Of a DNA stretch of 64,000 nt, positions 1 to 64,000 are shown piece after piece (positions within the stretch are counted from its first letter, which is position 1; every line of letters starts with the position of its first letter). The DNA is taken from the NCBI GenBank assembly GCA_018457135.1, contig JAGGDU010000046.1, forward strand, positions 77,516 through 141,515, written 5' to 3'. The notes under the pieces are model-generated. The model was given only the letters and a program-made list of their open reading frames with translations, was not told where the DNA came from and did not search any database. The stretch is from Trichodesmium erythraeum GBRTRLIN201. Lineage in GTDB: Bacteria > Cyanobacteriota > Cyanobacteriia > Cyanobacteriales > Microcoleaceae. A program made the translations under genes and the position numbers.

Positions 1-639
1 TGAGACATAAAGAAATGTATAATGTCTTACATCAGTTTATTCTCAATTATCTAGATAAATTATTTTCTTTTTTAGACCTGGGTTGTGGGGATTTATCAAC
101 TATAATACCTTGTCTTATCGACAGTGATATCTATAGTTATACTGGTGTTGATTTATCACTATAAGCATTGAAAATTGCCCAGGAAAATATTGCCGATTTT
201 CCTTGGAAAAAAAATTAATTATAGGCAATATTAAATATGTATTTAGAGAGTTAATTAGTCTCTACTAAAAACTTAAAAATTGATATTGTTTTTTCCTTCT
301 ATACTATTCATCACTTAAGTATATTAGATAAGCAACTAATTAATGATATTTGGCAAATACTGAATCCTAATTCTTGTTTTATTTTAATTGATCTTTTTAG
401 AGAAGAAGGAGAAACTCATGATTGCTATTTAGCAAAATATAAGCAAAATATTAGGAAAAATTGGTTTACCTTGACTAAGGATGAAATAGATATAACAGTT
501 ACACACATCAAAAATTGCAATTTTCCTGAAACAGAAAATACAATTATAAATCAAGTAAAAAAAAGCTGGTTTTAGTAAATATGAATTTATTTATCAAGAC
601 CAAGAACATGCTGGATATTTGTTAGTTTGTTATAAATAG
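1..639 (+). pseudogene. Class I SAM-dependent methyltransferase remnant
   Basis: Reading from base 3, the frame gives a clear methyltransferase motif I (LDLGCGD, near bases 75-95), then YTGVDLS as the motif after beta-2. In-frame stops follow at about 162, 216 and 222. The frame resumes with a stretch resembling motifs IV-VI (VFSFYTIHHLS, LNPNSCFILIDLF), and a frameshift near 570 leads into a last segment EHAGYLLVCYK ending at 639. The 5' end may lie outside the window. This is a decayed gene, not an expressed enzyme. Its substrate cannot be told. Confidence 0.7.
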
Positions 640-655
640 GGTGAAAATAATTTAA

Positions 656-761
656 TACAGCAATTTTCATGATTAGTAAACTAAAGTTGTGACGGTGCAT
701 GGAACGTTCCTAGAGATTTTTGGTTTTGATAATGTGGTTTATCTATCTAAAAAGTGCTGTA
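656..761. repeat. MITE-like element, copy 1
   Basis: A 106-base non-coding element starts with TACAGCAATTTTCAT and ends with AAAAAGTGCTGTA, which are imperfect inverted repeats. It shares an internal stretch (TAGTAAACTA, CATGGAACGT, GGTTTTG, ATGTGGTT) with a second element at 33554-33658. A partial third copy, the right half only, is at 994-1038. No coding capacity. Mobilisation by a transposase elsewhere in the genome is inference. Confidence 0.6.
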
Positions 762-993
762 ACAGTTAGACCTATTCTCCTATTCTTTGAATAGCAAATT
801 TTTTGAACAACTCTCAATAATTTTTCCTTCATAATTACGAGGTAAACTTTCTACTTTTAGCCAATATTTAGGCTGCTTAAATTTGCTCAATTTTTTATCA
901 ATAGCAGCGCACCAATTTTTCCTATAAACTTCAAAATAATTACCCACATTTATGAGAATTTACAACCTGATGCCAAATATTTATCTGCACATA
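716..993 (-). pseudogene. Degenerate duplicated 3' end of menE
   Basis: This segment repeats 994-1271 with a period of 278 bases. It includes the right half of the MITE-like element plus the last roughly 70 codons of menE on the minus strand. The copy carries many substitutions and small indels and has no open frame. It lies directly downstream of intact menE. Confidence 0.75.
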
Positions 994-1048
994 TTTTTGG
1001 TTTTGATAATGTGGTTTATGTATTTTAAAAGTGCTGTAATAGTTAGAC

Positions 1049-2464
1049 CTATTCTCCTATTCTTTGAATAGCAATTTCTTTTAAAAACTCTCGATTAATT
1101 TTTCCTTGAGAATTACGAGGTAAACTTTCTACTCTTAGCCAATATTTAGGCTGCTTAAATTTGCTCAATTTTTTATCAATAGCAGCTAACAACTTTTCCT
1201 TAGAAACTTCAAAATAATTACCCACATAAACAGCAGTTACAACTTCACCCCAATATTTATCTGCTAAGCCAATTACACAAATATCATCAACTAAACCAGT
1301 TGTCAAAATAGCAGCTTCAACTTCTGCCGGAAAAACATTTTCCCCACCAGTAATAATTTTTTGACTACTACGACCTACTATTTTTAAGTAACCTTGATGA
1401 TCAAAAAATCCTAAATCATCTGTTACTAGACTTTCATAATTATTAAATATATCAGGATAATACCCTAACGCCAAAGAATTAGCTTTAATGCTAATATTAC
1501 CAATTTGATTTTGATATAATATTTTCCCACTTTCATTTTTCACAATAATTTTAGCGTGAGGTAATACTTGACCGTTACTATTATTTCCTGCCAAAAAATC
1601 TTGTGGTTTAAGAGTCGCAACTTGAGAAGCAGTTTCTGTCATTCCATAAGTTGGAGCTAATTTAATTTGATATTTTCTTGCAGCATCAAATAATTCTTCC
1701 CAAGCTGCGGAACCACCTAAAAGCACTATTTTAAAATTAGATAACCAGTTAGCTGTTTCTGCCTTTTGTAACAAATGGTGTAACTGAGTTGGTACTAGGG
1801 AAATGAAAAATTCATTGGGGTTAATATTCCATTCTTTTTGTTCTAAAATATCTTTATAGGATGGCAAAATTATTAAATTTCCCCCAGTAGTAAAGGAGCG
1901 TATAAACTGCATTAAACCACTGACATGATATAGGGGTAAAACACAAAATGAATTAATTTCTTGTACTTGGAAATATCCTTGGAAACCTCTTACAGATGAC
2001 ATTAAAGTTTCCCATGTATGAATAGCAAATTTAATTTTGCCAGATGAGCCACCAGTAGGAATCATAATCAAATTTTCCTCAGTAGTCAGAGTTTTTTTAC
2101 AGGGGTTATCTCTAGACAAACTAGATATTTTTTCTAAAGACTTTTCGAGAGATTTATGGTTAAGAATATTTCCCAAAATCATGTCTGGTTCTACTAATTT
2201 TAAAACTTTTTCCCATTCTAGTTGTCCCCATTTTGGATTACATAAAAATACTTGACAATTAGCACCAACAGCAGCAAGAAAACTAGAAATAAATTCTGTT
2301 GGATTTGATTCTGATATTAATACTTTGCTAGGAGTTCTTGGATTTGCAATTTTGATTAAGTTTTTAATTTTTTTGTTCGTAAGATAAGAAAATTCGCTAG
2401 AGCTCAAAAAAGTTTTACTTCTTTTGACTTGGTATTTTTTTAGGTAGTTAAAGATTAGGTTCAT
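1049..2464 (-). CDS. menE: o-Succinylbenzoate-CoA ligase (MenE)
   Basis: ANL-superfamily adenylating enzyme that makes o-succinylbenzoyl-CoA from OSB, ATP and CoA in phylloquinone synthesis, in the cytosol. Visible: the P-loop-like motif PTGGSSGK (residues 136-143), the adenylate-binding motif PTYGMTETAS (271-280), the hinge region, and the C-terminal lysine motif GKINREF. At 471 aa it matches the MenE length. The neighbouring menC, menH-like and menA genes on the same strand support the assignment over other acyl-CoA ligases. The intergenic gap to menC (383 bases) is filled with a tandem repeat, so co-transcription is uncertain. Confidence 0.9.
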   Translation of the reverse strand: MNLIFNYLKKYQVKRSKTFLSSSEFSYLTNKKIKNLIKIANPRTPSKVLISESNPTEFISSFLAAVGANCQVFLCNPKWGQLEWEKVLKLVEPDMILGNILNHKSLEKSLEKISSLSRDNPCKKTLTTEENLIMIPTGGSSGKIKFAIHTWETLMSSVRGFQGYFQVQEINSFCVLPLYHVSGLMQFIRSFTTGGNLIILPSYKDILEQKEWNINPNEFFISLVPTQLHHLLQKAETANWLSNFKIVLLGGSAAWEELFDAARKYQIKLAPTYGMTETASQVATLKPQDFLAGNNSNGQVLPHAKIIVKNESGKILYQNQIGNISIKANSLALGYYPDIFNNYESLVTDDLGFFDHQGYLKIVGRSSQKIITGGENVFPAEVEAAILTTGLVDDICVIGLADKYWGEVVTAVYVGNYFEVSKEKLLAAIDKKLSKFKQPKYWLRVESLPRNSQGKINREFLKEIAIQRIGE

Positions 2465-2533
2465 AAATTAGTTATAGTATTAGTATTTTGCTGATAGTTT
2501 ATGATTAATTTTATTGTAAAAAAGACTATAAAG

Positions 2534-2847
2534 TTTGACTACCTCCTGCAAATAAAGACTGAAAATTTATAATTATGGCTAAATTTTCTCTAAGACAAGA
2601 GTTGATATGTTCGGTCAAATTAGCTGGTAACTAAAATATTTCATTTCTGAAAAATATATAGATAAATTTTGACTATCTCCCGCAGATAAAGACTGAAAAT
2701 TTATAATTATGGCTAAATTTTATCTGAGACAAGAGTTGATATGTTCGGTCAAATTAGCTGGTAACTAAAATATTTCATTTCTGAAAAATATATAGATAAA
2801 TTTTGACTCCCTCCCGCAGATAAAGACATAAATTTTTGAGTTTTGGC
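2534..2847. repeat. 134-bp tandem repeat, about 2.3 copies
   Basis: The units begin with TTTGACTACCTCC (2534), TTTGACTATCTCC (2668) and TTTGACTCCCTCC (2802), an exact period of 134 bases, and the first two are nearly identical. The third, partial copy runs into the end of menC, where AGTTTTGGCTTAATTTTCT matches the repeat text AATTATGGCTAAATTTTCT. The array therefore looks like tandem duplication of the menC 3' flank. No open frame. Confidence 0.85.
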
Positions 2848-3792
2848 TTAATTTTCTATATCTGCATCAAAAAAGTGGGTGATACCAAAACCAAAAGCAC
2901 GGTTTTTTCTTAAGTTTGGTTGTAATTTTGTGGCAAGCTGCAATGATGCTTTTCTAGCAATTTTTGTTTCAAATACTGAAGAAAAAACTGCATCAATGAG
3001 ATAATTTTGACAAAAGTTACAGAGATCAATACGGGAACCAAAAATAGCAGGTTTAATTACGAATATTCCTTGCCAACCTTGTTGATAATATTGTTGCATT
3101 TTGCTGAGGTTAGCAACAGATTCATCTAAGGCAATAGGGGTAGAATAGAAATTACTTAAATCCAACATTTCGATAAATTTATCAACAGGTAAAGGTTGCT
3201 CAAGTAACTCAATTATATTGATATTTTCGCATATTTCTAACCATTGTTTTGCTTCTTCAAAATTTAATCCTCCATTGGCATCCAATCTTAAATTTATTCC
3301 GGTAGGGAGTTCTTTAACTAACTGCTGAAATATCTTTATTTCTGTTTGAATTTGATCAAGTCCAATTTTCCATTTGAAAGTGCGGTATCCTTTTTGCCAA
3401 AGTTGCTGCCAAGTTTCTAAAGCTGCTTTTCCTGCTGGTAATAGAGCACTGTAAAATTTCGGGTTTAATTCTTCTTTTTCCTGTACTTGTACTTCTTGAA
3501 AATTTTCCCAAGCTGACTCAAAGCCAAATTTACAACTAGGTAAATTATCGGGAATAGAAAAAATAGTTTCTGTTGTAATTTTTGGTGGTAACTGGTGACA
3601 AAAATCTAAAGCTTCCGACAAAGTTTCCGAACCAAAAAAACTTAAAGGTGCAATTTCACCTAAACCTATTTCTCCAGTTTTATTGGTTAGTTTTAAAATT
3701 ATTCCTTCTCTAATACGCCAAATACCATGACTTGTTTTTAAAGGTTGTTTGAAGTTCCGTTTATAGGGAAAAATTTTTAGTTTATAATGCAT
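2848..3792 (-). CDS. menC: o-Succinylbenzoate synthase (MenC)
   Basis: Enolase-superfamily dehydratase converting SHCHC to o-succinylbenzoate for phylloquinone. The catalytic set is visible: KWK at 140-142, the metal ligands D171 (RLDANGG), E198 (LEQPLP) and D223 (ALDES), and the second base K247 (VIKPA). At 314 aa it has the normal length for cyanobacterial MenC. It lies upstream of menE in transcription order. The 671-base gap to the menH-like gene shows nothing recognisable. Confidence 0.92.
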   Translation of the reverse strand: MHYKLKIFPYKRNFKQPLKTSHGIWRIREGIILKLTNKTGEIGLGEIAPLSFFGSETLSEALDFCHQLPPKITTETIFSIPDNLPSCKFGFESAWENFQEVQVQEKEELNPKFYSALLPAGKAALETWQQLWQKGYRTFKWKIGLDQIQTEIKIFQQLVKELPTGINLRLDANGGLNFEEAKQWLEICENINIIELLEQPLPVDKFIEMLDLSNFYSTPIALDESVANLSKMQQYYQQGWQGIFVIKPAIFGSRIDLCNFCQNYLIDAVFSSVFETKIARKASLQLATKLQPNLRKNRAFGFGITHFFDADIEN

Positions 3793-4463
3793 ATTTTTTT
3801 TGTAAGATTTTCTGGAAAAACTTAACTTTCTTACATTTTTATTGGTAAGTATTTGGCTTTTCCTGGGTCATGTTGTGCAAATATAACTTTTAATTATCCT
3901 TGAATATTAATTCCTCCTTCCAAGATAATGAGTTGACAACTCATAGCTGGTAATATAATTCCTCTGTAAGAGATTAGTTTACAGGTGAATACTTATCTTT
4001 ATTGCAGTATAAGGAAATAATTTATAGTATTTTAATCATATCTAATACATCTATAAAATGTGTATTTTTACTATTTGATTAATTTACTTAAATATCATAT
4101 TCATCCTTGATTTAAAATTTAAGACCTAATTTTAAATACTATTTTCATTATCCTCTATTCTGATAATTATAGAACTATTTATCAATATAAATAAATGCAG
4201 TTTTTCCTAGCTATTTGTTGATAAAAAAAACTGCTAAATATACATTTGCTAAATTTAAATTTATTCAAAACAATCGATATTTTAATAACAGTAACTATCC
4301 TAATTATTTAGATAACTGATATTTATCAATTCTCTGAATTTTAACTTTTATTGAGTTCTATAAAATTTAAAAAAAATTAGAGTAAAAAAATAGTTAGGAG
4401 TTAGGAAAAACTTTGATCTTGAATTTTCTATATTGCTAAACGAAGGTATTCATTCTCTAGCTA
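3793..4463. other. Intergenic, nothing recognised
   Basis: 671 bases of very AT-rich DNA between menC and the menH-like gene. I see no coding frame, RNA gene or clear hairpin. It must hold the menC promoter on the minus strand. Confidence 0.5.
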
Positions 4464-5321
4464 CTAAAAAAAGGTTACTCTAGTAGTATTTTTTAAACTT
4501 ATATTAGTTTTTTTCTTTCCCTTTATCAAGAAATTTATTATAGTTTCCATCCATTCTCTAGGATTTTCCCAGTGAATATTATGGCCAGATTCACCAATTA
4601 CTTTCAACTTAGCAGGCAGGCATAATTCTGCTATTTCTGTATTAATAGCTTTAAATTTATGATCATACTTTCCCACCATTAATAATGTAGGAATCTGATG
4701 ATTTGATAATTTATTCCAAAGTGAGGGTTGGTTACCTATTCCCAAATTTCGGAGAGATTTTCCTAATTCCAATGGATTATTTTCTAACCGTCTTTCTATG
4801 AGCTTTTCAAAATTATTATGCTGCCTCAAAGATTCAAATAACGGTTGATTATACCAGTTAATTAAAAACTCTTTAAAATTGCTATTTTCTAACTTATTAG
4901 CTAATTGAAAATCTGACTGACAACGAAGCGATCGCTCTGCTTTACTCTTTAGTCCTGGAGATGCTGATTCTAATATTATTTTTTCAAACCGAGTTGGAAA
5001 ATTTATCCCTAGATATAATGCCAATCTTCCTCCCATTGAATAGCCAAATAAATAACATTTTTCAATATTTAAATTATCTAATAAACCAATCAATGCTGTG
5101 GCAGTATTGTGCATATTGTAATGTTTTTCACTATCAAAAACTCTAGTTTTTCCATGTCCTGGTAAATCAACTGTTAGACAGCAAAATTTTTTAGATAACT
5201 CAGGGATAATTTCTATAAAATCATTACTACTACCCATAAATCCATGTAACAATAAAATTATTGTTTTATTGTTTTTTTGAGATAAGGAGTAGTTGAATTT
5301 ATAATTTTTCCCATTAAACAT
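4464..5321 (-). CDS. menH: Alpha/beta hydrolase, MenH-like (SHCHC synthase)
   Basis: Alpha/beta-hydrolase fold protein of 285 aa. The triad can be placed: nucleophile S95 in GYSMGG, D220 in GKYDHKF and H247 in GESGHNIHW. The oxyanion region is LLLHGFMGSS near residue 24. In MenH the enzyme eliminates pyruvate from SEPHCHC to give SHCHC, between MenD and MenC. The family is broad and sequence alone does not prove the substrate. Assignment rests on fold, length and position between menC and menA. The last 15 or so residues (from KKKTNIS) look like a non-conserved tail. Confidence 0.75.
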   Translation of the reverse strand: MFNGKNYKFNYSLSQKNNKTIILLLHGFMGSSNDFIEIIPELSKKFCCLTVDLPGHGKTRVFDSEKHYNMHNTATALIGLLDNLNIEKCYLFGYSMGGRLALYLGINFPTRFEKIILESASPGLKSKAERSLRCQSDFQLANKLENSNFKEFLINWYNQPLFESLRQHNNFEKLIERRLENNPLELGKSLRNLGIGNQPSLWNKLSNHQIPTLLMVGKYDHKFKAINTEIAELCLPAKLKVIGESGHNIHWENPREWMETIINFLIKGKKKTNISLKNTTRVTFF

Positions 5322-5646
5322 TAATCAATAATTATGAATAAAGTAATTTAATATTTATTTATATCCTTTAAAAAAAATAATTTTACCAAGAATCCTGGTA
5401 ATAAATAAGTAACGGAAATAATATATAATTTTCTGAAAGCAAATCAATAACTTTCTACAAAAAATAAGCAGTTATAATCAAGTTCCTTAGTTTGTAGCTA
5501 ACATTTATCTATTTTGGTGTTAATCACAACTAATTCCTCCATTATAAGAAATAAATATAGTCTCCAGCATCTGGAAGTTAATGATAACTGAAATGCCTGA
5601 ACTAAAAAAATATGGTGGTATATTTCCCACCATAATTTCTAATTAT
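5322..5646. other. Intergenic, nothing recognised
   Basis: 325 bases between two minus-strand genes. An inverted repeat near 5610-5635 (ATGGTGG TATATTT CCCACCAT) just after msrB is a plausible msrB terminator on the minus strand. Nothing else is seen. Confidence 0.5.
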
Positions 5647-6045
5647 TTATTCACCTTTAGAAAACTTTAGCGCAGCAGAATTCAAGCAATAACGCAATCC
5701 TGTTGGAGGGGGACCATCTGGAAAAACATGACCAAGATGAGCATCACAATTATTGCAAAGAACTTCTGTTCTCCGCATAAATAAACTCCAGTCAGTTTCT
5801 TCTTTGATATTTTCTTGATTAATAGGTTTCCAATAACTAGGCCAGCCTGTGCCAGAATCATATTTTGCTTCAGAACTAAATAGGTCAATACCACAACAAA
5901 CACATTTATATATTCCTTTTTCTTTATTGTTGTAATATTCCCCTGTGAATGGTCTTTCAGTTCCCTTTTTTCTAGTTACATTAAACTGTTCTGGGGTAAG
6001 TTGTTCTTTCCACTCTTTTTCACTTTTTTTAATTTTATTAACCAT
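5647..6045 (-). CDS. msrB: Peptide-methionine (R)-S-oxide reductase MsrB
   Basis: Repairs methionine-R-sulfoxide in proteins. The whole SelR/MsrB domain is present in 132 aa: zinc-binding pairs C48/C51 (CVCC) and C97/C100 (CNNC), the substrate motif GTGWPSYW, and catalytic C120 in [13 protein letters not shown]. The resolving reductant is probably thioredoxin (family knowledge). It sits between menH-like and menA genes but has no known role in quinone synthesis, so the placement may be incidental. Confidence 0.95.
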
Positions 6046-6465
6046 GGCTTTAATGTTTATTTTGACAAACTATTTTCCAGTACAACACTAATTTTTAAGT
6101 GCTATAATATTTTATACTTTACAAATCATAACATATTCTTTATGGAAAAGCTAATGCTGAGAAGCCCTGTGAATAAATTTAGGATATTTACGAATGAAAG
6201 TTGATTGACTTTACTTTTGTAAGTAGATTATTTTTCTTACTATCTAATCTATAGATATAGGAATTATCAAATTGTTTGATTTTAGGAAATACGGAATAAG
6301 CAATAGAAAAAAAAGACTTTACCTGATTAATATTAAGAAAGCTTATAAATATATAGAACTACAAAAAAATGTCAGGGTAACTATAAGACTTTAAAACCTT
6401 AAAAATAACAGTTTTTATTCAAACTGATAACTGAATACTTATAAATATTCAGCTCTGAGAATATG
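6046..6465. other. Intergenic, nothing recognised
   Basis: 420 bases between msrB and menA, AT-rich. Short frames exist but have no recognisable protein character. Confidence 0.5.
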
Positions 6466-7362
6466 TCAAATAACAAATCCTAAGCCAAGTAATAATCCAC
6501 TAAAAAAATGTAGATAAACTGCAATAAATTTACAGTTACTAATTTTTTCTGGTTGGTCGTGATAATGACTAAGGTGACGACATAAATGAATAGCAAAAGG
6601 CAAGCCAGCAAAACTTAATAAAGCCCAAACTGGGAATAGTTTTAAACCTACACAAATAGAAATTAATACAAAAACAATTCCGCAAGACCAATTTAATACT
6701 TGAGAACCTGCTTTAGTTCCCATCCTCACAATAGGCGATCGCTTTCCTGCTGCTAAGTCATCTTTTACCTGATGAAAGTGGGAGCAAAAGAGAATAATAG
6801 TAGTAGTAATTCCAATAATTATTGAAGCCGTTAAACTAGTAATTGACCAAGCCTTAGTTTGACTATAGTAAGCAGCAGAAATTGCTAAAGGACCAAAAGC
6901 AAAAAAGCAGATAATTTCTCCTAAACCTTGATAACCTAATCTGAAAGGAGGACCTTGATAAACATATCCTAAAAAACAACACAGTAATATTAATCCAATT
7001 ACAGTTAAATCTTGCAGCCACCAGCTAATTGTTGCAACTCCCAAAATACCTAAAAATAAACATAAATTACCTAACCAAAACATTAAGTTTTTATTCCCTG
7101 TTAGATTCACCAAAGAGTGGTGCTTATTTTTATCAATACCTGTCTCCGAGTCAAAGACATCATTACTAATATTCTCCCAACCCAAAATTAAAATTGCTGA
7201 TGTGATAAACGTTAAAAAAATAGACCAGTCAATCCCATTTTTTTCCCAGATAGCTATTGCTGTTCCTATCCATATCGGCATAATTGCTACACTATACATA
7301 GGTGGCTTAATGGCAGCCAACCATAATTTTTTATCAGACTTATTTACTGTTTGAGCTGTCAT
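6466..7362 (-). CDS. menA: 1,4-Dihydroxy-2-naphthoate phytyltransferase (MenA)
   Basis: UbiA-family integral membrane prenyltransferase that attaches the phytyl chain to DHNA in phylloquinone synthesis. The first aspartate-rich motif is NDVFDSETGID (from residue 67), followed by KNKHHSLVNL. The second is HQVKDDLAAGKRSP, near residues 196-209. About eight hydrophobic segments span the 298 aa. The short form with GKRSPIVRMGTKAG is typical of cyanobacterial MenA. It is divergent from menF, 401 bases away. Confidence 0.92.
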   Translation of the reverse strand: MTAQTVNKSDKKLWLAAIKPPMYSVAIMPIWIGTAIAIWEKNGIDWSIFLTFITSAILILGWENISNDVFDSETGIDKNKHHSLVNLTGNKNLMFWLGNLCLFLGILGVATISWWLQDLTVIGLILLCCFLGYVYQGPPFRLGYQGLGEIICFFAFGPLAISAAYYSQTKAWSITSLTASIIIGITTTIILFCSHFHQVKDDLAAGKRSPIVRMGTKAGSQVLNWSCGIVFVLISICVGLKLFPVWALLSFAGLPFAIHLCRHLSHYHDQPEKISNCKFIAVYLHFFSGLLLGLGFVI

Positions 7363-7763
7363 ATTAATTTGATAATTAATCCTTTATTTTAACAATAGTC
7401 ATGTTAAATTGATTGTTATAGTTAAGTTGATTATGATAAAATTATCAACCCTAACTCCAAACAATTATAAATATAAATATGAGAGATTTTTTTGATGCTA
7501 TAGCAATTTTTAATTTCTTACCACTTTCATTTCCTAGTCTAACTCAAATCTTAACAAAAAATAACTTAATTTATTTTTCCTTTACCTTTGATTTTATTTA
7601 GGCTTTCGACTTGCCTAAAAAATTCTCTATCTCTTATCGCTACAAAAGGGATGTCAAAAAAGATTTAATGTTAATTAAGGGATAAATTTTGCCTCTTTCA
7701 TAAATTGGACATTCCCACTAATCACTCTATCTAATTCAGTGAAAATTTGCTATTCTTATTTTC
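7363..7763. promoter_or_regulatory. Divergent promoter region menA / menF
   Basis: 401 bases between two divergently transcribed phylloquinone genes, so both promoters must lie here. No operator motif could be identified with confidence. Confidence 0.4.
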
Positions 7764-9260
7764 ATGCCTGTAACACCAACTTCTGTTAATCTATTTCAGA
7801 CTTACCAAGATCTGTATCAATTTCTGTTTAATTGTCAACAGACATTAACAGACAATATGCAAACAAAAATAATTAGTATTTCTCGAGAAATATTATCAGT
7901 AGATCCCCTAGCAGTATTGCAAAAAATTTGTCAACCACATCAACTACATTTTTATTTAGAAAAACAAGCCATTGGAGAAAAAAACATCCACAAAAATAGG
8001 TTGGCGATCGCTGCTGTAGATACTGCTACCCATTTTACTGTTAAAAGTGGGAGTCGTTTTGCGCAAGCTGAGTCTTTTATTCAATCATGTTTAAACAATA
8101 CAATTTCTCTAGGTGCAACACACTTACCATATTCAGGTCCCCACTTTTTTTGTAGCTTTACTTTCTTTGAAAAAGATACTCATGCCTATCTACAAAACCT
8201 TTATCAAAATGGTAATTACCAACAAAAATTATCTCTAAACCTTCACTTTCCTTTAGCAACAATATTTCTACCATGCTGGCAAATAACTCAGACAAATAAA
8301 CATAATATACTTGTAATTAATACCGTTATTAATAACTCTATTAACATTAAAAATCTTTCCCATAAAATTTGGCATAAATTCCAGGAAATAACCCAGATAA
8401 AACATAATCATTTATCAACTTTAACCAAGCCCAATCAAAAACTTATAAAAATCAACGTCAATCATTTACAAAAATTTAAAAAATCAGTAGCTTCAGCTCT
8501 AGAATTAATCAATTCAAATTATTTAAGAAAAATTGTTTTAGCCCATGCTATAGATATATATTCTCAAAATAATTTCAACTTAATCAAATCCTTAAACAAC
8601 TTGCGATTCATTTATCCAGACTGCTATGTATTTTCTATTAGTAATGGCAAGGGCCAAAACTTCATAGGTGCAAGTCCAGAACGCTTAATTAGTATTAACA
8701 ATAATCAATTAGTTACAGATGCTTTAGCAGGTTCTGCACCTAGAGGCAAAACCCCTAGTCAAGATGCTAAATTAGCCAATAGTTTATTATGTAGTGAAAA
8801 AGATTTACGAGAACATCAATTTGTCATAGATTTCATTATTAAACGTCTTCAATATTTAGGATTAAAACCAAATTATTTACCCCAACCAAATCTACTACAA
8901 TTGTCAAATATTCAGCATTTATGGACACCAATAAATGCAGAAGTTTCTCAAAATATTCATTTATTAGAAATATTAGCACAACTCCATCCCACACCAGCAG
9001 TGGCAGGAGTTCCTAGAGATATTGCTCAAGAACAAATACAGAATTTTGAAACTTTCGATCGCTCACTTTATGCAGCACCTATTGGTTGGATAGATCACCA
9101 AGGAAATGGAGAATTTACTGTAGGTATTAGGTCAGCTTTAATTGATGGAGAACGCGCTAGACTTTATGCTGGTGCAGGTATAGTTACTGGTTCAAAACCA
9201 GATCAAGAGTTAGCAGAAGTTCAACTCAAACTTCAGACATTATTAAAAGCTTTAGTTTAA
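7764..9260 (+). CDS. menF: Isochorismate synthase (MenF)
   Basis: Converts chorismate to isochorismate, the entry step of the pathway. The chorismate-binding domain fills the C-terminal half (about residues 230-495) with IGASPERLI, TDALAGSAPRG, SEKDLREHQFV, PTPAVAGVPR and the final GAGIVTGSKPDQE. The N-terminal half is variable, as in the family. The SEKDLREH helix and HPTPAVAG motif favour isochorismate synthase over anthranilate or aminodeoxychorismate synthase, and the menD neighbour agrees. At 498 aa it is full length. Confidence 0.92.
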   Translation: MPVTPTSVNLFQTYQDLYQFLFNCQQTLTDNMQTKIISISREILSVDPLAVLQKICQPHQLHFYLEKQAIGEKNIHKNRLAIAAVDTATHFTVKSGSRFAQAESFIQSCLNNTISLGATHLPYSGPHFFCSFTFFEKDTHAYLQNLYQNGNYQQKLSLNLHFPLATIFLPCWQITQTNKHNILVINTVINNSINIKNLSHKIWHKFQEITQIKHNHLSTLTKPNQKLIKINVNHLQKFKKSVASALELINSNYLRKIVLAHAIDIYSQNNFNLIKSLNNLRFIYPDCYVFSISNGKGQNFIGASPERLISINNNQLVTDALAGSAPRGKTPSQDAKLANSLLCSEKDLREHQFVIDFIIKRLQYLGLKPNYLPQPNLLQLSNIQHLWTPINAEVSQNIHLLEILAQLHPTPAVAGVPRDIAQEQIQNFETFDRSLYAAPIGWIDHQGNGEFTVGIRSALIDGERARLYAGAGIVTGSKPDQELAEVQLKLQTLLKALV

Positions 9261-9265
9261 AATGA

Positions 9266-9358
9266 ACAGGACTTACCCACGGGCAATACACAAGCGTGAG
9301 GGCGAATAGCATTCGCCCCTAAATATGGCGTTTGCAAGGTGAATTTGCGTAAGTCCTG
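9266..9358. repeat. MITE-like element with AGGACTTAC termini
   Basis: 93 bases bounded by CAGGACTTACCCAC and GCGTAAGTCCTG, imperfect inverted ends. It contains an internal palindrome GGGCGAATAGCATTCGCCC. GC is higher than in the flanks. A related layout with AAGACTTACG / CGTAAGTCTT ends is at 33706-33793, and half-elements occur at 42338 and 63473. Ends of the AGGACTTACGCA type are common in intergenic DNA of filamentous cyanobacteria. Confidence 0.7.
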
Positions 9359-9460
9359 ATGAAAATTCTGTAGCTTCGACAGAAATATTTGAATAATGTA
9401 TCTGAAGTCCCTAGGCATAAAAATTAAGGTACAAATATATCCGACTACCTGCTCTCCTCT

Positions 9461-9498
9461 GTAGAAACATTTGCATTGTTATTATGCAACGTCCCTAC
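9461..9498. repeat. Imperfect palindrome, MITE fragment
   Basis: GTAGAAACATTTGCA pairs imperfectly with TGCAACGTCCCTAC. This resembles the short GTAGGGACGTTGCA-type hairpin repeats spread through filamentous cyanobacterial genomes. It is outside any gene; the short open frame running over it is not convincing. Confidence 0.45.
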
Positions 9499-9606
9499 AT
9501 CTACTTCTGGAAGATATTAGGGGTGGATCCCCTACTCCTGAAAAAGACTTTTTCAGCTAAACCTTGCTTTAGTTCCCTAGATGCTAGACGAACAGTAAAA
9601 TTCAAC

Positions 9607-10184
9607 AAAAAAGATATCAATTTATTTATGCTAATACCCTACTTTAAACAATCAAAATTATTACTTTAATTCATATCTTTGTAAGGTTAAAAATTCAAAT
9701 TTTCCTGATATATCATAATGAGCAATTAATTGGTGCATTTCTATTTCATTAATTAACCAATTAACTACACAATCAAAAGCATTCCCTATAGTTACTTGCT
9801 CAGGACAACTGATAGAAACACCATCAGGTAAAAAGAAGGTTTTATTTCCTTCCCAACTCCAATTAAATTGAGTAGTAACAGGTTCAGAAATTTGTAAAAA
9901 GGATATCAATTTATTTATGCTAATACCCTAATTTAAACAATCACAATTATTACTTTAATTCATATATTTGTAAGGTTAAAAATTCAAATTTTCCTGATAT
10001 ATCATAATGAGCAATTAATTGGTGCATTTCTATTTCATTAATTAACCAATTAACTACACAATCAAAAGCATTCCCTATAGTTACTTGCTCAGGACAACTG
10101 ATAGAAACACCATCAGGTAAAAAGAAGGTTTTATTTCCTTCCCAACTCCAATTAAATTGAGTAGTAACAGGTTCAGAAATTTGT
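9607..10184. repeat. 289-bp tandem duplication of the DUF3598 3' end
   Basis: GATATCAATTTATTTATGCTAATACCC occurs at 9613 and 9902, and the text after each is almost identical for 289 bases. The second unit contains the true 3' end of the DUF3598 gene at 9950; the first is the copy. Only a handful of differences are visible, so the event is recent. Confidence 0.9.
9661..9909 (-). pseudogene. Truncated copy of DUF3598 C-terminus
   Basis: The 82-codon frame repeats the last roughly 78 residues of the gene at 9950-10732. Only one residue differs there near the end (RYELK versus IYELK). Its first residues MISF come from the duplication junction. It lacks the N-terminal two thirds of the barrel and has no evident promoter. 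It is a by-product of the 289-bp tandem duplication and unlikely to be functional. Confidence 0.85.
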
Positions 10185-10732
10185 AAATTAGGAGTAATAG
10201 TTATTGACGTTCCCTGGCAATTTTGTGGTAAATCTCTTTGAGATAATTGTTCTAATTCGGTCGACCAATAGTCGGAGGGATAGCCAGTAGAGTCTTCTCG
10301 AATATTGGCAGTTCTAAACAAGTTTCCTTTGTCATCATAAATGATACCAAAACTATGTTTGAGATGTTGGTATCTAAAAAATAACTCCATCGCAAAATAA
10401 GCCTCTGATGGTAACTGAGTTACAGACCAAATAGCATGGCCAGAGGGAAAGAAATAAGCCCGCATCACCTCAGCTTGAGGATGAAAAATTCCATCAGATA
10501 AACTATTTGCTGATTGATAATAAGTCCAACTTTTTTCTTCCACATTATCTTCAGCATAAATATATTTATTTAGGTGATAAATCTCTGTTTTGTCAGAATT
10601 ACTCTCAAAATTTCTAAGACTACGAAATGACTCTTCTACACATCCTTCTGGGGTATATTTGGTCCAAACACCATGCCAAGCATACAAATGTTGATCAATA
10701 AAGTTTTTCCAGTTTTGTGTTTTAAGATCCAT
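9950..10732 (-). CDS. DUF3598 family protein (lipocalin-like fold)
   Basis: Full-length 260-aa protein of the DUF3598 family, common in cyanobacteria. The N-terminal part (WHGVWTKYTPEG, residues 19-30) and C-terminal part (TQFNWSWEGNKTFFLPDGVS) fit this family, whose members are predicted to fold as fatty-acid-binding or lipocalin-like barrels. Function is unknown. The neighbours are a broken SDR and a broken VOC gene, which suggests a former small metabolic locus. The 3' third is duplicated downstream. Confidence 0.75.
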   Translation of the reverse strand: MDLKTQNWKNFIDQHLYAWHGVWTKYTPEGCVEESFRSLRNFESNSDKTEIYHLNKYIYAEDNVEEKSWTYYQSANSLSDGIFHPQAEVMRAYFFPSGHAIWSVTQLPSEAYFAMELFFRYQHLKHSFGIIYDDKGNLFRTANIREDSTGYPSDYWSTELEQLSQRDLPQNCQGTSITITPNLQISEPVTTQFNWSWEGNKTFFLPDGVSISCPEQVTIGNAFDCVVNWLINEIEMHQLIAHYDISGKFEFLTLQIYELK

Positions 10733-10900
10733 AATTTTATTTCCTCAAAAAAACCTGCATTATTTAAATTAATGATGACTATAAGCAATTTCAAACTTAG
10801 TTTTAACTTGTTCAGTGATAACCGCTAAATAAACAGATAAGACAGAAGCAGTAACCATAATATATTATTTAATAATTTCTAGTTTAAAATTCATAAAATT

Positions 10901-11210
10901 ATGATAAAAAAAGTGGCAATTGTTACCGGTAGTACTCGAGGTATTGGTTTTGGCATTTCCCAACAAATTCCGGTCGATAAATATGATCTAAATTATGGGG
11001 TTTAATAGTAATGAAACATCCGCAAAAGAGGCTAAAACAGAAGCTTGGAATTATTTAACAGCAAAATGTGATGGAGTAGATAGTGAAATGATACAGCAAA
11101 TCATTAAAAATACCCCTATACAACGTTGGTATTTCTCAACAGAAATATGTCAAATTATCGCCTTTTTATGTTATCCTAAAGCTGCTTTTATTAAAGAAGA
11201 AGTTGCTTGA
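10901..11210 (+). pseudogene. SDR-family oxidoreductase with internal deletion
   Basis: The first frame (10901-11005) begins MIKKVAIVTGSTRGIGFGIS, the classical SDR nucleotide-binding motif TGxxxGIG, and stops after 34 codons. An overlapping frame (10995-11210) ends with TPIQRWYFSTEICQIIAFLC and KAAFIKEEVA, matching the C-terminal SDR segment (compare P-x-GRxxxPEEVAxxIAFL). The middle of the protein, with the catalytic Ser, Tyr and Lys, is missing. About 250 codons are expected and about 100 remain. Confidence 0.8.
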
Positions 11211-11250
11211 CCTATTAATAGAAGATTAAATTTATAGTAAATTGAGATCT

Positions 11251-12267
11251 TTAACTTTGTAATAACGTCCAAAAATAGCCATCAGGAGCAACAAAAGAAA
11301 AGCTTTTTTCTTCAAATTCATTAATTATTATTTCTGTAACTTCTGTGGCTTCACTATTACTAACTTTTTGATGATATAAGTCAATATTAGTAACTTGTAG
11401 AGTATATAAAGATGTTCCTAAACAACCAGGACGAGAATATGTCTGTTTATTCTCTAAATTTCCTTCTAAACGTAAAAATTCAAAGTTACCTGACTGAATT
11501 TTATTTTTTTCTTTCAAGTCATAACCAGGAGCAATAAAATAATAGTTAAACATTCTTTCATCAGGATTCTCTTTTTTCAACTCAAGTATCTTACGAGAAG
11601 CAACACTATATCCACATTCAACATTATCAACAACTCGAACTAATCCTAAGACTTGATCATAAAAATCTAAGGCTTTATGTTCACAATTAACAATTAATCC
11701 AGCATGAACAAACTCTGAGGCTTTAAAATGAGAATCTAGGTTAACAATACCAGAATTAGGTCGATGATAATCATGACGTTGAAAGATAACCTGTCGGGTT
11801 AATGGTTGAATTAAAACCATTTCATGAACACAGGGGTTAGCTTGATAAAATGGCTGAAAATTTTCGGGACGATCAATTAAATTCCGTTGTGGAGAAATAT
11901 AATATATTGGAAGTTTTATAGCTTGACCATCTTCAGCATGATTAGCAACATTAAACACATCTAAAGATAGAGAAGTTCCCCAGCGACTTCCTACTACTTT
12001 TAAAGGGCTTAATTCTAATCCTTAATTAATAGGATTATCCCAAACCATTAGGCGAACTAAACTTCTATCTGTGACTTTGTTTTGAAGACGCAAAGAATGT
12101 AAATTAGAGTCAACCCCATACAATTTTTTAGCTGTTTCTGCATGAAGGTTTCCAGATAGATTAACTGTATAACCAAACTTCTCCCAGTAGTTAATTAAAT
12201 TGCTTTCATCTTCTACTGTAATACCGATAACAATTTCGTATAATCCGCTAATAGATGGATTACTCAT
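11251..12267 (-). pseudogene. Two-domain VOC (glyoxalase-like) protein with one in-frame stop
   Basis: Two frames (12022-12267 and 11251-11958) lie in the same reading frame, separated by a single TAA at 12022-12024. The intervening bases read on without shift as GLELSPLKVVGSRW and SLSLDVFNVAN, so the ancestral gene encoded about 338 aa. Both halves look like vicinal-oxygen-chelate domains. The second contains EFVHAGLIVNCEHKALDFYD and ends with VAPDGYFWTLL. The TAA probably replaced CAA or GAA. Substrate is unknown. Stop readthrough is possible but unproven; a recent nonsense mutation is simpler. Confidence 0.8.
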
Positions 12268-12558
12268 AAATTAAAACTCCTCAAATAATATATATACTAT
12301 AACAATCCTATTTTATTCATGTCAAAAATATTGCCACTTTTTAAGAATATGTTTGGAGGTAATGATTAATGAGTAAAACTTACAGAGTTTATTTCTATTT
12401 CTACTTTTTGAATTGTTACAGCCTCAGCCGGATTGTTATATTTAGACTTAAAAACTAGATGATTCGGAATTTCTATTCTTTATATCTGTTCTTATCCAAC
12501 TATAACCTAATATATTTTTAGGATTGCTATTTTACTATTCAAGACTAAAAAATTAACT

Positions 12559-14307
12559 ATGTCAATTGATTTTAGAAGCCTCAATACAGTATGGTCATCT
12601 ATTTTAGTAGAAACACTACATCATTTAGGATTAACCACCGCAATTATCAGTCCTGGTTATCGTTCCACACCCCTAACATTCGCCTTTGCCACCCATCCCA
12701 AAATTGAAACTATTCCCATTCTTGATGAACGTTCAGCAGCATTTTTTGCCCTAGGAATAGCAAAAAAAAATTATCAGCCAATAGTTATAGTCTGTACATC
12801 TGGTACGGCCGCAGCTAATTTTTATCCAGCCATAATAGAAGCAAAAGAAAGTCGCATCCCACTATTAGTTCTAACTGCAGATAGACCCCCAGAATTACGA
12901 AATTGTCATGCTGGTCAAACCATAGATCAAGTCAAATTATATGGTAATTATCCTAACTGGCAAATTGAACTAACTTTACCTTCAGTAGAACTAAAAAGAT
13001 TGGAATATTTAAGACAAACAGTTATTCATGGTTGGGAAAAAACTATGTTTCCTACACCTGGACCTGTGCATTTTAATATTCCTTTTCGAGACCCTTTAGC
13101 GCCCATAAATCAACCAGAAGCGATCGCTTTAGAATCAAAATTTTCCCAAAACTTTTTTGCTAGTTTACGACCAATTATTAGAACAGAATTAATCCCAAAT
13201 TCTGACTTAATAGAATTATTAAAAAATCAATTTAAATCTCACTCAGGAATTATAATTGCAGGTTTAGCACAACCAGAAAAACCTGAAGTATATTGTCAGG
13301 CGATCGCTAAAATTTCCCAAACTTTAAACTTCCCTGTTTTAGCCGAAGGTTTATCACCTCTAAGAAACTACTCCCAGTTAAATCCCTATTTAATTAGCAC
13401 TTATGATTTAATTTTAAGAAATCAAAAATTAGCCAACAAACTTATTCCCAAAATAGTCTTACAAATTGGAGAACTACCAACAAGTAAACAACTAAGAACT
13501 TGGCTAGAAGCAGCTAATTCTCACAGATTAATTATTGACCAAAGTGACCATAATTTTGATCCGCTTCATGGAAAGACAACTCATTTACGAATCTCAGTAG
13601 AACAACTAGCCAAAATTTTAATTACTCAATATTTCAACAATAACCATGATATAAATTACTTAAATTTGTGGTGTCAAGCCGAAGAAAAAGTCAGAGAAAA
13701 TATTGACACAAAAATGGCAAAAATAAATCATATATTGGAACCAAAAATTTCTTGGTTAATATCTCAGACATTACCAAAAAATACATCAATATTTGTTGCT
13801 AATAGTATGCCAGTTAGAGATGTAGAGTTTTTCTGGGTTCCTAATAATTCCCAAATTCAGCCATTTTTTAATCGAGGTGTAAATGGAATAGACGGTACTT
13901 TATCAACAGCTTTAGGTATTGCCCACCGGTATCAAAAAACTGTTATGTTAACAGGAGATTTGGCGCTTTTACATGACACCAATGGTTTTTTACTAAGAAA
14001 TAAATTAGTCGGTCATTTAACTATTATTTTGATTAATAATCAGGGAGGTGGAATTTTTGAAATGCTCCCAATAGCTAACTTTGAACCACCTTTTACAGAA
14101 TTTTTTGCTACTCCCCAAGAGATTGATTTTGCTGATTTATGTAAAACTTATGGTTTAGAACACCAAAAAATATCTTCCTGGAACCAATTACAACAACTTT
14201 TAAATCCTTTACCAAGTAGTGGAATAAGGATTTTAGAATTACAAACAGACCGCCAACTTGACGCTAGATGGCGGTTAGATAATTTAGATACATTTATAGA
14301 TTTATAG
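12559..14307 (+). CDS. menD: SEPHCHC synthase (MenD)
   Basis: Thiamine-diphosphate enzyme joining 2-oxoglutarate to isochorismate, the second phylloquinone step. The N-terminal Pyr domain has SPGYRSTP, LDERSAAFFALGIAK with the conserved Glu that activates ThDP, and CTSGTAAANFYPA. The C-terminal PP domain has FFNRGVNGIDG, GDLALLHDTNGF and the metal-binding NNQGGGIF. At 582 aa it is full length. It starts with ATG at 12559 after a short AT-rich leader. Its 3' end is partly duplicated downstream. Confidence 0.95.
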   Translation: MSIDFRSLNTVWSSILVETLHHLGLTTAIISPGYRSTPLTFAFATHPKIETIPILDERSAAFFALGIAKKNYQPIVIVCTSGTAAANFYPAIIEAKESRIPLLVLTADRPPELRNCHAGQTIDQVKLYGNYPNWQIELTLPSVELKRLEYLRQTVIHGWEKTMFPTPGPVHFNIPFRDPLAPINQPEAIALESKFSQNFFASLRPIIRTELIPNSDLIELLKNQFKSHSGIIIAGLAQPEKPEVYCQAIAKISQTLNFPVLAEGLSPLRNYSQLNPYLISTYDLILRNQKLANKLIPKIVLQIGELPTSKQLRTWLEAANSHRLIIDQSDHNFDPLHGKTTHLRISVEQLAKILITQYFNNNHDINYLNLWCQAEEKVRENIDTKMAKINHILEPKISWLISQTLPKNTSIFVANSMPVRDVEFFWVPNNSQIQPFFNRGVNGIDGTLSTALGIAHRYQKTVMLTGDLALLHDTNGFLLRNKLVGHLTIILINNQGGGIFEMLPIANFEPPFTEFFATPQEIDFADLCKTYGLEHQKISSWNQLQQLLNPLPSSGIRILELQTDRQLDARWRLDNLDTFIDL

Positions 14308-14610
14308 AATATTTTTTCTAAATTGAAAACTCAAAAAGAAGAGGTTTTAAAATTACCAGTTACTAAATTCTTTATGAAGTAGTGAAATAAGAGTTTCATA
14401 ATTACAAACAAACCGCCAACTTGACCCTAGATGACGGTTAGATAATTTATAGATTTACAGAATATTTTTTCCTAAGTTAAAAATTCAAAAAGAAGAATTT
14501 TTAAAATTACCAAATACCCTGAAAATCATAAATAGATTTACAGAATATTTTTTTTCTAAGTTAAAAATTCAAAAAGAAGAATTTTTAAAATTACCAACTG
14601 CCCTGAAAAT
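14224..14610. repeat. Degenerate tandem copies of the menD 3' end
   Basis: The end of menD (AATTACAAACAGACCGCC, GATGGCGGTTAGATAATTT and the 60 bases after its stop) recurs about 160 bases later (14388-14519). The post-stop part (ATAGATTTACAGAATATTTT to TTTTAAAATTACC) recurs a third time at 14530-14602. Copies carry point changes. They have no independent coding role. Confidence 0.8.
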
Positions 14611-15000
14611 CATAATTTGTATCAAATCTCTTTTGCTGATCATCCTATACTTTGATATTTTCTGATATTTTCCCGGCGCTGCTTTACAAAACAGAGCAAG
14701 ATTCATAAACCCTAAGTCCAGTTAGGTTTCTGTTGCCTATTTAAGAATAGATAAGCTTTTCATCTCATGAAGCGAAACATAGCAGCTAATCTGCCGAACT
14801 TTTTTATAGTCAAAAGCTCACTCCACAATACCTCACCAATTCGATGCTTTTTCTAGAAACTTTTATATCATTAAATATATATCTCTGCTATAGCACACTA
14901 TTGTCAATATAGCAATATTAATTATTTTTTCCAATTGCAGAGTTATCGTGAACAAAAACCTAGGTCTTCAACCAAAACTGAGATCATTATAATTTTTGGT
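14611..15000. other. Intergenic, nothing recognised
   Basis: 390 bases between the menD repeats and the glutaredoxin gene, convergent side. No frame or RNA gene recognised. Confidence 0.5.
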
Positions 15001-15318
15001 TTAATCTGGGAGAACCTCAATCAATAAAGGCTCTAATTGACCTTTGTTATCCAAAGCATAGATATCATCACAGCCACCAATATGTTGATTATTAATAAAA
15101 ATCTGTGGCACAGTACGACTTCTATTAGCACGTTCACTCATACTATTTCTAGCACTTTCATTGCCATCTATTTTGTATTCTGTATAGTTAACACCTTTCC
15201 ACCAAAGCAAAAGTTTTGCTCTAATACAATACGGGCAAGTTTGCCAAGTATAAATTTCAACCTTTGCTTTCATACGTTCTGGATGACGACCAAGAATAGG
15301 GTTAAGAAAATCAAGCAT
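15001..15318 (-). CDS. grxC: Glutaredoxin 3 (GrxC type)
   Basis: Dithiol glutaredoxin of 105 aa that reduces disulfides and mixed glutathione disulfides. The active site CPYC is at residues 28-31, the cis-proline loop TVPQIF at 69-74 and the glutathione-binding GGCDD at 81-85. An internal Met at residue 16 could start a shorter form. The N-terminal LNPILGRHPER segment resembles cyanobacterial GrxC, so the longer start is preferred. Confidence 0.93.
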   Translation of the reverse strand: MLDFLNPILGRHPERMKAKVEIYTWQTCPYCIRAKLLLWWKGVNYTEYKIDGNESARNSMSERANRSRTVPQIFINNQHIGGCDDIYALDNKGQLEPLLIEVLPD

Positions 15319-15689
15319 TTTTAGTAATTAATTAATAGTACTTAGACATTTTCTGGTATGAAAAATAGATCAAAGTCAGCCTAGACAAAGGAATTATTTT
15401 GAGTCACTCACAATAGTTAGAACCTGTGCTTATTCCAGATTTATATCTTGTTAATATCAAAGTCTTGGCCAGTCTATATTTGAACCTATTTTTTTTCTAT
15501 TTTACCGAAAAATTGCTTTTAAAACCTCGACTACCCATCGGGCAACTTTCAATTATTTAATAAGTAGGGTTTGAATACTCACCTTATCTCATAAATACTT
15601 TAGAAAAGAAGAGGTTTATCGAATATTCTCTCATATGTCTGGATTTAGTGCCCCATATTATTGTCTGAAATTATTTATTACCTCAAAAT
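15319..15689. other. Intergenic, nothing recognised
   Basis: 371 bases with no convincing coding frame or structure. Confidence 0.5.
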
Positions 15690-15950
15690 TTAGTATCGAT
15701 ATCTTGTAGGTTTTGCCCTCATCTTCATTTGTGTTTGCATCTTATTTTTGATGTATAGCTGCCTAGAAATTTTAGAATAATAATGAGCCGTCAATATTAC
15801 ATTTATTGTAAAAACAGTTAAGACAAAAAATAGAAATAAAAAACCTACTAAAGTAGATTTATGGGATAAACTAATAATTAAAGATCCAATGGAAACAAGA
15901 CCAGCTCCAGAGGCAGAAGAACTAAGAATTAGCCAGCGCAAATTAGACAT
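15690..15950 (-). CDS. Small hypothetical membrane protein
   Basis: 86 aa with two predicted hydrophobic helices (about residues 12-28 and 34-54) and a basic C-terminus rich in Lys and Arg (KMQTQMKMRAKPTRYRY). The N-terminus MSNLRWLILSSSASGAGLVS would place the first helix directly at the start. I do not recognise a family. The composition is protein-like and the frame ends cleanly, so it is probably real. Confidence 0.6.
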   Translation of the reverse strand: MSNLRWLILSSSASGAGLVSIGSLIISLSHKSTLVGFLFLFFVLTVFTINVILTAHYYSKISRQLYIKNKMQTQMKMRAKPTRYRY

Positions 15951-17304
15951 AGTTAAGTTAATAAATATTTTTGATTAATTAAGACTGTTAATAATAATTA
16001 TTTAATCATATAGCAATCAGTAATTATATCTGATAAACTATTTACCCCATTAGGTATTCTAGTCTTATGAATCATTCCTGATTGGTATAAATTAGTTGAA
16101 CTAGTATCTAGTTATAAAAGTTAATATATTTATAAAATACTACTAATGATTATATTTTTCTGGCCATTAAGCAAGTAATTGAGGACTTTACAGATTCATA
16201 CTAAGAGAACCCCAAGCTTTTGATTGAGAAAAAAGCGTCAAGTCAAAGATTCTTAACTCAAAAATACTATTACTAATTTTTACAATTAGATACTAGCTAT
16301 TATCTTTAAACCCATATTACTCATTTCAAAATGTAGCACTAAAAGTGTCATAAGTTAGTGATATACTTATTGTATTTACTAAACCAACGCAATTAATCAC
16401 GTATTAATACTGGGATGGCATAAAAATCGCCAAAGTTTTTATGTCAAAATACGGAGGTATATCCAGAAGAAAAAGTAGAGTTTTTATGTAAAAATTATTC
16501 ATTGGTTTTAAAAAGTAAAAAAAATGTCAGTAGAAATTAAAAATGCACGACTACTTGGGACTAGTAATTAGAATCATTAGTTAAATAGGGATAATTGAAA
16601 AATTAACTACTAAAAAAAACTCTTGAATTAGTTCTAGAGATAGTAGTAAAATTCATGATTTTAAATAGTATTGAATTAGGGTCATTCTCCTCTATATTTA
16701 TTCAAAAAATTATCTCAATAAAATGTATTATAAAATTTACTAGTAAAAGGAATAAAAGCAGAATATTTTAATGATAATATACTAGGTAATAGTCCTAAAA
16801 AATTATATGTGAAGTTGGTTAAAATAAAATTTTTCTTTTCATCATACTGGAAATTATAAAAAAAAGTATCAATTACATATCGAAGCATTTGACTTAGATT
16901 AAAGCTCATTTATTTCAATTTTATTGACAATAAAATAATAATGTTCACTCTCTTTTTAATTATTTTTTCATTAAATGTAAGAGAATAAGATTTTATTTTT
17001 TAGAGACTAAATTACTCTTTCTTACCGTACCATACTTTACTAAAAAGAGCCTATAAGTTTGTTGATCATAACGATTTGATTATAAGTAATACCATTTTGA
17101 AATAATAACGCTACGAATAGTAAAGGAAATAAAAATATTTTCAAGGAAATGTTCAATTGAGTAAAAAAGATGATTTACCTACTAAAAATGCTCCTTAATC
17201 TATTTATTATCAGTGATGAATTCTGAATTTTGAGTATTAAAAATTCTCCTAGCTATTTGTAGCAAACATTTATCATGCTAGGTATAAAGTATGGGAATCT
17301 AATT

Positions 17305-17445
17305 ATGTAGATATTGCAAATATATATACAGCAGTAGAACCAAGATGGTTGTTAGTTGAAAGTAAAACAATAAAATATTTGGATTAAAAAAACTATCGAA
17401 AAATAATTTCAAAAAGCTGGAAAACGGCTCAAAAAAAACTGGGAT
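17305..17445 (+). pseudogene. Possible IS1634-type transposase remnant
   Basis: The frame from 17308 reads VDIANIYTAVEPRWLLVES, then a stop and KIISKSWKTAQKKLG. The QRWLVVxS-type phrase followed by a Lys-rich helix resembles the middle of IS1634-family transposases. Only about 45 codons are readable and no ends were found. This is a weak match judged by eye. Confidence 0.35.
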
Positions 17446-18309
17446 AATTAGGAGTTAATGAATAAATCTAAAAATAGTTAATGTATTATTAATGCAAGTC
17501 TATTAATTATTTTTTATTATCATTATTAATTCAAATATAAGAATAATTATAAAAAAAGTTATACTTAGATTGTCTATTTATAAATACTATTTATTAACAT
17601 CATTTTATTGTTACCTAACTCCTGTTGTTTTTTCATTCCTATTTTACTAGGTTCAGTGGGTAGGATTAAGACTTAATAAATAGAATAAGTTGAAATCATT
17701 AAACAGACCGCAAAAACTGTTTTTTCTCAAAAAAAAATGCAAAAAAAGAGAAAAAACTCTTTTCATAGGGCATAAATATTGATTACTAAAAAAGTAATTG
17801 CGATAGCATTTTTGGTATATTTTAGCTAAAAATAGAGCATAATTTATAATTAAAAATGCTGAATATGTTTACTGTCAAAAATATTGGATCTCTTAAAACA
17901 ACTTAATCTATTCAAATATACTAATCCTAAAAGTATTATTTTATCTGAGTCCTGTAGAAGCTTATTAAACAAATTAACATAACTAAATTTTTGACACATA
18001 CAAGCTTAAATATAACGGAGTTTATTTAATAAATATTGCCATATTATACATTTTTTTTATTAGTTAATAAATCAAATAATTGATAAAAAACTATAGATTT
18101 AAATGCAGATACTATCCTCATTTTTGGTAATCAATTGATCTATTTTTTAGTACATTTTTCTTTATATAATAGTTAATTGTTCCATGTCATATTATAAGTT
18201 TGATATTTTTTTTAGGGCTTAGTTATTTTTATTTTTATGTTTTTTTAGATTGGTTTTTAATCTCAACTTTGTTATTGTTTTAATAGCATAAAATTTTACC
18301 ACTTGTTCT

Positions 18310-18500
18310 TTATGTTTATCTTGCATATTTTCCTACTTTAAAATTTCAATTATCTAATTCAATAATTTTTTTCTGATATTCAAAATTTATAGCGTAATCT
18401 GTTTATCTTTCATATTTTCCTACTTTCCTACTTTAAAATTTCAATTATCTAATTCAATAAATGTTGTATAAAATTCAAAAATTATAGCTTAAACTATAAG
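18310..18500. repeat. Tandem duplication, about 90-bp unit
   Basis: TTTTCCTACTTTAAAATTTC followed by AATTATCTAATTCAATAA occurs at about 18328 and again, with a 9-base insertion, at about 18415. The flanking text is also similar. It lies in the gene desert. Confidence 0.75.
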
Positions 18501-19235
18501 TTTTCTAGATTTAATCAGGAAATCCTAATCAAGTTTTTTTCACCATTTTCTCAATTTTAAATATTTCTAAATAATACATAATTACTAAATAAAACAATCC
18601 AGAATAACAACGATAAAAAGTATAATTTATTCCTAAATAAATTTCCATCATTAACAAGGAAAATACTACATAATTAGTAACTTAAATATTCCCCAGGCTA
18701 ACAACGAAAAAAACTAAAAAAATAAAGTCTTAAGTTGAATATATATTAGCTATTTATGCATCGATAAAATTTGAAAACAAAGTGCAGGATTATTTCATGG
18801 GCAACTAAAGTTTTAAATACAAAATAATTAACTGAGAACTAAAACACTCTCAAAAAGCGAAAGTAGGTATAATGAGGTTTTATTTTCCTTAAAGACCAAA
18901 TATTTTTAACGAATAGCTTATTTAAAAAATTCCCGAAACCTATTTTTTTGGAGTCAATTATGGGCTGATATTTATTAGTTTATAATAATAGAAGAAATCC
19001 AGGAATTTTTAAATTCAGTAAATTATATAATTCCTTTGAGCAGATTTAACTCGGGAATAATCAGCTAAATTTAGTTAAGTTTATGAAAAGTGTTTTTCAT
19101 ATAAAATAGGAAGTTACTTAGCCTTATAGTTAAGCAAAACTTACAATAATAATTATTCCTAAATCAAAAGCAATAAACTCGGTTAACTGTTTGGGCGTGT
19201 AAGTTATGAAATTACAATAAATATGGAGAGTCTTT

Positions 19236-19901
19236 ATGGGAATTTTTGACCACTTTTGGCGGGTAATTCGTGCTAACGTGAATAGCTTAATTTCTAATGC
19301 TGAAGATCCAGAGAAGATCCTGGAACAGACAATAAAAAATATGCAGAATGACCTAGTAAAATTACGACAGGTAGTAGCAGAAGCGATCGCTACCCAAAAA
19401 CAGACAGAAAGACAATCTTACCAAGCTAAATCTACTGCCGATGAGTGGTATAGACGAGCGCATTTGGCCTTACAAAAAGGCCAAGAAAATTTGGCAAGGG
19501 AGGCTTTGACCAGACGTAATTCATATCAAGAAACAGCTACGGTCATGAAAGTTCAGATGGAACAGCAAAAACAGGTAGTAGAAAAACTGAAGCAAAATAT
19601 GAAGCAGTTGGAACACAAAGTTAGTGAAGCAAAATTAAAAAAGAATATGTATATTGCCCGGGCACGTTCTGCTAGGGCTTCGGAAAAGTTGAATAAAATG
19701 TTAGACTTAGTAAATACTGGCAATACTTTAAGTACTTTTGAGGAAATGGAAGAAAAAATAACGCAGCTTGAGTCTCAGTCTCAGATGATAGCTGAGTTAG
19801 GAATTGATAGTTTGGAGAAAAAGTTTAATACTCTTGAAGGAGATAATCATATTGAGGCTGAGTTGAAGGCGATGAAAGCTAAAATCTTGCGAAAGAGGTA
19901 G
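19236..19901 (+). CDS. PspA/IM30 family protein, short form
   Basis: 221-aa ESCRT-III-like membrane-remodelling protein. The N-terminus MGIFDHFWRVIRANVNSLIS is the amphipathic helix 0 that binds membranes. EDPEKILEQTIKNMQ and a long coiled-coil hairpin follow to about residue 150. It ends soon after the last PspA helix (KAMKAKILRKR), without the Vipp1 C-terminal extension, so it is closer to PspA in architecture. A good ribosome site (GGAGAG) precedes the ATG. First of three paralogues in tandem. Confidence 0.9.
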   Translation: MGIFDHFWRVIRANVNSLISNAEDPEKILEQTIKNMQNDLVKLRQVVAEAIATQKQTERQSYQAKSTADEWYRRAHLALQKGQENLAREALTRRNSYQETATVMKVQMEQQKQVVEKLKQNMKQLEHKVSEAKLKKNMYIARARSARASEKLNKMLDLVNTGNTLSTFEEMEEKITQLESQSQMIAELGIDSLEKKFNTLEGDNHIEAELKAMKAKILRKR

Positions 19902-20689
19902 AAATTATCAATTACCTCATCAATAAAAACCTTTAGGAACAGGGACTAGGAACTAGCTCACTTGAGTAGGTTTATTAAAATAACTAGGGATAATAGAGTA
20001 AGACAAGGCAAACGCCGGATGGCAGTTTCAAAGTATCGTAAGTTAACAATAGGTGGGAGAACGAGAGATAAAGGAATAGCACAATAGGGAAATTTACCAA
20101 AATTTATTTTATTGCTAAATTCAGTATCCGAGTGTCATTAAACTCTTACTAAATATTTGGTTTAACTAGCTTAAATAACAATAATTAGTTAATTGACCCT
20201 CAAGAAAATTGATAAATTTAACATGTTTCCTCACTATAGGAGCCAAAATTTCTCAGTTATCCCTGTCTCTCTATCTTTCTTCCTTGACCTTTGAAAATGA
20301 AACAGATTGGCCAAAATGATAAGTAGGAAGTAGTCGAAAATTTTTTGGCTCACCTGAGTCCTGACTCCTGGCTCCTAACTTCCAGCTATTCCCGCAACTT
20401 TCTCAGCTAAAAAAAGGCTATGAATATTAGTATTGATTCATTCTTACTAATTTATGGTCATGAACTGATGCCTAGAATATGAATATTATTTACTATTATC
20501 TACTTGCTTTATATAAACTAACTTAAGTTTGGACAGCTTCTCACCGTTTCAGTTAAATTAGATATCATAGCTATAGGAGAAATACCCTTAATAAACATTT
20601 CAACAGCTTAGTTTAGAATAACTATATCTGTCATTAAAAACTGGGATCCAACTTATAACAAATAGTCAATTAAAAGGAAAGATAAAATT
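19902..20689. other. Intergenic between pspA-type genes
   Basis: 788 bases. Near 20358-20390 there is text of the type GAGTCCTGACTCCTGGCTCC, a short repetitive motif common between cyanobacterial genes. The rest is AT-rich. The promoter of the second paralogue must lie near its end. Confidence 0.5.
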
Positions 20690-21454
20690 ATGGGATTATT
20701 TGATCGGATTAGTCGTATCTTCAGAGCTAATGTTAATGAGATGGTCAATAACGCTGAAGACCCTCAAAAGATTTTAGAACAGTCTATTCTTGATATGCAA
20801 GAAGACTTGGTTCAGTTGCGCCAAGCAGTTGCTAGTGGTATTGCTACTCAGAAGCGCACCCAACAACAGTACAACCAAGCTGAGTCTCAAGCTAAACAAT
20901 GGTACTCCCGAGCACAGTTAGCTCTGCAAAAGGGAGATGAAAATTTGGCAAAGGAAGCTCTACAGCGTAAAAATACTTATTCTCAGACAGCTAACACTAT
21001 AAAAGTATCTTTAGAGAGTCAAACATCTCAGGTGGAAACCCTAAAAAGAAATCTAACAGCTTTAGAAGGCAAGATTTCTGAAGCTAAGGCTAAGAAAGAT
21101 ATTTTGAACGCGAGATTAAAAGCTGCTAAAACTCAGGAGCAACTAAATAACACAATAGGTTCTCTTAATACTAGCGGGGCAATGGCCGCTTTTGACAGGA
21201 TGGAAGAAAAGGTACTTCAAATGGAGGCTCGTTCCCAAGCTTCAGCAGAATTAGCTGGTGCTGGCTTAGAAGAGGATTTTCGACAGTTAGAAGCTAATAG
21301 TGATGTTGATGATGAGTTGGCAGCGATGAAAGCAAAACTGGTAGGGGGTTCAGTAAACCAGAGTCAATTACCAGCTTCATCACAAGGGTCAGCAGAAAAA
21401 TCGGTTGTTGATGATGAACTAGAGGATTTACGTAAACAACTTGACAAAACGTAA
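20690..21454 (+). CDS. vipp1: PspA/Vipp1 (IM30) family protein, copy A
   Basis: 254-aa protein with helix 0 (MGLFDRISRIFRANVNEMV), the coiled-coil core, and a C-terminal extension ending VVDDELEDLRKQLDKT. That extension is the Vipp1-type helix absent from PspA proper. Vipp1 maintains thylakoid and plasma membranes and forms rings and rods (family knowledge). The ribosome site is AAAAGGAAAG. Its DNA from about 20998 to 21390 is identical to that of copy B, while the N-terminal third has diverged. Which of A or B is the housekeeping Vipp1 cannot be told. Confidence 0.9.
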   Translation: MGLFDRISRIFRANVNEMVNNAEDPQKILEQSILDMQEDLVQLRQAVASGIATQKRTQQQYNQAESQAKQWYSRAQLALQKGDENLAKEALQRKNTYSQTANTIKVSLESQTSQVETLKRNLTALEGKISEAKAKKDILNARLKAAKTQEQLNNTIGSLNTSGAMAAFDRMEEKVLQMEARSQASAELAGAGLEEDFRQLEANSDVDDELAAMKAKLVGGSVNQSQLPASSQGSAEKSVVDDELEDLRKQLDKT

Positions 21455-21535
21455 ACTTTATTTTAGATAAAAATTTTACCTTTAAGCAATACCTTTAGCT
21501 TTGATAGATATTTAGCTTTTCTGAGGAGAAATTCT

Positions 21536-21578
21536 ACGGGCACTAGTATAATTATTGACTGGTACGTCCGTTTTTTTT
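21536..21578 (+). terminator. Terminator of vipp1-like copy A
   Basis: ACGGGCACTAGT pairs with ACTGGTACGTCCGT with a small bulge, followed by eight T. The same structure follows copy B. Confidence 0.75.
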
Positions 21579-21727
21579 ATCTCGGAGTATCCTTAGAATA
21601 ATAATATTATAACTAAATACTTAATCATAACATCTAAAATCAAAAAAAATTAAAAAGTTACTATAGAAGGGCGAGGCAATAGAGGCAAACTTTTCGCGCT
21701 TTGTCAATTAAAAGGAAATATAAAATT

Positions 21728-22492
21728 ATGGGATTATTTGATCGGATTAGTCGTATCGCTAGAGCTAATGTTAACGATATAGTAAATAAGGCTGAAGATC
21801 CTGAAAAGGTTCTAGAACAGTCTATTATTGATATGCAAGAAGACTTGGTTCAGTTGCGCCAGGCAGTTGCTAGTGCTATTGCTACTCAGAAGCGCACCCA
21901 ACAACAGCACAAACAAGCTGAGTCTCAAGCTCAGCAATGGTACTCCCGAGCAGAGTTAGCTCTGAAAAAGGGAGATGATAATTTGGCAAAGGAAGCTCTA
22001 CAGCGTAAGACAACTTATTCTGATACTGCTAGCACTATAAAAGTATCTTTAGAGAGTCAAACATCTCAGGTGGAAACCCTAAAAAGAAATCTAACAGCTT
22101 TAGAAGGCAAGATTTCTGAAGCTAAGGCTAAGAAAGATATTTTGAACGCGAGATTAAAAGCTGCTAAAACTCAGGAGCAACTAAATAACACAATAGGTTC
22201 TCTTAATACTAGCGGGGCAATGGCCGCTTTTGACAGGATGGAAGAAAAGGTACTTCAAATGGAGGCTCGTTCCCAAGCTTCAGCAGAATTAGCTGGTGCT
22301 GGCTTAGAAGAGGATTTTCGACAGTTAGAAGCTAATAGTGATGTTGATGATGAGTTGGCAGCGATGAAAGCAAAACTGGTAGGGGGTTCAGTAAACCAGA
22401 GTCAATTACCAGCTTCATCACAAGGGTCAGTAGAAAAACCGGTTGTTGATGATGAACTAGAGGATTTACGTAAACAACTTGACAAAATGTAA
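21728..22492 (+). CDS. PspA/Vipp1 (IM30) family protein, copy B
   Basis: 254 aa when started at MGLFDRISRIARANVNDIV. An upstream in-frame ATG (21701) would add nine residues (MSIKRKYKI), but these are encoded by the conserved ribosome-site leader shared with copy A, so 21728 is preferred. Domain layout equals copy A: helix 0, coiled-coil core, Vipp1-type C-terminal helix ending RKQLDKM. The N-terminal third differs by about 20 substitutions. The middle is identical at DNA level, a sign of recent duplication or gene conversion. Confidence 0.88.
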   Translation: MGLFDRISRIARANVNDIVNKAEDPEKVLEQSIIDMQEDLVQLRQAVASAIATQKRTQQQHKQAESQAQQWYSRAELALKKGDDNLAKEALQRKTTYSDTASTIKVSLESQTSQVETLKRNLTALEGKISEAKAKKDILNARLKAAKTQEQLNNTIGSLNTSGAMAAFDRMEEKVLQMEARSQASAELAGAGLEEDFRQLEANSDVDDELAAMKAKLVGGSVNQSQLPASSQGSVEKPVVDDELEDLRKQLDKM

Positions 22493-22572
22493 ACTTTGTT
22501 TTACGCAAGTTTTAATTTTTCAGCAATACCTTTAGCTTTGATAAATATTTAGCTTTTCTGAGGACAAATTAT

Positions 22573-22613
22573 ACGGACGCTAGTATAGTCTTTGACTGGT
22601 GTGTCCGTTTTTT
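22573..22613 (+). terminator. Terminator of vipp1-like copy B
   Basis: ACGGACGCTAGT pairs with ACTGGTGTGTCCGT, followed by six T. Homologous to the terminator after copy A. Confidence 0.75.
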
Positions 22614-23144
22614 GCCTCTTACTTCCTTTAGGGAGCTAATTTAATTAATATTTATTATAATATACGTCCCATAGCTACCTTTGGGATAGTGACTCATTAC
22701 GAGACTTTAATTATCTTCCTGTTCGTCCACTTGTCAATCTCTGCTAGAAATCTCACTCATTTGGTAGTTAGAGCTTTGATTCCATTTAGACCAGCTTCGG
22801 GGATTGATGTTCAATCTCTACCCCATGGCCTACCCTGTCAACCTAACAACAAGGCGATAGGAATTTCAACTATAAAGTAATAACAGTTATTCACAAGTCG
22901 AGTCTGTCCTCATGTAGTGACTTGGGACGGCCATTTATATCCTGATTGAAGGCTTAGTGGCCAACAATTCCCATACAATTTTCTAGTGCAGTGTCAGGTT
23001 AGTCAACTTTATCTTTATATAGCTTGTACAAATAGAAATCTCACTTTTTGGTATATTCTAGCTAAAAACAGAGTAGAATCTCTAGTTCAAAATACCTTAA
23101 ATTGTAACTGTGTAAGTTTTTTAGATTTAATTAGCAAGCTCTAA
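22614..23144. other. Intergenic with a higher-GC patch
   Basis: About 300 bases (22680-22990) have visibly higher GC than the neighbourhood and a plus-strand frame of 63 codons that I do not recognise. The end (23040-23150) carries two dispersed motifs: TTTTTGGTATATTYTAGCTAAAA (also near 17810) and TTTTAGATTTAATTAGCAAG (see the dispersed repeat entries). The patch may be a remnant of an insertion element. Confidence 0.45.
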
Positions 23145-24380
23145 TCAATAATTCTCAGGTTTTAATTTGTAATATTTTGGCTCCAGTCCTTCCTCGCGTA
23201 ATCTTTGAAGAAAGATTTTTGCCCTTTCTGGCTCCGGAAATGCTCCCATCTGTATTTTGATACCATTAGTCGTTTCACGAATATAAGCATCCGAAATTAT
23301 TTGCCGTGCTTGAGACAAAGATTCTTCATTCCCATAATCTACAACTACATAGTACCAACCATCATCTGATTTTATGGGATTAGTTATCTTTGAACTAATA
23401 GAAATTTGTGGGGAAGGTTTAGCTATTGGCGATGGAGTTGGAGAAGATTGAGTATTTTCAGGCCATAAAGTAGTCTTGAGATTATCCAACTGTGCAATTG
23501 AACTATTAGTAAGTTGTGGAGCATTATTAACACTTCCCGATATTTGTGGTGGAACAACTGGTTTGACTGTTGCAGTAGGGGATGGGAACTGACTAGGTGA
23601 TGGGTCAATGTTACTTAGAGTATTCAAATCTAAATCTACAAATTCAACAGAAGCCAAGTCAGGGGAATTCGGTAAAGGCTGCTCATTTGTACTTGGAAGA
23701 TCATCAGTGTTTTTTTGAGCAGAAGAACCTTTCAACAGACGGTCTAAACCTAAACCCAGATTACTTAGACCTGATGGGTTAAGAACAACATGACCCAAAG
23801 TCGCACAAGAGATCAAAAACAAAAACATAGAAACTATTCCCAGAGGAGTAAACAAACTTGTTAAGTAAGTAGATTTCTTCTGACGATTTGATTTTAATGT
23901 ATCTAAACCTTCTAGAAGTTTCTCTGAAGATTCAAGATAATTATTTGGTGCTATTGAACTATCATTATTTAATTGAGATGTTTGTTTCTCACTATTATGA
24001 TTTTCTACATCGCCTTTTTTGGGTATAGGATCTTCTTTTGGTGTGGGAGGATCGTACACTAATGGTACACTTTCTTTGGTAGAAGTATTAAAATTTTCAG
24101 AGTTTTCCAGCGGCCGCGGTGTATCGGTTTCAGATAATGGCAACGAGGATACTGTTTGGTTATCCACTGGTAATACAGACATTAATTCGGGTATTTTATA
24201 AATTTGTTTATTACTATTTTTATTAGGAACTGACGAATTTTCTGCTTGTCTACGGTACTTGCGATATCTTGTTAGTTCTGCTTCTAACTCTACATCCAAA
24301 TTTTCAATTACAGCTTGTAAAGTTGGATTCAATTCCTGGGTAGAATTTTTAGTATATTTAACTATAGAACTTTGATTCAT
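23145..24380 (-). CDS. Single-pass membrane protein with C-terminal SPOR-like domain
   Basis: 411 aa. A cytosolic charged N-terminus (LDVELEAELTRYRKYRR) and a low-complexity region precede one transmembrane helix at about 180-200 (GIVSMFLFLISCATLGHVVL). A long Pro/Ser/Thr-rich linker follows. The last 75 residues (GWYYVVVDYGNEESLSQARQ, then IKIQMGAFPEPERAKIFLQR) match the beta-alpha-beta pattern of SPOR domains, which bind denuded peptidoglycan at septa. A role in cell division or the cell wall is inference. The architecture recurs in cyanobacteria as a conserved hypothetical protein. Confidence 0.8.
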   Translation of the reverse strand: MNQSSIVKYTKNSTQELNPTLQAVIENLDVELEAELTRYRKYRRQAENSSVPNKNSNKQIYKIPELMSVLPVDNQTVSSLPLSETDTPRPLENSENFNTSTKESVPLVYDPPTPKEDPIPKKGDVENHNSEKQTSQLNNDSSIAPNNYLESSEKLLEGLDTLKSNRQKKSTYLTSLFTPLGIVSMFLFLISCATLGHVVLNPSGLSNLGLGLDRLLKGSSAQKNTDDLPSTNEQPLPNSPDLASVEFVDLDLNTLSNIDPSPSQFPSPTATVKPVVPPQISGSVNNAPQLTNSSIAQLDNLKTTLWPENTQSSPTPSPIAKPSPQISISSKITNPIKSDDGWYYVVVDYGNEESLSQARQIISDAYIRETTNGIKIQMGAFPEPERAKIFLQRLREEGLEPKYYKLKPENY

Positions 24381-24593
24381 TTAAGAACTCCTACTAGTTA
24401 TATTAATTGAAAAAGATTTGGCGTGGCTATTTTGGCTTTTTCAAGCTCCCTTGCAAGTTCTAGCTAACCCAAAAAACCTTCAAGTTTGGGTATTTAAACC
24501 ATAGTGTATAGTACTAAAGCCAGTATCTAGATTAGATTTATTTTGTGAGTAAAGCTTATATAAATAGTTTAACTGTTAGACAAAATTTCAGGT

Positions 24594-25148
24594 ATGGATT
24601 TTCAATCTCTCAATCAAATTTTAGCCTCTCTCAAAATTATGGAGCGATCGCCCCAACAAAAACAGTTTCAAAAAGTAATGGAATGTTGGGAACAACTTTT
24701 AGGCACTCTGGCTATAAATACTCAACCTCTATATATTAAGCGGGAAATTTTATATGTAGCAACCTCAAGCGCTACTTTGTCTACTGAACTTAGTTTTCAG
24801 GTTCCCCAACTTTTACAGAAGCTCAATCACCTTTTGCCCAAACCTCTGGATAATATCCGGTTTTCTAGTGCTCATTACCGTACCTATCATCGGAATAAAT
24901 TAGTAGATACTGAAAAAAATGATTGGCTAGAACACCCTAGTATGATTTCTAAGTCTGAAAAACTACCCTTGCTAAAATCAACTCACAAAAATCAGAGTCC
25001 TCAGACCACATTTGAAAATTGGGCGAAAGCTGTCAAAGCTCGGTCCCAGCTTTTACCTATATGTCCTGAATGCCAATCTCCCACACCTCCTGGAGAAATT
25101 CAACGTTGGTCTGTCTGTGCAATTTGTGCCACGAAAAAGTGGTCATAA
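24594..25148 (+). CDS. DUF721 (DciA-like) protein with C-terminal zinc-ribbon-like motif
   Basis: 184 aa. The first 95 residues fit DUF721 (VMECWEQLLGTLAINTQPLY, then LYVATSSATLSTELSFQVPQ), the KH-like domain of the helicase operator DciA. The C-terminus adds CPECQSPTPPGEIQRWSVC and a further C-x-x-C pair, a likely zinc-binding knuckle. In bacteria without DnaC or DnaI, DciA helps load DnaB; cyanobacterial members are candidates for the same job (family knowledge). It is divergent from the SPOR gene. ATG at 24594 fits the domain start. Confidence 0.75.
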   Translation: MDFQSLNQILASLKIMERSPQQKQFQKVMECWEQLLGTLAINTQPLYIKREILYVATSSATLSTELSFQVPQLLQKLNHLLPKPLDNIRFSSAHYRTYHRNKLVDTEKNDWLEHPSMISKSEKLPLLKSTHKNQSPQTTFENWAKAVKARSQLLPICPECQSPTPPGEIQRWSVCAICATKKWS

Positions 25149-26609
25149 GCAGACTAAGAAAAGTCATCAACACAAAACTTGACCCAAAAATAAAACAAAT
25201 CAAGTAAGCTGATGATTTGTATGTTGCAATTACCAACAGCATTGGAAAAAATAGAGTATCTGTACCTATCTGAATCTCGGTTTTTTATGGGGAGCAAGCT
25301 TAAGTTATACCTATTACTTGAAAATACCCTCGAACAAATAAAGGGTCGTGGCCGTAGATAGATTAAGTATTATTGGCTTTCTCCAACTTTTAATCAGTTT
25401 TGTTTACGGTTTAGTAATTGGCAATTTTGAGAGCAAATCTTACATCTAAATAATGGAACATGAAGCTGAGCAAGCCTGGGCATACTAGGATCACTTTTCA
25501 GAATAAGGGACTAATAAATTAATGTTGAGGGGTACAGCAATTATAGACAAAGCGGGACAGTTTTGGGTTGTATATATTCTTTTTACCTAAGTACTGCTCA
25601 GAAATAAACCCAATTTAGGAAGAGTTACAGCATCTCAAATAAAGATTTATCTTGTCAAATGGTTTGAGTTTTCACTTAAAGCAAGCTTTAAAAATAATTG
25701 ATGGTATTTAGACTAGGGGAGAAAAGAAAAATTACAGCACAGAAAGTTTTACCGTAGATTTCGGGCAAATGATGTATGGAGTGAATAGTGAAAATCATGT
25801 AACGCTAGCATCTTACCCGCGTAGCTGTAACTTATAACAACGGAAAGCGCTGTAAATTTCACTCAAATAAAACTAGTTCAAATTTTTTTACAAATATGAG
25901 GGTGATCGGTGGGAGATGAAATGCACCTATCACATCTTTGAACAAATAATCTCTATTAAAGGTTTGAATAATAATTCAAGCAAATTCTCCACGCTTTTGC
26001 TAAGTCTATCTTGTAGCTTACTTTTCATTGATTAATTTTTGGTATTATCGGCGATCGTATTGGCTGATTGAGGATTTAGCTAAATTAGGACTTAGGCGGG
26101 TAAACCGATAAACCCGCTTTTTTAGTAGATCTCTAAAAACAACTATTTACTCTAAAAACCAGGGTATCTATGGGTAATTCCTATAAACTTTAAAATCTGA
26201 TAATTATTACTGGTAAAACGTAATTGAAAAAAAAATAATTAATATAAATTAATCAATTGTGGAAAATTTTTGATTTTTTTCAGTTTTTATTTATGGGTTT
26301 ATAGCCTAAAATATTGCAAAGTAATTCTTGAAAATATTGTTTATTTTACTTTGATATGAATTACATTTTTAATTGATCCCTATTAAGTTTTACCCGTATG
26401 TGTATTAATAAACACATCCATTTTTAATTACTTTTACAGATGATGTATCTATATATCAAGTAATTATAAAAATAATATAAAGTTTTATATTTTAATAAAA
26501 ATATTAAGAAACTACATGTCAGAATGTATTTTATAAGCTCAAATAATGAGTCATTTAGATTCAAAATAATTAAAATCAAGTGATATAAATTTTTAGTTAG
26601 GAAAATTTT
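25149..26609. other. 1.46-kb intergenic region
   Basis: No sure gene. A 47-codon plus frame begins at 25221 (MLQLPTALEKIEYLYLSESR) and may be a remnant. A strong hairpin with a T run lies at 26096-26123 far from any gene, so a small RNA ending there is possible. The last 400 bases are extremely AT-rich. Confidence 0.5.
26096..26123 (+). terminator. Orphan intrinsic terminator
   Basis: GCGGGT, loop, ACCCGC, then six T. The nearest plus-strand gene ends 950 bases upstream, so it may end a small untranslated RNA. Confidence 0.6.
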
Positions 26610-26900
26610 ATGAAATCTAAATCTACTTTAGTTTGTCGTCATTGTCGATACTATTCACCAGAAGGAAGACGTGGTGGTTTTTGCCAAAAGTTAATGGCAG
26701 GAGTTGAAAGTAACTGGAAAGCCTGTTCACTGGCTCTGTCTCCTTTTGCCACATCCTGGGAAAATCTGAATGATACAGTTATGTGGAATCAGAAAATTGA
26801 TCAAACATTAGAAGTAGTATTGCCCCTGCAACCTACTACTAATAACTTTTATCAAATAAATAATATGATTGGAGTTGCTTCTTATCATCAAGAAATTTAA
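26610..26900 (+). CDS. Conserved hypothetical protein with four-Cys motif
   Basis: 96 aa. The N-terminal 40 residues have four cysteines, C9, C12, C25 and C39, in CRHCRYYSPEGRRGGFCQKL and the following VESNWKACSL. The spacing suggests a small metal site. The rest is unremarkable. A similar four-Cys pattern ends the MBL-fold protein at 50378. The frame starts with ATG after GTTAGGAAAATTTT, a fair ribosome site. I take it as a cyanobacterial protein of unknown function. Confidence 0.65.
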   Translation: MKSKSTLVCRHCRYYSPEGRRGGFCQKLMAGVESNWKACSLALSPFATSWENLNDTVMWNQKIDQTLEVVLPLQPTTNNFYQINNMIGVASYHQEI

Positions 26901-27467
26901 GTACAGATTTAACATTTTCCCAGGGATAAAGAGGAATTCCTTTCAAGCCGTAGCTCCTCAGTGGGTTGAAATTTAATTATGTGAAGCACCCCTCCACCCC
27001 TCCAAGCTACCTACATCCTCTCCTGGGAGACCTTGGATAATTATTACTGTTTGTTTACTATTGAGATTTTTAAGTATACCAGAAACATTCAAATCTACTG
27101 AAATAATTGTTTGGTTTTCACGAATTATTTTAGTAGACAACTGATGATCGAAAATCTATTCTAGTATCTTTGAAATTAAGCTATTTTCACCACTACTTTT
27201 TCATACTTTTTAGACCCTTTGCTTTTCCTAACTTTTCTACATTTTATTGAATAGAAAAGTGGGGTAATATAACTACTGATCGTATCACGACTAATCCGAA
27301 TTATAGCACTTGCTTGGGTCTTATTAATCCCATGTTATAAACTCAAATTAATGGATACTATGATCAAATTTTTATCAGAGCAAAATTAAATAAAAGTCGC
27401 CCCGAAGAGACGAGGCTTTATAAGCAATTTGCTGTTAATGAAAAATGCTAGACAAGTGGCACAAAGG
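26901..27467. other. Intergenic with menB terminator
   Basis: 567 bases. A short run with higher GC (CACCCCTCCACCCCTCC, near 26985) stands out. Near 27398-27418 a GCCCCG / CGAGGC hairpin lies on the menB downstream side. Nothing else is recognised. Confidence 0.45.
27393..27422 (-). terminator. Probable menB terminator
   Basis: On the minus strand GCCTCG and CGGGGC form a six-pair stem with one mismatch, followed by GACTTTTATTT. It sits about 50 bases past the menB stop. Confidence 0.5.
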
Positions 27468-28316
27468 TCACGGTAGCCAAGGATATTTACGAAAGTCTGG
27501 AGACCGTTTTTCTAAAAACGCCTTTTTACCTTCAGCTCCTTCCTCTGTCATGTAATAAAGAAGAGTAGCATTACCTGCCAATTCTTGTAGACCAGCTTGT
27601 CCATCACAATCAGCATTAAAAGCTGCTTTGAGACAACGAATAGCGATCGGGCTTTTTGCCAAAATTTCAAATGCCCACTTAATACCTTCTGTTTCTAACT
27701 CCTCTACTGGTACAACACAATTAACCAAACCCATGTCTAAAGCTTGTTCAGCTGTGTATTGCCGACAGAGAAACCAAATTTCTCGTGCTTTTTTCTGACC
27801 AACAATTCTTGCTAAATAACTAGCCCCAAAGCCTCCATCAAAACTACCTACCTTGGGGCCAGTTTGACCAAAAATTGCATTATCTGCGGCAATAGTTAGG
27901 TCACAAATAATATGCAAAACATGGCCTCCACCAATAGCATATCCAGCTACTAAAGCTATGACAACTTTAGGCATGGAACGAATTAACCGTTGTAAGTCCA
28001 AGACATTCAACCGTGGCACTCCGGCCTCATCTACATAACCTGCTGTACCTCGTACACTTTGGTCTCCACCAGAACAGAAAGCATATTTACCGTCTTTATG
28101 GGGTCCCGCACCTGTCAACAAAACCACTCCAATATTAGGGTCTTCACGAGCGTCAACAAAAGCATCATAAAGTTCAAATACAGTTTTAGGGCGAAAGGCA
28201 TTACGTTTGTGAGGACGATTAATAGTTATTTTGGCAATTCCATCAGTTTTGTGGTAAAGAATATCGTTATACTCTTTAACAACTTGCCATTCTACTTGTG
28301 AAAGCTGATTACTCAT
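27468..28316 (-). CDS. menB: 1,4-Dihydroxy-2-naphthoyl-CoA synthase (MenB)
   Basis: Crotonase-fold enzyme closing the second ring of the naphthoquinone from OSB-CoA. Visible: [22 protein letters not shown] for the oxyanion hole, [14 protein letters not shown] and the C-terminal [12 protein letters not shown], all typical of MenB. I start at [11 protein letters not shown], giving 282 aa. An in-frame ATG at 28346 would add [10 protein letters not shown], which is not a usual N-terminus. It is 13 kb from menD, so it is probably a separate transcript. Confidence 0.95.
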
Positions 28317-28591
28317 ATATCTAATATTCATAATGTTGCTCAACAAATATAACCCAAAAAACTTCTCTAAATAGGCTACGGTTTAATGGGGGTCAGTGCA
28401 CGGAAAGCATTTGTTAAACCTCTATATCATTTCCCTTAAGCTATGTAGGGCAGTATTGAATCGGGGAAAATGAAATGATTTGAGTTGTCTGTCTAAATGA
28501 TATCATAAGTAAAGCAAGGAGCATAGTTTTAACCTGCTTCAAGCAACGGCCTCGATCAACATCTGGTTTTAAACCATGGAGAACTCAAAGC

Positions 28592-29062
28592 ATGATTGAC
28601 GATCCAAGTTATCTGGTCCATAAAAAATGGATGAGTCGGGTATTAGAATTGGCCAAAACTGCTGGTGATGCTGGAGAGGTACCAGTAGCTGCTGCTGTAG
28701 TTAACTCAGATGGTAAGTTAGTTACAGAAGCTCAGAATCGACGAGAACGAGATTTTGACCCTACTGGTCATGCAGAAATATTGGCTTTACGACAAGCAGG
28801 ACAAGTTTTGCAGAATTGGCACTTAAATCAATGTACTCTTTACGTTAATCTCGAACCTTGTCCAATGTGTACAGGGGCCATCTTGCAGGCAAGAATAGGT
28901 TTATTGGTCTACGGAGCGGACGATCCGAAAACTGGCACAGTTCGCACTGTGGCTAATTTTCCAGATAGTGTTTTTTCTAATCATCGTTTGTCTGTATTAG
29001 GGGGAATAATGGAAGGTGCTTGCCGTCAACAATTACAGTCTTGGTTTGCTAAGTTTAGATAA
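28592..29062 (+). CDS. tadA: tRNA-specific adenosine deaminase (TadA)
   Basis: Zinc-dependent deaminase making inosine at position 34 of tRNA-Arg(ACG). The CDA signature is complete: H60-A-E62 (TGHAEILAL) and P89-C90-P-M-C93 (EPCPMCTGAI). It also has the TadA-type VYGADDPKTG and the downstream GGIMEGACRQQL. At 156 aa it is normal length. It is divergent from menB with 275 bases between. Confidence 0.93.
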   Translation: MIDDPSYLVHKKWMSRVLELAKTAGDAGEVPVAAAVVNSDGKLVTEAQNRRERDFDPTGHAEILALRQAGQVLQNWHLNQCTLYVNLEPCPMCTGAILQARIGLLVYGADDPKTGTVRTVANFPDSVFSNHRLSVLGGIMEGACRQQLQSWFAKFR

Positions 29063-29361
29063 TAGGAAAAGAAATCAATTGTGTTGTGAAATTCACTCTA
29101 ATCTAGTCGCTTAAATATTATTTGTGGTTCTGGAAAAAAACGGGCAGCAAACTTAACTATGGTTTTAGAGGCAGCAGTAAAAAATATCAATGGGTAGTAA
29201 ATTAGATAGTAAGAAAAAAGAAAAAATAGATCAAATATCTAAATAATCGGGATGAATTCAGGATATTGATATAATTTTTCATACAGGTAAGGTATTTTAC
29301 TTCTTAATACTCTGAAAAAAAAATCAGAAAAAAGATATATATTATCTCAGGTATTTTGTCT

Positions 29362-29793
29362 ATGAAGTTAGCATCAGAAGATTTAATCCCTAATTTCCAA
29401 CCTAGCCAAATTGTTTGTTTGGAATATGAGTATACTTATTTATATGCGACAGTAATTCAGAACTTGGTAACACGAAAAATGTGTTGGGTTCGCCCTTTAT
29501 TATTAAAAGTATTTGCTTCAGAAAGTAAGTCTGAAAATCATGAAGAAAATTCCGGAAAATTTACTATTTGGGATTTGCGAGAAGGTGCAGATTTAGTCTG
29601 GCCGATTTGTCTATTTAGAGAAGCTATTGATACAGAGTTTATTCCTCTTTTAACTGAATTAGAGTCCTTAGATAGTCAAGAGAAAGACCAGCCGGTATCA
29701 CATCAAAAATTAAAACATTTTATTAGAAATGTTTGGCAAGCTTATCCTGATGTTTTTCCTGTAGTTGAAAGTTCATATTTGAATTTAAGTTAG
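29362..29793 (+). CDS. Conserved cyanobacterial hypothetical protein
   Basis: 143 aa from ATG at 29362; a TTG two codons upstream is less likely. The N-terminal part (LIPNFQPSQIVCLEYEYTYL, then KMCWVRPLLL) looks like a conserved cyanobacterial protein of unknown function with beta-strand character. The C-terminal half has FIRNVWQAYPDVFPVVESS. No catalytic motif or membrane segment is seen. Soluble and probably cytosolic. Confidence 0.65.
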   Translation: MKLASEDLIPNFQPSQIVCLEYEYTYLYATVIQNLVTRKMCWVRPLLLKVFASESKSENHEENSGKFTIWDLREGADLVWPICLFREAIDTEFIPLLTELESLDSQEKDQPVSHQKLKHFIRNVWQAYPDVFPVVESSYLNLS

Positions 29794-30959
29794 GTTGAAA
29801 GCTATTTTGTGATTTGTTCTATGAACTAATAGTAGTTATAGCTCAATACAGTTCAGTGTGATATTCCCCAAGTGCCAAGTGAAAAAAAAGCAACCTCTTT
29901 TTTAATGAATTTTCTCAAACATAGTGATTACAAATGTTTGTTTTAAATAAGCCTAAAGTATATAGCAGTTCAATAGCTTTTATTGATTCTATAATTTTAT
30001 TTGATACAGCAAAATGATAAACACTTTGATTTTTAATATCTCTATTTTAAAGATTAGATTCTTTAGCTATTCATGTAACTAAAATTTTCAGAAATTATTT
30101 TTGAGATTATTTTTAATGGGATGCTTTAATAAGTTCTCTAGCGACTATATTAAATAGCTGATAAGATATTTTTTTTTGTTTTTATGATTATAATTGAACA
30201 TAGAAAAAAAATTGTTCAAACAAAAATTTAAGAGAAATTATTTGCTTTTTGAAATGATGATTATTCTTAAAGCATTCAACTATGATGACTTTGTTTTTGC
30301 TGACAATTTTACTATTAATAGTTAGGCATTTTTTGGGCGAAAAAATACTTGCTTATGCACCATTCTGTAGGAACTGTCACTGTAGGCAAGGGAACTATGC
30401 CGATCCCTAAAAATGGCTAAATCCCTTTTTTATTAATGATTAATGCTTTTTTGAAGTCAGAGTCTTTGCTTCTTACATTTTAGCCAATTTTATATTATAG
30501 TTTTGTGTAAGTTCTAGGGAATAGAGAGGAATAATTATTTAAACAGAAAAAAAAAGAAGAAAAACAACTACACTTCAGTAATCTTATAAACGCTATAATT
30601 AACTAAATACAGTTCAACAAGTTTCAGAAATTATTTTTATCTTAATAGCATAATTACATTTTTGATATTACACTATTATAGTAGACCGCTAATATATTGA
30701 ATCTTTGTTAATATTTTACTGTCAATATATATACATCAACTTGGTCTAGCTATAAGTTAACTTGACTCAGTAATTAAGATATTTTTTCCTAGGATAAAAA
30801 AACTCTCTTATTAGTACCTAAACATAAATTTATCTAATAATTTTATATACTCAACCATTCCCTAAATCAAATATTCCATCAGATGCTATAGTTAAAATAT
30901 AATATCAAAAATTACAGTTTTCTAAAAATCCAATCTTCATATATATATTTATAAATAAA
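29794..30959. other. 1.17-kb intergenic region
   Basis: AT-rich, no gene found. A slightly GC-richer stretch at 30330-30430 has no open frame. The glcD promoter should lie near 30900. Confidence 0.5.
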
Positions 30960-32438
30960 ATGCTTACTGAAGACAAACAAAAAACAAAACACAATTGGAA
31001 AAAAATAGCCAAACAATTTGAAGCAGTGGTTGGAAAAAAAGGTGTAGTTCAACGTAAAGAAGAATTATTAGTATACGAATGTGACGGTCTACCTAGTTAT
31101 CGTCAAAGACCTGCATTAGTAATATTACCCCGCACCACCGAACAAGTCTCGGAAGCAGTAAAAATATGTCATAATCTCAATATTCCTTGGCTTCCAAGAG
31201 GTGCAGGAACAGGTCTTTCTGGAGGTGCATTACCAATAGAAAACTGCGTTTTAATCGTTACTTCATTAATGCAAAAAATCCTGAAAATAGACTTAGAAAA
31301 TCAACAAGTTGTTGTACAACCAGGTATTATTAATAATTGGGTGACACAAGCAGTTAGTGGAGCTGGTTTCTATTATGCTCCCGACCCTTCCAGTCAAATT
31401 ATTTGTTCAATTGGTGGGAATATTGCTGAAAATTCTGGAGGGGTTCATTGTCTCAAATATGGTGTCACAACTAACCATGTTTTAGGATTAAAAATAGTTA
31501 CTCCTGAAGGTTCAATATTTGACATTGGCGGACCAATTTCAGAGATGCCTGGTTATGACTTAACAGGTTTATTTGTAGGGTCCGAAGGTACTTTGGGAAT
31601 AGCTACAGAAATTACTCTGAGAATTCTTAAATCTCCTGAATCAGTATGTGTACTTTTAGCAGGATTTCCTACTATTGAAAGTACTGGGCAAGCTGTGTCG
31701 GATATTATCAGCGCCGGCATAATTCCTGGGGGAATGGAAATTATGGATAATTTTAGTATTAATGCTGTAGAAGATATAGTTAATACTGGTTTATATCCTC
31801 GGAATGCAGCAGCTGTTTTATTGGTAGAATTAGATGGTTCAGAGTTAGAAGTTGATGTGAATAAACAACGAGTAAAAGAAATATGTGAACTGAATCAAGC
31901 TATAGAAATTACTACCGCTAATGAACCAGAAAAACGGATGAAATTATGGAAAGGGCGAAAAGCTGCTTTTGCTGCTGCTGGTAATATTAGTAAAAATTAT
32001 TATGTACAAGATGGCGTGATACCTCGGACAAAAATGGCTTATGTTTTGGGTGAAATTGAGGCAATAAGTAAGAAATATGGTTATCGTATTGCAAATGTAT
32101 TTCATGCAGGAGATGGGAATCTTCACCCTTTAATTTTATATGATGATTCTCTAGAGGGAGATTTGGAAAAAGTAGAAGAAATAGGTGGGGAAATTCTCAA
32201 GTTATGTGTAGAGGTTGGTGGTAGTTTGTCTGGAGAACATGGCATTGGTTCAGATAAGAAGTGTTATATGCCTTTGATGTTTAATGAGACTGATTTGGAA
32301 ACTATGCAATGGGTAAGAAGTGTTTTTAATCCGAAAGGTTTAGCTAATCCTGAAAAAATATTTCCTACGCCTCGAACTTGCGGAGAATCTGCTAATGTTC
32401 AAAAGGTTAAGCATTTTGAAGGAGCGGAAGTTTTTTAG
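30960..32438 (+). CDS. glcD: Glycolate oxidase/dehydrogenase subunit GlcD
   Basis: 492-aa FAD-linked oxidase that oxidises glycolate to glyoxylate in photorespiration. The FAD-binding PCMH fold includes PRGAGTGLSGGALP, DPSSQIICSIGGNIAENSGG and FVGSEGTLGIATE. The C-terminal cap domain has HAGDGNLHP and LSGEHGIGSDKK. Cyanobacterial GlcD usually works with GlcE and GlcF encoded elsewhere. Lactate or other 2-hydroxyacid use is possible in this family. Confidence 0.9.
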   Translation: MLTEDKQKTKHNWKKIAKQFEAVVGKKGVVQRKEELLVYECDGLPSYRQRPALVILPRTTEQVSEAVKICHNLNIPWLPRGAGTGLSGGALPIENCVLIVTSLMQKILKIDLENQQVVVQPGIINNWVTQAVSGAGFYYAPDPSSQIICSIGGNIAENSGGVHCLKYGVTTNHVLGLKIVTPEGSIFDIGGPISEMPGYDLTGLFVGSEGTLGIATEITLRILKSPESVCVLLAGFPTIESTGQAVSDIISAGIIPGGMEIMDNFSINAVEDIVNTGLYPRNAAAVLLVELDGSELEVDVNKQRVKEICELNQAIEITTANEPEKRMKLWKGRKAAFAAAGNISKNYYVQDGVIPRTKMAYVLGEIEAISKKYGYRIANVFHAGDGNLHPLILYDDSLEGDLEKVEEIGGEILKLCVEVGGSLSGEHGIGSDKKCYMPLMFNETDLETMQWVRSVFNPKGLANPEKIFPTPRTCGESANVQKVKHFEGAEVF

Positions 32439-32675
32439 ACCATATCATGTCCGGATAATTAGTGCTTAAAAAGTATATGGTTTTTAGTAGAGATTTGGCC
32501 CTTGAAATATCTATCTTAGAGCTCAAGCCTTACTGCAAGCTTTAAGGGACCAGGGTTTCTCTGGCTGAAAAATCCCCCTTGGTTGGGCAAGTGCAATGTT
32601 GGGAGTATAGAGTTTAGGCAACTTACTTTTTTGTGATGATATCCTTTAAGGCCTCAAGAAAGAATAACTCTTGCC

Positions 32676-33527
32676 CTAATATTTTAGATCCTCTTGTCTT
32701 AACCAACTATATAGCCTTTCTTTTTCCAACACAGGTACACCAAAATAAAATTCACAGGCATAAAACCCTTCATCCTCAAGACCAACTGTATTAATATTCT
32801 TTTGATGTAAAGATTCAATAGTGTTTTGTTGCTCCAAGACACTAGCAAACTTCCGACCTTTCTTAAACGGAACACTGCTTTTGAGCAGAGTATAATCATA
32901 ATCCTGAAACACTTTGTTAATTTCAGAAGAATAAAATGCTCGATAGATAACAAAAGCAAATAACGGTGATAAAGATTTATGAGAGATGATAGGAAATATT
33001 TGCTGAAAGAAATATTCACCAATGTATCCAAGAGAACCTGTCGCAATAAAGAGATCGGTTGTTTCAACAATGTGTTTCAACTCCTCCGGTAATGGCTCAT
33101 GTCTCATATCAAAACAATAGGCTTTTTCACAAACCTGAACTCGTTCGGCAAAATCCATGGCAGGTTTAGAATTATCTGATAGATAAAATTTATATTCTGT
33201 ATGACGGATGTCTTGATGCTTATAGAATCTTTCTATTTCTGCCCATGTTGGTTCTTGAGCGCCATCTCTCTCGATGAAAAAATCAATGAGTTGAGCCATC
33301 GTTAAATCATGGAGCAAAAGTGTAGAAATTATACCATAAGATGCACCAATATCAACAATGTTTATAGGGCGTTGTTCTTTTTCATATAACATTTTCAACA
33401 GTGGGCGAAGATATCGGATACCATAATCAGGTACTCTATATTCTTGTTGAGATACTATCTGTAAATATGATGCTGGGGTTGGCTGAACGTAAACTTCTGA
33501 CCAGTTAGCTTTCTTGCTAATATCCAT
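32676..33527 (-). CDS. Class I SAM-dependent methyltransferase
   Basis: 283 aa. Motif I is VDIGASYGIIST (residues 58-69), preceded by a long N-terminal lid (YRVPDYGIRYLRPLLKMLYE). Later motifs include TTDLFIATGSLGYIGEYFFQ. The substrate is unknown. It is the last gene of a minus-strand group with DUF3326, a small ORF and a sulfotransferase. An unrelated repeat-filled 380-base gap separates it from DUF3326, so joint function is inference. Confidence 0.75.
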   Translation of the reverse strand: MDISKKANWSEVYVQPTPASYLQIVSQQEYRVPDYGIRYLRPLLKMLYEKEQRPINIVDIGASYGIISTLLLHDLTMAQLIDFFIERDGAQEPTWAEIERFYKHQDIRHTEYKFYLSDNSKPAMDFAERVQVCEKAYCFDMRHEPLPEELKHIVETTDLFIATGSLGYIGEYFFQQIFPIISHKSLSPLFAFVIYRAFYSSEINKVFQDYDYTLLKSSVPFKKGRKFASVLEQQNTIESLHQKNINTVGLEDEGFYACEFYFGVPVLEKERLYSWLRQEDLKY

Positions 33528-33553
33528 GATGATTTTCCTTTGTATATATCAAA

Positions 33554-33658
33554 TACAGCAGTTTTCATTTTAGTAAACTACAGTAGGGAGCTTGCATGGA
33601 ACGTCCCTATAAGGTTTTGGTTGTGACGATGTGGTTGATTAATCTGAAAAGCGCTGTA
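33554..33658. repeat. MITE-like element, copy 2
   Basis: 105 bases with ends TACAGCAGTTTTCA and CTGAAAAGCGCTGTA, imperfect inverted repeats. Related to 656-761 through TAGTAAACTA, GCATGGAACGT and ATGTGGTTGATT. Confidence 0.65.
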
Positions 33659-33705
33659 AGCAAGTCGATTCTTGTCTCATAATAAGTCTAAACAATATTT
33701 TCAAC

Positions 33706-33793
33706 AAGACTTACGCAGTGCAGCTATATATAGTGCATTATTGACAATAAATTCAGATATTGATACTACAAGTATTGTCTTTACGTAAGTCTT
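33706..33793. repeat. MITE-like element with AAGACTTACG / CGTAAGTCTT ends
   Basis: 88 bases with perfect 10-base inverted ends and an inner repeat GACAAT / ATTGTC. The end sequence resembles that of the element at 9266-9358, but the interiors differ. Confidence 0.65.
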
Positions 33794-33907
33794 ATTCAAT
33801 AAGCATGAACTGAAGCTCCTTACTGAGAATATACATATCATGAACGTATTGAAATATTTGTAGGGCAAGGGATTTACTTCAGAGGATGCCTATTGGAGAA
33901 CAAATGC

Positions 33908-34942
33908 TTAGGGTCGTAATGTCATTAAAGGTCTTGATAAGCTTGCCAAGTGAATGTTATTCTTGAGAGCTAGTATTAGGCCAGCAGCTTCAGCATAGCT
34001 GTGAGCCTCAATAACATTATTTAATTGGAGTTTAGATTGAGAGACATCTAAAATGGTCTGATTCTCTCGCACAGCAATAACGGGTATATTATATTTTTCT
34101 GCCTGTAAAATAGGCACCCCTCCTAAACAAGTTGTAGGTATAACTACAGCTAATACATTATTAATATTGATAATATCCGCTATGCGGTTTTTGGATTGTT
34201 TAATTTGTGGCGCTTTTTGTAAACCAACTAATATACAGGCTAAACCACTTGTGGAAGCCATCTCTCCTGCTCCTCTTGCATCAACAATATTATTTACCAA
34301 ATCTAAATCTTTAATATTTAGCAAAGGGGCGTGAGCAACAGGGATTTGGAATTTTTTCATCATAAGGTGTGACATAATGGCTTCAACACCACCAACAGGA
34401 TTGGGACATTCACCTCGGAAATGCTTGGCGTAAATTTCAGAAGGTAAATCTTGAACATTTGTTGTGATAGCTATAGCATTAGCCCCTTTTTGAATCAGTT
34501 CTTGGCCAGCATTAATTAACACCTCAGGGTTATCCACACTACCCACAAAGGCTCCTACTTCATTTTGAATGCATCGACTGTAAATCGGTTCATCTGTAAT
34601 TACAGGGTCTATGATATTAACACCATATATAGCTCTGACAGCATTAATCAGATTAAACAGAATGTCAATTTTCCAATCCTCTGATTTTTCAATAATTAGT
34701 CCGACGGTATTAGCATACGGAAGATGAAAATTGATGTAACCCCCACAAAATAGGTCAATAGAATGCCCTTCTGCATAGACAACATTATTCTTTAAGTTGA
34801 TAAAATTGGAGGCATTAACTGTGTTAGGATTGGTAATTAAATAATCAACAGTAGAAGCTAACAAGTTAGCTGTTGGCGTGGCATCACCAGCATACCCTCC
34901 AATACTACAACCAATACCTGTGGGAATAATGTTTACCACCAC
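33908..34942 (-). CDS. DUF3326 family protein
   Basis: 344 aa from a GTG start. NIIPTGIGCSIGGYAGDATP near the N-terminus and PVAHAPLLN, TTCLGGVPIL and AVRENQTILDV further on are characteristic of DUF3326, a mostly cyanobacterial family of unknown function. The reading frame continues upstream through two stop codons (TAG, TAA) into the small ORF at 35015-35197. The text between them still reads like protein (FAEIDESVEGQYYPGKTVV). The gene may therefore be the surviving part of a longer one of about 430 codons. Confidence 0.75.
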   Translation of the reverse strand: MVVNIIPTGIGCSIGGYAGDATPTANLLASTVDYLITNPNTVNASNFINLKNNVVYAEGHSIDLFCGGYINFHLPYANTVGLIIEKSEDWKIDILFNLINAVRAIYGVNIIDPVITDEPIYSRCIQNEVGAFVGSVDNPEVLINAGQELIQKGANAIAITTNVQDLPSEIYAKHFRGECPNPVGGVEAIMSHLMMKKFQIPVAHAPLLNIKDLDLVNNIVDARGAGEMASTSGLACILVGLQKAPQIKQSKNRIADIININNVLAVVIPTTCLGGVPILQAEKYNIPVIAVRENQTILDVSQSKLQLNNVIEAHSYAEAAGLILALKNNIHLASLSRPLMTLRP

Positions 34943-35014
34943 AGTTTTCCCAGGATAATACTGTCCCTCTACAGACTCATCTATTTCAGCAAACTATTTA
35001 GAGTACAGTGTAGC

Positions 35015-35197
35015 TTAGATAATTATTTCATCTGATGTGATTTGGCTAATATACCAGCGAATAGCATCTTTTCCAACTACCTGTTTGATAACATCAATTA
35101 ATGAAGTGTTTGGCGTTATTTCTGATTTATTAATGCGATATTGTTTATTCTTAATCATTTCAGAAAACCTTTGTAGTAATTTTTTGGCAGGGGACAA
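35015..35197 (-). CDS. Small ORF in frame with DUF3326 (possible separated N-terminus)
   Basis: 60 codons from TTG, beginning seven bases after the sulfotransferase stop. It is Lys-rich at first (SPAKKLLQRFSEMIKNKQYR) and ends IRWYISQITSDEIII. The stop TAA, the next six codons (ATLYSK), a TAG and the DUF3326 leader all share one frame. It is either a real small protein coupled to the sulfotransferase or the N-terminal part of a DUF3326 protein split by nonsense mutations. The second seems somewhat more likely to me. Confidence 0.45.
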   Translation of the reverse strand: MSPAKKLLQRFSEMIKNKQYRINKSEITPNTSLIDVIKQVVGKDAIRWYISQITSDEIII

Positions 35198-35204
35198 AGT
35201 CAGA

Positions 35205-35948
35205 CTATAATTTCATGCGGTATTGATATAGTTCCTCATAAAAAGGTAGGCATTCTTCAAAAATGAGCTTTAAATGCTCAGGTAAGGTTGTTTCCTGCTG
35301 AGTAAAAGCAATAAATCCACTTGAATTGATAATTGTTGTATACCAACTTTTTGCCCATAGAGGATCTGTTTCTCTCATGCCGGCCTGCCATGTCAACATT
35401 TTCTCAGAATAATATAAGCCTAGTTTCGTGCATAATATCTGTAAAACTTTTTTGGGATTTTTTATTAAGTCAGTTGAATCAACAACAAGTGGTACTTTTT
35501 CAGTTTTGTCCTTAATTAGAAAGAAAAGATTATACAGATCTTCCATACCAATTTCATGCAAGGTAAAATTTTTTGGATAGTTGTATATTTTTTGTCTCGA
35601 GGCAATAATTTCACGAGGATGTCTGATTAGAAAAAAATTATCAAGGCACATTAAATGGTCTAGATCTAGGTTTTTGGGAAGATTGTTAGCCGTATGTTTT
35701 TGAAATGAAAAAGAGTACCCTTGAGGTAAATTACCAGTTATTTTCGATATAACTTTTTCATAATTAGTTTCATACCGTTCAATAATTTCTAATCTGTGGG
35801 GATGATCAAACCCTTGTGTTGTTAAATATGGAGGATAAAATGGCTCATCAAAAACTACACATCCGTCCAATTCTTGAAAAGCTCGCGTCATAAGTGTTGA
35901 ACGACTTCTCGCACAAGTCCACATCGCAATATGCTTGTTAGCTGTCAT
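35205..35948 (-). CDS. Sulfotransferase-fold protein
   Basis: 247 aa. The 5'-phosphosulfate-binding loop TCARSRSTLMTRAF (residues 11-24) and the 3'-phosphate motif LIRHPREIIASRQ (105-117) match PAPS-dependent sulfotransferases. The rest (DSTDLIKNPKKVLQILCTKL) fits the family fold. The acceptor is unknown. It is first in a minus-strand group with the small ORF, DUF3326 and a methyltransferase. Sulfation plus methylation would suit tailoring of a lipid, glycan or small metabolite; that is inference. Confidence 0.8.
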   Translation of the reverse strand: MTANKHIAMWTCARSRSTLMTRAFQELDGCVVFDEPFYPPYLTTQGFDHPHRLEIIERYETNYEKVISKITGNLPQGYSFSFQKHTANNLPKNLDLDHLMCLDNFFLIRHPREIIASRQKIYNYPKNFTLHEIGMEDLYNLFFLIKDKTEKVPLVVDSTDLIKNPKKVLQILCTKLGLYYSEKMLTWQAGMRETDPLWAKSWYTTIINSSGFIAFTQQETTLPEHLKLIFEECLPFYEELYQYRMKL

Positions 35949-36055
35949 GTAGCTCCTTGATTATGGCATTTTTAATGAATTTTGAGTCTTCCTATACAGA
36001 GGCATTGCATTTCTTAGAATCGTACTTTTTTTTATCAATTATTTCCTCTTACTCT

Positions 36056-37063
36056 CTACTCCCTAATTTTGCTAATAACTTCTCGCACTCGATAAATTGG
36101 ACGTTCTTGAGATTCGTGATAAGTTCGCATGAGTAACTCTGCTAATAAACCAAAACTGAATAATTGTAAACCAGCTAGTAATAAAACAACAACCAAAATT
36201 AGTAGAGGGCGATCGCCAATATTCTCACCAAAGCCAAGTTTTAAAATAGTTAAATAAATCCCAAAAACTAACCCTAACCCCCCAGAAACTAAACCTAACA
36301 TTCCAAAAATGTGCATAGGTCTAGTGAGGAATTTCTTCATAAAAAATACCGTTAATAAATCCATAACAACTCGAAAAGTTCGCCCTAACCCATACTTACT
36401 TTTACCATAGCAACGAGCATAGTGGTTAACTGGTATTTCTGCAATTCTTGCTCCTTCAATAAAAGCTAAAGCGGGTAAAAATCTATGTAATTCACCATAA
36501 AGGTTCATATCAGCAACTAACTCCAAACGATAAGCTTTTAAAGAACAGCCATAATCATGTAAATTGACTCCTGTTACTTTGGCAATTATCCAATTAGCAA
36601 TTTTAGAAGGAAGTAGTCGTGTAACAAAATTATCTTGCCTATTTTTTCGCCATCCACTCACCAAATCATAACCTTCATCTAGCTTAGATAATAATAGTGG
36701 AATATCTGCAGGGTCGTTCTGTAAATCTCCATCTAAAGTCACAACTATTTTACCAGTAGCATGCTTAAATCCTGCTGCCATAGCTGCAGTTTGCCCATAA
36801 TTTCGACGGAGAATTACTACTTTTAAATCTGTACGTTTTTGAGCTAATTCTGTTAGAAGTTTTGTTGAACCATCCTGAGAACCATCATCTACACAGATAA
36901 TTTCGTAAGTAAGTTTATTTTCTATTAAAGTAGTAGAAATATTTGTCAGTAGTTGAGGAATACTAGCAACTTCATTGTAAATAGGCGTCACAATAGATAT
37001 ATCTAATTGAGTAGGGGAACCTTTATATAGCTCTATCTCTTGAATATGTAGGTGGTTACTCAT
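36056..37063 (-). CDS. Family 2 glycosyltransferase with two C-terminal membrane helices
   Basis: 335 aa, DPM1/GtrB-like, which typically moves a sugar from UDP or GDP to a polyprenyl phosphate on the inner membrane face. VTPIYNE is at residues 25-31, DDGSQDGS at 59-66, the metal-binding DGDLQNDP at 111-118 and GCSLKAYR near 177. Two hydrophobic hairpin segments follow at about 245-275 and 283-310. This is the usual GtrB or undecaprenyl-phosphate glycosyltransferase layout. The sugar is unknown. Confidence 0.88.
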   Translation of the reverse strand: MSNHLHIQEIELYKGSPTQLDISIVTPIYNEVASIPQLLTNISTTLIENKLTYEIICVDDGSQDGSTKLLTELAQKRTDLKVVILRRNYGQTAAMAAGFKHATGKIVVTLDGDLQNDPADIPLLLSKLDEGYDLVSGWRKNRQDNFVTRLLPSKIANWIIAKVTGVNLHDYGCSLKAYRLELVADMNLYGELHRFLPALAFIEGARIAEIPVNHYARCYGKSKYGLGRTFRVVMDLLTVFFMKKFLTRPMHIFGMLGLVSGGLGLVFGIYLTILKLGFGENIGDRPLLILVVVLLLAGLQLFSFGLLAELLMRTYHESQERPIYRVREVISKIRE

Positions 37064-37524
37064 TATTAATTATTCATCCAATTTTTTGAGAAAGTTTAGT
37101 TTTAAGCATTTAGTTTAAGTCTTTTACTATCAAGTATCCATACTGACAACTTATAAAATTTATAACAAAGGTTTTGAAATTTCCCTGAGAAGTTTAATCC
37201 ATTACTATAATATCTGTTAAACCTCCTATTATTATAATTAAATATGCTATAAAAATGCAGATAAAATCAATCTCAATTTTTGTGATAATGAACCTCTTAT
37301 GCCATATACTATCAGTACAATTATAGTAGATAAAAATTGTATAATGTGCTTAATTATTAATGCTAAACCTATTATAAATAGAGTGATATATAGCAAATAT
37401 AAACTGAATAAATTTTTGAGTTTAGCATTTAATTAATTTTTGTGTTATTCCTCACCTACTTTCATCATACTAGGCTTTATTTAATATCTATTTTCAGACT
37501 GAAATTAACGTTTAATTTACTTTG
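37064..37524. other. Intergenic, nothing recognised
   Basis: 461 AT-rich bases between two minus-strand genes. Confidence 0.5.
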
Positions 37525-38742
37525 TTATCTTTTCCTTTTAGCTAGCCAAATTTTCAATCTATTACATAAAACCTGAAAACCATGAGAAAAAGTCGGTAAA
37601 CGTTGTAAATAAACACTAAGTCTCACTAAAGCAGCTAACCAACCATGCAAACTAATACCAAAACTCGAAACAGCAGCAGAATTTACTCCCAAAGTAATCA
37701 TTTCTCCTAAGTGTAAATAACGAAAAGGTTTGGGACGTTTATTATTTAAAATTGCCCAGAGATTTTTTGCTGCTTGACTTGCTTGTTGATAAGCAACTTG
37801 AGCTGTAGCTGGAAGTTTTTTACCATTGGGATATAAAATCTCAGCAATATCTCCCAAGGCAAAAACTTCTGAATAGCCAACTAATTGTAAAGTTTGCTCG
37901 CAAATAAGTTGACCTCTAGAATTGTGGTAACAATTCAAATTTTTAACCCACTCTCTTACTTGAGTACCTGCAGTCCACAGTACCAAATCTGTTAGAATAA
38001 TAACACTTTCATTAGACTGCCATAAAGTAATTTTGTCAACTTCAATAGTATCAACAGTTGTCTCTAAACTTATTAAAACATTTCGTTTATCTAAAGCACG
38101 TTGAGCATTTTTACGAGTAGCTGGAGTAAAGTTTTTTAGTATTTCTTTTCCTCTTTCTATTAAGCGTATTTCTCCTCGTCTTCCTAATCTATCTGCTATT
38201 TTTCCTGCCAACTCTACTCCACTTGGACCACCACCCACAATAGATACTCGAATTAATTCTTGATTAGAATTTTCCAAAGTTTGTAGTTTTTTCTCTAATA
38301 TTTGAGCATCAGCTAAAGTTCGGAATGTTAAAACATTTTCTGCAGTAGTTGGTAATTTTCCATTAGTAACACCCACCGTAATAACTAAGTAGTCATAAGC
38401 TAAACTTCCTTGTTCTAAAAGTTTAACTTTACGAGCTTTAAAATCAATATTTTGAATCGTATCTTGACAAAAAAGTATTTTCTTATTTTGTAGAAGTTTA
38501 GCAAAAGAGGGAGCTATTTCCCAAGTTTGGAGTTCATCTGTAATTACCTCATACAGTAGGGGAGTAAAAACAAGATGATCATGTTGATCTATTAATATAA
38601 CTTCACAATTTTTATGTTTAAAACCCCAAAAACTATTCAGATACAATGCCGTGTAAAGACCACCAAAGCCACTACCCAATATGCAAATTTTTGTGATTTT
38701 ATTACTTGGTTTTTCTCCTTGAGGTATTTCTCCAGTTTCCAT
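37525..38742 (-). CDS. ndbB: Type II NAD(P)H dehydrogenase, NdbB-like (demethylphylloquinone reductase)
   Basis: 405-aa FAD protein of the NDH-2 family. The first dinucleotide motif is GSGFGG (23-28), the second VSIVGGGPSGVELAG (166-180), and FALGDIAEI marks the FAD site. The segment LLYEVITDELQTWEIAPSF (residues 62-80) closely recalls Synechocystis NdbB. That enzyme reduces demethylphylloquinone before the final methylation in vitamin K1 synthesis. With seven men genes in the window this assignment is attractive, but NdbA or NdbC types cannot be fully excluded by eye. Confidence 0.72.
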   Translation of the reverse strand: METGEIPQGEKPSNKITKICILGSGFGGLYTALYLNSFWGFKHKNCEVILIDQHDHLVFTPLLYEVITDELQTWEIAPSFAKLLQNKKILFCQDTIQNIDFKARKVKLLEQGSLAYDYLVITVGVTNGKLPTTAENVLTFRTLADAQILEKKLQTLENSNQELIRVSIVGGGPSGVELAGKIADRLGRRGEIRLIERGKEILKNFTPATRKNAQRALDKRNVLISLETTVDTIEVDKITLWQSNESVIILTDLVLWTAGTQVREWVKNLNCYHNSRGQLICEQTLQLVGYSEVFALGDIAEILYPNGKKLPATAQVAYQQASQAAKNLWAILNNKRPKPFRYLHLGEMITLGVNSAAVSSFGISLHGWLAALVRLSVYLQRLPTFSHGFQVLCNRLKIWLAKRKR

Positions 38743-39205
38743 AGTTTCTCATGTTGATAAATATTAACCTTTTGTGTTGCTAGATTGTATAATATAAAAT
38801 TAACTTTTGGAAGCGATCGCTTTATTCAATAAGAGCGCAAAGTAAAAAAAAGATAATGCTGTTTATTTGCTTGAGCTGAGTAAGCTACTTGTTTCTTGCT
38901 TACCTATTTGTTCCAAATCACTTCACAACAGATTCTAATAGTATAAAATACTATAAACTGAATAAATCTGTAGTTGCCCAATTTATCGACCACTTTTCTC
39001 TATTCAGTAGATAACCTCTAGTGACTTTTGTGGCGTTCAAATCTCTACTAATTAAGTCTGCAACATATTTTTTCTGAGTAGCCAAGGTAAATTCCTCCAT
39101 GTTCAGATTTTTAAATAGAAGATTTTCCCTAAATAAATTTATAAGTTATAATTTTGTATCATCAAATACTATAAGCTGATTAGTCAAAGCATATATAATT
39201 ATCAA
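38743..39205. other. Intergenic with a short minus frame
   Basis: 463 bases between divergent genes. Besides the 49-codon frame listed separately nothing is recognised. Confidence 0.45.
38951..39100 (-). CDS. Possible small ORF of 49 codons
   Basis: It reads MEEFTLATQKKYVADLISRD, then LNATKVTRGYLLNREKW and ends TTDLFSL. Composition is protein-like, with a plausible helix-turn-helix flavour, but no ribosome site is seen and I know no family. It could be a gene remnant. Confidence 0.25.
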   Translation of the reverse strand: MEEFTLATQKKYVADLISRDLNATKVTRGYLLNREKWSINWATTDLFSL

Positions 39206-39541
39206 ATGAATAATCACAACAATCAAAACTTTAAAGAAAATCCTGAACTAGATCAGGGATATGTATCAAATTCATTGAACCCTTTCTCTAAATTTTTCAA
39301 ATCAATCCAAGTTTTTTTTGCACAGTTCTTAGAATGGTTTCAGCAACTTCCTCAATGGGGAAAAATTATAGGTTTAATTATTATCCCCATCTTTGCCATC
39401 AAGATATTAGAAGCAGTTGTCAGTTTAGTTTCTTTGTTGATTACTATAGGTGTATTTGCCGGGGTTATTTATGTAGGATATCGCTTTTTAATCATTCCTA
39501 ATTCACCAGAAAAAGGTCAGGATAAAAATACTAATATCTAG
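39206..39541 (+). CDS. Small hypothetical membrane protein
   Basis: 111 aa. A polar N-terminus (to about residue 48) is followed by two hydrophobic stretches: WGKIIGLIIIPIFAIKILEA (about 49-68) and VVSLVSLLITIGVFAGVIYVGY (about 69-90). The tail is charged. WFQQLPQWGK before the first helix could be a membrane-surface segment. No family recognised. Confidence 0.6.
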   Translation: MNNHNNQNFKENPELDQGYVSNSLNPFSKFFKSIQVFFAQFLEWFQQLPQWGKIIGLIIIPIFAIKILEAVVSLVSLLITIGVFAGVIYVGYRFLIIPNSPEKGQDKNTNI

Positions 39542-40145
39542 ATTTTGCAGATAATAATTAATTATTATAAATCTCGCTAAATTAAAATTTCAAAAGTATT
39601 CAATAGATTGATTATGTCTATCTATAATACTAGAGAAAAACCTTCTTAAAATAATAGATATAAGTACACAATTTTTGAATTTTAGGTAATAGTAAGAAAT
39701 ACTAGAAGAACAAACTTAAAAATTTTACTTATCAGTTCTCAAGATCTGTAGCAATAGAGAAAAAATCAAATCTAAAATTCCCTTTTTTATAGCCCTCAAA
39801 GAGGAAACTTTAGACCTTATTTATTGGCAAATAAAATTTTAAAAATAAGTTTGACCACAAAACAATAATAGTCTATAATTTACCTGAAATTAATTTCAAA
39901 AACTATATAAACCTATTGTAGGTTTTATCTGTTAACAATATCTAAAGTTCACAGATAACTGGATAGTAAGTATCGGTAAAGTAGAGATAAAACCAGTTTC
40001 AATATAACACTTGTACTCTATTTTTTCCAAGTCAGGAAAATTAAGAATCAAGGCTAAAAACAGGTAAATTTAGCTACACTACCTTACTTAATAATGCAAA
40101 AAAGTTACTCTAAAAGTTGGGAATATTAAAGTAAATTATATAAAT
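39542..40145. other. Intergenic, nothing recognised
   Basis: 604 AT-rich bases upstream of the pentapeptide-repeat gene. It probably contains that gene's promoter. No RNA gene recognised. Confidence 0.5.
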
Positions 40146-42278
40146 ATGACAAGCCGTGATTCAGGGATTAATAACAACCCAGAGGCATCGTGGCATTTAA
40201 AATCTAAGCAACTACCAATGTGGGTTCGTAGATGTGGTGCTTGGGCTACGGAAATATCCCTCGTTCTAGTGAGTGGAACAGTTCCATTTTGGCTAGGTCA
40301 GTTAGGTAACATAGGTAACAAATCTGTTCCTCTTAATCCTGCTGTAGCAAAAACTAAAGAAGTAATTGCCAATACCTTCGGAATTCCTTTGCGAAATCGT
40401 TATCAAAAAGTAACCCCTTTAGCTAATTTACTATGGTCAACAGCATTATTAACTCCTGCAGTAATTATAAGTTGGCAGTTATTTTTATTAGCGACAACAG
40501 GTCAAACATTACCTAAACGTTGGTTTGAAGTTAGAGTAGTGGCAGCTTTAGGAAATTCTCCTGGTTGGAAAAAAACCTTGATTCGTGAGGGTTTGGGAAA
40601 GTGGGGATTTCCCATGGGAACTGCCTACTTAATTTGGCGTATGACTGGAGCATTTCCTTCTTTAGGAATCCTTTTTTTCTTAGGAGGATTAACTTCCTGT
40701 ATTGATATTTATTTTGTTCGTTTTAATAAACTGGGTCGTACAGGGCATGATAAATTAGGAAATACTTTTGTTATAGATGCTCGCTCTGGTCAATTAGATT
40801 CTAATCCCTTTAATTTAAGTGATACTAATAGAAAAACTTCCATAGCAACAATTGTTCTGAGTGAAAAAAAATCAGAAAGTTTTCATCTATGGTCTTGGAT
40901 GCGAAAAAATCCAGGGGTGACTTGGCTAATTGTGACTAGTGTAGGTATAGTCTCAGTTTTGGGAACTATTTTTGGTACTCACGTTTATATTCAAAATCAA
41001 GCAAATTGGCGTGAGTTTAAACAACAAGATAATGATATGTTTTTGGCTCTTATCAATAAATTGTCATTAACTTCCAATGAACCTCAGCAACGACGAGTAT
41101 CAGTTTTAGCCCTTGGGTCCACTCAAGATCCCCGTGCCATACCATTATTGGTAGATTTGTTAGCACAAGAAAAGGAACCAAGCATACTTGACGGAATTCA
41201 ACAATCTTTAGTTAGTGCTGGACCTACTGTGCTGCCAGAACTGCGTCGCTTAAATCAAGCTCTTAAAAATGATCTGGAGTCTTTAAGTTATGGTAGTAAT
41301 ACTAAAGAGCAAGTCTTAGTATCTCTGCGAATACGAGCCACTCAAAAAGCGATCGCCAAAATTCTCAAAGTTTATAGTGGCTCACTTTCACTTAGAGATA
41401 TTAACTTGAGTGGGGTCGATTTAGGTCAAATTACTTCGACTCCAGCAAGTTTCACCTTAATCTTAGAAAACACTGATTTATCTGGAATTAAGCTCAGAAG
41501 TGCTATTCTCAATCAGGCTAGCTTTAAAAATAGTCGCTTCTATGGACCTGGAAAAGATAATCGTATAGGAACTTTTGATGACTCAATTGCCGATTTAAGT
41601 GGGGCCAATCTGATAGAAGTCAATTTAACAGGTGCTGTATTAGGTCCAGTTATTATGAAACGTGCAGATTTATTCAGAGCAACTCTTAGTAAAGCTATAA
41701 TGCCAGGCTCCACCATAACACAAGCAAATTTCAGTAGTGCCAAATTAATAGAAACTAACTTACACCAAGCAAACTTAACAGAGGCAACTTTTACTGGTGC
41801 AGACCTAGGAAGTGCTGATTTATCAAAGGCTAATTTATACAGAGCTAATTTAAGTAAAGTCAAAGCTGAAGGTACTACTTTCCAATTATCTGATCTAAGA
41901 GAATCTAACTGGCAAGGAGCAAATTTATCGGGAGCAAATTTCAGTAGAGCTAATTTAAAAAAAGCAGACCTAAGTTTAGCCTTATTAACTAATGCCAACT
42001 TTCGGAATGCTCAACTGCAAAATGCTAATTTGCGAAATACCGATATAAGTTTAGCAGATTTGCGAGGAGCAAATCTAAGTGGAACTGATTTCAAAGGAGC
42101 AAAATTTGCAGCTCCAAAACCTAATCAGACGGATCAATTTTTGGCCAGCCCAATAGATACATTTAAATCCGATCATTTAAGAGGAGTTAATTTCAATTCT
42201 GCTAAAAACTTAAGCCCTAATCAAATTAATTATATTTGTAAACAGGGAGGAATTCACGAAAAATGTGGGGGCAATTGA
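40146..42278 (+). CDS. RDD membrane domain - HEAT - pentapeptide-repeat protein
   Basis: 710 aa with three parts. Residues about 25-215 form an RDD-type membrane domain (WVRRCGAWATEISLVLVSGT, LPKRWFEVRVVA, RTGHDKLGNTFVIDA). After another membrane helix near 260-280, a short HEAT-like piece follows (RRVSVLALGSTQDPRAIPLL, then a second helix pair). From about 420 to 690 there are dozens of A(D/N)LXX pentapeptides (ADLSKANLYRANLSK), expected to form a right-handed beta-helix. A DDSIADL stretch near 476 interrupts the regularity. Function unknown; likely a membrane-anchored scaffold. Confidence 0.85.
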   Translation: MTSRDSGINNNPEASWHLKSKQLPMWVRRCGAWATEISLVLVSGTVPFWLGQLGNIGNKSVPLNPAVAKTKEVIANTFGIPLRNRYQKVTPLANLLWSTALLTPAVIISWQLFLLATTGQTLPKRWFEVRVVAALGNSPGWKKTLIREGLGKWGFPMGTAYLIWRMTGAFPSLGILFFLGGLTSCIDIYFVRFNKLGRTGHDKLGNTFVIDARSGQLDSNPFNLSDTNRKTSIATIVLSEKKSESFHLWSWMRKNPGVTWLIVTSVGIVSVLGTIFGTHVYIQNQANWREFKQQDNDMFLALINKLSLTSNEPQQRRVSVLALGSTQDPRAIPLLVDLLAQEKEPSILDGIQQSLVSAGPTVLPELRRLNQALKNDLESLSYGSNTKEQVLVSLRIRATQKAIAKILKVYSGSLSLRDINLSGVDLGQITSTPASFTLILENTDLSGIKLRSAILNQASFKNSRFYGPGKDNRIGTFDDSIADLSGANLIEVNLTGAVLGPVIMKRADLFRATLSKAIMPGSTITQANFSSAKLIETNLHQANLTEATFTGADLGSADLSKANLYRANLSKVKAEGTTFQLSDLRESNWQGANLSGANFSRANLKKADLSLALLTNANFRNAQLQNANLRNTDISLADLRGANLSGTDFKGAKFAAPKPNQTDQFLASPIDTFKSDHLRGVNFNSAKNLSPNQINYICKQGGIHEKCGGN

Positions 42279-42368
42279 GTTAGGAGGAAAAAAGTAGCTC
42301 AAACTGGAAAAAAATGAGAAGTCTTGAGTTATCTTAATCAGGACTTACCAAAAAAATAGAATTATATA

Positions 42369-42407
42369 CCTTATATAGGGGTTAACAGCCGTCAATCCCT
42401 ATATAGG
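42369..42407. repeat. Hairpin repeat, GGGGTTAAC family
   Basis: CCTTATATAGGGGTTAACA faces TCAATCCCTATATAGG over a GCCG loop. A relative, TTGTAGGGGTTAA / TTAACTCCTACAA, is at 63505-63536. Both follow a GACTTAC half-end by 25-35 bases. Confidence 0.6.
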
Positions 42408-42557
42408 TTAGGACATTTGACAATTCCTATAATATAAATATTTTACCTATAAGACTAACACTAGGAGTCTTGATAGTAAACGTAAAACCGGAAAGAAAAA
42501 AATCTCTGAGGGCAAGTGCGCAATAAAGCAAAAAGCCACTATTCGAAACAGAAAAGA

Positions 42558-42592
42558 ATCCCGGGCTATCTCGCATATAACAGCGTCGGGAT
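42558..42592 (-). terminator. Possible fbaA terminator
   Basis: On the minus strand ATCCCG and CGGGAT pair, followed by TCTTTTCTG. It lies about 90 bases past the fbaA stop; a weak T run lowers confidence. Confidence 0.4.
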
Positions 42593-42678
42593 GATATCAA
42601 TTCAAGAACTTCTGATCAACTAATTAAATTAATTAGATAATTAAGAACTTGGAATAAAAATTATAATTTTGCTACAAA

Positions 42679-43758
42679 CTATACTGCAACTGCTGTCTTA
42701 GTAGTAGCAGCTAATTCTCCACGAGCATATCTATCAGCAAACTCATCTAAAGTTTGAACCTTAATCTTACTAGCATTACCAGCAGTACCAAACTGTTGAT
42801 AACGATCTAGACATACTTGCTTCATATACTTGATAGAAGGCTTCAAGAAATGACGAGGGTCAAAGTTAGAAGGATCTTTAGCAGCAGCTTCACGAATAGC
42901 AGCAGTAATGGCCAAGCGATTATCAGTATCAATATTCACCTTACGAACACCACTCTTGATTCCTTTTTGAATTTCTTCAACAGGCACACCGTAAGTTTCT
43001 GGAATCTTACCACCATACTCGTTAATAATTGCCAACAAATCTTCAGGTACAGAAGAAGACCCGTGCATCACTAAGTGAGTATTAGGTAAGCGACGATGAA
43101 TTTCTTCAATTCGGCTAATAGCTAAAATTTCTCCTGTAGGTTTACGGGTAAACTTGTAAGCTCCATGGCTAGTACCAATAGCAACTGCTAGAGCATCTAC
43201 TTGGGTTTGTTCTACAAATTGAACAGCTTCATCTGGATCTGTTAAAAGTTGGTCGTGGGAAAGCTTACCTTCTGCTCCATGACCATCTTCCTTATCTCCC
43301 ATACCAGTTTCCAAGGAACCTAAACAACCTAACTCACCTTCTACACTTACTCCAATGGAGTGAGCAACTTTAACTACTTCACTAGTAACATTAACATTAT
43401 ATTCAAAGCTAGCTGGAGTTTTACCGTCTGCCTCTAGAGAACCATCCATCATTACGCTAGTGAAACCATGGCGCATAGCAGAATAGCAAGTAGAGGGTGC
43501 ATTACCATGATCCTGGTGCATAGCAATGGGAAGATGAGGGTAAGTCTCTACTGCAGCCAAAATTAAGTGACGTAGGAAATTTTCACCAGCATATTTGCGA
43601 GCTCCACGAGAAGCTTGGAGAATTACAGGGCTGTCTGCTTCCTCTGCGGCCTGCATAATGGACTGAATTTGCTCCATGTTGTTGACATTATATGCAGGGA
43701 TGCCATAACCGTTTTCTGCTGCGTGGTCTAGTAGTAAACGCATTGGTACAATAGCCAT
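42679..43758 (-). CDS. fbaA: Fructose-1,6-bisphosphate aldolase, class II
   Basis: Zinc aldolase of the Calvin cycle and glycolysis, also making sedoheptulose-1,7-bisphosphate. Metal and catalytic residues appear in AMHQDHGNA (H81, D83, H84), [24 protein letters not shown] and HGSSSVPE, and the substrate loop is KVNIDTDNR. At 359 aa with the C-terminal [15 protein letters not shown] it fits the Calvin-cycle subtype of cyanobacteria. A strong ribosome site (AGGAGG) precedes the ATG, as expected for an abundant enzyme. Confidence 0.95.
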
Positions 43759-44399
43759 ACCTTTTCCTCCTAATATCCTTTTGTTATTATTATTAGCTTA
43801 TTAGTAACTTGATTTACCTAAGCTTAATTCTTACGATAATATTAAGACAAATTGAAGATTCTGTCTATCAATATTATATATTTGGTTTTATCAACCTAAT
43901 AGTTAAAAATGGGACTCATCAACCCCAATTAAAGGCCATATTTTAGAAATGATCCATACTGAGAATAGGCTCAAAAATTATGATTAATGAGGTTAGAATT
44001 CAGAGGTCACCATAAATTGGAATTAATTAGGAGGTAGTCCGATATATTTGTCCCTTCATCTTTTGTGCAATTATTCGGTCCCTAATAACAACATAAATGA
44101 GCAAGAGCCAGCCAAAAGGTAGAACTTTTTCCACCGAAAAAGATACTTGTTAATGTCAGTCAATGCTTTTAGATTTAATCAGTAAGCCCTAATTAATATC
44201 TGGGAAGATAGATCCAACAAGAGGCAACTAAAGAATTAAGGAATTATAAATTTTATTGCCAATCAAAATATCTGAAGGTTAGTTAACTGAAAGACTATAT
44301 TCCAAGGAAATAGACATAGAAATCCTTTCACCATTTGCGATCAACAGAAATATTTCACCACACAGTTCACTACTTATAGATTAAATCAAATAGTTATAA
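43759..44399. other. Intergenic with dispersed repeats
   Basis: 641 bases. GGAATTAATTAGGAGGTAGT and the next 40 bases (from about 44018) resemble text at 57088-57140. TTTTAGATTTAATCAGTAAG (44167) belongs to the dispersed TTTAATCAG motif family. No gene recognised. Confidence 0.5.
44165..44200 (+). repeat. Dispersed TTTAATCAG motif
   Basis: TTTTAGATTTAATCAGTAAGCCCTAATTAA-type text. Related copies are near 18507, 23117 and 57231, with weaker ones near 50355 and 59545, each at the end of a region rich in GTAAA and A/T text. All are intergenic. Confidence 0.55.
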
Positions 44400-44471
<72 letters not shown>

Positions 44472-44918
44472 TCACATACTTAATAAGAATAGCATAGCCA
44501 TTAGGAACATTGCAAGAGTTTTCCGAAAAAAATTCAGATTTTGTGAAAAGTTTTGACATCTTCTCCAAACTTTAGGGACGGAAACTACCGTATCACTTCT
44601 TTTTGAGTTATCTGACCAGAAGACCTAGGCTCTAAATTAACCAGACGATCACCTGTATTGAGAGAATTATCAGGAGCATCATTCTATAATTATTTTCAAT
44701 AAAAATCCAGGTTTTGAATAGCAACCTTGTTATTCGTCTTTGGATATGACCAAAAATTAGTCTTAAGGTTTGTAAAGGTCAATCCTAACAAGGAGGATAA
44801 TTTTTACATAGAACTGAGAAAATGGGCTCTCAAAAACAATATAGCCAAAACTACAACAAATAATAAATTAAACCCAGGGTCAAAATAGAAACAAATTCGA
44901 CCCAAAACTGGCCAGGCT
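44472..44918. other. Intergenic, nothing recognised
   Basis: 447 bases between tRNA-Lys and the FG-GAP-like gene; the divergent promoters should be here. Confidence 0.5.
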
Positions 44919-45794
44919 TTGCTTGGTGTAGTGATAGTTATCATAATGTTTGTTGTCCCAATACAAAAATTTAATGCTACTTCAGCACCTATCACTATAT
45001 TCACAGACTCAGGGCAAGCTTTTGGGAATTCTAAGAGCTCAGGTATAAGTTTAAGAGATGTGAATGGAGATAAAGAATTTGATGCTTTTGTTGCTAATTT
45101 TGACAATCAACCTAACAAAGTTTGGTTTAATGATAGTAATTTTACATTCACAGACTCTAAGCAAACTTTGGGGAATTTTTATAGCTTAGGTGTAAGTTTA
45201 GGAGATGTGGATGGAAATAATGACCTTGATACTTTTGTTACTAATACTAGGCAACCTAACAAAGGTTGGTTGAATAATCTCGATCCATCTCCCATTTGTA
45301 ACAATACATCTGCGAACAAAGTTGTTAATGGCAGCTTTGAAGAACCTGAAATCTATATTTGTCAATTATCGAAAGAATCAATCAAGGGTTGGAATTTGGT
45401 TGAGGGACCATATATCGAACTTGATAGTTCAAAGATCGTTAAACCATACGATGGCTCACAAGTTTTGGATCTAGATAGTATAAATGCAAGAACTAAAATT
45501 TCTCAGAAAATTTCTACCGTACCACCGAAGACCTACAAATTAACTTTTGCCTATCAAGCTACTAATAATCTTCAGGCAGAAGTCGAACATTAAAAACTCA
45601 ATGTATATTTTGGAAATGAATTAGTTGATGCCATTGATGAATTTGACAGTAATACTGAATGGCAGGAAAAAACTTATGACCTAACAGTTGAAAGTGACCA
45701 AACAGTTCTCAGCTTTAATCATCTAAATGAGGAAATAGCTAATGGTTTCGGCATTCGTCTTGATGACATTACTCTGAAAAAATGTCGAAAATAA
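44919..45794 (+). pseudogene. Secreted FG-GAP/VCBS-like plus DUF642-like protein with one in-frame stop
   Basis: The frame starts at TTG 44919 (or ATG 44946) with a hydrophobic signal-like segment. Two FG-GAP-type repeats follow (ISLRDVNGDKEFDAFVAN, then VSLGDVDGNNDLDTFVTN), each with a Ca-binding DxNGDxxxD pattern. A galactose-binding-like domain comes next (VVNGSFEEPE, IKGWNLVEGPYIEL). A TAA at 45591-45593 stops it after 224 codons, but the same frame continues as KLNVYFGNELVDAIDEFDSN to GFGIRLDDITLKKCRK and a TAA at 45794. That last part completes the DUF642-like fold. Either a recent nonsense mutation or readthrough. Confidence 0.75.
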
Positions 45795-45882
45795 AATCAG
45801 TAAAAAGCCCAAAATTGACTACAAAATTTTTAGCTTTTTTTGTACTTCCTATCATTAGGGTTGATGAAGATTAGTTAAAATT

Positions 45883-45921
45883 AAAAAGCCTGTGTAAAAG
45901 CTCCGAAGACACAGGCTTTTT
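45883..45921. terminator. Bidirectional intrinsic terminator
   Basis: AAAAAGCCTGTGT pairs perfectly with ACACAGGCTTTTT around a 13-base loop. It sits between a plus-strand gene and the minus-strand CapA gene and can serve both. Confidence 0.88.
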
Positions 45922-46188
45922 ATTTGTTAAAGGCAATGTACACAAATGAAGTCAAAGTCAAGGATAAAGATAATTACAGTAGTTAAAAAAAACTATTAAT
46001 ATCTATTAGTTAAATGAGAAAAAGTGAATTAAACTGTTAATTGGATTGATTGAAATTTGGTAAATTTTTGGAAATATACCGTAAGTATTAGTGCCAAATT
46101 CATTACACATCTCTTCTACTTTTGAGAATAACAAAACACAAAGAGTAGGACTACTAGCAGTTAGTTTTTGATATTTGTATAACCTTAA
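45922..46188. other. Intergenic, nothing recognised
   Basis: Short AT-rich gap after the bidirectional terminator. Confidence 0.4.
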
Positions 46189-47955
46189 TTAAATTTGTAA
46201 ACGAGGCAATTCAATAAAAGGTTCTTTGATAAATGGCTTTTTAATGAAAGGATCTATTCTTTCTTTAGGAGTGGGTGCAGGACTTAATATTGGTGGTAAA
46301 GAAAAGCTATTATTATTATTACTTGCTTCTTGCTCTGAATTATTATGAGAAGAGCTTGTAGGATTTGGATCAGCTTGTGGAGATTTTAGAGGTAACTCAG
46401 GTAAAATTGGAGTTGAGAAAGTTTTAGAATTTTCTTCCCTAGGAAAAGAGTCAATACCAACAAAATTAAAATCATCATTTATCGTATTTATTATTATAGG
46501 AGTTCTCATTGGCTGGTGAAAAATACTAGAAATTTGAGCAATGTGTTTAAGAATTTCTTTACCTTTTTCACCTTTGACAATGTGGGGTTGGTACTTACTA
46601 ACCACTACAGGCAAAAACTCAATCTTCATTTTTCCTGGTTTTAAAGATACCTTCAAAACTGCTGTGTCATAATCACTCTCTTTGTTAGAAGTGTCTCCAA
46701 AAATAAAATTTCCCAAAGAATATATAATAGGTCGTCCCCGATAAATTTCTGCCCCCTGCAATACTTTAGGATGATGTCCTACTACCAAATCAGCACCTTG
46801 GTCAATTGTCATCCTCGCTATATTCATCTGCCAATCTCCAGGATATTCTGAGAGTTGAACCCCCCAATGATAATTAACAATTATCCAGTCTACCTGCTTC
46901 TTCAAAATTTGAATATCTGAAGAGAGCCTATCCTTATTCCGACTATTTACATATACTGATTCAGTAGTTGGTTGAATATCTGTATCATAGTAATTGAGAT
47001 ATGCAATCTTTTGGCCTTTAACTTCAAAAATTTTTGGCCTTCTAGCCTCTTCTTCTGTTTTGCCCGCTCCTAAAGAATGAATACCCGCATTCTCTAAAGT
47101 TTCTATTGTCTCTAACAAACTTTTTTGCTCATAACCCAAAGTATGGTCATTAGCTAAATTTACCAGATCAACTCCTCCTGAGGTTAATGCCTTAACATAA
47201 CTAGGATTTACCGTTGATTTTTGTTGCTGAGTTCTACTGTTGAGAGTAGAACGGGTCAAAGGACTTTCCAGGTTAACTATTGATAAGTCTGCAGCCCTAT
47301 ACTCATTCATTTTAGCAAAAGGTAACTTATAATCTCTCTTTACTAAATTAGAAACTTGGTTAGATAAATTAACATCTCCACCAAACATTAAAGTCACCAT
47401 AGGATCCTGGGAGTTTTGTACCTTTCTATGCTCCACAACTCTCACCTTTTCTATAGCAGTTTCTACCCATTGACCTGAGGTTGAATTTCGTACCAAAACA
47501 CTATAATAACTTACTAAAATACCTATAATGAAAGCTGCAACCGCTGAACTGAGTAAGATCAAATAACGAAATGTTTGAAATTGCAAATTATCACTTTTGT
47601 TTACAAAATTAGATTGCTTATTGAAATTTTTTTTTGCATGAGAATTAATTCTGACAGAGTGTTTCCATAGTATATTAGGTGAACCACTTAAACGCCCCAC
47701 AATTTTTACTTTTTCTAGTGTAGGATAGTTAAGTTGAGAAAGTTGATAACAGATAAACTTAATTAATCTATCTACAGGAGGTTGAGTCTGAAACTCTACT
47801 AAAACTTCTAGATATCCAGTATTTTCTTTAGCTATACGAGCTGAAATTCCTTGAGGTTTAAGTTTTTTATTAATCCATTGACTAATTGCCTGAAAATCAC
47901 CGGAACTTGCTAATTCAAAAAGAGATTTTTGAGTCAAATTAGGTATGTAATTCAT
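46189..47955 (-). CDS. CapA-family (poly-gamma-glutamate synthesis-type) protein
   Basis: 588 aa. Residues 1-100 form a small alpha-beta domain of unknown role. A transmembrane helix follows at about 130-150 (LILLSSAVAAFIIGILVSYY). The PGA_cap metallophosphatase-like domain spans about 188-440, with TLMFGGDVNLS, SIVNLESPLT, LANDHTLGY, IVNYHWGVQLSEYP, VGHHPKVLQG and YSLGNFIFGD. The C-terminus is a Pro/Ser-rich tail with repeated IKKPFIKEPFIELP. CapA-like proteins bind cell-surface polymers; the N-terminal anchor fits an extracytoplasmic domain. The exact substrate is unknown. Confidence 0.85.
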   Translation of the reverse strand: MNYIPNLTQKSLFELASSGDFQAISQWINKKLKPQGISARIAKENTGYLEVLVEFQTQPPVDRLIKFICYQLSQLNYPTLEKVKIVGRLSGSPNILWKHSVRINSHAKKNFNKQSNFVNKSDNLQFQTFRYLILLSSAVAAFIIGILVSYYSVLVRNSTSGQWVETAIEKVRVVEHRKVQNSQDPMVTLMFGGDVNLSNQVSNLVKRDYKLPFAKMNEYRAADLSIVNLESPLTRSTLNSRTQQQKSTVNPSYVKALTSGGVDLVNLANDHTLGYEQKSLLETIETLENAGIHSLGAGKTEEEARRPKIFEVKGQKIAYLNYYDTDIQPTTESVYVNSRNKDRLSSDIQILKKQVDWIIVNYHWGVQLSEYPGDWQMNIARMTIDQGADLVVGHHPKVLQGAEIYRGRPIIYSLGNFIFGDTSNKESDYDTAVLKVSLKPGKMKIEFLPVVVSKYQPHIVKGEKGKEILKHIAQISSIFHQPMRTPIIINTINDDFNFVGIDSFPREENSKTFSTPILPELPLKSPQADPNPTSSSHNNSEQEASNNNNSFSLPPILSPAPTPKERIDPFIKKPFIKEPFIELPRLQI

Positions 47956-49643
47956 ATTTTAGATATTGTAAAGTTTTTCAACTTGTTGTATTCACCAACT
48001 TATCTTTAAGTTATAGAAGCAAAGAAATCATGTTTGTATAACTATAAAATTTGCCAATTAAAAACATATTATACTGTGGTACTTTCAACTTTTGGGCTAA
48101 AAACATTAATATCTTTATAAGCTGAGATTAGGAACTATGATGTTATTTGAAATGAAAAATACCATAATTTCTCAGTAAGCATTCAGCTGTCAGCTATGAG
48201 CTATTAAATCATTCTATTTGGAAGAGTGAATTAGTATCCAAAGAGAATTAAAAAGTTATGTTTGCAAAGCATTCTATATTCCATTTGCCCTGCATTTTGT
48301 TTGCTTCCTATTCCCTATGTTAGGAAAGTAGAGGAAAGGATAGAAAATGTAATTGGTCATTGGGTAACCTTGGTAGTTGCTTGGCAGTTATTAAAAAGTG
48401 CTCGAGCTAATTGCTAATAGCTGAATACTTAAATTTCTCAGATAAGTTTAATCAAATATTAAGTGAGGAGAAGTTATTAATTCAATGAACAAGGATGAAT
48501 ATTGTAGACTTTTGACCTGGAAAAGTTATACTAAATCTATCATAGTGAAAGTATGGCTAATTATGAAAAAGTTAGAGAATATTTGTCAAGCGTGCCTCAC
48601 ACTTTATCTATAGATTGATAGTAACTTTGACTTCATAAAGTATTTTCATAGTTAAAAATTTTTCTCTGACGACAATAAATAGAAGCAGTCTTGTTTGAGA
48701 GGGTATTTTTTTCAAGTTACAGCCCGTGCTAAATTAATAATTGGGCCATAAAAAAAGCCTACTGTTATATCAGCATTTTGTTTGAGTTGTGTTCTGAAAA
48801 AAAAAGATTATATTGGAAGATGAATAGGGTGGTTTCTTATGGAATCCTCTTTAAACTATGGCTTTGTTAACAGTTTATGAAGTCAAAATTTTGAGTATAT
48901 TTAGTATAATAGTAAACGTAGTTAAGAACTTAATTATAATTTGCTCGCTTTAGCTAAATAAAATGAAAAAGCTGTAAAAATAACTACAAAGTTTGACCTG
49001 AAATAATTTTCACAGATAATTCATTGTAAACAGCTTTTTGCACCCTTTGTATAGATAATCAGAATGTTGATGAAAATTTGACTATAAAAGCAAAGTTTCT
49101 GTACTAACAAAAGATATTAATTTGCCTTGGACTAAAAAAACAAAACTATTAGGCCATATAGGCATCAACCCATAGAGTATGGCAATCAATATCATGATTC
49201 TATCAAAATGCTATTTTAGTTGTAATCTTTTGCTGGTGCTGAAGAATTAGGATCCAGTAGTCATAACTTCAATATTTTTAGTTAAAACTAGCTATTATAA
49301 AAATTGTCATAACCAATGATCAGATTGCTATATTACATTTATTCATGCTAATATAGAAAAAAAGTGGGTTCTAAGTTACAACTTATTATAATAAACTTTA
49401 AGTAAATATAAGAAACCAGAAATTTATTTTAATAAGTTTTTTTTGGATAGTCAACAGAAAATATTCATAGATTTCAGAAAAGACAAACAAAAGTGGATAA
49501 ACTGTAAAACTATCTATCTATAAAAAATGATACTAACCCCTGATCAAGCTTTAACCCACTGAAAAGTTAAAAACAAGAAAACCACTGCACTAGAGGTGTA
49601 GTGAATATGTCAACAAATTATTAATTGGGAGTGTAACTAGCCA
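47956..49643. other. 1.69-kb intergenic region
   Basis: No gene recognised on either strand. Text such as CAGCTGTCAGCTATGAGCT (48189-48207) is of the short repetitive type seen between genes in this genome. It may hold decayed DNA. Confidence 0.5.
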
Positions 49644-49958
49644 ATGCTACAACGCAAGATATATCAACTTTGTTGCGATGGTCGTGAGGTCTGTATTTTC
49701 TTGCGAGACCAGCAGCGTTGGATTGAGAAAGCAAAGATATTAGACATAGAGGGAGATTTAGTAACAATACGTTATGAAACAGATGAAGAGGATGAAATCT
49801 GTTCTTGGGAAGAAATGGTGCGTTTAGAAAGTATTGGGGCTATTACCCAAAAGTTAGCCTCTGTTCCCAAGGCTGATATTGACCTTCTAGTATCTGAAGA
49901 TTGTCCAGAAGCTGAACAAATTCGCAATCAGTATCCAGAATCCAATCAACAGGAATAA
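49644..49958 (+). CDS. Conserved cyanobacterial hypothetical protein
   Basis: 104 aa. The first 75 residues look like a small beta-rich domain (REVCIFLRDQQRWIEKAKIL, then VTIRYETDEEDEICSWEEMV), with some resemblance to Sm-like or KOW-like barrels. The tail is acidic. The SWEEMVRLESIGAITQKLA segment looks conserved among cyanobacteria from memory. No function can be given. A ribosome site (GGGAGTG) lies just upstream. Confidence 0.68.
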   Translation: MLQRKIYQLCCDGREVCIFLRDQQRWIEKAKILDIEGDLVTIRYETDEEDEICSWEEMVRLESIGAITQKLASVPKADIDLLVSEDCPEAEQIRNQYPESNQQE

Positions 49959-50377
49959 TACATAATGGGAATAGACGATTTATGACTAAGTTATTTTGGC
50001 TAAGTATGTTAACACACTCGTTTTGTTTTTTATGATACATTAGTTTGAGTAATGCTCAACCTTGAGAAAAATTTCAAAAAATTACGAAACTAAGATTTTC
50101 TCAATGGATGTTTTCCCAGATGTGAGAGGGAGAAATTCTGAAAAATTAATATGCTATAACTATTACCTATTGCTCATTCTCTGCCAAGGGCAAAAGTATC
50201 TTGTTAATAAACTGTGGGCTATTTTAATAAGCTCTGGTTTATCAGGTTTGTTGAGAATATACTTTTCAATTACGATATTTATTTAATTTGAAAAACACTA
50301 CATATAAGAATCAGTAAATTAGATTGTTGTCCCCTAATTCTCTGGCTTCACTATTAAACTTTTTCAGCAAACCCTAA
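49959..50377. other. Intergenic, nothing recognised
   Basis: 419 bases between convergent genes. The 74-codon plus frame inside it has no protein character. A weak copy of the AACCCTAACTAGTTAG-type dispersed motif lies at 50370. Confidence 0.45.
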
Positions 50378-51997
50378 CTAGTTAGTTTTATCTGTTTCTT
50401 CAGTAGAAGGAAAATGAAAATGAACTGACTCAAACATGGGACAATATCCATCAAATGTTACCTTAAAGCCATATAAAGCTGAAACAGGATTAGAACAACG
50501 TTGTCCTCGGTAATGTAAACAATTACCACAACAATTTAAATCAGGAGAGCTCAAGCGGTCAGTGGTTTGACTAAGAAGTTCTCGTTGAGATATTCCTCTA
50601 ACAACTAGCTCTTCTCCTTGCCAACGAACTTCTACAAGACCTGTATCAGAGAAAGTTGACCAACGACTATCATTTGTAATGCTTTGAGGTAAAGAAATTA
50701 TTACCTCTGTGTTTAATTCATTTAATTCCCCTTCATAATTAGTTTCTAGTGATGTAGGTACTATAAACGTCTCACCTATTGGTAAATCTACTAATGTACC
50801 ATTAGCTGGAGAGTGTAATTGATAACGGTTGCGTAACTCTTCAAGGTTAGTTAAGTCAGCTAAATAACTAGGAGAGCCATTAACAAAAATGACATGTTGA
50901 GGACGTAAGTTATGAATTAACTGTGTTGTACCAAGTCCATCACAATGATCAGTGAGAAGGTATGTTTCAGTATAAGCAAAATCTAATTCCTGTGATGTTT
51001 TTCCTGGTTGTTCCGGCAGTAAGATAAGAACAGAATTATCTTGATTAATAATGTATTGTCTCAAATCAGTATCCTTGTCTGCAATAAGGATATAAGGTAA
51101 TTCTTTGTCTGGCAATTTTCCGGGCGATCGCCTCAGTACACGTGGTTTGACTTTTTCATCCCAAAATAGAGGTTGATGTTGAGCAAAATTTTGTACAGTT
51201 GTGGGAAATTGGGGCAATAGTTGTAAATAAAGGTCACAACCTCTAGCCACCTTTTCCTCTACCCAAATATCCAGATCGCGACCTGTGAAATAATGATGAC
51301 TGCGTAGAAGCATTAACAATTCTTGCCCTAACCCTAAAGGGGGAGTGGGCAAGATAACTGAAGTTCCAAAAGCAATAGCTTCATATATCCTTTCTGCAAG
51401 GTTGTTTTCTAATTGTCGCCTATGTGGATAATGGGCTGTGCCATAGCTACCTTCAACTATTAATACATCTAGCTTGAGTCCTCGTAAGTATGCTAAAGGG
51501 AGACCTTCAACTAAACGGCTTTTAGATAAAAAGAAATCTCCCGTGTATAAAAGCTTATAGGTTCGATTTCCTTGAGTATAGGTGAGTAGAAAAGCTGTTG
51601 CCCCTGGTAAATGACCAGCAGGAAAAAGCTCTACAGTTAGACCACTACAAAGTTCTATTGGTGAGTGCCAAGGTAGAGGTTGACAAAAATCAGGGACTTC
51701 ACAAATAGTAAGTTCTGGCCAATTTAGAGGTAGAAGTTTAGTTGTTGCCTCGCTAGCATATATTGGCAGATCTGGAAAGCTTCGGTGAAGTGCTAATAGT
51801 CCTTGAGCATGATCTGAATGTGCGTGGGAACACAATACAATATCAGCAGGTAGTTGTTGTTTTGTTTCATTAGTTAATAATGAAATATTTGTAATACCAC
51901 AATCTAATAAAATCCGGTGTATTCCAATGCGAACTAGCAGACATATTCCATCATCTGCGTGACCTACACTGTAAGCTAAACATTCTAAATTTATCAC
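50378..51997 (-). CDS. MBL-fold metallo-hydrolase (beta-CASP/RNase J-like layout)
   Basis: 539 aa. The metal site is HAHSDH at residues 58-63, with further ligands in PAGHLPGA, LYTGDF and a late TDHCDG histidine. The middle (about 190-340) resembles the beta-CASP insert, and a KPRVLRRSPG link follows. The C-terminus has four clustered cysteines (CCGNCLHYRGQRCSNP and GYCPMF), unusual for RNase J or CPSF-like enzymes and probably a structural metal site. Nucleic-acid processing is likely from the family, but the substrate is unknown. Confidence 0.78.
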   Translation of the reverse strand: MINLECLAYSVGHADDGICLLVRIGIHRILLDCGITNISLLTNETKQQLPADIVLCSHAHSDHAQGLLALHRSFPDLPIYASEATTKLLPLNWPELTICEVPDFCQPLPWHSPIELCSGLTVELFPAGHLPGATAFLLTYTQGNRTYKLLYTGDFFLSKSRLVEGLPLAYLRGLKLDVLIVEGSYGTAHYPHRRQLENNLAERIYEAIAFGTSVILPTPPLGLGQELLMLLRSHHYFTGRDLDIWVEEKVARGCDLYLQLLPQFPTTVQNFAQHQPLFWDEKVKPRVLRRSPGKLPDKELPYILIADKDTDLRQYIINQDNSVLILLPEQPGKTSQELDFAYTETYLLTDHCDGLGTTQLIHNLRPQHVIFVNGSPSYLADLTNLEELRNRYQLHSPANGTLVDLPIGETFIVPTSLETNYEGELNELNTEVIISLPQSITNDSRWSTFSDTGLVEVRWQGEELVVRGISQRELLSQTTDRLSSPDLNCCGNCLHYRGQRCSNPVSALYGFKVTFDGYCPMFESVHFHFPSTEETDKTN

Positions 51998-52661
51998 AAG
52001 GTTAAACTGCTTGCGTCTAGGAAAACTTTAACTATTAATAAAATTGAATTTTTGGATATATTAAACTTAAGAAATATGAACGAAAATACCATATAAATAC
52101 AAGCTAAAGTTAGCTAAATTGACGTTTAATGTCTTGAATTGCAAGTTTAGGGAAGCAGTATTTTTAGGTAAAAAATAAATATACAAAGTTTATTTATTCT
52201 TAAAAAATCAAAAGATTGAAGGCATCTTATCTTTGCTTTATTGAAAATTAATACAATTAAAATATATTATATATTATGCATTGTTTTCAATAATAATTTT
52301 ATTAGCTAGCAAATCATATAATCTTCCATTCTGCTATTTTTAACTAAAAATTGCTAAATATTCAACTGTAAAAAGAATATACTAGCTTAATTGGCTAGTT
52401 TACGATCTTTGCTCAGAAAATATCCAGTGTACATTTGTATATAGTTAAAAAACTTTATAATTCTTTATAATTAAGAGTATTGTGGCGGTGTATATTCCAG
52501 AAAAGTATAAAGCTTAAAAAAATAGGCTCATAAATTCATACAATTCTTCGTTCTGCCGACAGAAGAGATTTGAGTAATGAGCCGGACTTTTTTTTTAGTT
52601 TTGTAACTAAAAAATATATTTTTTTTCAGTAAACCTTGTTGTCACCTAGGAGATAGTTCAA
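51998..52661. promoter_or_regulatory. cpeC upstream region
   Basis: 664 bases between a divergent MBL gene and cpeC. A near direct repeat CTTTATAATTC / TTTATAATTAA lies at 52453-52473. The last 140 bases contain the terminator-like leader structure listed separately. No TTGCACA-type L box was found by eye. Confidence 0.5.
52525..52614 (+). promoter_or_regulatory. Candidate transcription attenuator in the cpeC leader
   Basis: GGCTCAT (52525-52531) pairs exactly with ATGAGCC (52577-52583). The inside continues with an imperfect stem capped by TTCTG-CCGA-CAGAA. Four bases later come nine T (52588-52596), the layout of an intrinsic terminator about 65 bases before the cpeC ATG. The T tract is also the 5' arm of a perfect 10-pair hairpin, TTTTTTAGTT / AACTAAAAAA. 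The four-base gap before the T run is a weakness. A ribosome site, TAGGAG, lies further down at 52647. Confidence 0.6.
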
Positions 52662-53531
52662 ATGGTTTTTGGACCTGCATCTCAGTTAGGGGTTAGCCTT
52701 TTTGAAGATACAGAACCCGTAGAGCTCTTACCCGGACGCTCATCAGAAGAAATAGAAACTGTGATTCGAGCTGTCTATAAGCAAGTTCTAGGCAATGCTT
52801 ATGTCATGGAAAGTGAAAGACTCACTGTACCAGAGTCTAAACTTAAAGAAGGCACAATTACTGTCCGTGAATTTGTACGTCAAGTTGGACGCTCTGACTT
52901 GTATCGTTCTCGGTTCTTTGACCCTTGCCCCCGCTATCGTTCAGTTGAGTTAAATTTTAAGCACTTTTTAGGTCGTGCTCCCGATGGCTACGATGAAATG
53001 AAGCTTCACAGTAATCTTCTGGATGAAGGAAGTTTTGAAGCTGATATTGATTCCTACATTGATAGTGATGAGTATAGTAGTGCTTATGGAGAAAATATTG
53101 TTCCTTATTATCGAGGTTACAAAACCCAAACTGGTAAAAAAATGGTTGGTTTTACTCATATCTTCCAACTATTACGGGGGGCTTCCAGCAGCGACTTAAA
53201 AGGAAGTTTATCTGGAAACAGCCCTGCTTTAAATAAATATGTGATTCAAGAAACACCTTTAGCAGTAGTTCCTCCTTCTGGGGGTTCAGATGGTTGGTCA
53301 TTCCAGGATACACCTTTGGGTGCTAGAAGTAGACATGGAGTCGGAGCTAGTTCTAGTGGTAAAGTTTACCGCGTTGAAGTAACAGCTTATCGCTCAAAAG
53401 TAGTAAATCGTGTTTCTAGATTCCGCCGTAGTAATCAAGTATTTTTGGTACCTTTTGATCAACTTTCTAAAGAGTATCAAAGAATTCATCGGCAGGGTGG
53501 TGTAATTGCAAGTATTACTCCTATTAGTTAG
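52662..53531 (+). CDS. cpeC: Phycoerythrin-associated rod linker CpeC
   Basis: 289-aa rod linker of the phycobilisome. The N-terminus MVFGPASQLGVSLFEDTEPV is of the CpeC type. The PBS-linker domain (about 20-180) has IRAVYKQVLGNAYVMESERL, VREFVRQVGRSDLYRSRFF, ELNFKHFLGRAPD and GENIVPYYRGY. The C-terminal CpcD-like domain (about 232-285) has VYRVEVTAYRSK, FRRSNQVFLVPFDQLS and GGVIASITPI. It joins phycoerythrin hexamers at rod positions. It heads a cpe gene group and its leader may carry an attenuator. Confidence 0.93.
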   Translation: MVFGPASQLGVSLFEDTEPVELLPGRSSEEIETVIRAVYKQVLGNAYVMESERLTVPESKLKEGTITVREFVRQVGRSDLYRSRFFDPCPRYRSVELNFKHFLGRAPDGYDEMKLHSNLLDEGSFEADIDSYIDSDEYSSAYGENIVPYYRGYKTQTGKKMVGFTHIFQLLRGASSSDLKGSLSGNSPALNKYVIQETPLAVVPPSGGSDGWSFQDTPLGARSRHGVGASSSGKVYRVEVTAYRSKVVNRVSRFRRSNQVFLVPFDQLSKEYQRIHRQGGVIASITPIS

Positions 53532-53787
53532 GGGTTAAAATTAGAAAATTATTTACTCATATTTCCTGAGTTTTTTTTAGTTGCTAGGTTCATAAAAACT
53601 AAAAATGAGGTTATTACTCTTTAGTAATAATATCTAGGATAAAAAAGGGTACAATTTTTGAATTAATTTGTAGTAGTTTATAGTTGGTAGTTATTCATTT
53701 TGTACTTTATGGATGAATGGCTGTGAGCTATAAACACTGCAAAAATAGTATAAAAAAATCATAATCTTTGATTTGAGAGGAGTTAAA

Positions 53788-54549
53788 ATGTCACTTTGGG
53801 TAGAAAAAATCGATCCAATAGAACTACGTTGGAATGCAACACAAGATGAAAAACAAGCTGTAATTAGAGCTGTTTATAAGCAAGTTTTGGGAAATATCCA
53901 TGTAATGGAAAGCCAGCGTCTAATTAGCGCCGAATCATTGTTCATAGGTGGAGAATTTTCTGTCCGTCAATTTGTTAATATGGTTGCTCAATCAGACTTA
54001 TATTTCTCCTTGTTTTTTGAATCATGTTCTCCTTATAGATTTGTAGAACTAAACTTTAAGCATTTGTTAGGTCGTGCCCCCCAAGACCAGGCAGAAATTT
54101 CTCAACACATTTGTATATATAATGAAAAGGGATACGAAGCAGAAATTAATTCTTACACAGACAGTTATGAGTATCTTCAAAACTTTGGGGAAAACATTGT
54201 TCCATATCCACAAGGTACTAGTACTGTAGTTGGGATGAAAAATATCACATTTAATAGGACATTTGCTTTGGAACGAGGAAATGCTACAAGTGATAGAAAC
54301 AAACCTTCCCAATTGACTTTAGATTTAGGTGCTAATTTGAGCACAAAGATTCAAAAACCTGCTACTGTAGGTGGGCCGTATAATAACAGAGTTAAACGTT
54401 TCCAAATCTCAGTTACCAAAACTGGTATTGGGCCTGTTGTGAAGAAGAGCGCGACAACTTATACAGTATCTTACGAACAGTTAAGTTCAAAAATCAACAG
54501 TATCCAAAGAACAGGTGGTAAAATCTTAAAAATTACTGAGGTTCCTTAG
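53788..54549 (+). CDS. cpeD: Phycoerythrin-associated rod linker, CpeD/CpeE type
   Basis: 253 aa from MSLWVEKIDPIELRWNATQD. The ATG at 53788 has an AGAGGAGT ribosome site; an in-frame ATG five codons earlier does not. PBS-linker domain: IRAVYKQVLGNIHVMESQRL, VELNFKHLLGRAPQDQAE, GENIVPYPQG. The CpcD-like tail ends TGGKILKITEVP. The shorter N-terminus and KIDPIELR place it with CpeD or CpeE, not CpeC. In the Fremyella order cpeCDESTR the second gene is cpeD, so D is used here, but CpeE is possible. Only one such linker follows cpeC. Confidence 0.85.
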   Translation: MSLWVEKIDPIELRWNATQDEKQAVIRAVYKQVLGNIHVMESQRLISAESLFIGGEFSVRQFVNMVAQSDLYFSLFFESCSPYRFVELNFKHLLGRAPQDQAEISQHICIYNEKGYEAEINSYTDSYEYLQNFGENIVPYPQGTSTVVGMKNITFNRTFALERGNATSDRNKPSQLTLDLGANLSTKIQKPATVGGPYNNRVKRFQISVTKTGIGPVVKKSATTYTVSYEQLSSKINSIQRTGGKILKITEVP

Positions 54550-54580
54550 ACCAAAATTTAAGAACCTGCAAGTTATTCTT

Positions 54581-54655
54581 GAAAAGACCCGGTTAGTCGC
54601 GAAAATATGGCGGGATATAGTTGTCCTAAAATACAAAGAAACCGGGTTTTTCTTT
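54581..54655 (+). terminator. Terminator after the second cpe linker
   Basis: GACCCGGTT pairs with AACCGGGTTTTTC around a roughly 48-base loop. It separates the linkers from the lyase gene, so the lyase may have its own promoter or depend on readthrough. Confidence 0.65.
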
Positions 54656-54746
54656 GGAGTAAGTTTCAATTTTGATTTTATATTCAACTACAAAATAGTA
54701 TCTTCTTTTATCAATATCACTTTAAATAATTTTAAAAATAGCAATA

Positions 54747-55268
54747 ATGGATATCGAAGAATTTGTTGAACGTTCTATAGGATGTTGGCGATCTCAACGC
54801 AGTGGCCACAGTTTAGCATTGAGTCATTTTGAAGAAGTTCGTTCCACAATAGATATTGTTGATTTACCAAAAACTGATCATGAAGTAAAAAATTTATGTG
54901 ATTCTAGTGGAGTAGATATAGAGAATGCTGTCTCTCCTTTTAAGATGAGTTGGGAAGGAGAATCAGATTGGGATGAAAATGAGATTATTAAAGGTAGTTG
55001 TGTCCTAGTACCAATACCTGAAGATGATAATCTAAAAAAAGGCAAATTATTACGTTCCCAAGGTTATGCAGAGACTGTTTCTGCTGTTGGAGAATATTAC
55101 ATTACTGAAGATGACACTTTTGTTCTATATACAGAATATGAAAGTGCTGCTGCGGAAGAAAAAATTTGGTTCCATACTTCCAATCTTAGGTTTAGAGTAT
55201 CGTTGATTAAAACGAGTGATGGTAATGGTGTATTAACTGCTTCTTTTTCATCAGAAATTCGTTCTTGA
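54747..55268 (+). CDS. cpeS: CpeS/CpcS-family (S-type) bilin lyase
   Basis: 173 aa with the lipocalin-like fold of S-type phycobilin lyases, which attach bilins to the conserved Cys-84-type site of phycobiliproteins. Typical segments: FVERSIGCWRSQRSGHSLAL near the N-terminus, MSWEGESDWDENEIIKGSCV, the central EDDTFVLYTEYESAAAEEKI, and the final SFSSEIRS. Position next to phycoerythrin linkers favours CpeS. The wider family includes CpcS and CpcU, which form a pair for phycocyanobilin. Confidence 0.82.
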   Translation: MDIEEFVERSIGCWRSQRSGHSLALSHFEEVRSTIDIVDLPKTDHEVKNLCDSSGVDIENAVSPFKMSWEGESDWDENEIIKGSCVLVPIPEDDNLKKGKLLRSQGYAETVSAVGEYYITEDDTFVLYTEYESAAAEEKIWFHTSNLRFRVSLIKTSDGNGVLTASFSSEIRS

Positions 55269-56577
55269 TCAACTGAATAAAAATAATTTGTAAAATAATC
55301 GCAATAGTTAATTAGCTAGGTACAAATAATTTTGACTACATAACACAGTTTTTTTGAGATAAAACTTTTGATATTGCTTGGTGTATACTCAGTTATAGTA
55401 ACTGTGAGACATAGTTACATCTAATTATACTTAGATAACCAGATAAATAGGGCTTGCTGATAAAAAACTTGAGAATAAAAAGAAAAAAATTAACAATAAA
55501 GAGGGAATAAGGTAAATATTTACCATACAGCATACAAGAAAAACTTGAATAACTTAATTACTCTATCTAGTTAGATTACAGGATAATTTAGTAATCCAAA
55601 ATCACCTTTTTTCAAATCAGACTCTTTATGCTAATATTTATGTTTTTTATGACCTGGGTCACAGACTTTTTTTCTGGTATAGGTTTTTGTTAAGAACAAG
55701 TTAATAGCTTATAATATCTGGATTATATATCGTAAAGGGGTACTTAAACTAATAAATAAAGGGAATCATATTTAGATCAAAAACTATAGTGTTAAAAACC
55801 CAATTATTTGTACATATAAATCACGATAACTTGATTTATTGCATACTATTTATTGAACCAAAAATTATTAAGAAAAAAATATAGGGTTAGCTCATATTAA
55901 AAATTGTTGAAAAATAGTATCTTTTATTATCCTATTGTCATGAAAGGTTTTTAGGTTAATTTAGTAATGAAAATACATTCCAATTGTTAAGCCGTAAAAA
56001 CCGATAGTATGAAAATTATGTGACATTTCTAGTTCCTGTAAAAGCTTGTATTGCAAACAGGTTAGAAAAATATTGATTTGTCAATAAAATTGTGGATGAG
56101 CTTGCCCTGTAAAAAAATATAGAATATTGTTGAAACTATTCTATAGTTTATGTTTTTTCTAAATGAGATGGAAAAATATTTTTCGGTAAGTATTTTTAGG
56201 GGGGTGTTGAATCAGAAAATAAATGTTGAATTAATAATAGAAGATAGGATACTTATCTGCTTAGTAAAGTAGAGTAAGCTGAAAATATATGGGTTAGCTT
56301 AGATATGGTTCTGAATGTTAATCAAATGAATAGATATAGGGTTCAGCAGCAAAACTACTTAAGTTTGAAAAACAAACAAATTTTGTTAATGAGTTACCAA
56401 ATACTAATAAGTAGTTAGACAAAATTATTTTCATGTTTACTATTGAGTTATGTTCTGATTTTTTTTATTAGCTCTTTCCCCAACCCTTAGGGATCCACAA
56501 TGTATAGTTAATTTTGTCTAGGTACTTCAAAAACTAAAGGTAGCAGCAATGAAATAGTGTTAGGGAGCTAAAATAAA
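55269..56577. other. 1.3-kb gap inside the cpe gene group
   Basis: No CpeT-like or other frame is visible between cpeS and cpeR, though cpeT lies there in Fremyella. The DNA is AT-rich with stops in all frames. If cpeT was once here it has been erased or moved. Confidence 0.55.
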
Positions 56578-56883
56578 ATGTTGCCACCAACAGCAGAGAA
56601 AAAATTACAGGGTTGGATCAGAAGTCGCCATATAATTTGTTCTGGAAATTTTTTTTTATTTGAAACTGTAGAGTATTCTACTATTGATAGGTTTACAGTA
56701 TGTGTTCGAGCCTTGGGTGGGAGTTTGATATCTGTCAAACCTATTAAGAAAATTTGGATTGGTAATCATAGAAAAGTGGTTCTTTATCAAGCGAAAGCAA
56801 GTCTCCATACACCTCACCACGATTTAAAACAATATTGGGTCAAGTATGGTGGTTTTTATACCAGATTTGATGAACGAGGTTGA
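56578..56883 (+). CDS. cpeR: CpeR, phycoerythrin operon activator
   Basis: 101 aa, the size of CpeR. The whole sequence recalls CpeR: the N-terminus MLPPTAEKKLQGWIRSRHII, the middle IKKIWIGNHRKVVLYQAKAS and the end HTPHHDLKQYWVKYGGFYTR. CpeR is needed for cpeBA expression in green light in Fremyella diplosiphon, where it ends the cpeCDESTR operon. Here it follows cpeS after a 1.3-kb gap, so it may have its own promoter. Ribosome site AGGGAGC. Confidence 0.82.
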   Translation: MLPPTAEKKLQGWIRSRHIICSGNFFLFETVEYSTIDRFTVCVRALGGSLISVKPIKKIWIGNHRKVVLYQAKASLHTPHHDLKQYWVKYGGFYTRFDERG

Positions 56884-57321
56884 TAAAGTTTTACTAGTAC
56901 GTTTGATACCGAAACTGGTTGCCAAAAATTTCTTTTTATACCGGTTACTTGTACTTAGTTAGTAGTAGGTTAATCATAAAAAAATTAACTATCTTATCTA
57001 GGATATCAGAATGCTTTAATTAGGGTGTGCTACAAAAACTTTTTTAGGGAATAGGAAGTAAGGAGTTAGAACTCAGAAGTCAGGAGAATTAATTAGGAGG
57101 TACTCGGGTATATTTATTCTTTGATTGTTCTGTCCTCTAGAACTAAAAATACTAATATCCGTGACTTTGAGCAACTGAAAAGCTGGAAATTTTGTTTTGA
57201 GGTAAAAAGTGTAAAGCCTCTATCTGTAAAATCTTTGAGATTTAATCAGCCAACCCTAATTAATTAAGGAATACTATTAAAGGGTATACTAGAAAAGGTA
57301 TGGTGGCCAAGGAGAATGTAA
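56884..57321. other. Intergenic with dispersed repeats
   Basis: 438 bases. TAAGGAGTTAGAACTCAGAA and the AATTAATTAGGAGGTACTCG stretch (57088) resemble 44018. The run from about 57165 to 57262 resembles 59487-59574 and ends in the TTTAATCAGCCAACCCTAAT motif. Confidence 0.55.
57165..57262 (+). repeat. Dispersed repeat, about 100 bp, copy 1
   Basis: CAACTGAAAAGCTGGAAATT to CAACCCTAATTAA. Its second copy is at 59487-59574. Shared blocks: AAAxCTxGxAATTTT, GAxGTAAAAAGT, CTCTxTCTGTAAA and the final TAATCAG/TAATAAG motif. Confidence 0.5.
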
Positions 57322-58965
57322 ATGACGAAAAAACGTGGTAGTGCCACCTCTTATAGAGAAACCAAGGTTAAAGTAGGTGTGTCTCTTACTCCCACTAGCG
57401 CTGAGAAGCTAAAAGAAGTAGCAAAAGAACTTGGATTATCAAGGTCTGAGCTACTTGAGCGTATTGCTAGAGGAGACCTTGCTGTTTTGAGAGAGGCGGC
57501 ACAGATAACAGCGAATTTAAATAATCAGTTGGTTCCAGTCAACAATGTGCTGGGTAAAAATGAACTCCCTGAAAGTGGTATAGATGTTGTGACAATTCCA
57601 GAACCATTAAATGAGTCTGTAGAAGCACAATATTTATTATCAGAAAGTTATCAAATTTTACAACAAGAGTTGGAATCTCAGATGGCACAGGTTAAGCATT
57701 TGGAAAAGCAAATGGTTAATATGGTGTCAAAAGAAAGTTATGAAACTTTACAAAAACAATTAGAAGAAGATAAGAAAGAAATTACAAGTTCTCGCCAAAA
57801 GTTAGCTCAACTCAAGCAATTAGAAGAGCAAGTGGCTTTAATGATACCAAGGGAAAGCTACAAAACTCTAGAGCAAGAGTCTCAAGAGCAAAAATTGCAA
57901 TTGGAACTTTTGGAAGAGCAAGTAGGTTCAATGGTGCCCAAAGAAATTCATGATTCTTTGCAGTACCAGTCACAACAGCAAGAAACTCAAATTCAACAAC
58001 TAGAATTACAAGTAGCTTCTATGGTTTCCCAAGAAGTATACGAAATTCTACAACAAGAGTCTCAAGAACAAAAAGTTAGGTTACAACTGTTAGAAGATCA
58101 AGTAGCTTGTATGGTGTCTCAAGGAGTTCATAATTCCTTGCAGGAACAGTCACAACAGCAAGAAACTCAAATTCAACAACTAGAGTCACAAGTAGCTTCT
58201 ATGGTGTCCCAAGAAGTATACAAAATTCTACAGCAGGAGTCTCAAGAACAAAAAGCGAAGTTGGAGCTGTTGGAAGAGCAAGTAGATTCTATGGTGTCCC
58301 CAGAAATTCACGATTCTTTGCAGCAGCAGTCACAACAGCAAGAAACTCAAATTCAGCAACTAGAATCACGAGTAACTTCTATGGTGTCCCAAGAAGTATA
58401 CAAAATTCTACAGCAGGAGTCTGAAGGACAAAGAGTCAAGTTGGAACTGTTGGAAGAGCAAGTAGCTTGTATGGTGTCCCAAGAAATTTATAATTCTTTG
58501 CAGCACCGATCACAGCAGCAAGAAACTCAAATTCAGCAACTAGAATCACAAGTAGCTTCTATGGTTTTACACGAAAGTTATGATGCTTTGCAACGTCACT
58601 CAGAAGAACAGGAAAATAAGTTGCAAGACCTAGAAGAACAAGTGGCCACAATGGTGACTAGAACAGTCTATGAGACTTTGCAAAAACAGTTACAAGAACA
58701 AGTGAATAACTTGCAATACATGGAATCTATGCTTGGTTCAATGATATCCCAGCAAACCTATGAAGCTTTAAAAAAAGAGTCAGAATTTCAAAAACAAATA
58801 ATTGCAGATTATCAAAATAAGCTGACTCAGTTACAAGAGAAGTATCATAGCCAATCTGAGCTATTAGAGACTTCTAAAAAAGAAGTTTCTCAGTTAAAAA
58901 CCCCAGCTATGATTGGAGAAAATCGATATCTTAACAAGTGGCAATATCGGACTTTTTCCAGATAA
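57322..58965 (+). CDS. Ribbon-helix-helix protein with 30-residue coiled-coil repeats
   Basis: 547 aa. Residues about 12-55 form a CopG-like ribbon-helix-helix DNA-binding domain (KVKVGVSLTPTSAEKLKEVA, then LGLSRSELLERIARGD). After a linker, about twelve 30-residue repeats run from about 128 to 490, of the type LEEQVASMVSQEVYxxLQ plus QESQEQKxxLEL. Alternating A and B units give an exact 180-base DNA period at 58021, 58201 and 58381 (and 57931, 58111, 58291, 58471). The repeats should form a long Gln-rich coiled coil. No partner gene is adjacent. A DNA-tethered filament or spacer is conjecture. Confidence 0.8.
   Translation: MTKKRGSATSYRETKVKVGVSLTPTSAEKLKEVAKELGLSRSELLERIARGDLAVLREAAQITANLNNQLVPVNNVLGKNELPESGIDVVTIPEPLNESVEAQYLLSESYQILQQELESQMAQVKHLEKQMVNMVSKESYETLQKQLEEDKKEITSSRQKLAQLKQLEEQVALMIPRESYKTLEQESQEQKLQLELLEEQVGSMVPKEIHDSLQYQSQQQETQIQQLELQVASMVSQEVYEILQQESQEQKVRLQLLEDQVACMVSQGVHNSLQEQSQQQETQIQQLESQVASMVSQEVYKILQQESQEQKAKLELLEEQVDSMVSPEIHDSLQQQSQQQETQIQQLESRVTSMVSQEVYKILQQESEGQRVKLELLEEQVACMVSQEIYNSLQHRSQQQETQIQQLESQVASMVLHESYDALQRHSEEQENKLQDLEEQVATMVTRTVYETLQKQLQEQVNNLQYMESMLGSMISQQTYEALKKESEFQKQIIADYQNKLTQLQEKYHSQSELLETSKKEVSQLKTPAMIGENRYLNKWQYRTFSR
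57931..58560 (+). repeat. 180-bp coding macro-repeat, about 3.5 copies
   Basis: Each unit has two 90-base halves (30 residues each), one with EIHDSLQ-like and one with EVYKILQ-like text. The copies at 58201 and 58381 share long identical stretches, so the array expanded recently. Confidence 0.88.
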
Positions 58966-59766
58966 TGTTAAATTATAAGAGAATAGATAATTTTTGGTAA
59001 ATATAGAAGTGTTAAGTTTTCAGCTTTGAAAATTTAAAACAAAGCCAAGAGCAGAAACCAATTATTTTTCTGAAAGCGACAAAATCTCTCCGCTAATTTA
59101 TGGATTTGATAAATTTAAAGTTCAAGCTGTCCATTGTCTACATGATCCACATAAGCTATGAAGCGGAGAGTACCTAAGTCGCCTGTTGAAGTATTTTTTA
59201 GGGGTGGGTTAGAGTATTTATAGGTTGAATATTTTTGATGGTAGGGGATTGAAAAAGTATTTTGAGGGAGTTTTTTGTAAGGATAAATTAAAATTATAGT
59301 TCAATACGGTTTACTTAAGGATTTTTTTCTGGGGCTTATCTAATGTGAATAATGACTTATTGTGGTGCCGTACTTTATGAGTCTTGAATATTATCTGAAC
59401 TTTATTGAATTATAGAGGAAATAGACGTAAGAATAGTACCTGAATTTTTATGCTCTTGTCTGACAAAACTGCTAATTTTTTAGGCTGTTTAAACTGAAAA
59501 CCTAGCAATTTTTGAAGTAAAAAGTCTTTTAGTCTCTCTCTGTAAATACTGTGAGAGTTAATAAGTAATTCCTAAATAAATGGGAATTGGGGGGGAAGAG
59601 GGAAATTTTGGTATAAGAATGAGGGTTTAATATTCCTTGTAATTAACGAGGGGCTTAATTGAGGATAAAGTCAAACTTTACCCAGACGACAAAGTTTTTT
59701 CGACCTAATTTACCTAATCAAGGATATTCTTGAATCCTGATTATTATCATTAGTAGGCAAAAAAAT
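58966..59766. other. 0.8-kb intergenic region
   Basis: Contains the second copy of the roughly 100-bp dispersed repeat (59487-59574). No gene recognised. The proV promoter should be near the end. Confidence 0.5.
59487..59574 (+). repeat. Dispersed repeat, about 100 bp, copy 2
   Basis: AAACTGAAAACCTAGCAATTT to AATTCCTAAATAA. See copy 1 at 57165-57262. Confidence 0.5.
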
Positions 59767-60990
59767 ATGAATGACAAAATAATTAATACAAATCCATTAA
59801 AGTCTAAAATAATTATACAAAATCTAATTAAAATCTACGGTAAAAAACATCGTGCTGCTCTTAAATTATTTCGGGAGGGAAAAACAAGGGACGATATATT
59901 ACAGTCTACAGGTAATGTTTTGGGATTAGCTGATGTATCTATTGATATTGGTACAGGGGAATTATTTGTGGTAATGGGGTTATCTGGTTCGGGAAAGTCT
60001 ACCCTAGTTCGCTGCATTAATCGTTTAGTTGATCCGACAAGTGGACATATTTATATTGATGGTGAAGATATTGCTCATGCTGATGAGAAACGGATGCGAG
60101 ATATACGACTGAATAAAGTTTCGATGGTATTTCAACGCTTTGGGTTATTTCCTCACAAAACAGTAGCGGAAAATGTAGAGTATGGCCTAAAGGTACGGGG
60201 GGTTTCAACAACTCATCGTCGTCAGAAAGCTTTAGAAACATTGGAGGTTGTTGGTTTAGAGAAATGGGCAAATTATCAACCTACTTCTTTGAGTGGGGGA
60301 ATGCAGCAACGGGTGGGTTTGGCTCGTGCTTTGGCGACTGATGCAGATATTTTATTGATGGACGAAGCTTTTAGCGCTCTTGACCCACTGACTAGGGGAG
60401 AGATGCAGGATGAATTGTTACGACTTCAGAAAGAATTGCATAAGACTATAGTTTTTATTAGCCATGATATGCAAGAAGGTTTGAAGTTGGGCGATCGCAT
60501 TGCGGTTATGAAAGATGGTGCAATTGTCCAATTGGGGACTCCTGAAGAATTAGTTACTAATCCTAAAAATGATTATATTAAGGCTTTTACTGAAGAAGTA
60601 AATTCAGCACAAGTTATTACGGTAGGGTCAATTATTAGTAAAAGAACTTCCCTGATAATTGGTCAAAATTCTGTTAGCTATGGTTTGGAGGAAATGTTAA
60701 AGGATAACCTTCAACTTTTGTATGTAGTTGATGAGTACAATAAACCTATTGGTTTGTTGAAAAGAGAAGGTTTGCAAGAGTTTATCAAACAGGGAGAGGA
60801 AGATTTTAGGGCAATTATGGAAACTGATTTTCCGATAGTCAATAGTTCTACTCCCTTGGAGGATATTTTTTACCTTTACAAACAGGGTTTTCCTCTGGCG
60901 GTGGTTAATGACAAAAAAGAATTTCAAGGTATGGTAGAGGCAGTTGATGTACTGACGAGTTTGGGAAAACCAAATAAAAATTATGGTTAA
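59767..60990 (+). CDS. proV: Glycine betaine/proline-type ABC importer, ATPase (ProV/OpuAA)
   Basis: 407 aa. Walker A is GLSGSGKST (71-79), Q-loop VFQRFGLFPHKTV (121-133), signature LSGGMQQR (175-182), Walker B ILLMDEAFSALDP (195-207). The N-terminal KNxIKIYGKKHRAALKLF-type helix and GKTRDDILQSTG insert mark the ProV/OpuAA family. Two CBS domains (about 275-400) end the protein; in this family they can sense ionic strength. The next gene supplies permease and binding protein. Its last 80 bases are repeated at 61252-61330. Confidence 0.93.
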   Translation: MNDKIINTNPLKSKIIIQNLIKIYGKKHRAALKLFREGKTRDDILQSTGNVLGLADVSIDIGTGELFVVMGLSGSGKSTLVRCINRLVDPTSGHIYIDGEDIAHADEKRMRDIRLNKVSMVFQRFGLFPHKTVAENVEYGLKVRGVSTTHRRQKALETLEVVGLEKWANYQPTSLSGGMQQRVGLARALATDADILLMDEAFSALDPLTRGEMQDELLRLQKELHKTIVFISHDMQEGLKLGDRIAVMKDGAIVQLGTPEELVTNPKNDYIKAFTEEVNSAQVITVGSIISKRTSLIIGQNSVSYGLEEMLKDNLQLLYVVDEYNKPIGLLKREGLQEFIKQGEEDFRAIMETDFPIVNSSTPLEDIFYLYKQGFPLAVVNDKKEFQGMVEAVDVLTSLGKPNKNYG

Positions 60991-61354
60991 ACCAGTAGTT
61001 GATACTTATACTTTATGAGGGTAGAAAATTTTGGGAAAAACTTTTCGAATTCTAAGCTTTTGTTACTCTTAAGTTGACCAACATTCTTGTAAAAAGTGTA
61101 TGTGCTAGAAGCCAATTCTTGTTAATACTTTGAGTTTTGAGATTAAGTAATCTTTTGAGAATAACTGTGTATTTTTCATGGAGACTTAGCTAAAGGATAT
61201 TGTTGATTTTCACAATACTTGGGTTTCCGCACTTGAGTTGTTAACTACAAAAAAAAGAATTTCAAGGTATGGTAGAGGCAGTTGATTTACTGACAAGTTT
61301 GGGGCAACCAAATCAAAATTTGGATTAAACCAACATTACAGGAGCTAGTCAATT
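60991..61354. other. Spacer between proV and proWX with a proV 3' fragment
   Basis: 364 bases, an unusually long gap for an ABC operon. The part from 61252 to 61330 is a copy of the proV end. Confidence 0.7.
61252..61330 (+). pseudogene. Duplicated 3' end of proV
   Basis: It reads KKEFQGMVEAVDLLTSLGQP, then NQNLD and a stop, against KKEFQGMVEAVDVLTSLGKP, then NKNYG at the end of proV, 341 bases upstream. The bases after the stop (TAAACCA) match as well. The short fragment has no start or role. Confidence 0.9.
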
Positions 61355-63343
61355 GTGTTTATTTTGAATTATTTATCTTATTACTTGATCACTGAAACTC
61401 AAGGAGGATTAAACAATTTATTGAACCCTTTCGAGTCTTATACTTTACCCCTGGAGGAATGGGTTAACAATTTAGTTGATTTTCTGGTTGACAACTTTCG
61501 GTTTATATTCCAAGCTATCAGCTTACCTATTAGCGGAACTCTAAGAATAGTAGAATTGACTTTTCTAGCAATTCCGCCTTTAATTTTTCTCATTATCACT
61601 GGTTTGCTGGTCTGGCAATTAGCAGGTAGAAAAATAGCTATATACAGTTTTATTTCTCTTTGTATTATTGGTTTTTGTGGTGCTTGGGAACAATCAATGG
61701 TTTCCCTATCTTTAATACTTACTGCTGTAATATTCTGTATGCTTATTGGTATACCTCTAGGTATTGCTTGTGCCCTGAGCGATCGCTTTAATAAAATCTT
61801 GCGACCTCTCCTAGATGGGATGCAAACTCTTCCAACTTTTGTTTATCTGGTACCTGTAGTAATGCTATTTGGTATTGGCGAAGTTTCTGGTATAATAGCG
61901 ACTTTTGTTTTTGCAGTTCCTCCTCTAATTCGCCTGACCAACCTGGGCATTAGACAGGTGTCCCCAGAAGCGGTAGAGGCTGCACTTGCGTTTGGTTCAA
62001 CTCGCCAACAAGTTTTGTTGGAAGTGCAAATACCTCTAGCTTTACCTACTATACTTGCTGGTACGAACCAAGCCATTTTATTAGCCTTATCGATGTCAGT
62101 TGTCACCTCAATGATTGGAGTAGAGGGATTAGGACAAATGGTATTACAAGGTTTAGGACGTTTGAATGTGGGACTAGCGGCAATAGGGGGCTTAGGTATT
62201 GTATTAATTGCTATAATGTTAGACCGTATTACTCAAGGTGTTAGTCAAGGTAATATTCAGTCTTGGCAAGACCGTGGTCCTATCGGTTGGTGGCGGTCTC
62301 GTAAGTTTTTCAAACATCATAAAACAACTTTAGGGATAAGTATTCTGCTTGCCTTGTTAGTTGGTGTGACAGGTTGGCAATTAATGTCTCAAAAAAATAT
62401 CAAGTCAACTGAGCATCTACTGCCAGGGGAAGGAGTAGTGGTGCGTCCAACTTCTGGCTTAGAAACCTACGGTATATTCACCACAGAAATTGTGAATATT
62501 GGACTGGAAAAATTAGGATATGAGATAAGAGGTGAAAAGCAACTGAATGTTCCAGCAATGCATCTGGCTGTTAGCAATGGAGATTTAGATTTTGCTGGAA
62601 CCCATTGGGAAGCTAGCCATCAAGAATTTTTTGACAATAATGGTGGGGAAGAAAAATTAGAACGGCTAGGAACTCTGATTTCTAATTCTACTATGGGGTA
62701 TCAGATAGATAAAAAAACAGCAGATAAGTACAATATTACTAATATATCACAACTTAAAGAACCAAAAATTGCTAAACTTTTTGACTCTGATGGTGATGGT
62801 AAGGCAAATTTAATTGGTTGTACTGCTGGTTGGTCGTGCGAAAGAGTCATAAATCATCATTTAGAGGTTTATGGACTTGAAGATACTGTTGAGCAAATTC
62901 AAGGAAATTATTCTTCTTTGTTGGCAGATATTTTAGTTCGTTATCGTCAAGGAAAACCAATTTTATTTTTTGCTTGGAAACCCCATTGGTTTTCTTCTAT
63001 TTTAAGAGAAGGAGAAAATGTAGAATGGTTGAGTGTTCCTTTTACATCTTTGGTAGGAACTATGGAAAACTTCACGGAAAAAGATACTTTATTTAATGAT
63101 AAAAATATCGGTTTTCCTATTGATAATGTCAGGATATTAGCTAATAAGAAATTCTTGAAGGCTAACCCAGTTGCTAAACGTTTATTTGAACAGATTGAGA
63201 TTCCTTTAGAGGATGTTAGTATTGAACAGGAAAAAGTAAAAAATGGAGAAAATAAACCTATTGATATTCGCCATCATGCTGAGGAATGGATAGTTAATCA
63301 TCAAGGGTTATTTGATAGTTGGTTAGAAATAGCAAAAAGTTAA
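61355..63343 (+). CDS. proWX: Fused permease and substrate-binding protein of betaine-type ABC importer (ProW-ProX)
   Basis: 662 aa from GTG, with AGGAG eleven bases before. Residues about 60-300 are the membrane permease with the coupling EAA loop (EAALAFGSTRQQV, 208-220). A further helix at about 324-342 leads to an OpuAC-type binding domain (about 355-660): RPTSGLETYGIFTTEIV, THWEASHQEFF, GCTAGWSCE and ADILVRYRQGKPILFFAW. Fusion of permease and binding domain is known in OpuA-type importers. The substrate is probably a betaine or proline-like osmolyte. Confidence 0.92.
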   Translation: MFILNYLSYYLITETQGGLNNLLNPFESYTLPLEEWVNNLVDFLVDNFRFIFQAISLPISGTLRIVELTFLAIPPLIFLIITGLLVWQLAGRKIAIYSFISLCIIGFCGAWEQSMVSLSLILTAVIFCMLIGIPLGIACALSDRFNKILRPLLDGMQTLPTFVYLVPVVMLFGIGEVSGIIATFVFAVPPLIRLTNLGIRQVSPEAVEAALAFGSTRQQVLLEVQIPLALPTILAGTNQAILLALSMSVVTSMIGVEGLGQMVLQGLGRLNVGLAAIGGLGIVLIAIMLDRITQGVSQGNIQSWQDRGPIGWWRSRKFFKHHKTTLGISILLALLVGVTGWQLMSQKNIKSTEHLLPGEGVVVRPTSGLETYGIFTTEIVNIGLEKLGYEIRGEKQLNVPAMHLAVSNGDLDFAGTHWEASHQEFFDNNGGEEKLERLGTLISNSTMGYQIDKKTADKYNITNISQLKEPKIAKLFDSDGDGKANLIGCTAGWSCERVINHHLEVYGLEDTVEQIQGNYSSLLADILVRYRQGKPILFFAWKPHWFSSILREGENVEWLSVPFTSLVGTMENFTEKDTLFNDKNIGFPIDNVRILANKKFLKANPVAKRLFEQIEIPLEDVSIEQEKVKNGENKPIDIRHHAEEWIVNHQGLFDSWLEIAKS

Positions 63344-63580
63344 ATTTTAGTGTTAGTTTGTTGATAAGTTTGTTAGAGATTATTTATTGTTAAATTTATG
63401 ACTTAAGTAGTCACGGTCTAGGTTTTTAGAATAAGTCGTTATTTTTAACAATAGATAGCTAGAAAAAATGAGACTTACACAGAGAATATGAAACTATAGA
63501 TCATTTGTAGGGGTTAACTTCTATTAACTCCTACAATATATTTTGATTAAGCCTAATTTCTAAAAAAATCGGGGTTTTTT
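63344..63580. other. Intergenic with hairpin
   Basis: Half-element GAGACTTACACAGAG (63470) followed by the hairpin at 63505-63536. No gene. Confidence 0.5.
63505..63536. repeat. Hairpin repeat TTGTAGGGGTTAA family
   Basis: TTGTAGGGGTTAA and TTAACTCCTACAA pair over 13 bases with one G-T wobble and a six-base loop. A related hairpin lies at 42369-42407. Confidence 0.75.
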
Positions 63581-63700
63581 TTAGCTACCCCACTTAAGTC
63601 GTAAAACATTAACATCCTGCTGTACAATAACTATACAATTACGGAATTCAGTAGGTAAAATCTGGTAATGCCATTCAAAGATATTTGCTTCTTGCTTCAA
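63581..63700 (-). pseudogene. Short protein-like remnant
   Basis: The minus frame reads FEWHYQILPTEFRNCIVIVQ, then QDVNVLRLKWGS and a stop. It looks like a C-terminal piece of a real protein but is cut by a stop just upstream and has no ATG. A competing plus frame (63668-63820, 50 codons) is less protein-like. The family is not recognised. Confidence 0.3.
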
Positions 63701-63851
63701 CTACCGGAGGTTGGCTTTGTCGAGTTCACAAGCATAAATTCAGATAAAGGCTACCAGATAAGTTTGATTAATTTCCCTATACTGAGATTACAAGGGTTTT
63801 ATATCAGCTTAAGTGAATAAACATTAGTAAATCAACAATAGTTAACTAACC

Positions 63852-64000
63852 TCAACTTCTAGCAGCATTTTTTTGAACAATTTCTTCTAATTGTTTGCGA
63901 GTAATACAACGGCGTTCAGAACAATAAGCCATTAAATTAACACCATTCATCATTCGCACTGTATTAATTCGTACCCGAAAATCATCAGTCAAAAACCAAC
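63852..64000 (-). CDS. C-terminal part of an unidentified protein, cut by the window edge
   Basis: The last 48 codons are visible: WFLTDDFRVRINTVRMMNGV, then NLMAYCSERRCITRKQLEEI and VQKNAARS. The text is protein-like with a basic helical end. The N-terminus lies beyond the window and I cannot name the family. Confidence 0.55.
   Translation of the reverse strand, partial: WFLTDDFRVRINTVRMMNGVNLMAYCSERRCITRKQLEEIVQKNAARS

Follow-up and report, generated by a model that had tools for sequence, protein, structure and literature searches.

The region upstream of cpeC, a phycoerythrin linker gene of Trichodesmium erythraeum GBRTRLIN201, is predicted to be transcribed into a folded 5' leader that may control the cpeC-operon mRNA at the RNA level, perhaps by capping its 5' end, a reading to which we give a probability of roughly 0.4. 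Three things are shown computationally: the leader is predicted to fold, the Trichodesmium/Okeania clade retains this fold, and the two stem arms match each other across clades. On our reading, the selected part of this leader is the closing stem of its hairpin rather than the run of T that caught attention first. The hairpin is conserved in the relatives while the T run is not, and the leader is probably a real control element. The window, meaning the whole stretch of DNA that was analysed, comprises 64,000 nucleotides of a 7.2 Mb genome (G000).

Layout and predicted fold of the cpeC leader

An earlier note on this DNA had described a hairpin closed by GGCTCAT and ATGAGCC, with nine T (T9) four bases further on and about 65 bases before cpeC, and had claimed that the T run is also an arm of a second, perfect 10-pair hairpin (hairpin 2). 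Both structures are found in the sequence as described (Table 1), the distance from the end of T9 to the ATG being 65 bases. The 101-aa protein encoded downstream of the lyase has no Pfam or NCBIfam match, and we take it to be CpeR-like. The 1.3 kb between cpeS and its gene (55269-56577) hold neither a clear gene nor a cpeT-sized frame; Fremyella has cpeT at the position corresponding to this gap.

Table 1. Features of the cpeC leader and its neighbourhood, in window coordinates
Feature	Position	Strand	Basis and remarks
Divergent metallo-hydrolase gene	50378-51997	-	upstream of cpeC
HLR1-like direct repeat GTTAAAAAACTTTATAAT	52444-52461	+	upstream of the P1 -10; 14/16 consensus positions, p 0.017 against segment shuffles
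Tandem CTTTATAATT repeat	52453-52472	+	sequence reading; the HLR1-like repeat runs into it
-10-like TATATT of putative promoter P1	52491-52496	+	sequence and cross-locus likeness; putative transcription start ~52503
Long imperfect hairpin, variable top	52506-52605	+	fold prediction, alignment, model R1
Closing stem of the long hairpin	52506-52514 / 52597-52605	+	predicted fold
A/U stem of the long hairpin (A-tract with T-tract)	52516-52522 / 52589-52595	+	predicted fold
G+C stem, GGCTCAT / ATGAGCC	52525-52531 / 52577-52583	+	sequence reading
Short open frame ATG..TAA (MSRTFFLVL) with its start codon on the 3' arm of the G+C stem	52577-52606	+	possible leader peptide, weak
GGAC spacer, G+C stem to T tract	52584-52587	+	sequence reading
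T9 tract	52588-52596	+	7 of 9 T predicted to pair with the A-tract upstream; within the clade in this genome only (n=13)
HLR1-like 18-mer over the 3' arm of the closing stem	52590-52607	-	13/16, p 0.052; one good half site GTTACAAA
Hairpin 2, 10 perfect pairs, loop TTGT	52591-52614 (TTTTTTAGTT 52591-52600 / AACTAAAAAA 52605-52614)	+	sequence and fold
Shine-Dalgarno AGGAGA of cpeC	52648-52653	+	sequence; predicted unpaired probability of AGGAG 0.11
cpeC, phycoerythrin rod linker	52662-53531	+	PF00427 and PF01383
Second linker	53773-54549		downstream of cpeC; domain match
CpeS lyase	54747-55268		downstream of the second linker; domain match
101-aa protein, presumably CpeR-like	56578-56883		downstream of CpeS; relatives 66-71% identical on three cyanobacterial plasmids, called hypothetical

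The best predicted fold is one long hairpin into which the T tract is built, leaving no free tail. This fold beats dinucleotide shuffles, with -29.8 kcal/mol for 52504-52607, a z of -4.88 and none of 200 shuffles as good, and hairpin 2 by itself (-6.6 kcal/mol, z -3.15, 1/200 shuffles as good) also stands beyond its shuffles. Among 134 leaders sampled from the same genome, the core of the cpeC leader has the lowest folding z (-4.5), and its 5'-to-3' pairing ranks third highest. It is also the only one of 134 ORF leaders, in 261 kb of the genome, to carry a 7-pair stem with at least 4 G/C and a loop of at most 60, followed within 6 nt by at least 7 T, a definition set post hoc. Applied to both strands of these 261 kb, the definition gave 13 end positions, where 10 first-order Markov shuffles averaged 0.6; by our count they amount to 7 distinct sites, two of which are the two strands of the cpeC-leader hairpin. 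A terminator scan of 44001-64000 (loop of at most 8, tail 0-2 nt from the stem) returned 11 sites where 9.4 were expected, and the cpeC-leader site was absent from them.

Hairpin 2 has one mismatched pair in 9 of 12 aligned sequences, and its covariation is no greater than in shuffles. A Shine-Dalgarno switch was dropped after deletion of the first 28 nt shifted the predicted accessibility in no single direction in 14 leaders. By eye, several clades carry a pyrimidine motif, TTCTCAG (TTTTTTTTCAG in the window), about 25-45 bases before the ATG, which could pair with the AGGAGA of the ribosome site.

Inspection of other loci by eye revealed an ATTCTT.AT.ATT box followed by a TGTATAAA-like -10 upstream of cpeC in Microcoleus, Oscillatoria, Symploca, Moorena and others, and the same box with a -10 of this kind in Calothrix L044/L045 and in L141/L142. 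This promoter-like element, P1, appears to be common to several families; from its placement we infer a transcription start near 52503, which would put the hairpin inside a leader of ~159 nt. A second promoter candidate past the hairpin, TATATT/TACATT at ~52615, was seen by eye in some leaders only, and is not among the stronger promoter predictions listed for the region (34 weaker ones lie beyond that list).

The T tract and the terminator reading

The cpeC leader shares with intrinsic terminators the succession of an A-tract, a G+C stem and a T-tract; unlike theirs, its plus-strand tail lies 4 nt away, is mostly paired with the A-tract and is unconserved. Indeed, no U-rich tail directly follows the G+C stem on the plus strand, where the sequence reads GGAC, T9 and AG. 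The tail score, calculated with a TransTermHP-type formula, is 2.07 where the background averages 2.34. Among random positions this ranks at the 44th percentile, and the tails of the relatives lie at the 34th-35th. Conservation fails as well, T9 being present in 1 of 13 members of the clade, the window genome, with TTTTTCAG (T5CAG) after the G+C stem in 11 of the 12 relatives and AAATTTG in one, L019 (AATAAATTTG). On the T-tract comparison and the tail scores, a terminator was rejected as a conserved feature, and the terminator reading of the cpeC leader is weak. What survives of the terminator-like leader put forward earlier is a hairpin that apparently lies inside a real leader and whose structure is kept by close relatives; the T9, found in one genome of 13, and the plus-strand tail, at background level, do not.

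These results bear directly on attenuation, in which the GGCTCAT hairpin and T9 would end a share of the cpeC transcripts and a light-responsive Cgi/IF3-like factor would relieve the stop. We regard this as possible, if doubtful. The hairpin with T9 is real and rare among leaders of the genome, it sits downstream of a promoter-like element found in several families, and two linkers and the CpeS lyase followed by a CpeR-like gene are much like the Fremyella operon. Against this stand the restriction of T9 to one genome of the clade, the 4-nt spacer and the background tail score, and also the want of an antiterminator. Classical attenuation depends on a competing segment with which the terminator's 5' arm can pair instead. 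By inspection, the ~22 nt of A-rich RNA upstream contain no complement of that arm, and hairpin 2 cannot serve as a classical antiterminator because it lies downstream of the T tract; classical antitermination was rejected on these grounds.

The cpeC leader of Fremyella diplosiphon is reportedly under the control of the Cgi system (Bezy et al. 2011; Gutu et al. 2013), which works via IF3 (infCa), one of two infC genes in that organism. In G000 one infC was found (one IF3_C match), a point against attenuation here; a single IF3 could still act. The two leaders share the gene and the place, a leader hairpin, and a linker-lyase operon followed by a CpeR-like gene, and a predicted structured leader between a putative promoter and cpeC is what a Cgi-type attenuator calls for; unlike the Fremyella leader, the one studied here has no conserved plus-strand U tract. 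The leader studied here is a candidate, unproven member of the Cgi system, which a review (PMC4553884) names.

If the G+C stem is any terminator, its better tail points away from cpeC. On the minus strand, the tail TATTTTTTT comes directly after the stem and ranks, in all 13 clade members, within the 96th-99th percentile of background (98th in the window), against the 34th-44th on the plus strand. An opposite-facing or bidirectional terminator could stop antisense transcripts from entering the divergent metallo-hydrolase gene, the plus-strand likeness being a by-product. We nevertheless hold this to be distinctly improbable, as no antisense promoter is known, the A-tract has a second duty as the 5' arm of the stem, and the cross-clade arm matching described below would be left unexplained.

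Retention of the hairpin and matching of its arms

In the close clade, the CpeC protein of the window is 90-93% identical to those of the Trichodesmium/Okeania/Hydrocoleum loci L008-L018. Eight relatives folded alongside the window showed the same closing and G+C stems with differing tops, at z of -2.6 to -6.9. In the 12-sequence alignment A3, 94.9% of 395 pair cells are standard, a share that falls to 32-57% once partners are shifted by 1-3 columns. Compensatory changes, which the earlier note had proposed to look for, were few, with double changes in 2 of 33 pairs (a level also reached by 51 of 500 shuffles) and, according to RNAalifold on alignment A2, one double-change pair of 31; covariation within the close clade is therefore weak evidence. 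L009 was excluded from A2 and A3 on account of an insert of ~100 bases (approximately 209-309) within the 5' half of its leader hairpin; the short frame downstream starts with TTG in this locus. Larger, mobile-element-like inserts of ~625 and ~483 bases lie between P1 and the leader hairpin, at about the same site, in L016 (4004-4628) and L018 (4363-4845; both approximate), which are two different species and still keep the hairpin. The right end of these inserts is, we presume, of the IS200/IS605 type.

The alignments also speak to a leader peptide, that is, translation of the frame 52577-52606 in a way that couples ribosomes to the hairpin. The frame is open in 12 of 13 members of the clade (with a TTG start in L009 and a TAG stop in L014), and the length change in the window is 3 bases. 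A translated peptide would nonetheless be very surprising, given that the stem already dictates ATGAG and the 3' motif dictates GTTTTGTAA, that residues 3-4 vary and L019 has an internal stop, and that by eye there is neither a well-spaced ribosome site nor a common peptide in other clades.

A model of the leader, R1, gave one match in G000, the cpeC leader itself, with 150 of 17694 first-look candidates scored. Of 61 genomes of the family (40 of them with CpeC at the cut-off used), 13 gave a match, each time to the cpeC leader and directly upstream of cpeC (58 candidates scored per genome, stricter filters); these 13 are the genomes of three genera. Since 12 of these 13 genomes supplied the model, their matches arise by construction, the exception being G058/L009 (65 bits). 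In eight of the 13, R1 also picked up the opposite strand of the same hairpin as a weak mirror hit (E 0.06-0.5). In other clades R1 found only a weak match, in L028 at its own cpeC leader (E 1.2). The informative part of this search is the lack of further copies among the candidates scored in G000 and the family genomes, although a diverged copy beyond those candidates may have been missed. In a search of positions 44000-64000 of the window, no Rfam family matched the leader at E 1 or below, and none reached the gathering score in the loci of six relatives.

Beyond the clade, 138 leaders were gathered (111 distinct), a few of which, such as L051, L053, L056, L078 and L120, were short or did not line up with the start codon, and the pairing test was carried out on the 32 to which we had assigned a P1. 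In 16 of these, pairing between the 5' 40 nt and the segment ahead of the ribosome site reached the 0.05 level or better against 60 shuffles each. No 5'-to-3' pairing beyond shuffles was detected in Hormoscilla (3), Moorena (5), Calothrix L044/L045, L141/L142, L121, L021, L072 and L028. A stricter statistic over nine independent clades, each represented by one leader of our choice, as in the permutation and swap tests below, gave a combined p of 0.007 with three of the nine at or below 0.05: the window (0.020), Oscillatoria L049 (0.020) and Symploca L022 (0.007). Microcoleus-type L070 reached 0.126 and L028 0.19, and the other four exceeded 0.4.

In the swap test, the 5' 28 nt were paired with the -90..-40 segment of their own leader or of leaders from the other clades. 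Pairing with the own partner was 4.1 kcal/mol better than with swapped ones, with 0 of 1000 shuffles as good (shuffle mean -0.2, sd 0.84; two control segments +0.1 and -0.2), and the arm-matching permutation gave p 0.0003 with these first-chosen nine representatives. Random redrawing of the representatives, in seven runs of 60 draws each, gave mean differences of -2.8 to -3.8, median p values of 0.0015-0.006 and, in the worst draw, p 0.066; the first choice (-4.1) is stronger than the average random draw (-2.8). The full matrices also contain L019 (plus L010 for the stricter statistic) from the wider clade of the window; the combined p, the p of 0.0003 and the swap test exclude them, and the random-redraw run called 'None' omits L019, while the runs dropping other clades retain the window's group together with it. 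The own arm ranked 7 of 10 in its row for L044 and 3 of 10 for L030 and L071. A permutation over five clades picked after viewing the folds gave p 0.009. Where predicted, the stem starts no more than a few nt into the inferred transcript. Taken together, the pairing and swap results back the closing stem in several clades; elsewhere it is missing or different.

Other arrangements were seen upstream of cpeC. L136, L138, L139, L141 and L142 carry a AAATGTTAAGTTTATTAACGTTTT-type palindrome ~80-84 bases before cpeC, with pair-preserving changes by eye. Direct repeats of the CTTTCCGATTTCTTTACC type, which we assume to be akin to CcaR G-boxes, lie upstream of cpeC in L034, L039, L040, L042, L047, L100, L134 and L135, and in such clades cpeC control may go through a green-light response regulator instead.

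HLR1-like sites and the possible role of the leader

The 3' arm AGTTTTGTAAC resembles, in other clades especially, a site for RpaB (HLR1) on the minus strand. The HLR1 consensus, as given in PMC11633204, consists of two (G/T)TTACA(T/A)(T/A) repeats 2 bases apart. Just upstream of P1, HLR1-like scores reached p<=0.025 in 13 of 18 P1-bearing leaders, two of these matches (L014 and L019) sitting in another register; scores were non-significant in Symploca (2), Calothrix (2) and L024. In the proximal region, 14 of 30 chosen leaders had p<=0.05 on the minus strand versus 1 of 30 on the plus strand, same-clade leaders not being independent. The site inside the leader matches 14-15 of 16 positions in ten of the 30, all ten outside the window clade, whose own proximal site is degenerate (11-13/16, p 0.05-0.51 in five leaders). 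HLR1-type direct repeats upstream of P1 are thus a trait in common with elements bound by RpaB, as in other clades are those inside the leader, whereas the leader copy of the window, at 13/16 with one half site, departs from them.

These sites raise the question of whether AGTTTTGTAAC and the box upstream of P1 act simply as DNA operators for RpaB, with the RNA fold incidental. The counts upstream of P1 and on the proximal minus strand would agree with this, subject to the kinship of clade-mates, but the degenerate proximal site of the window clade would not, and the 5' arm, un-HLR1-like by eye, yet tracks the 3' arm across clades; operators alone therefore seem to us decidedly unlikely. Because AGTTTTGTAAC is also HLR1-like, conservation of the 3' arm does not by itself prove an RNA structure, and the case for one is carried by the matching of the 5' arms. 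An unlikely but broader idea is that phycoerythrin-linker operons carry an old cis element, a single set of 11 bases in it being at once an RpaB (HLR1) DNA site and the 3' arm of an mRNA stem that would close the leader right from its 5' end, with the Fremyella Cgi attenuator as one derived form. If this is true, a light-intensity regulator and RNA folding would meet at one spot.

Considering that inspection showed no antiterminator partner, that hairpin 2 follows the tract and that a ribosome-site switch is unsupported, we favour an effect on the finished mRNA over attenuation. Transcription from P1 would start near 52503, and the first ~20 nt would pair with 52589-52605 (the AGTTTTGTAAC arm), closing an imperfect hairpin of ~100 nt that would end ~55 nt upstream of the cpeC start. 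With its 5' end locked in a duplex, the finished mRNA would be less exposed to 5'-end-dependent decay of the RNase E type, and this reduced decay would set how much linker/lyase operon mRNA there is. The closing stem may itself be opened or bound by a protein. Both the formation of this fold in the cell and its effect on stability are put forward here as a model. It recalls the mRNA-stabilising 5'-terminal stems of the ompA type, which also have a stem at or near the (here putative) 5' end, enclose the leader, and are freer in sequence than in shape; it differs from them in that the 3' arm of the cpeC leader is under a second, HLR1-like sequence constraint. The inserts of L016 and L018, placed between P1 and a retained hairpin, fit poorly with a strictly 5'-terminal role.

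In conclusion, the analysis separates the conserved part of the leader, the closing stem, from the part seen only in this genome, T9. Were a leader structure common to several families, it would be a concrete place to ask if the RNA-level control reported for one laboratory strain is general. The products of the cpeC operon are phycoerythrin linkers and a lyase, and a CpeR-like regulator gene comes after it, so its leader can set green-light capture in marine Trichodesmium and Okeania.
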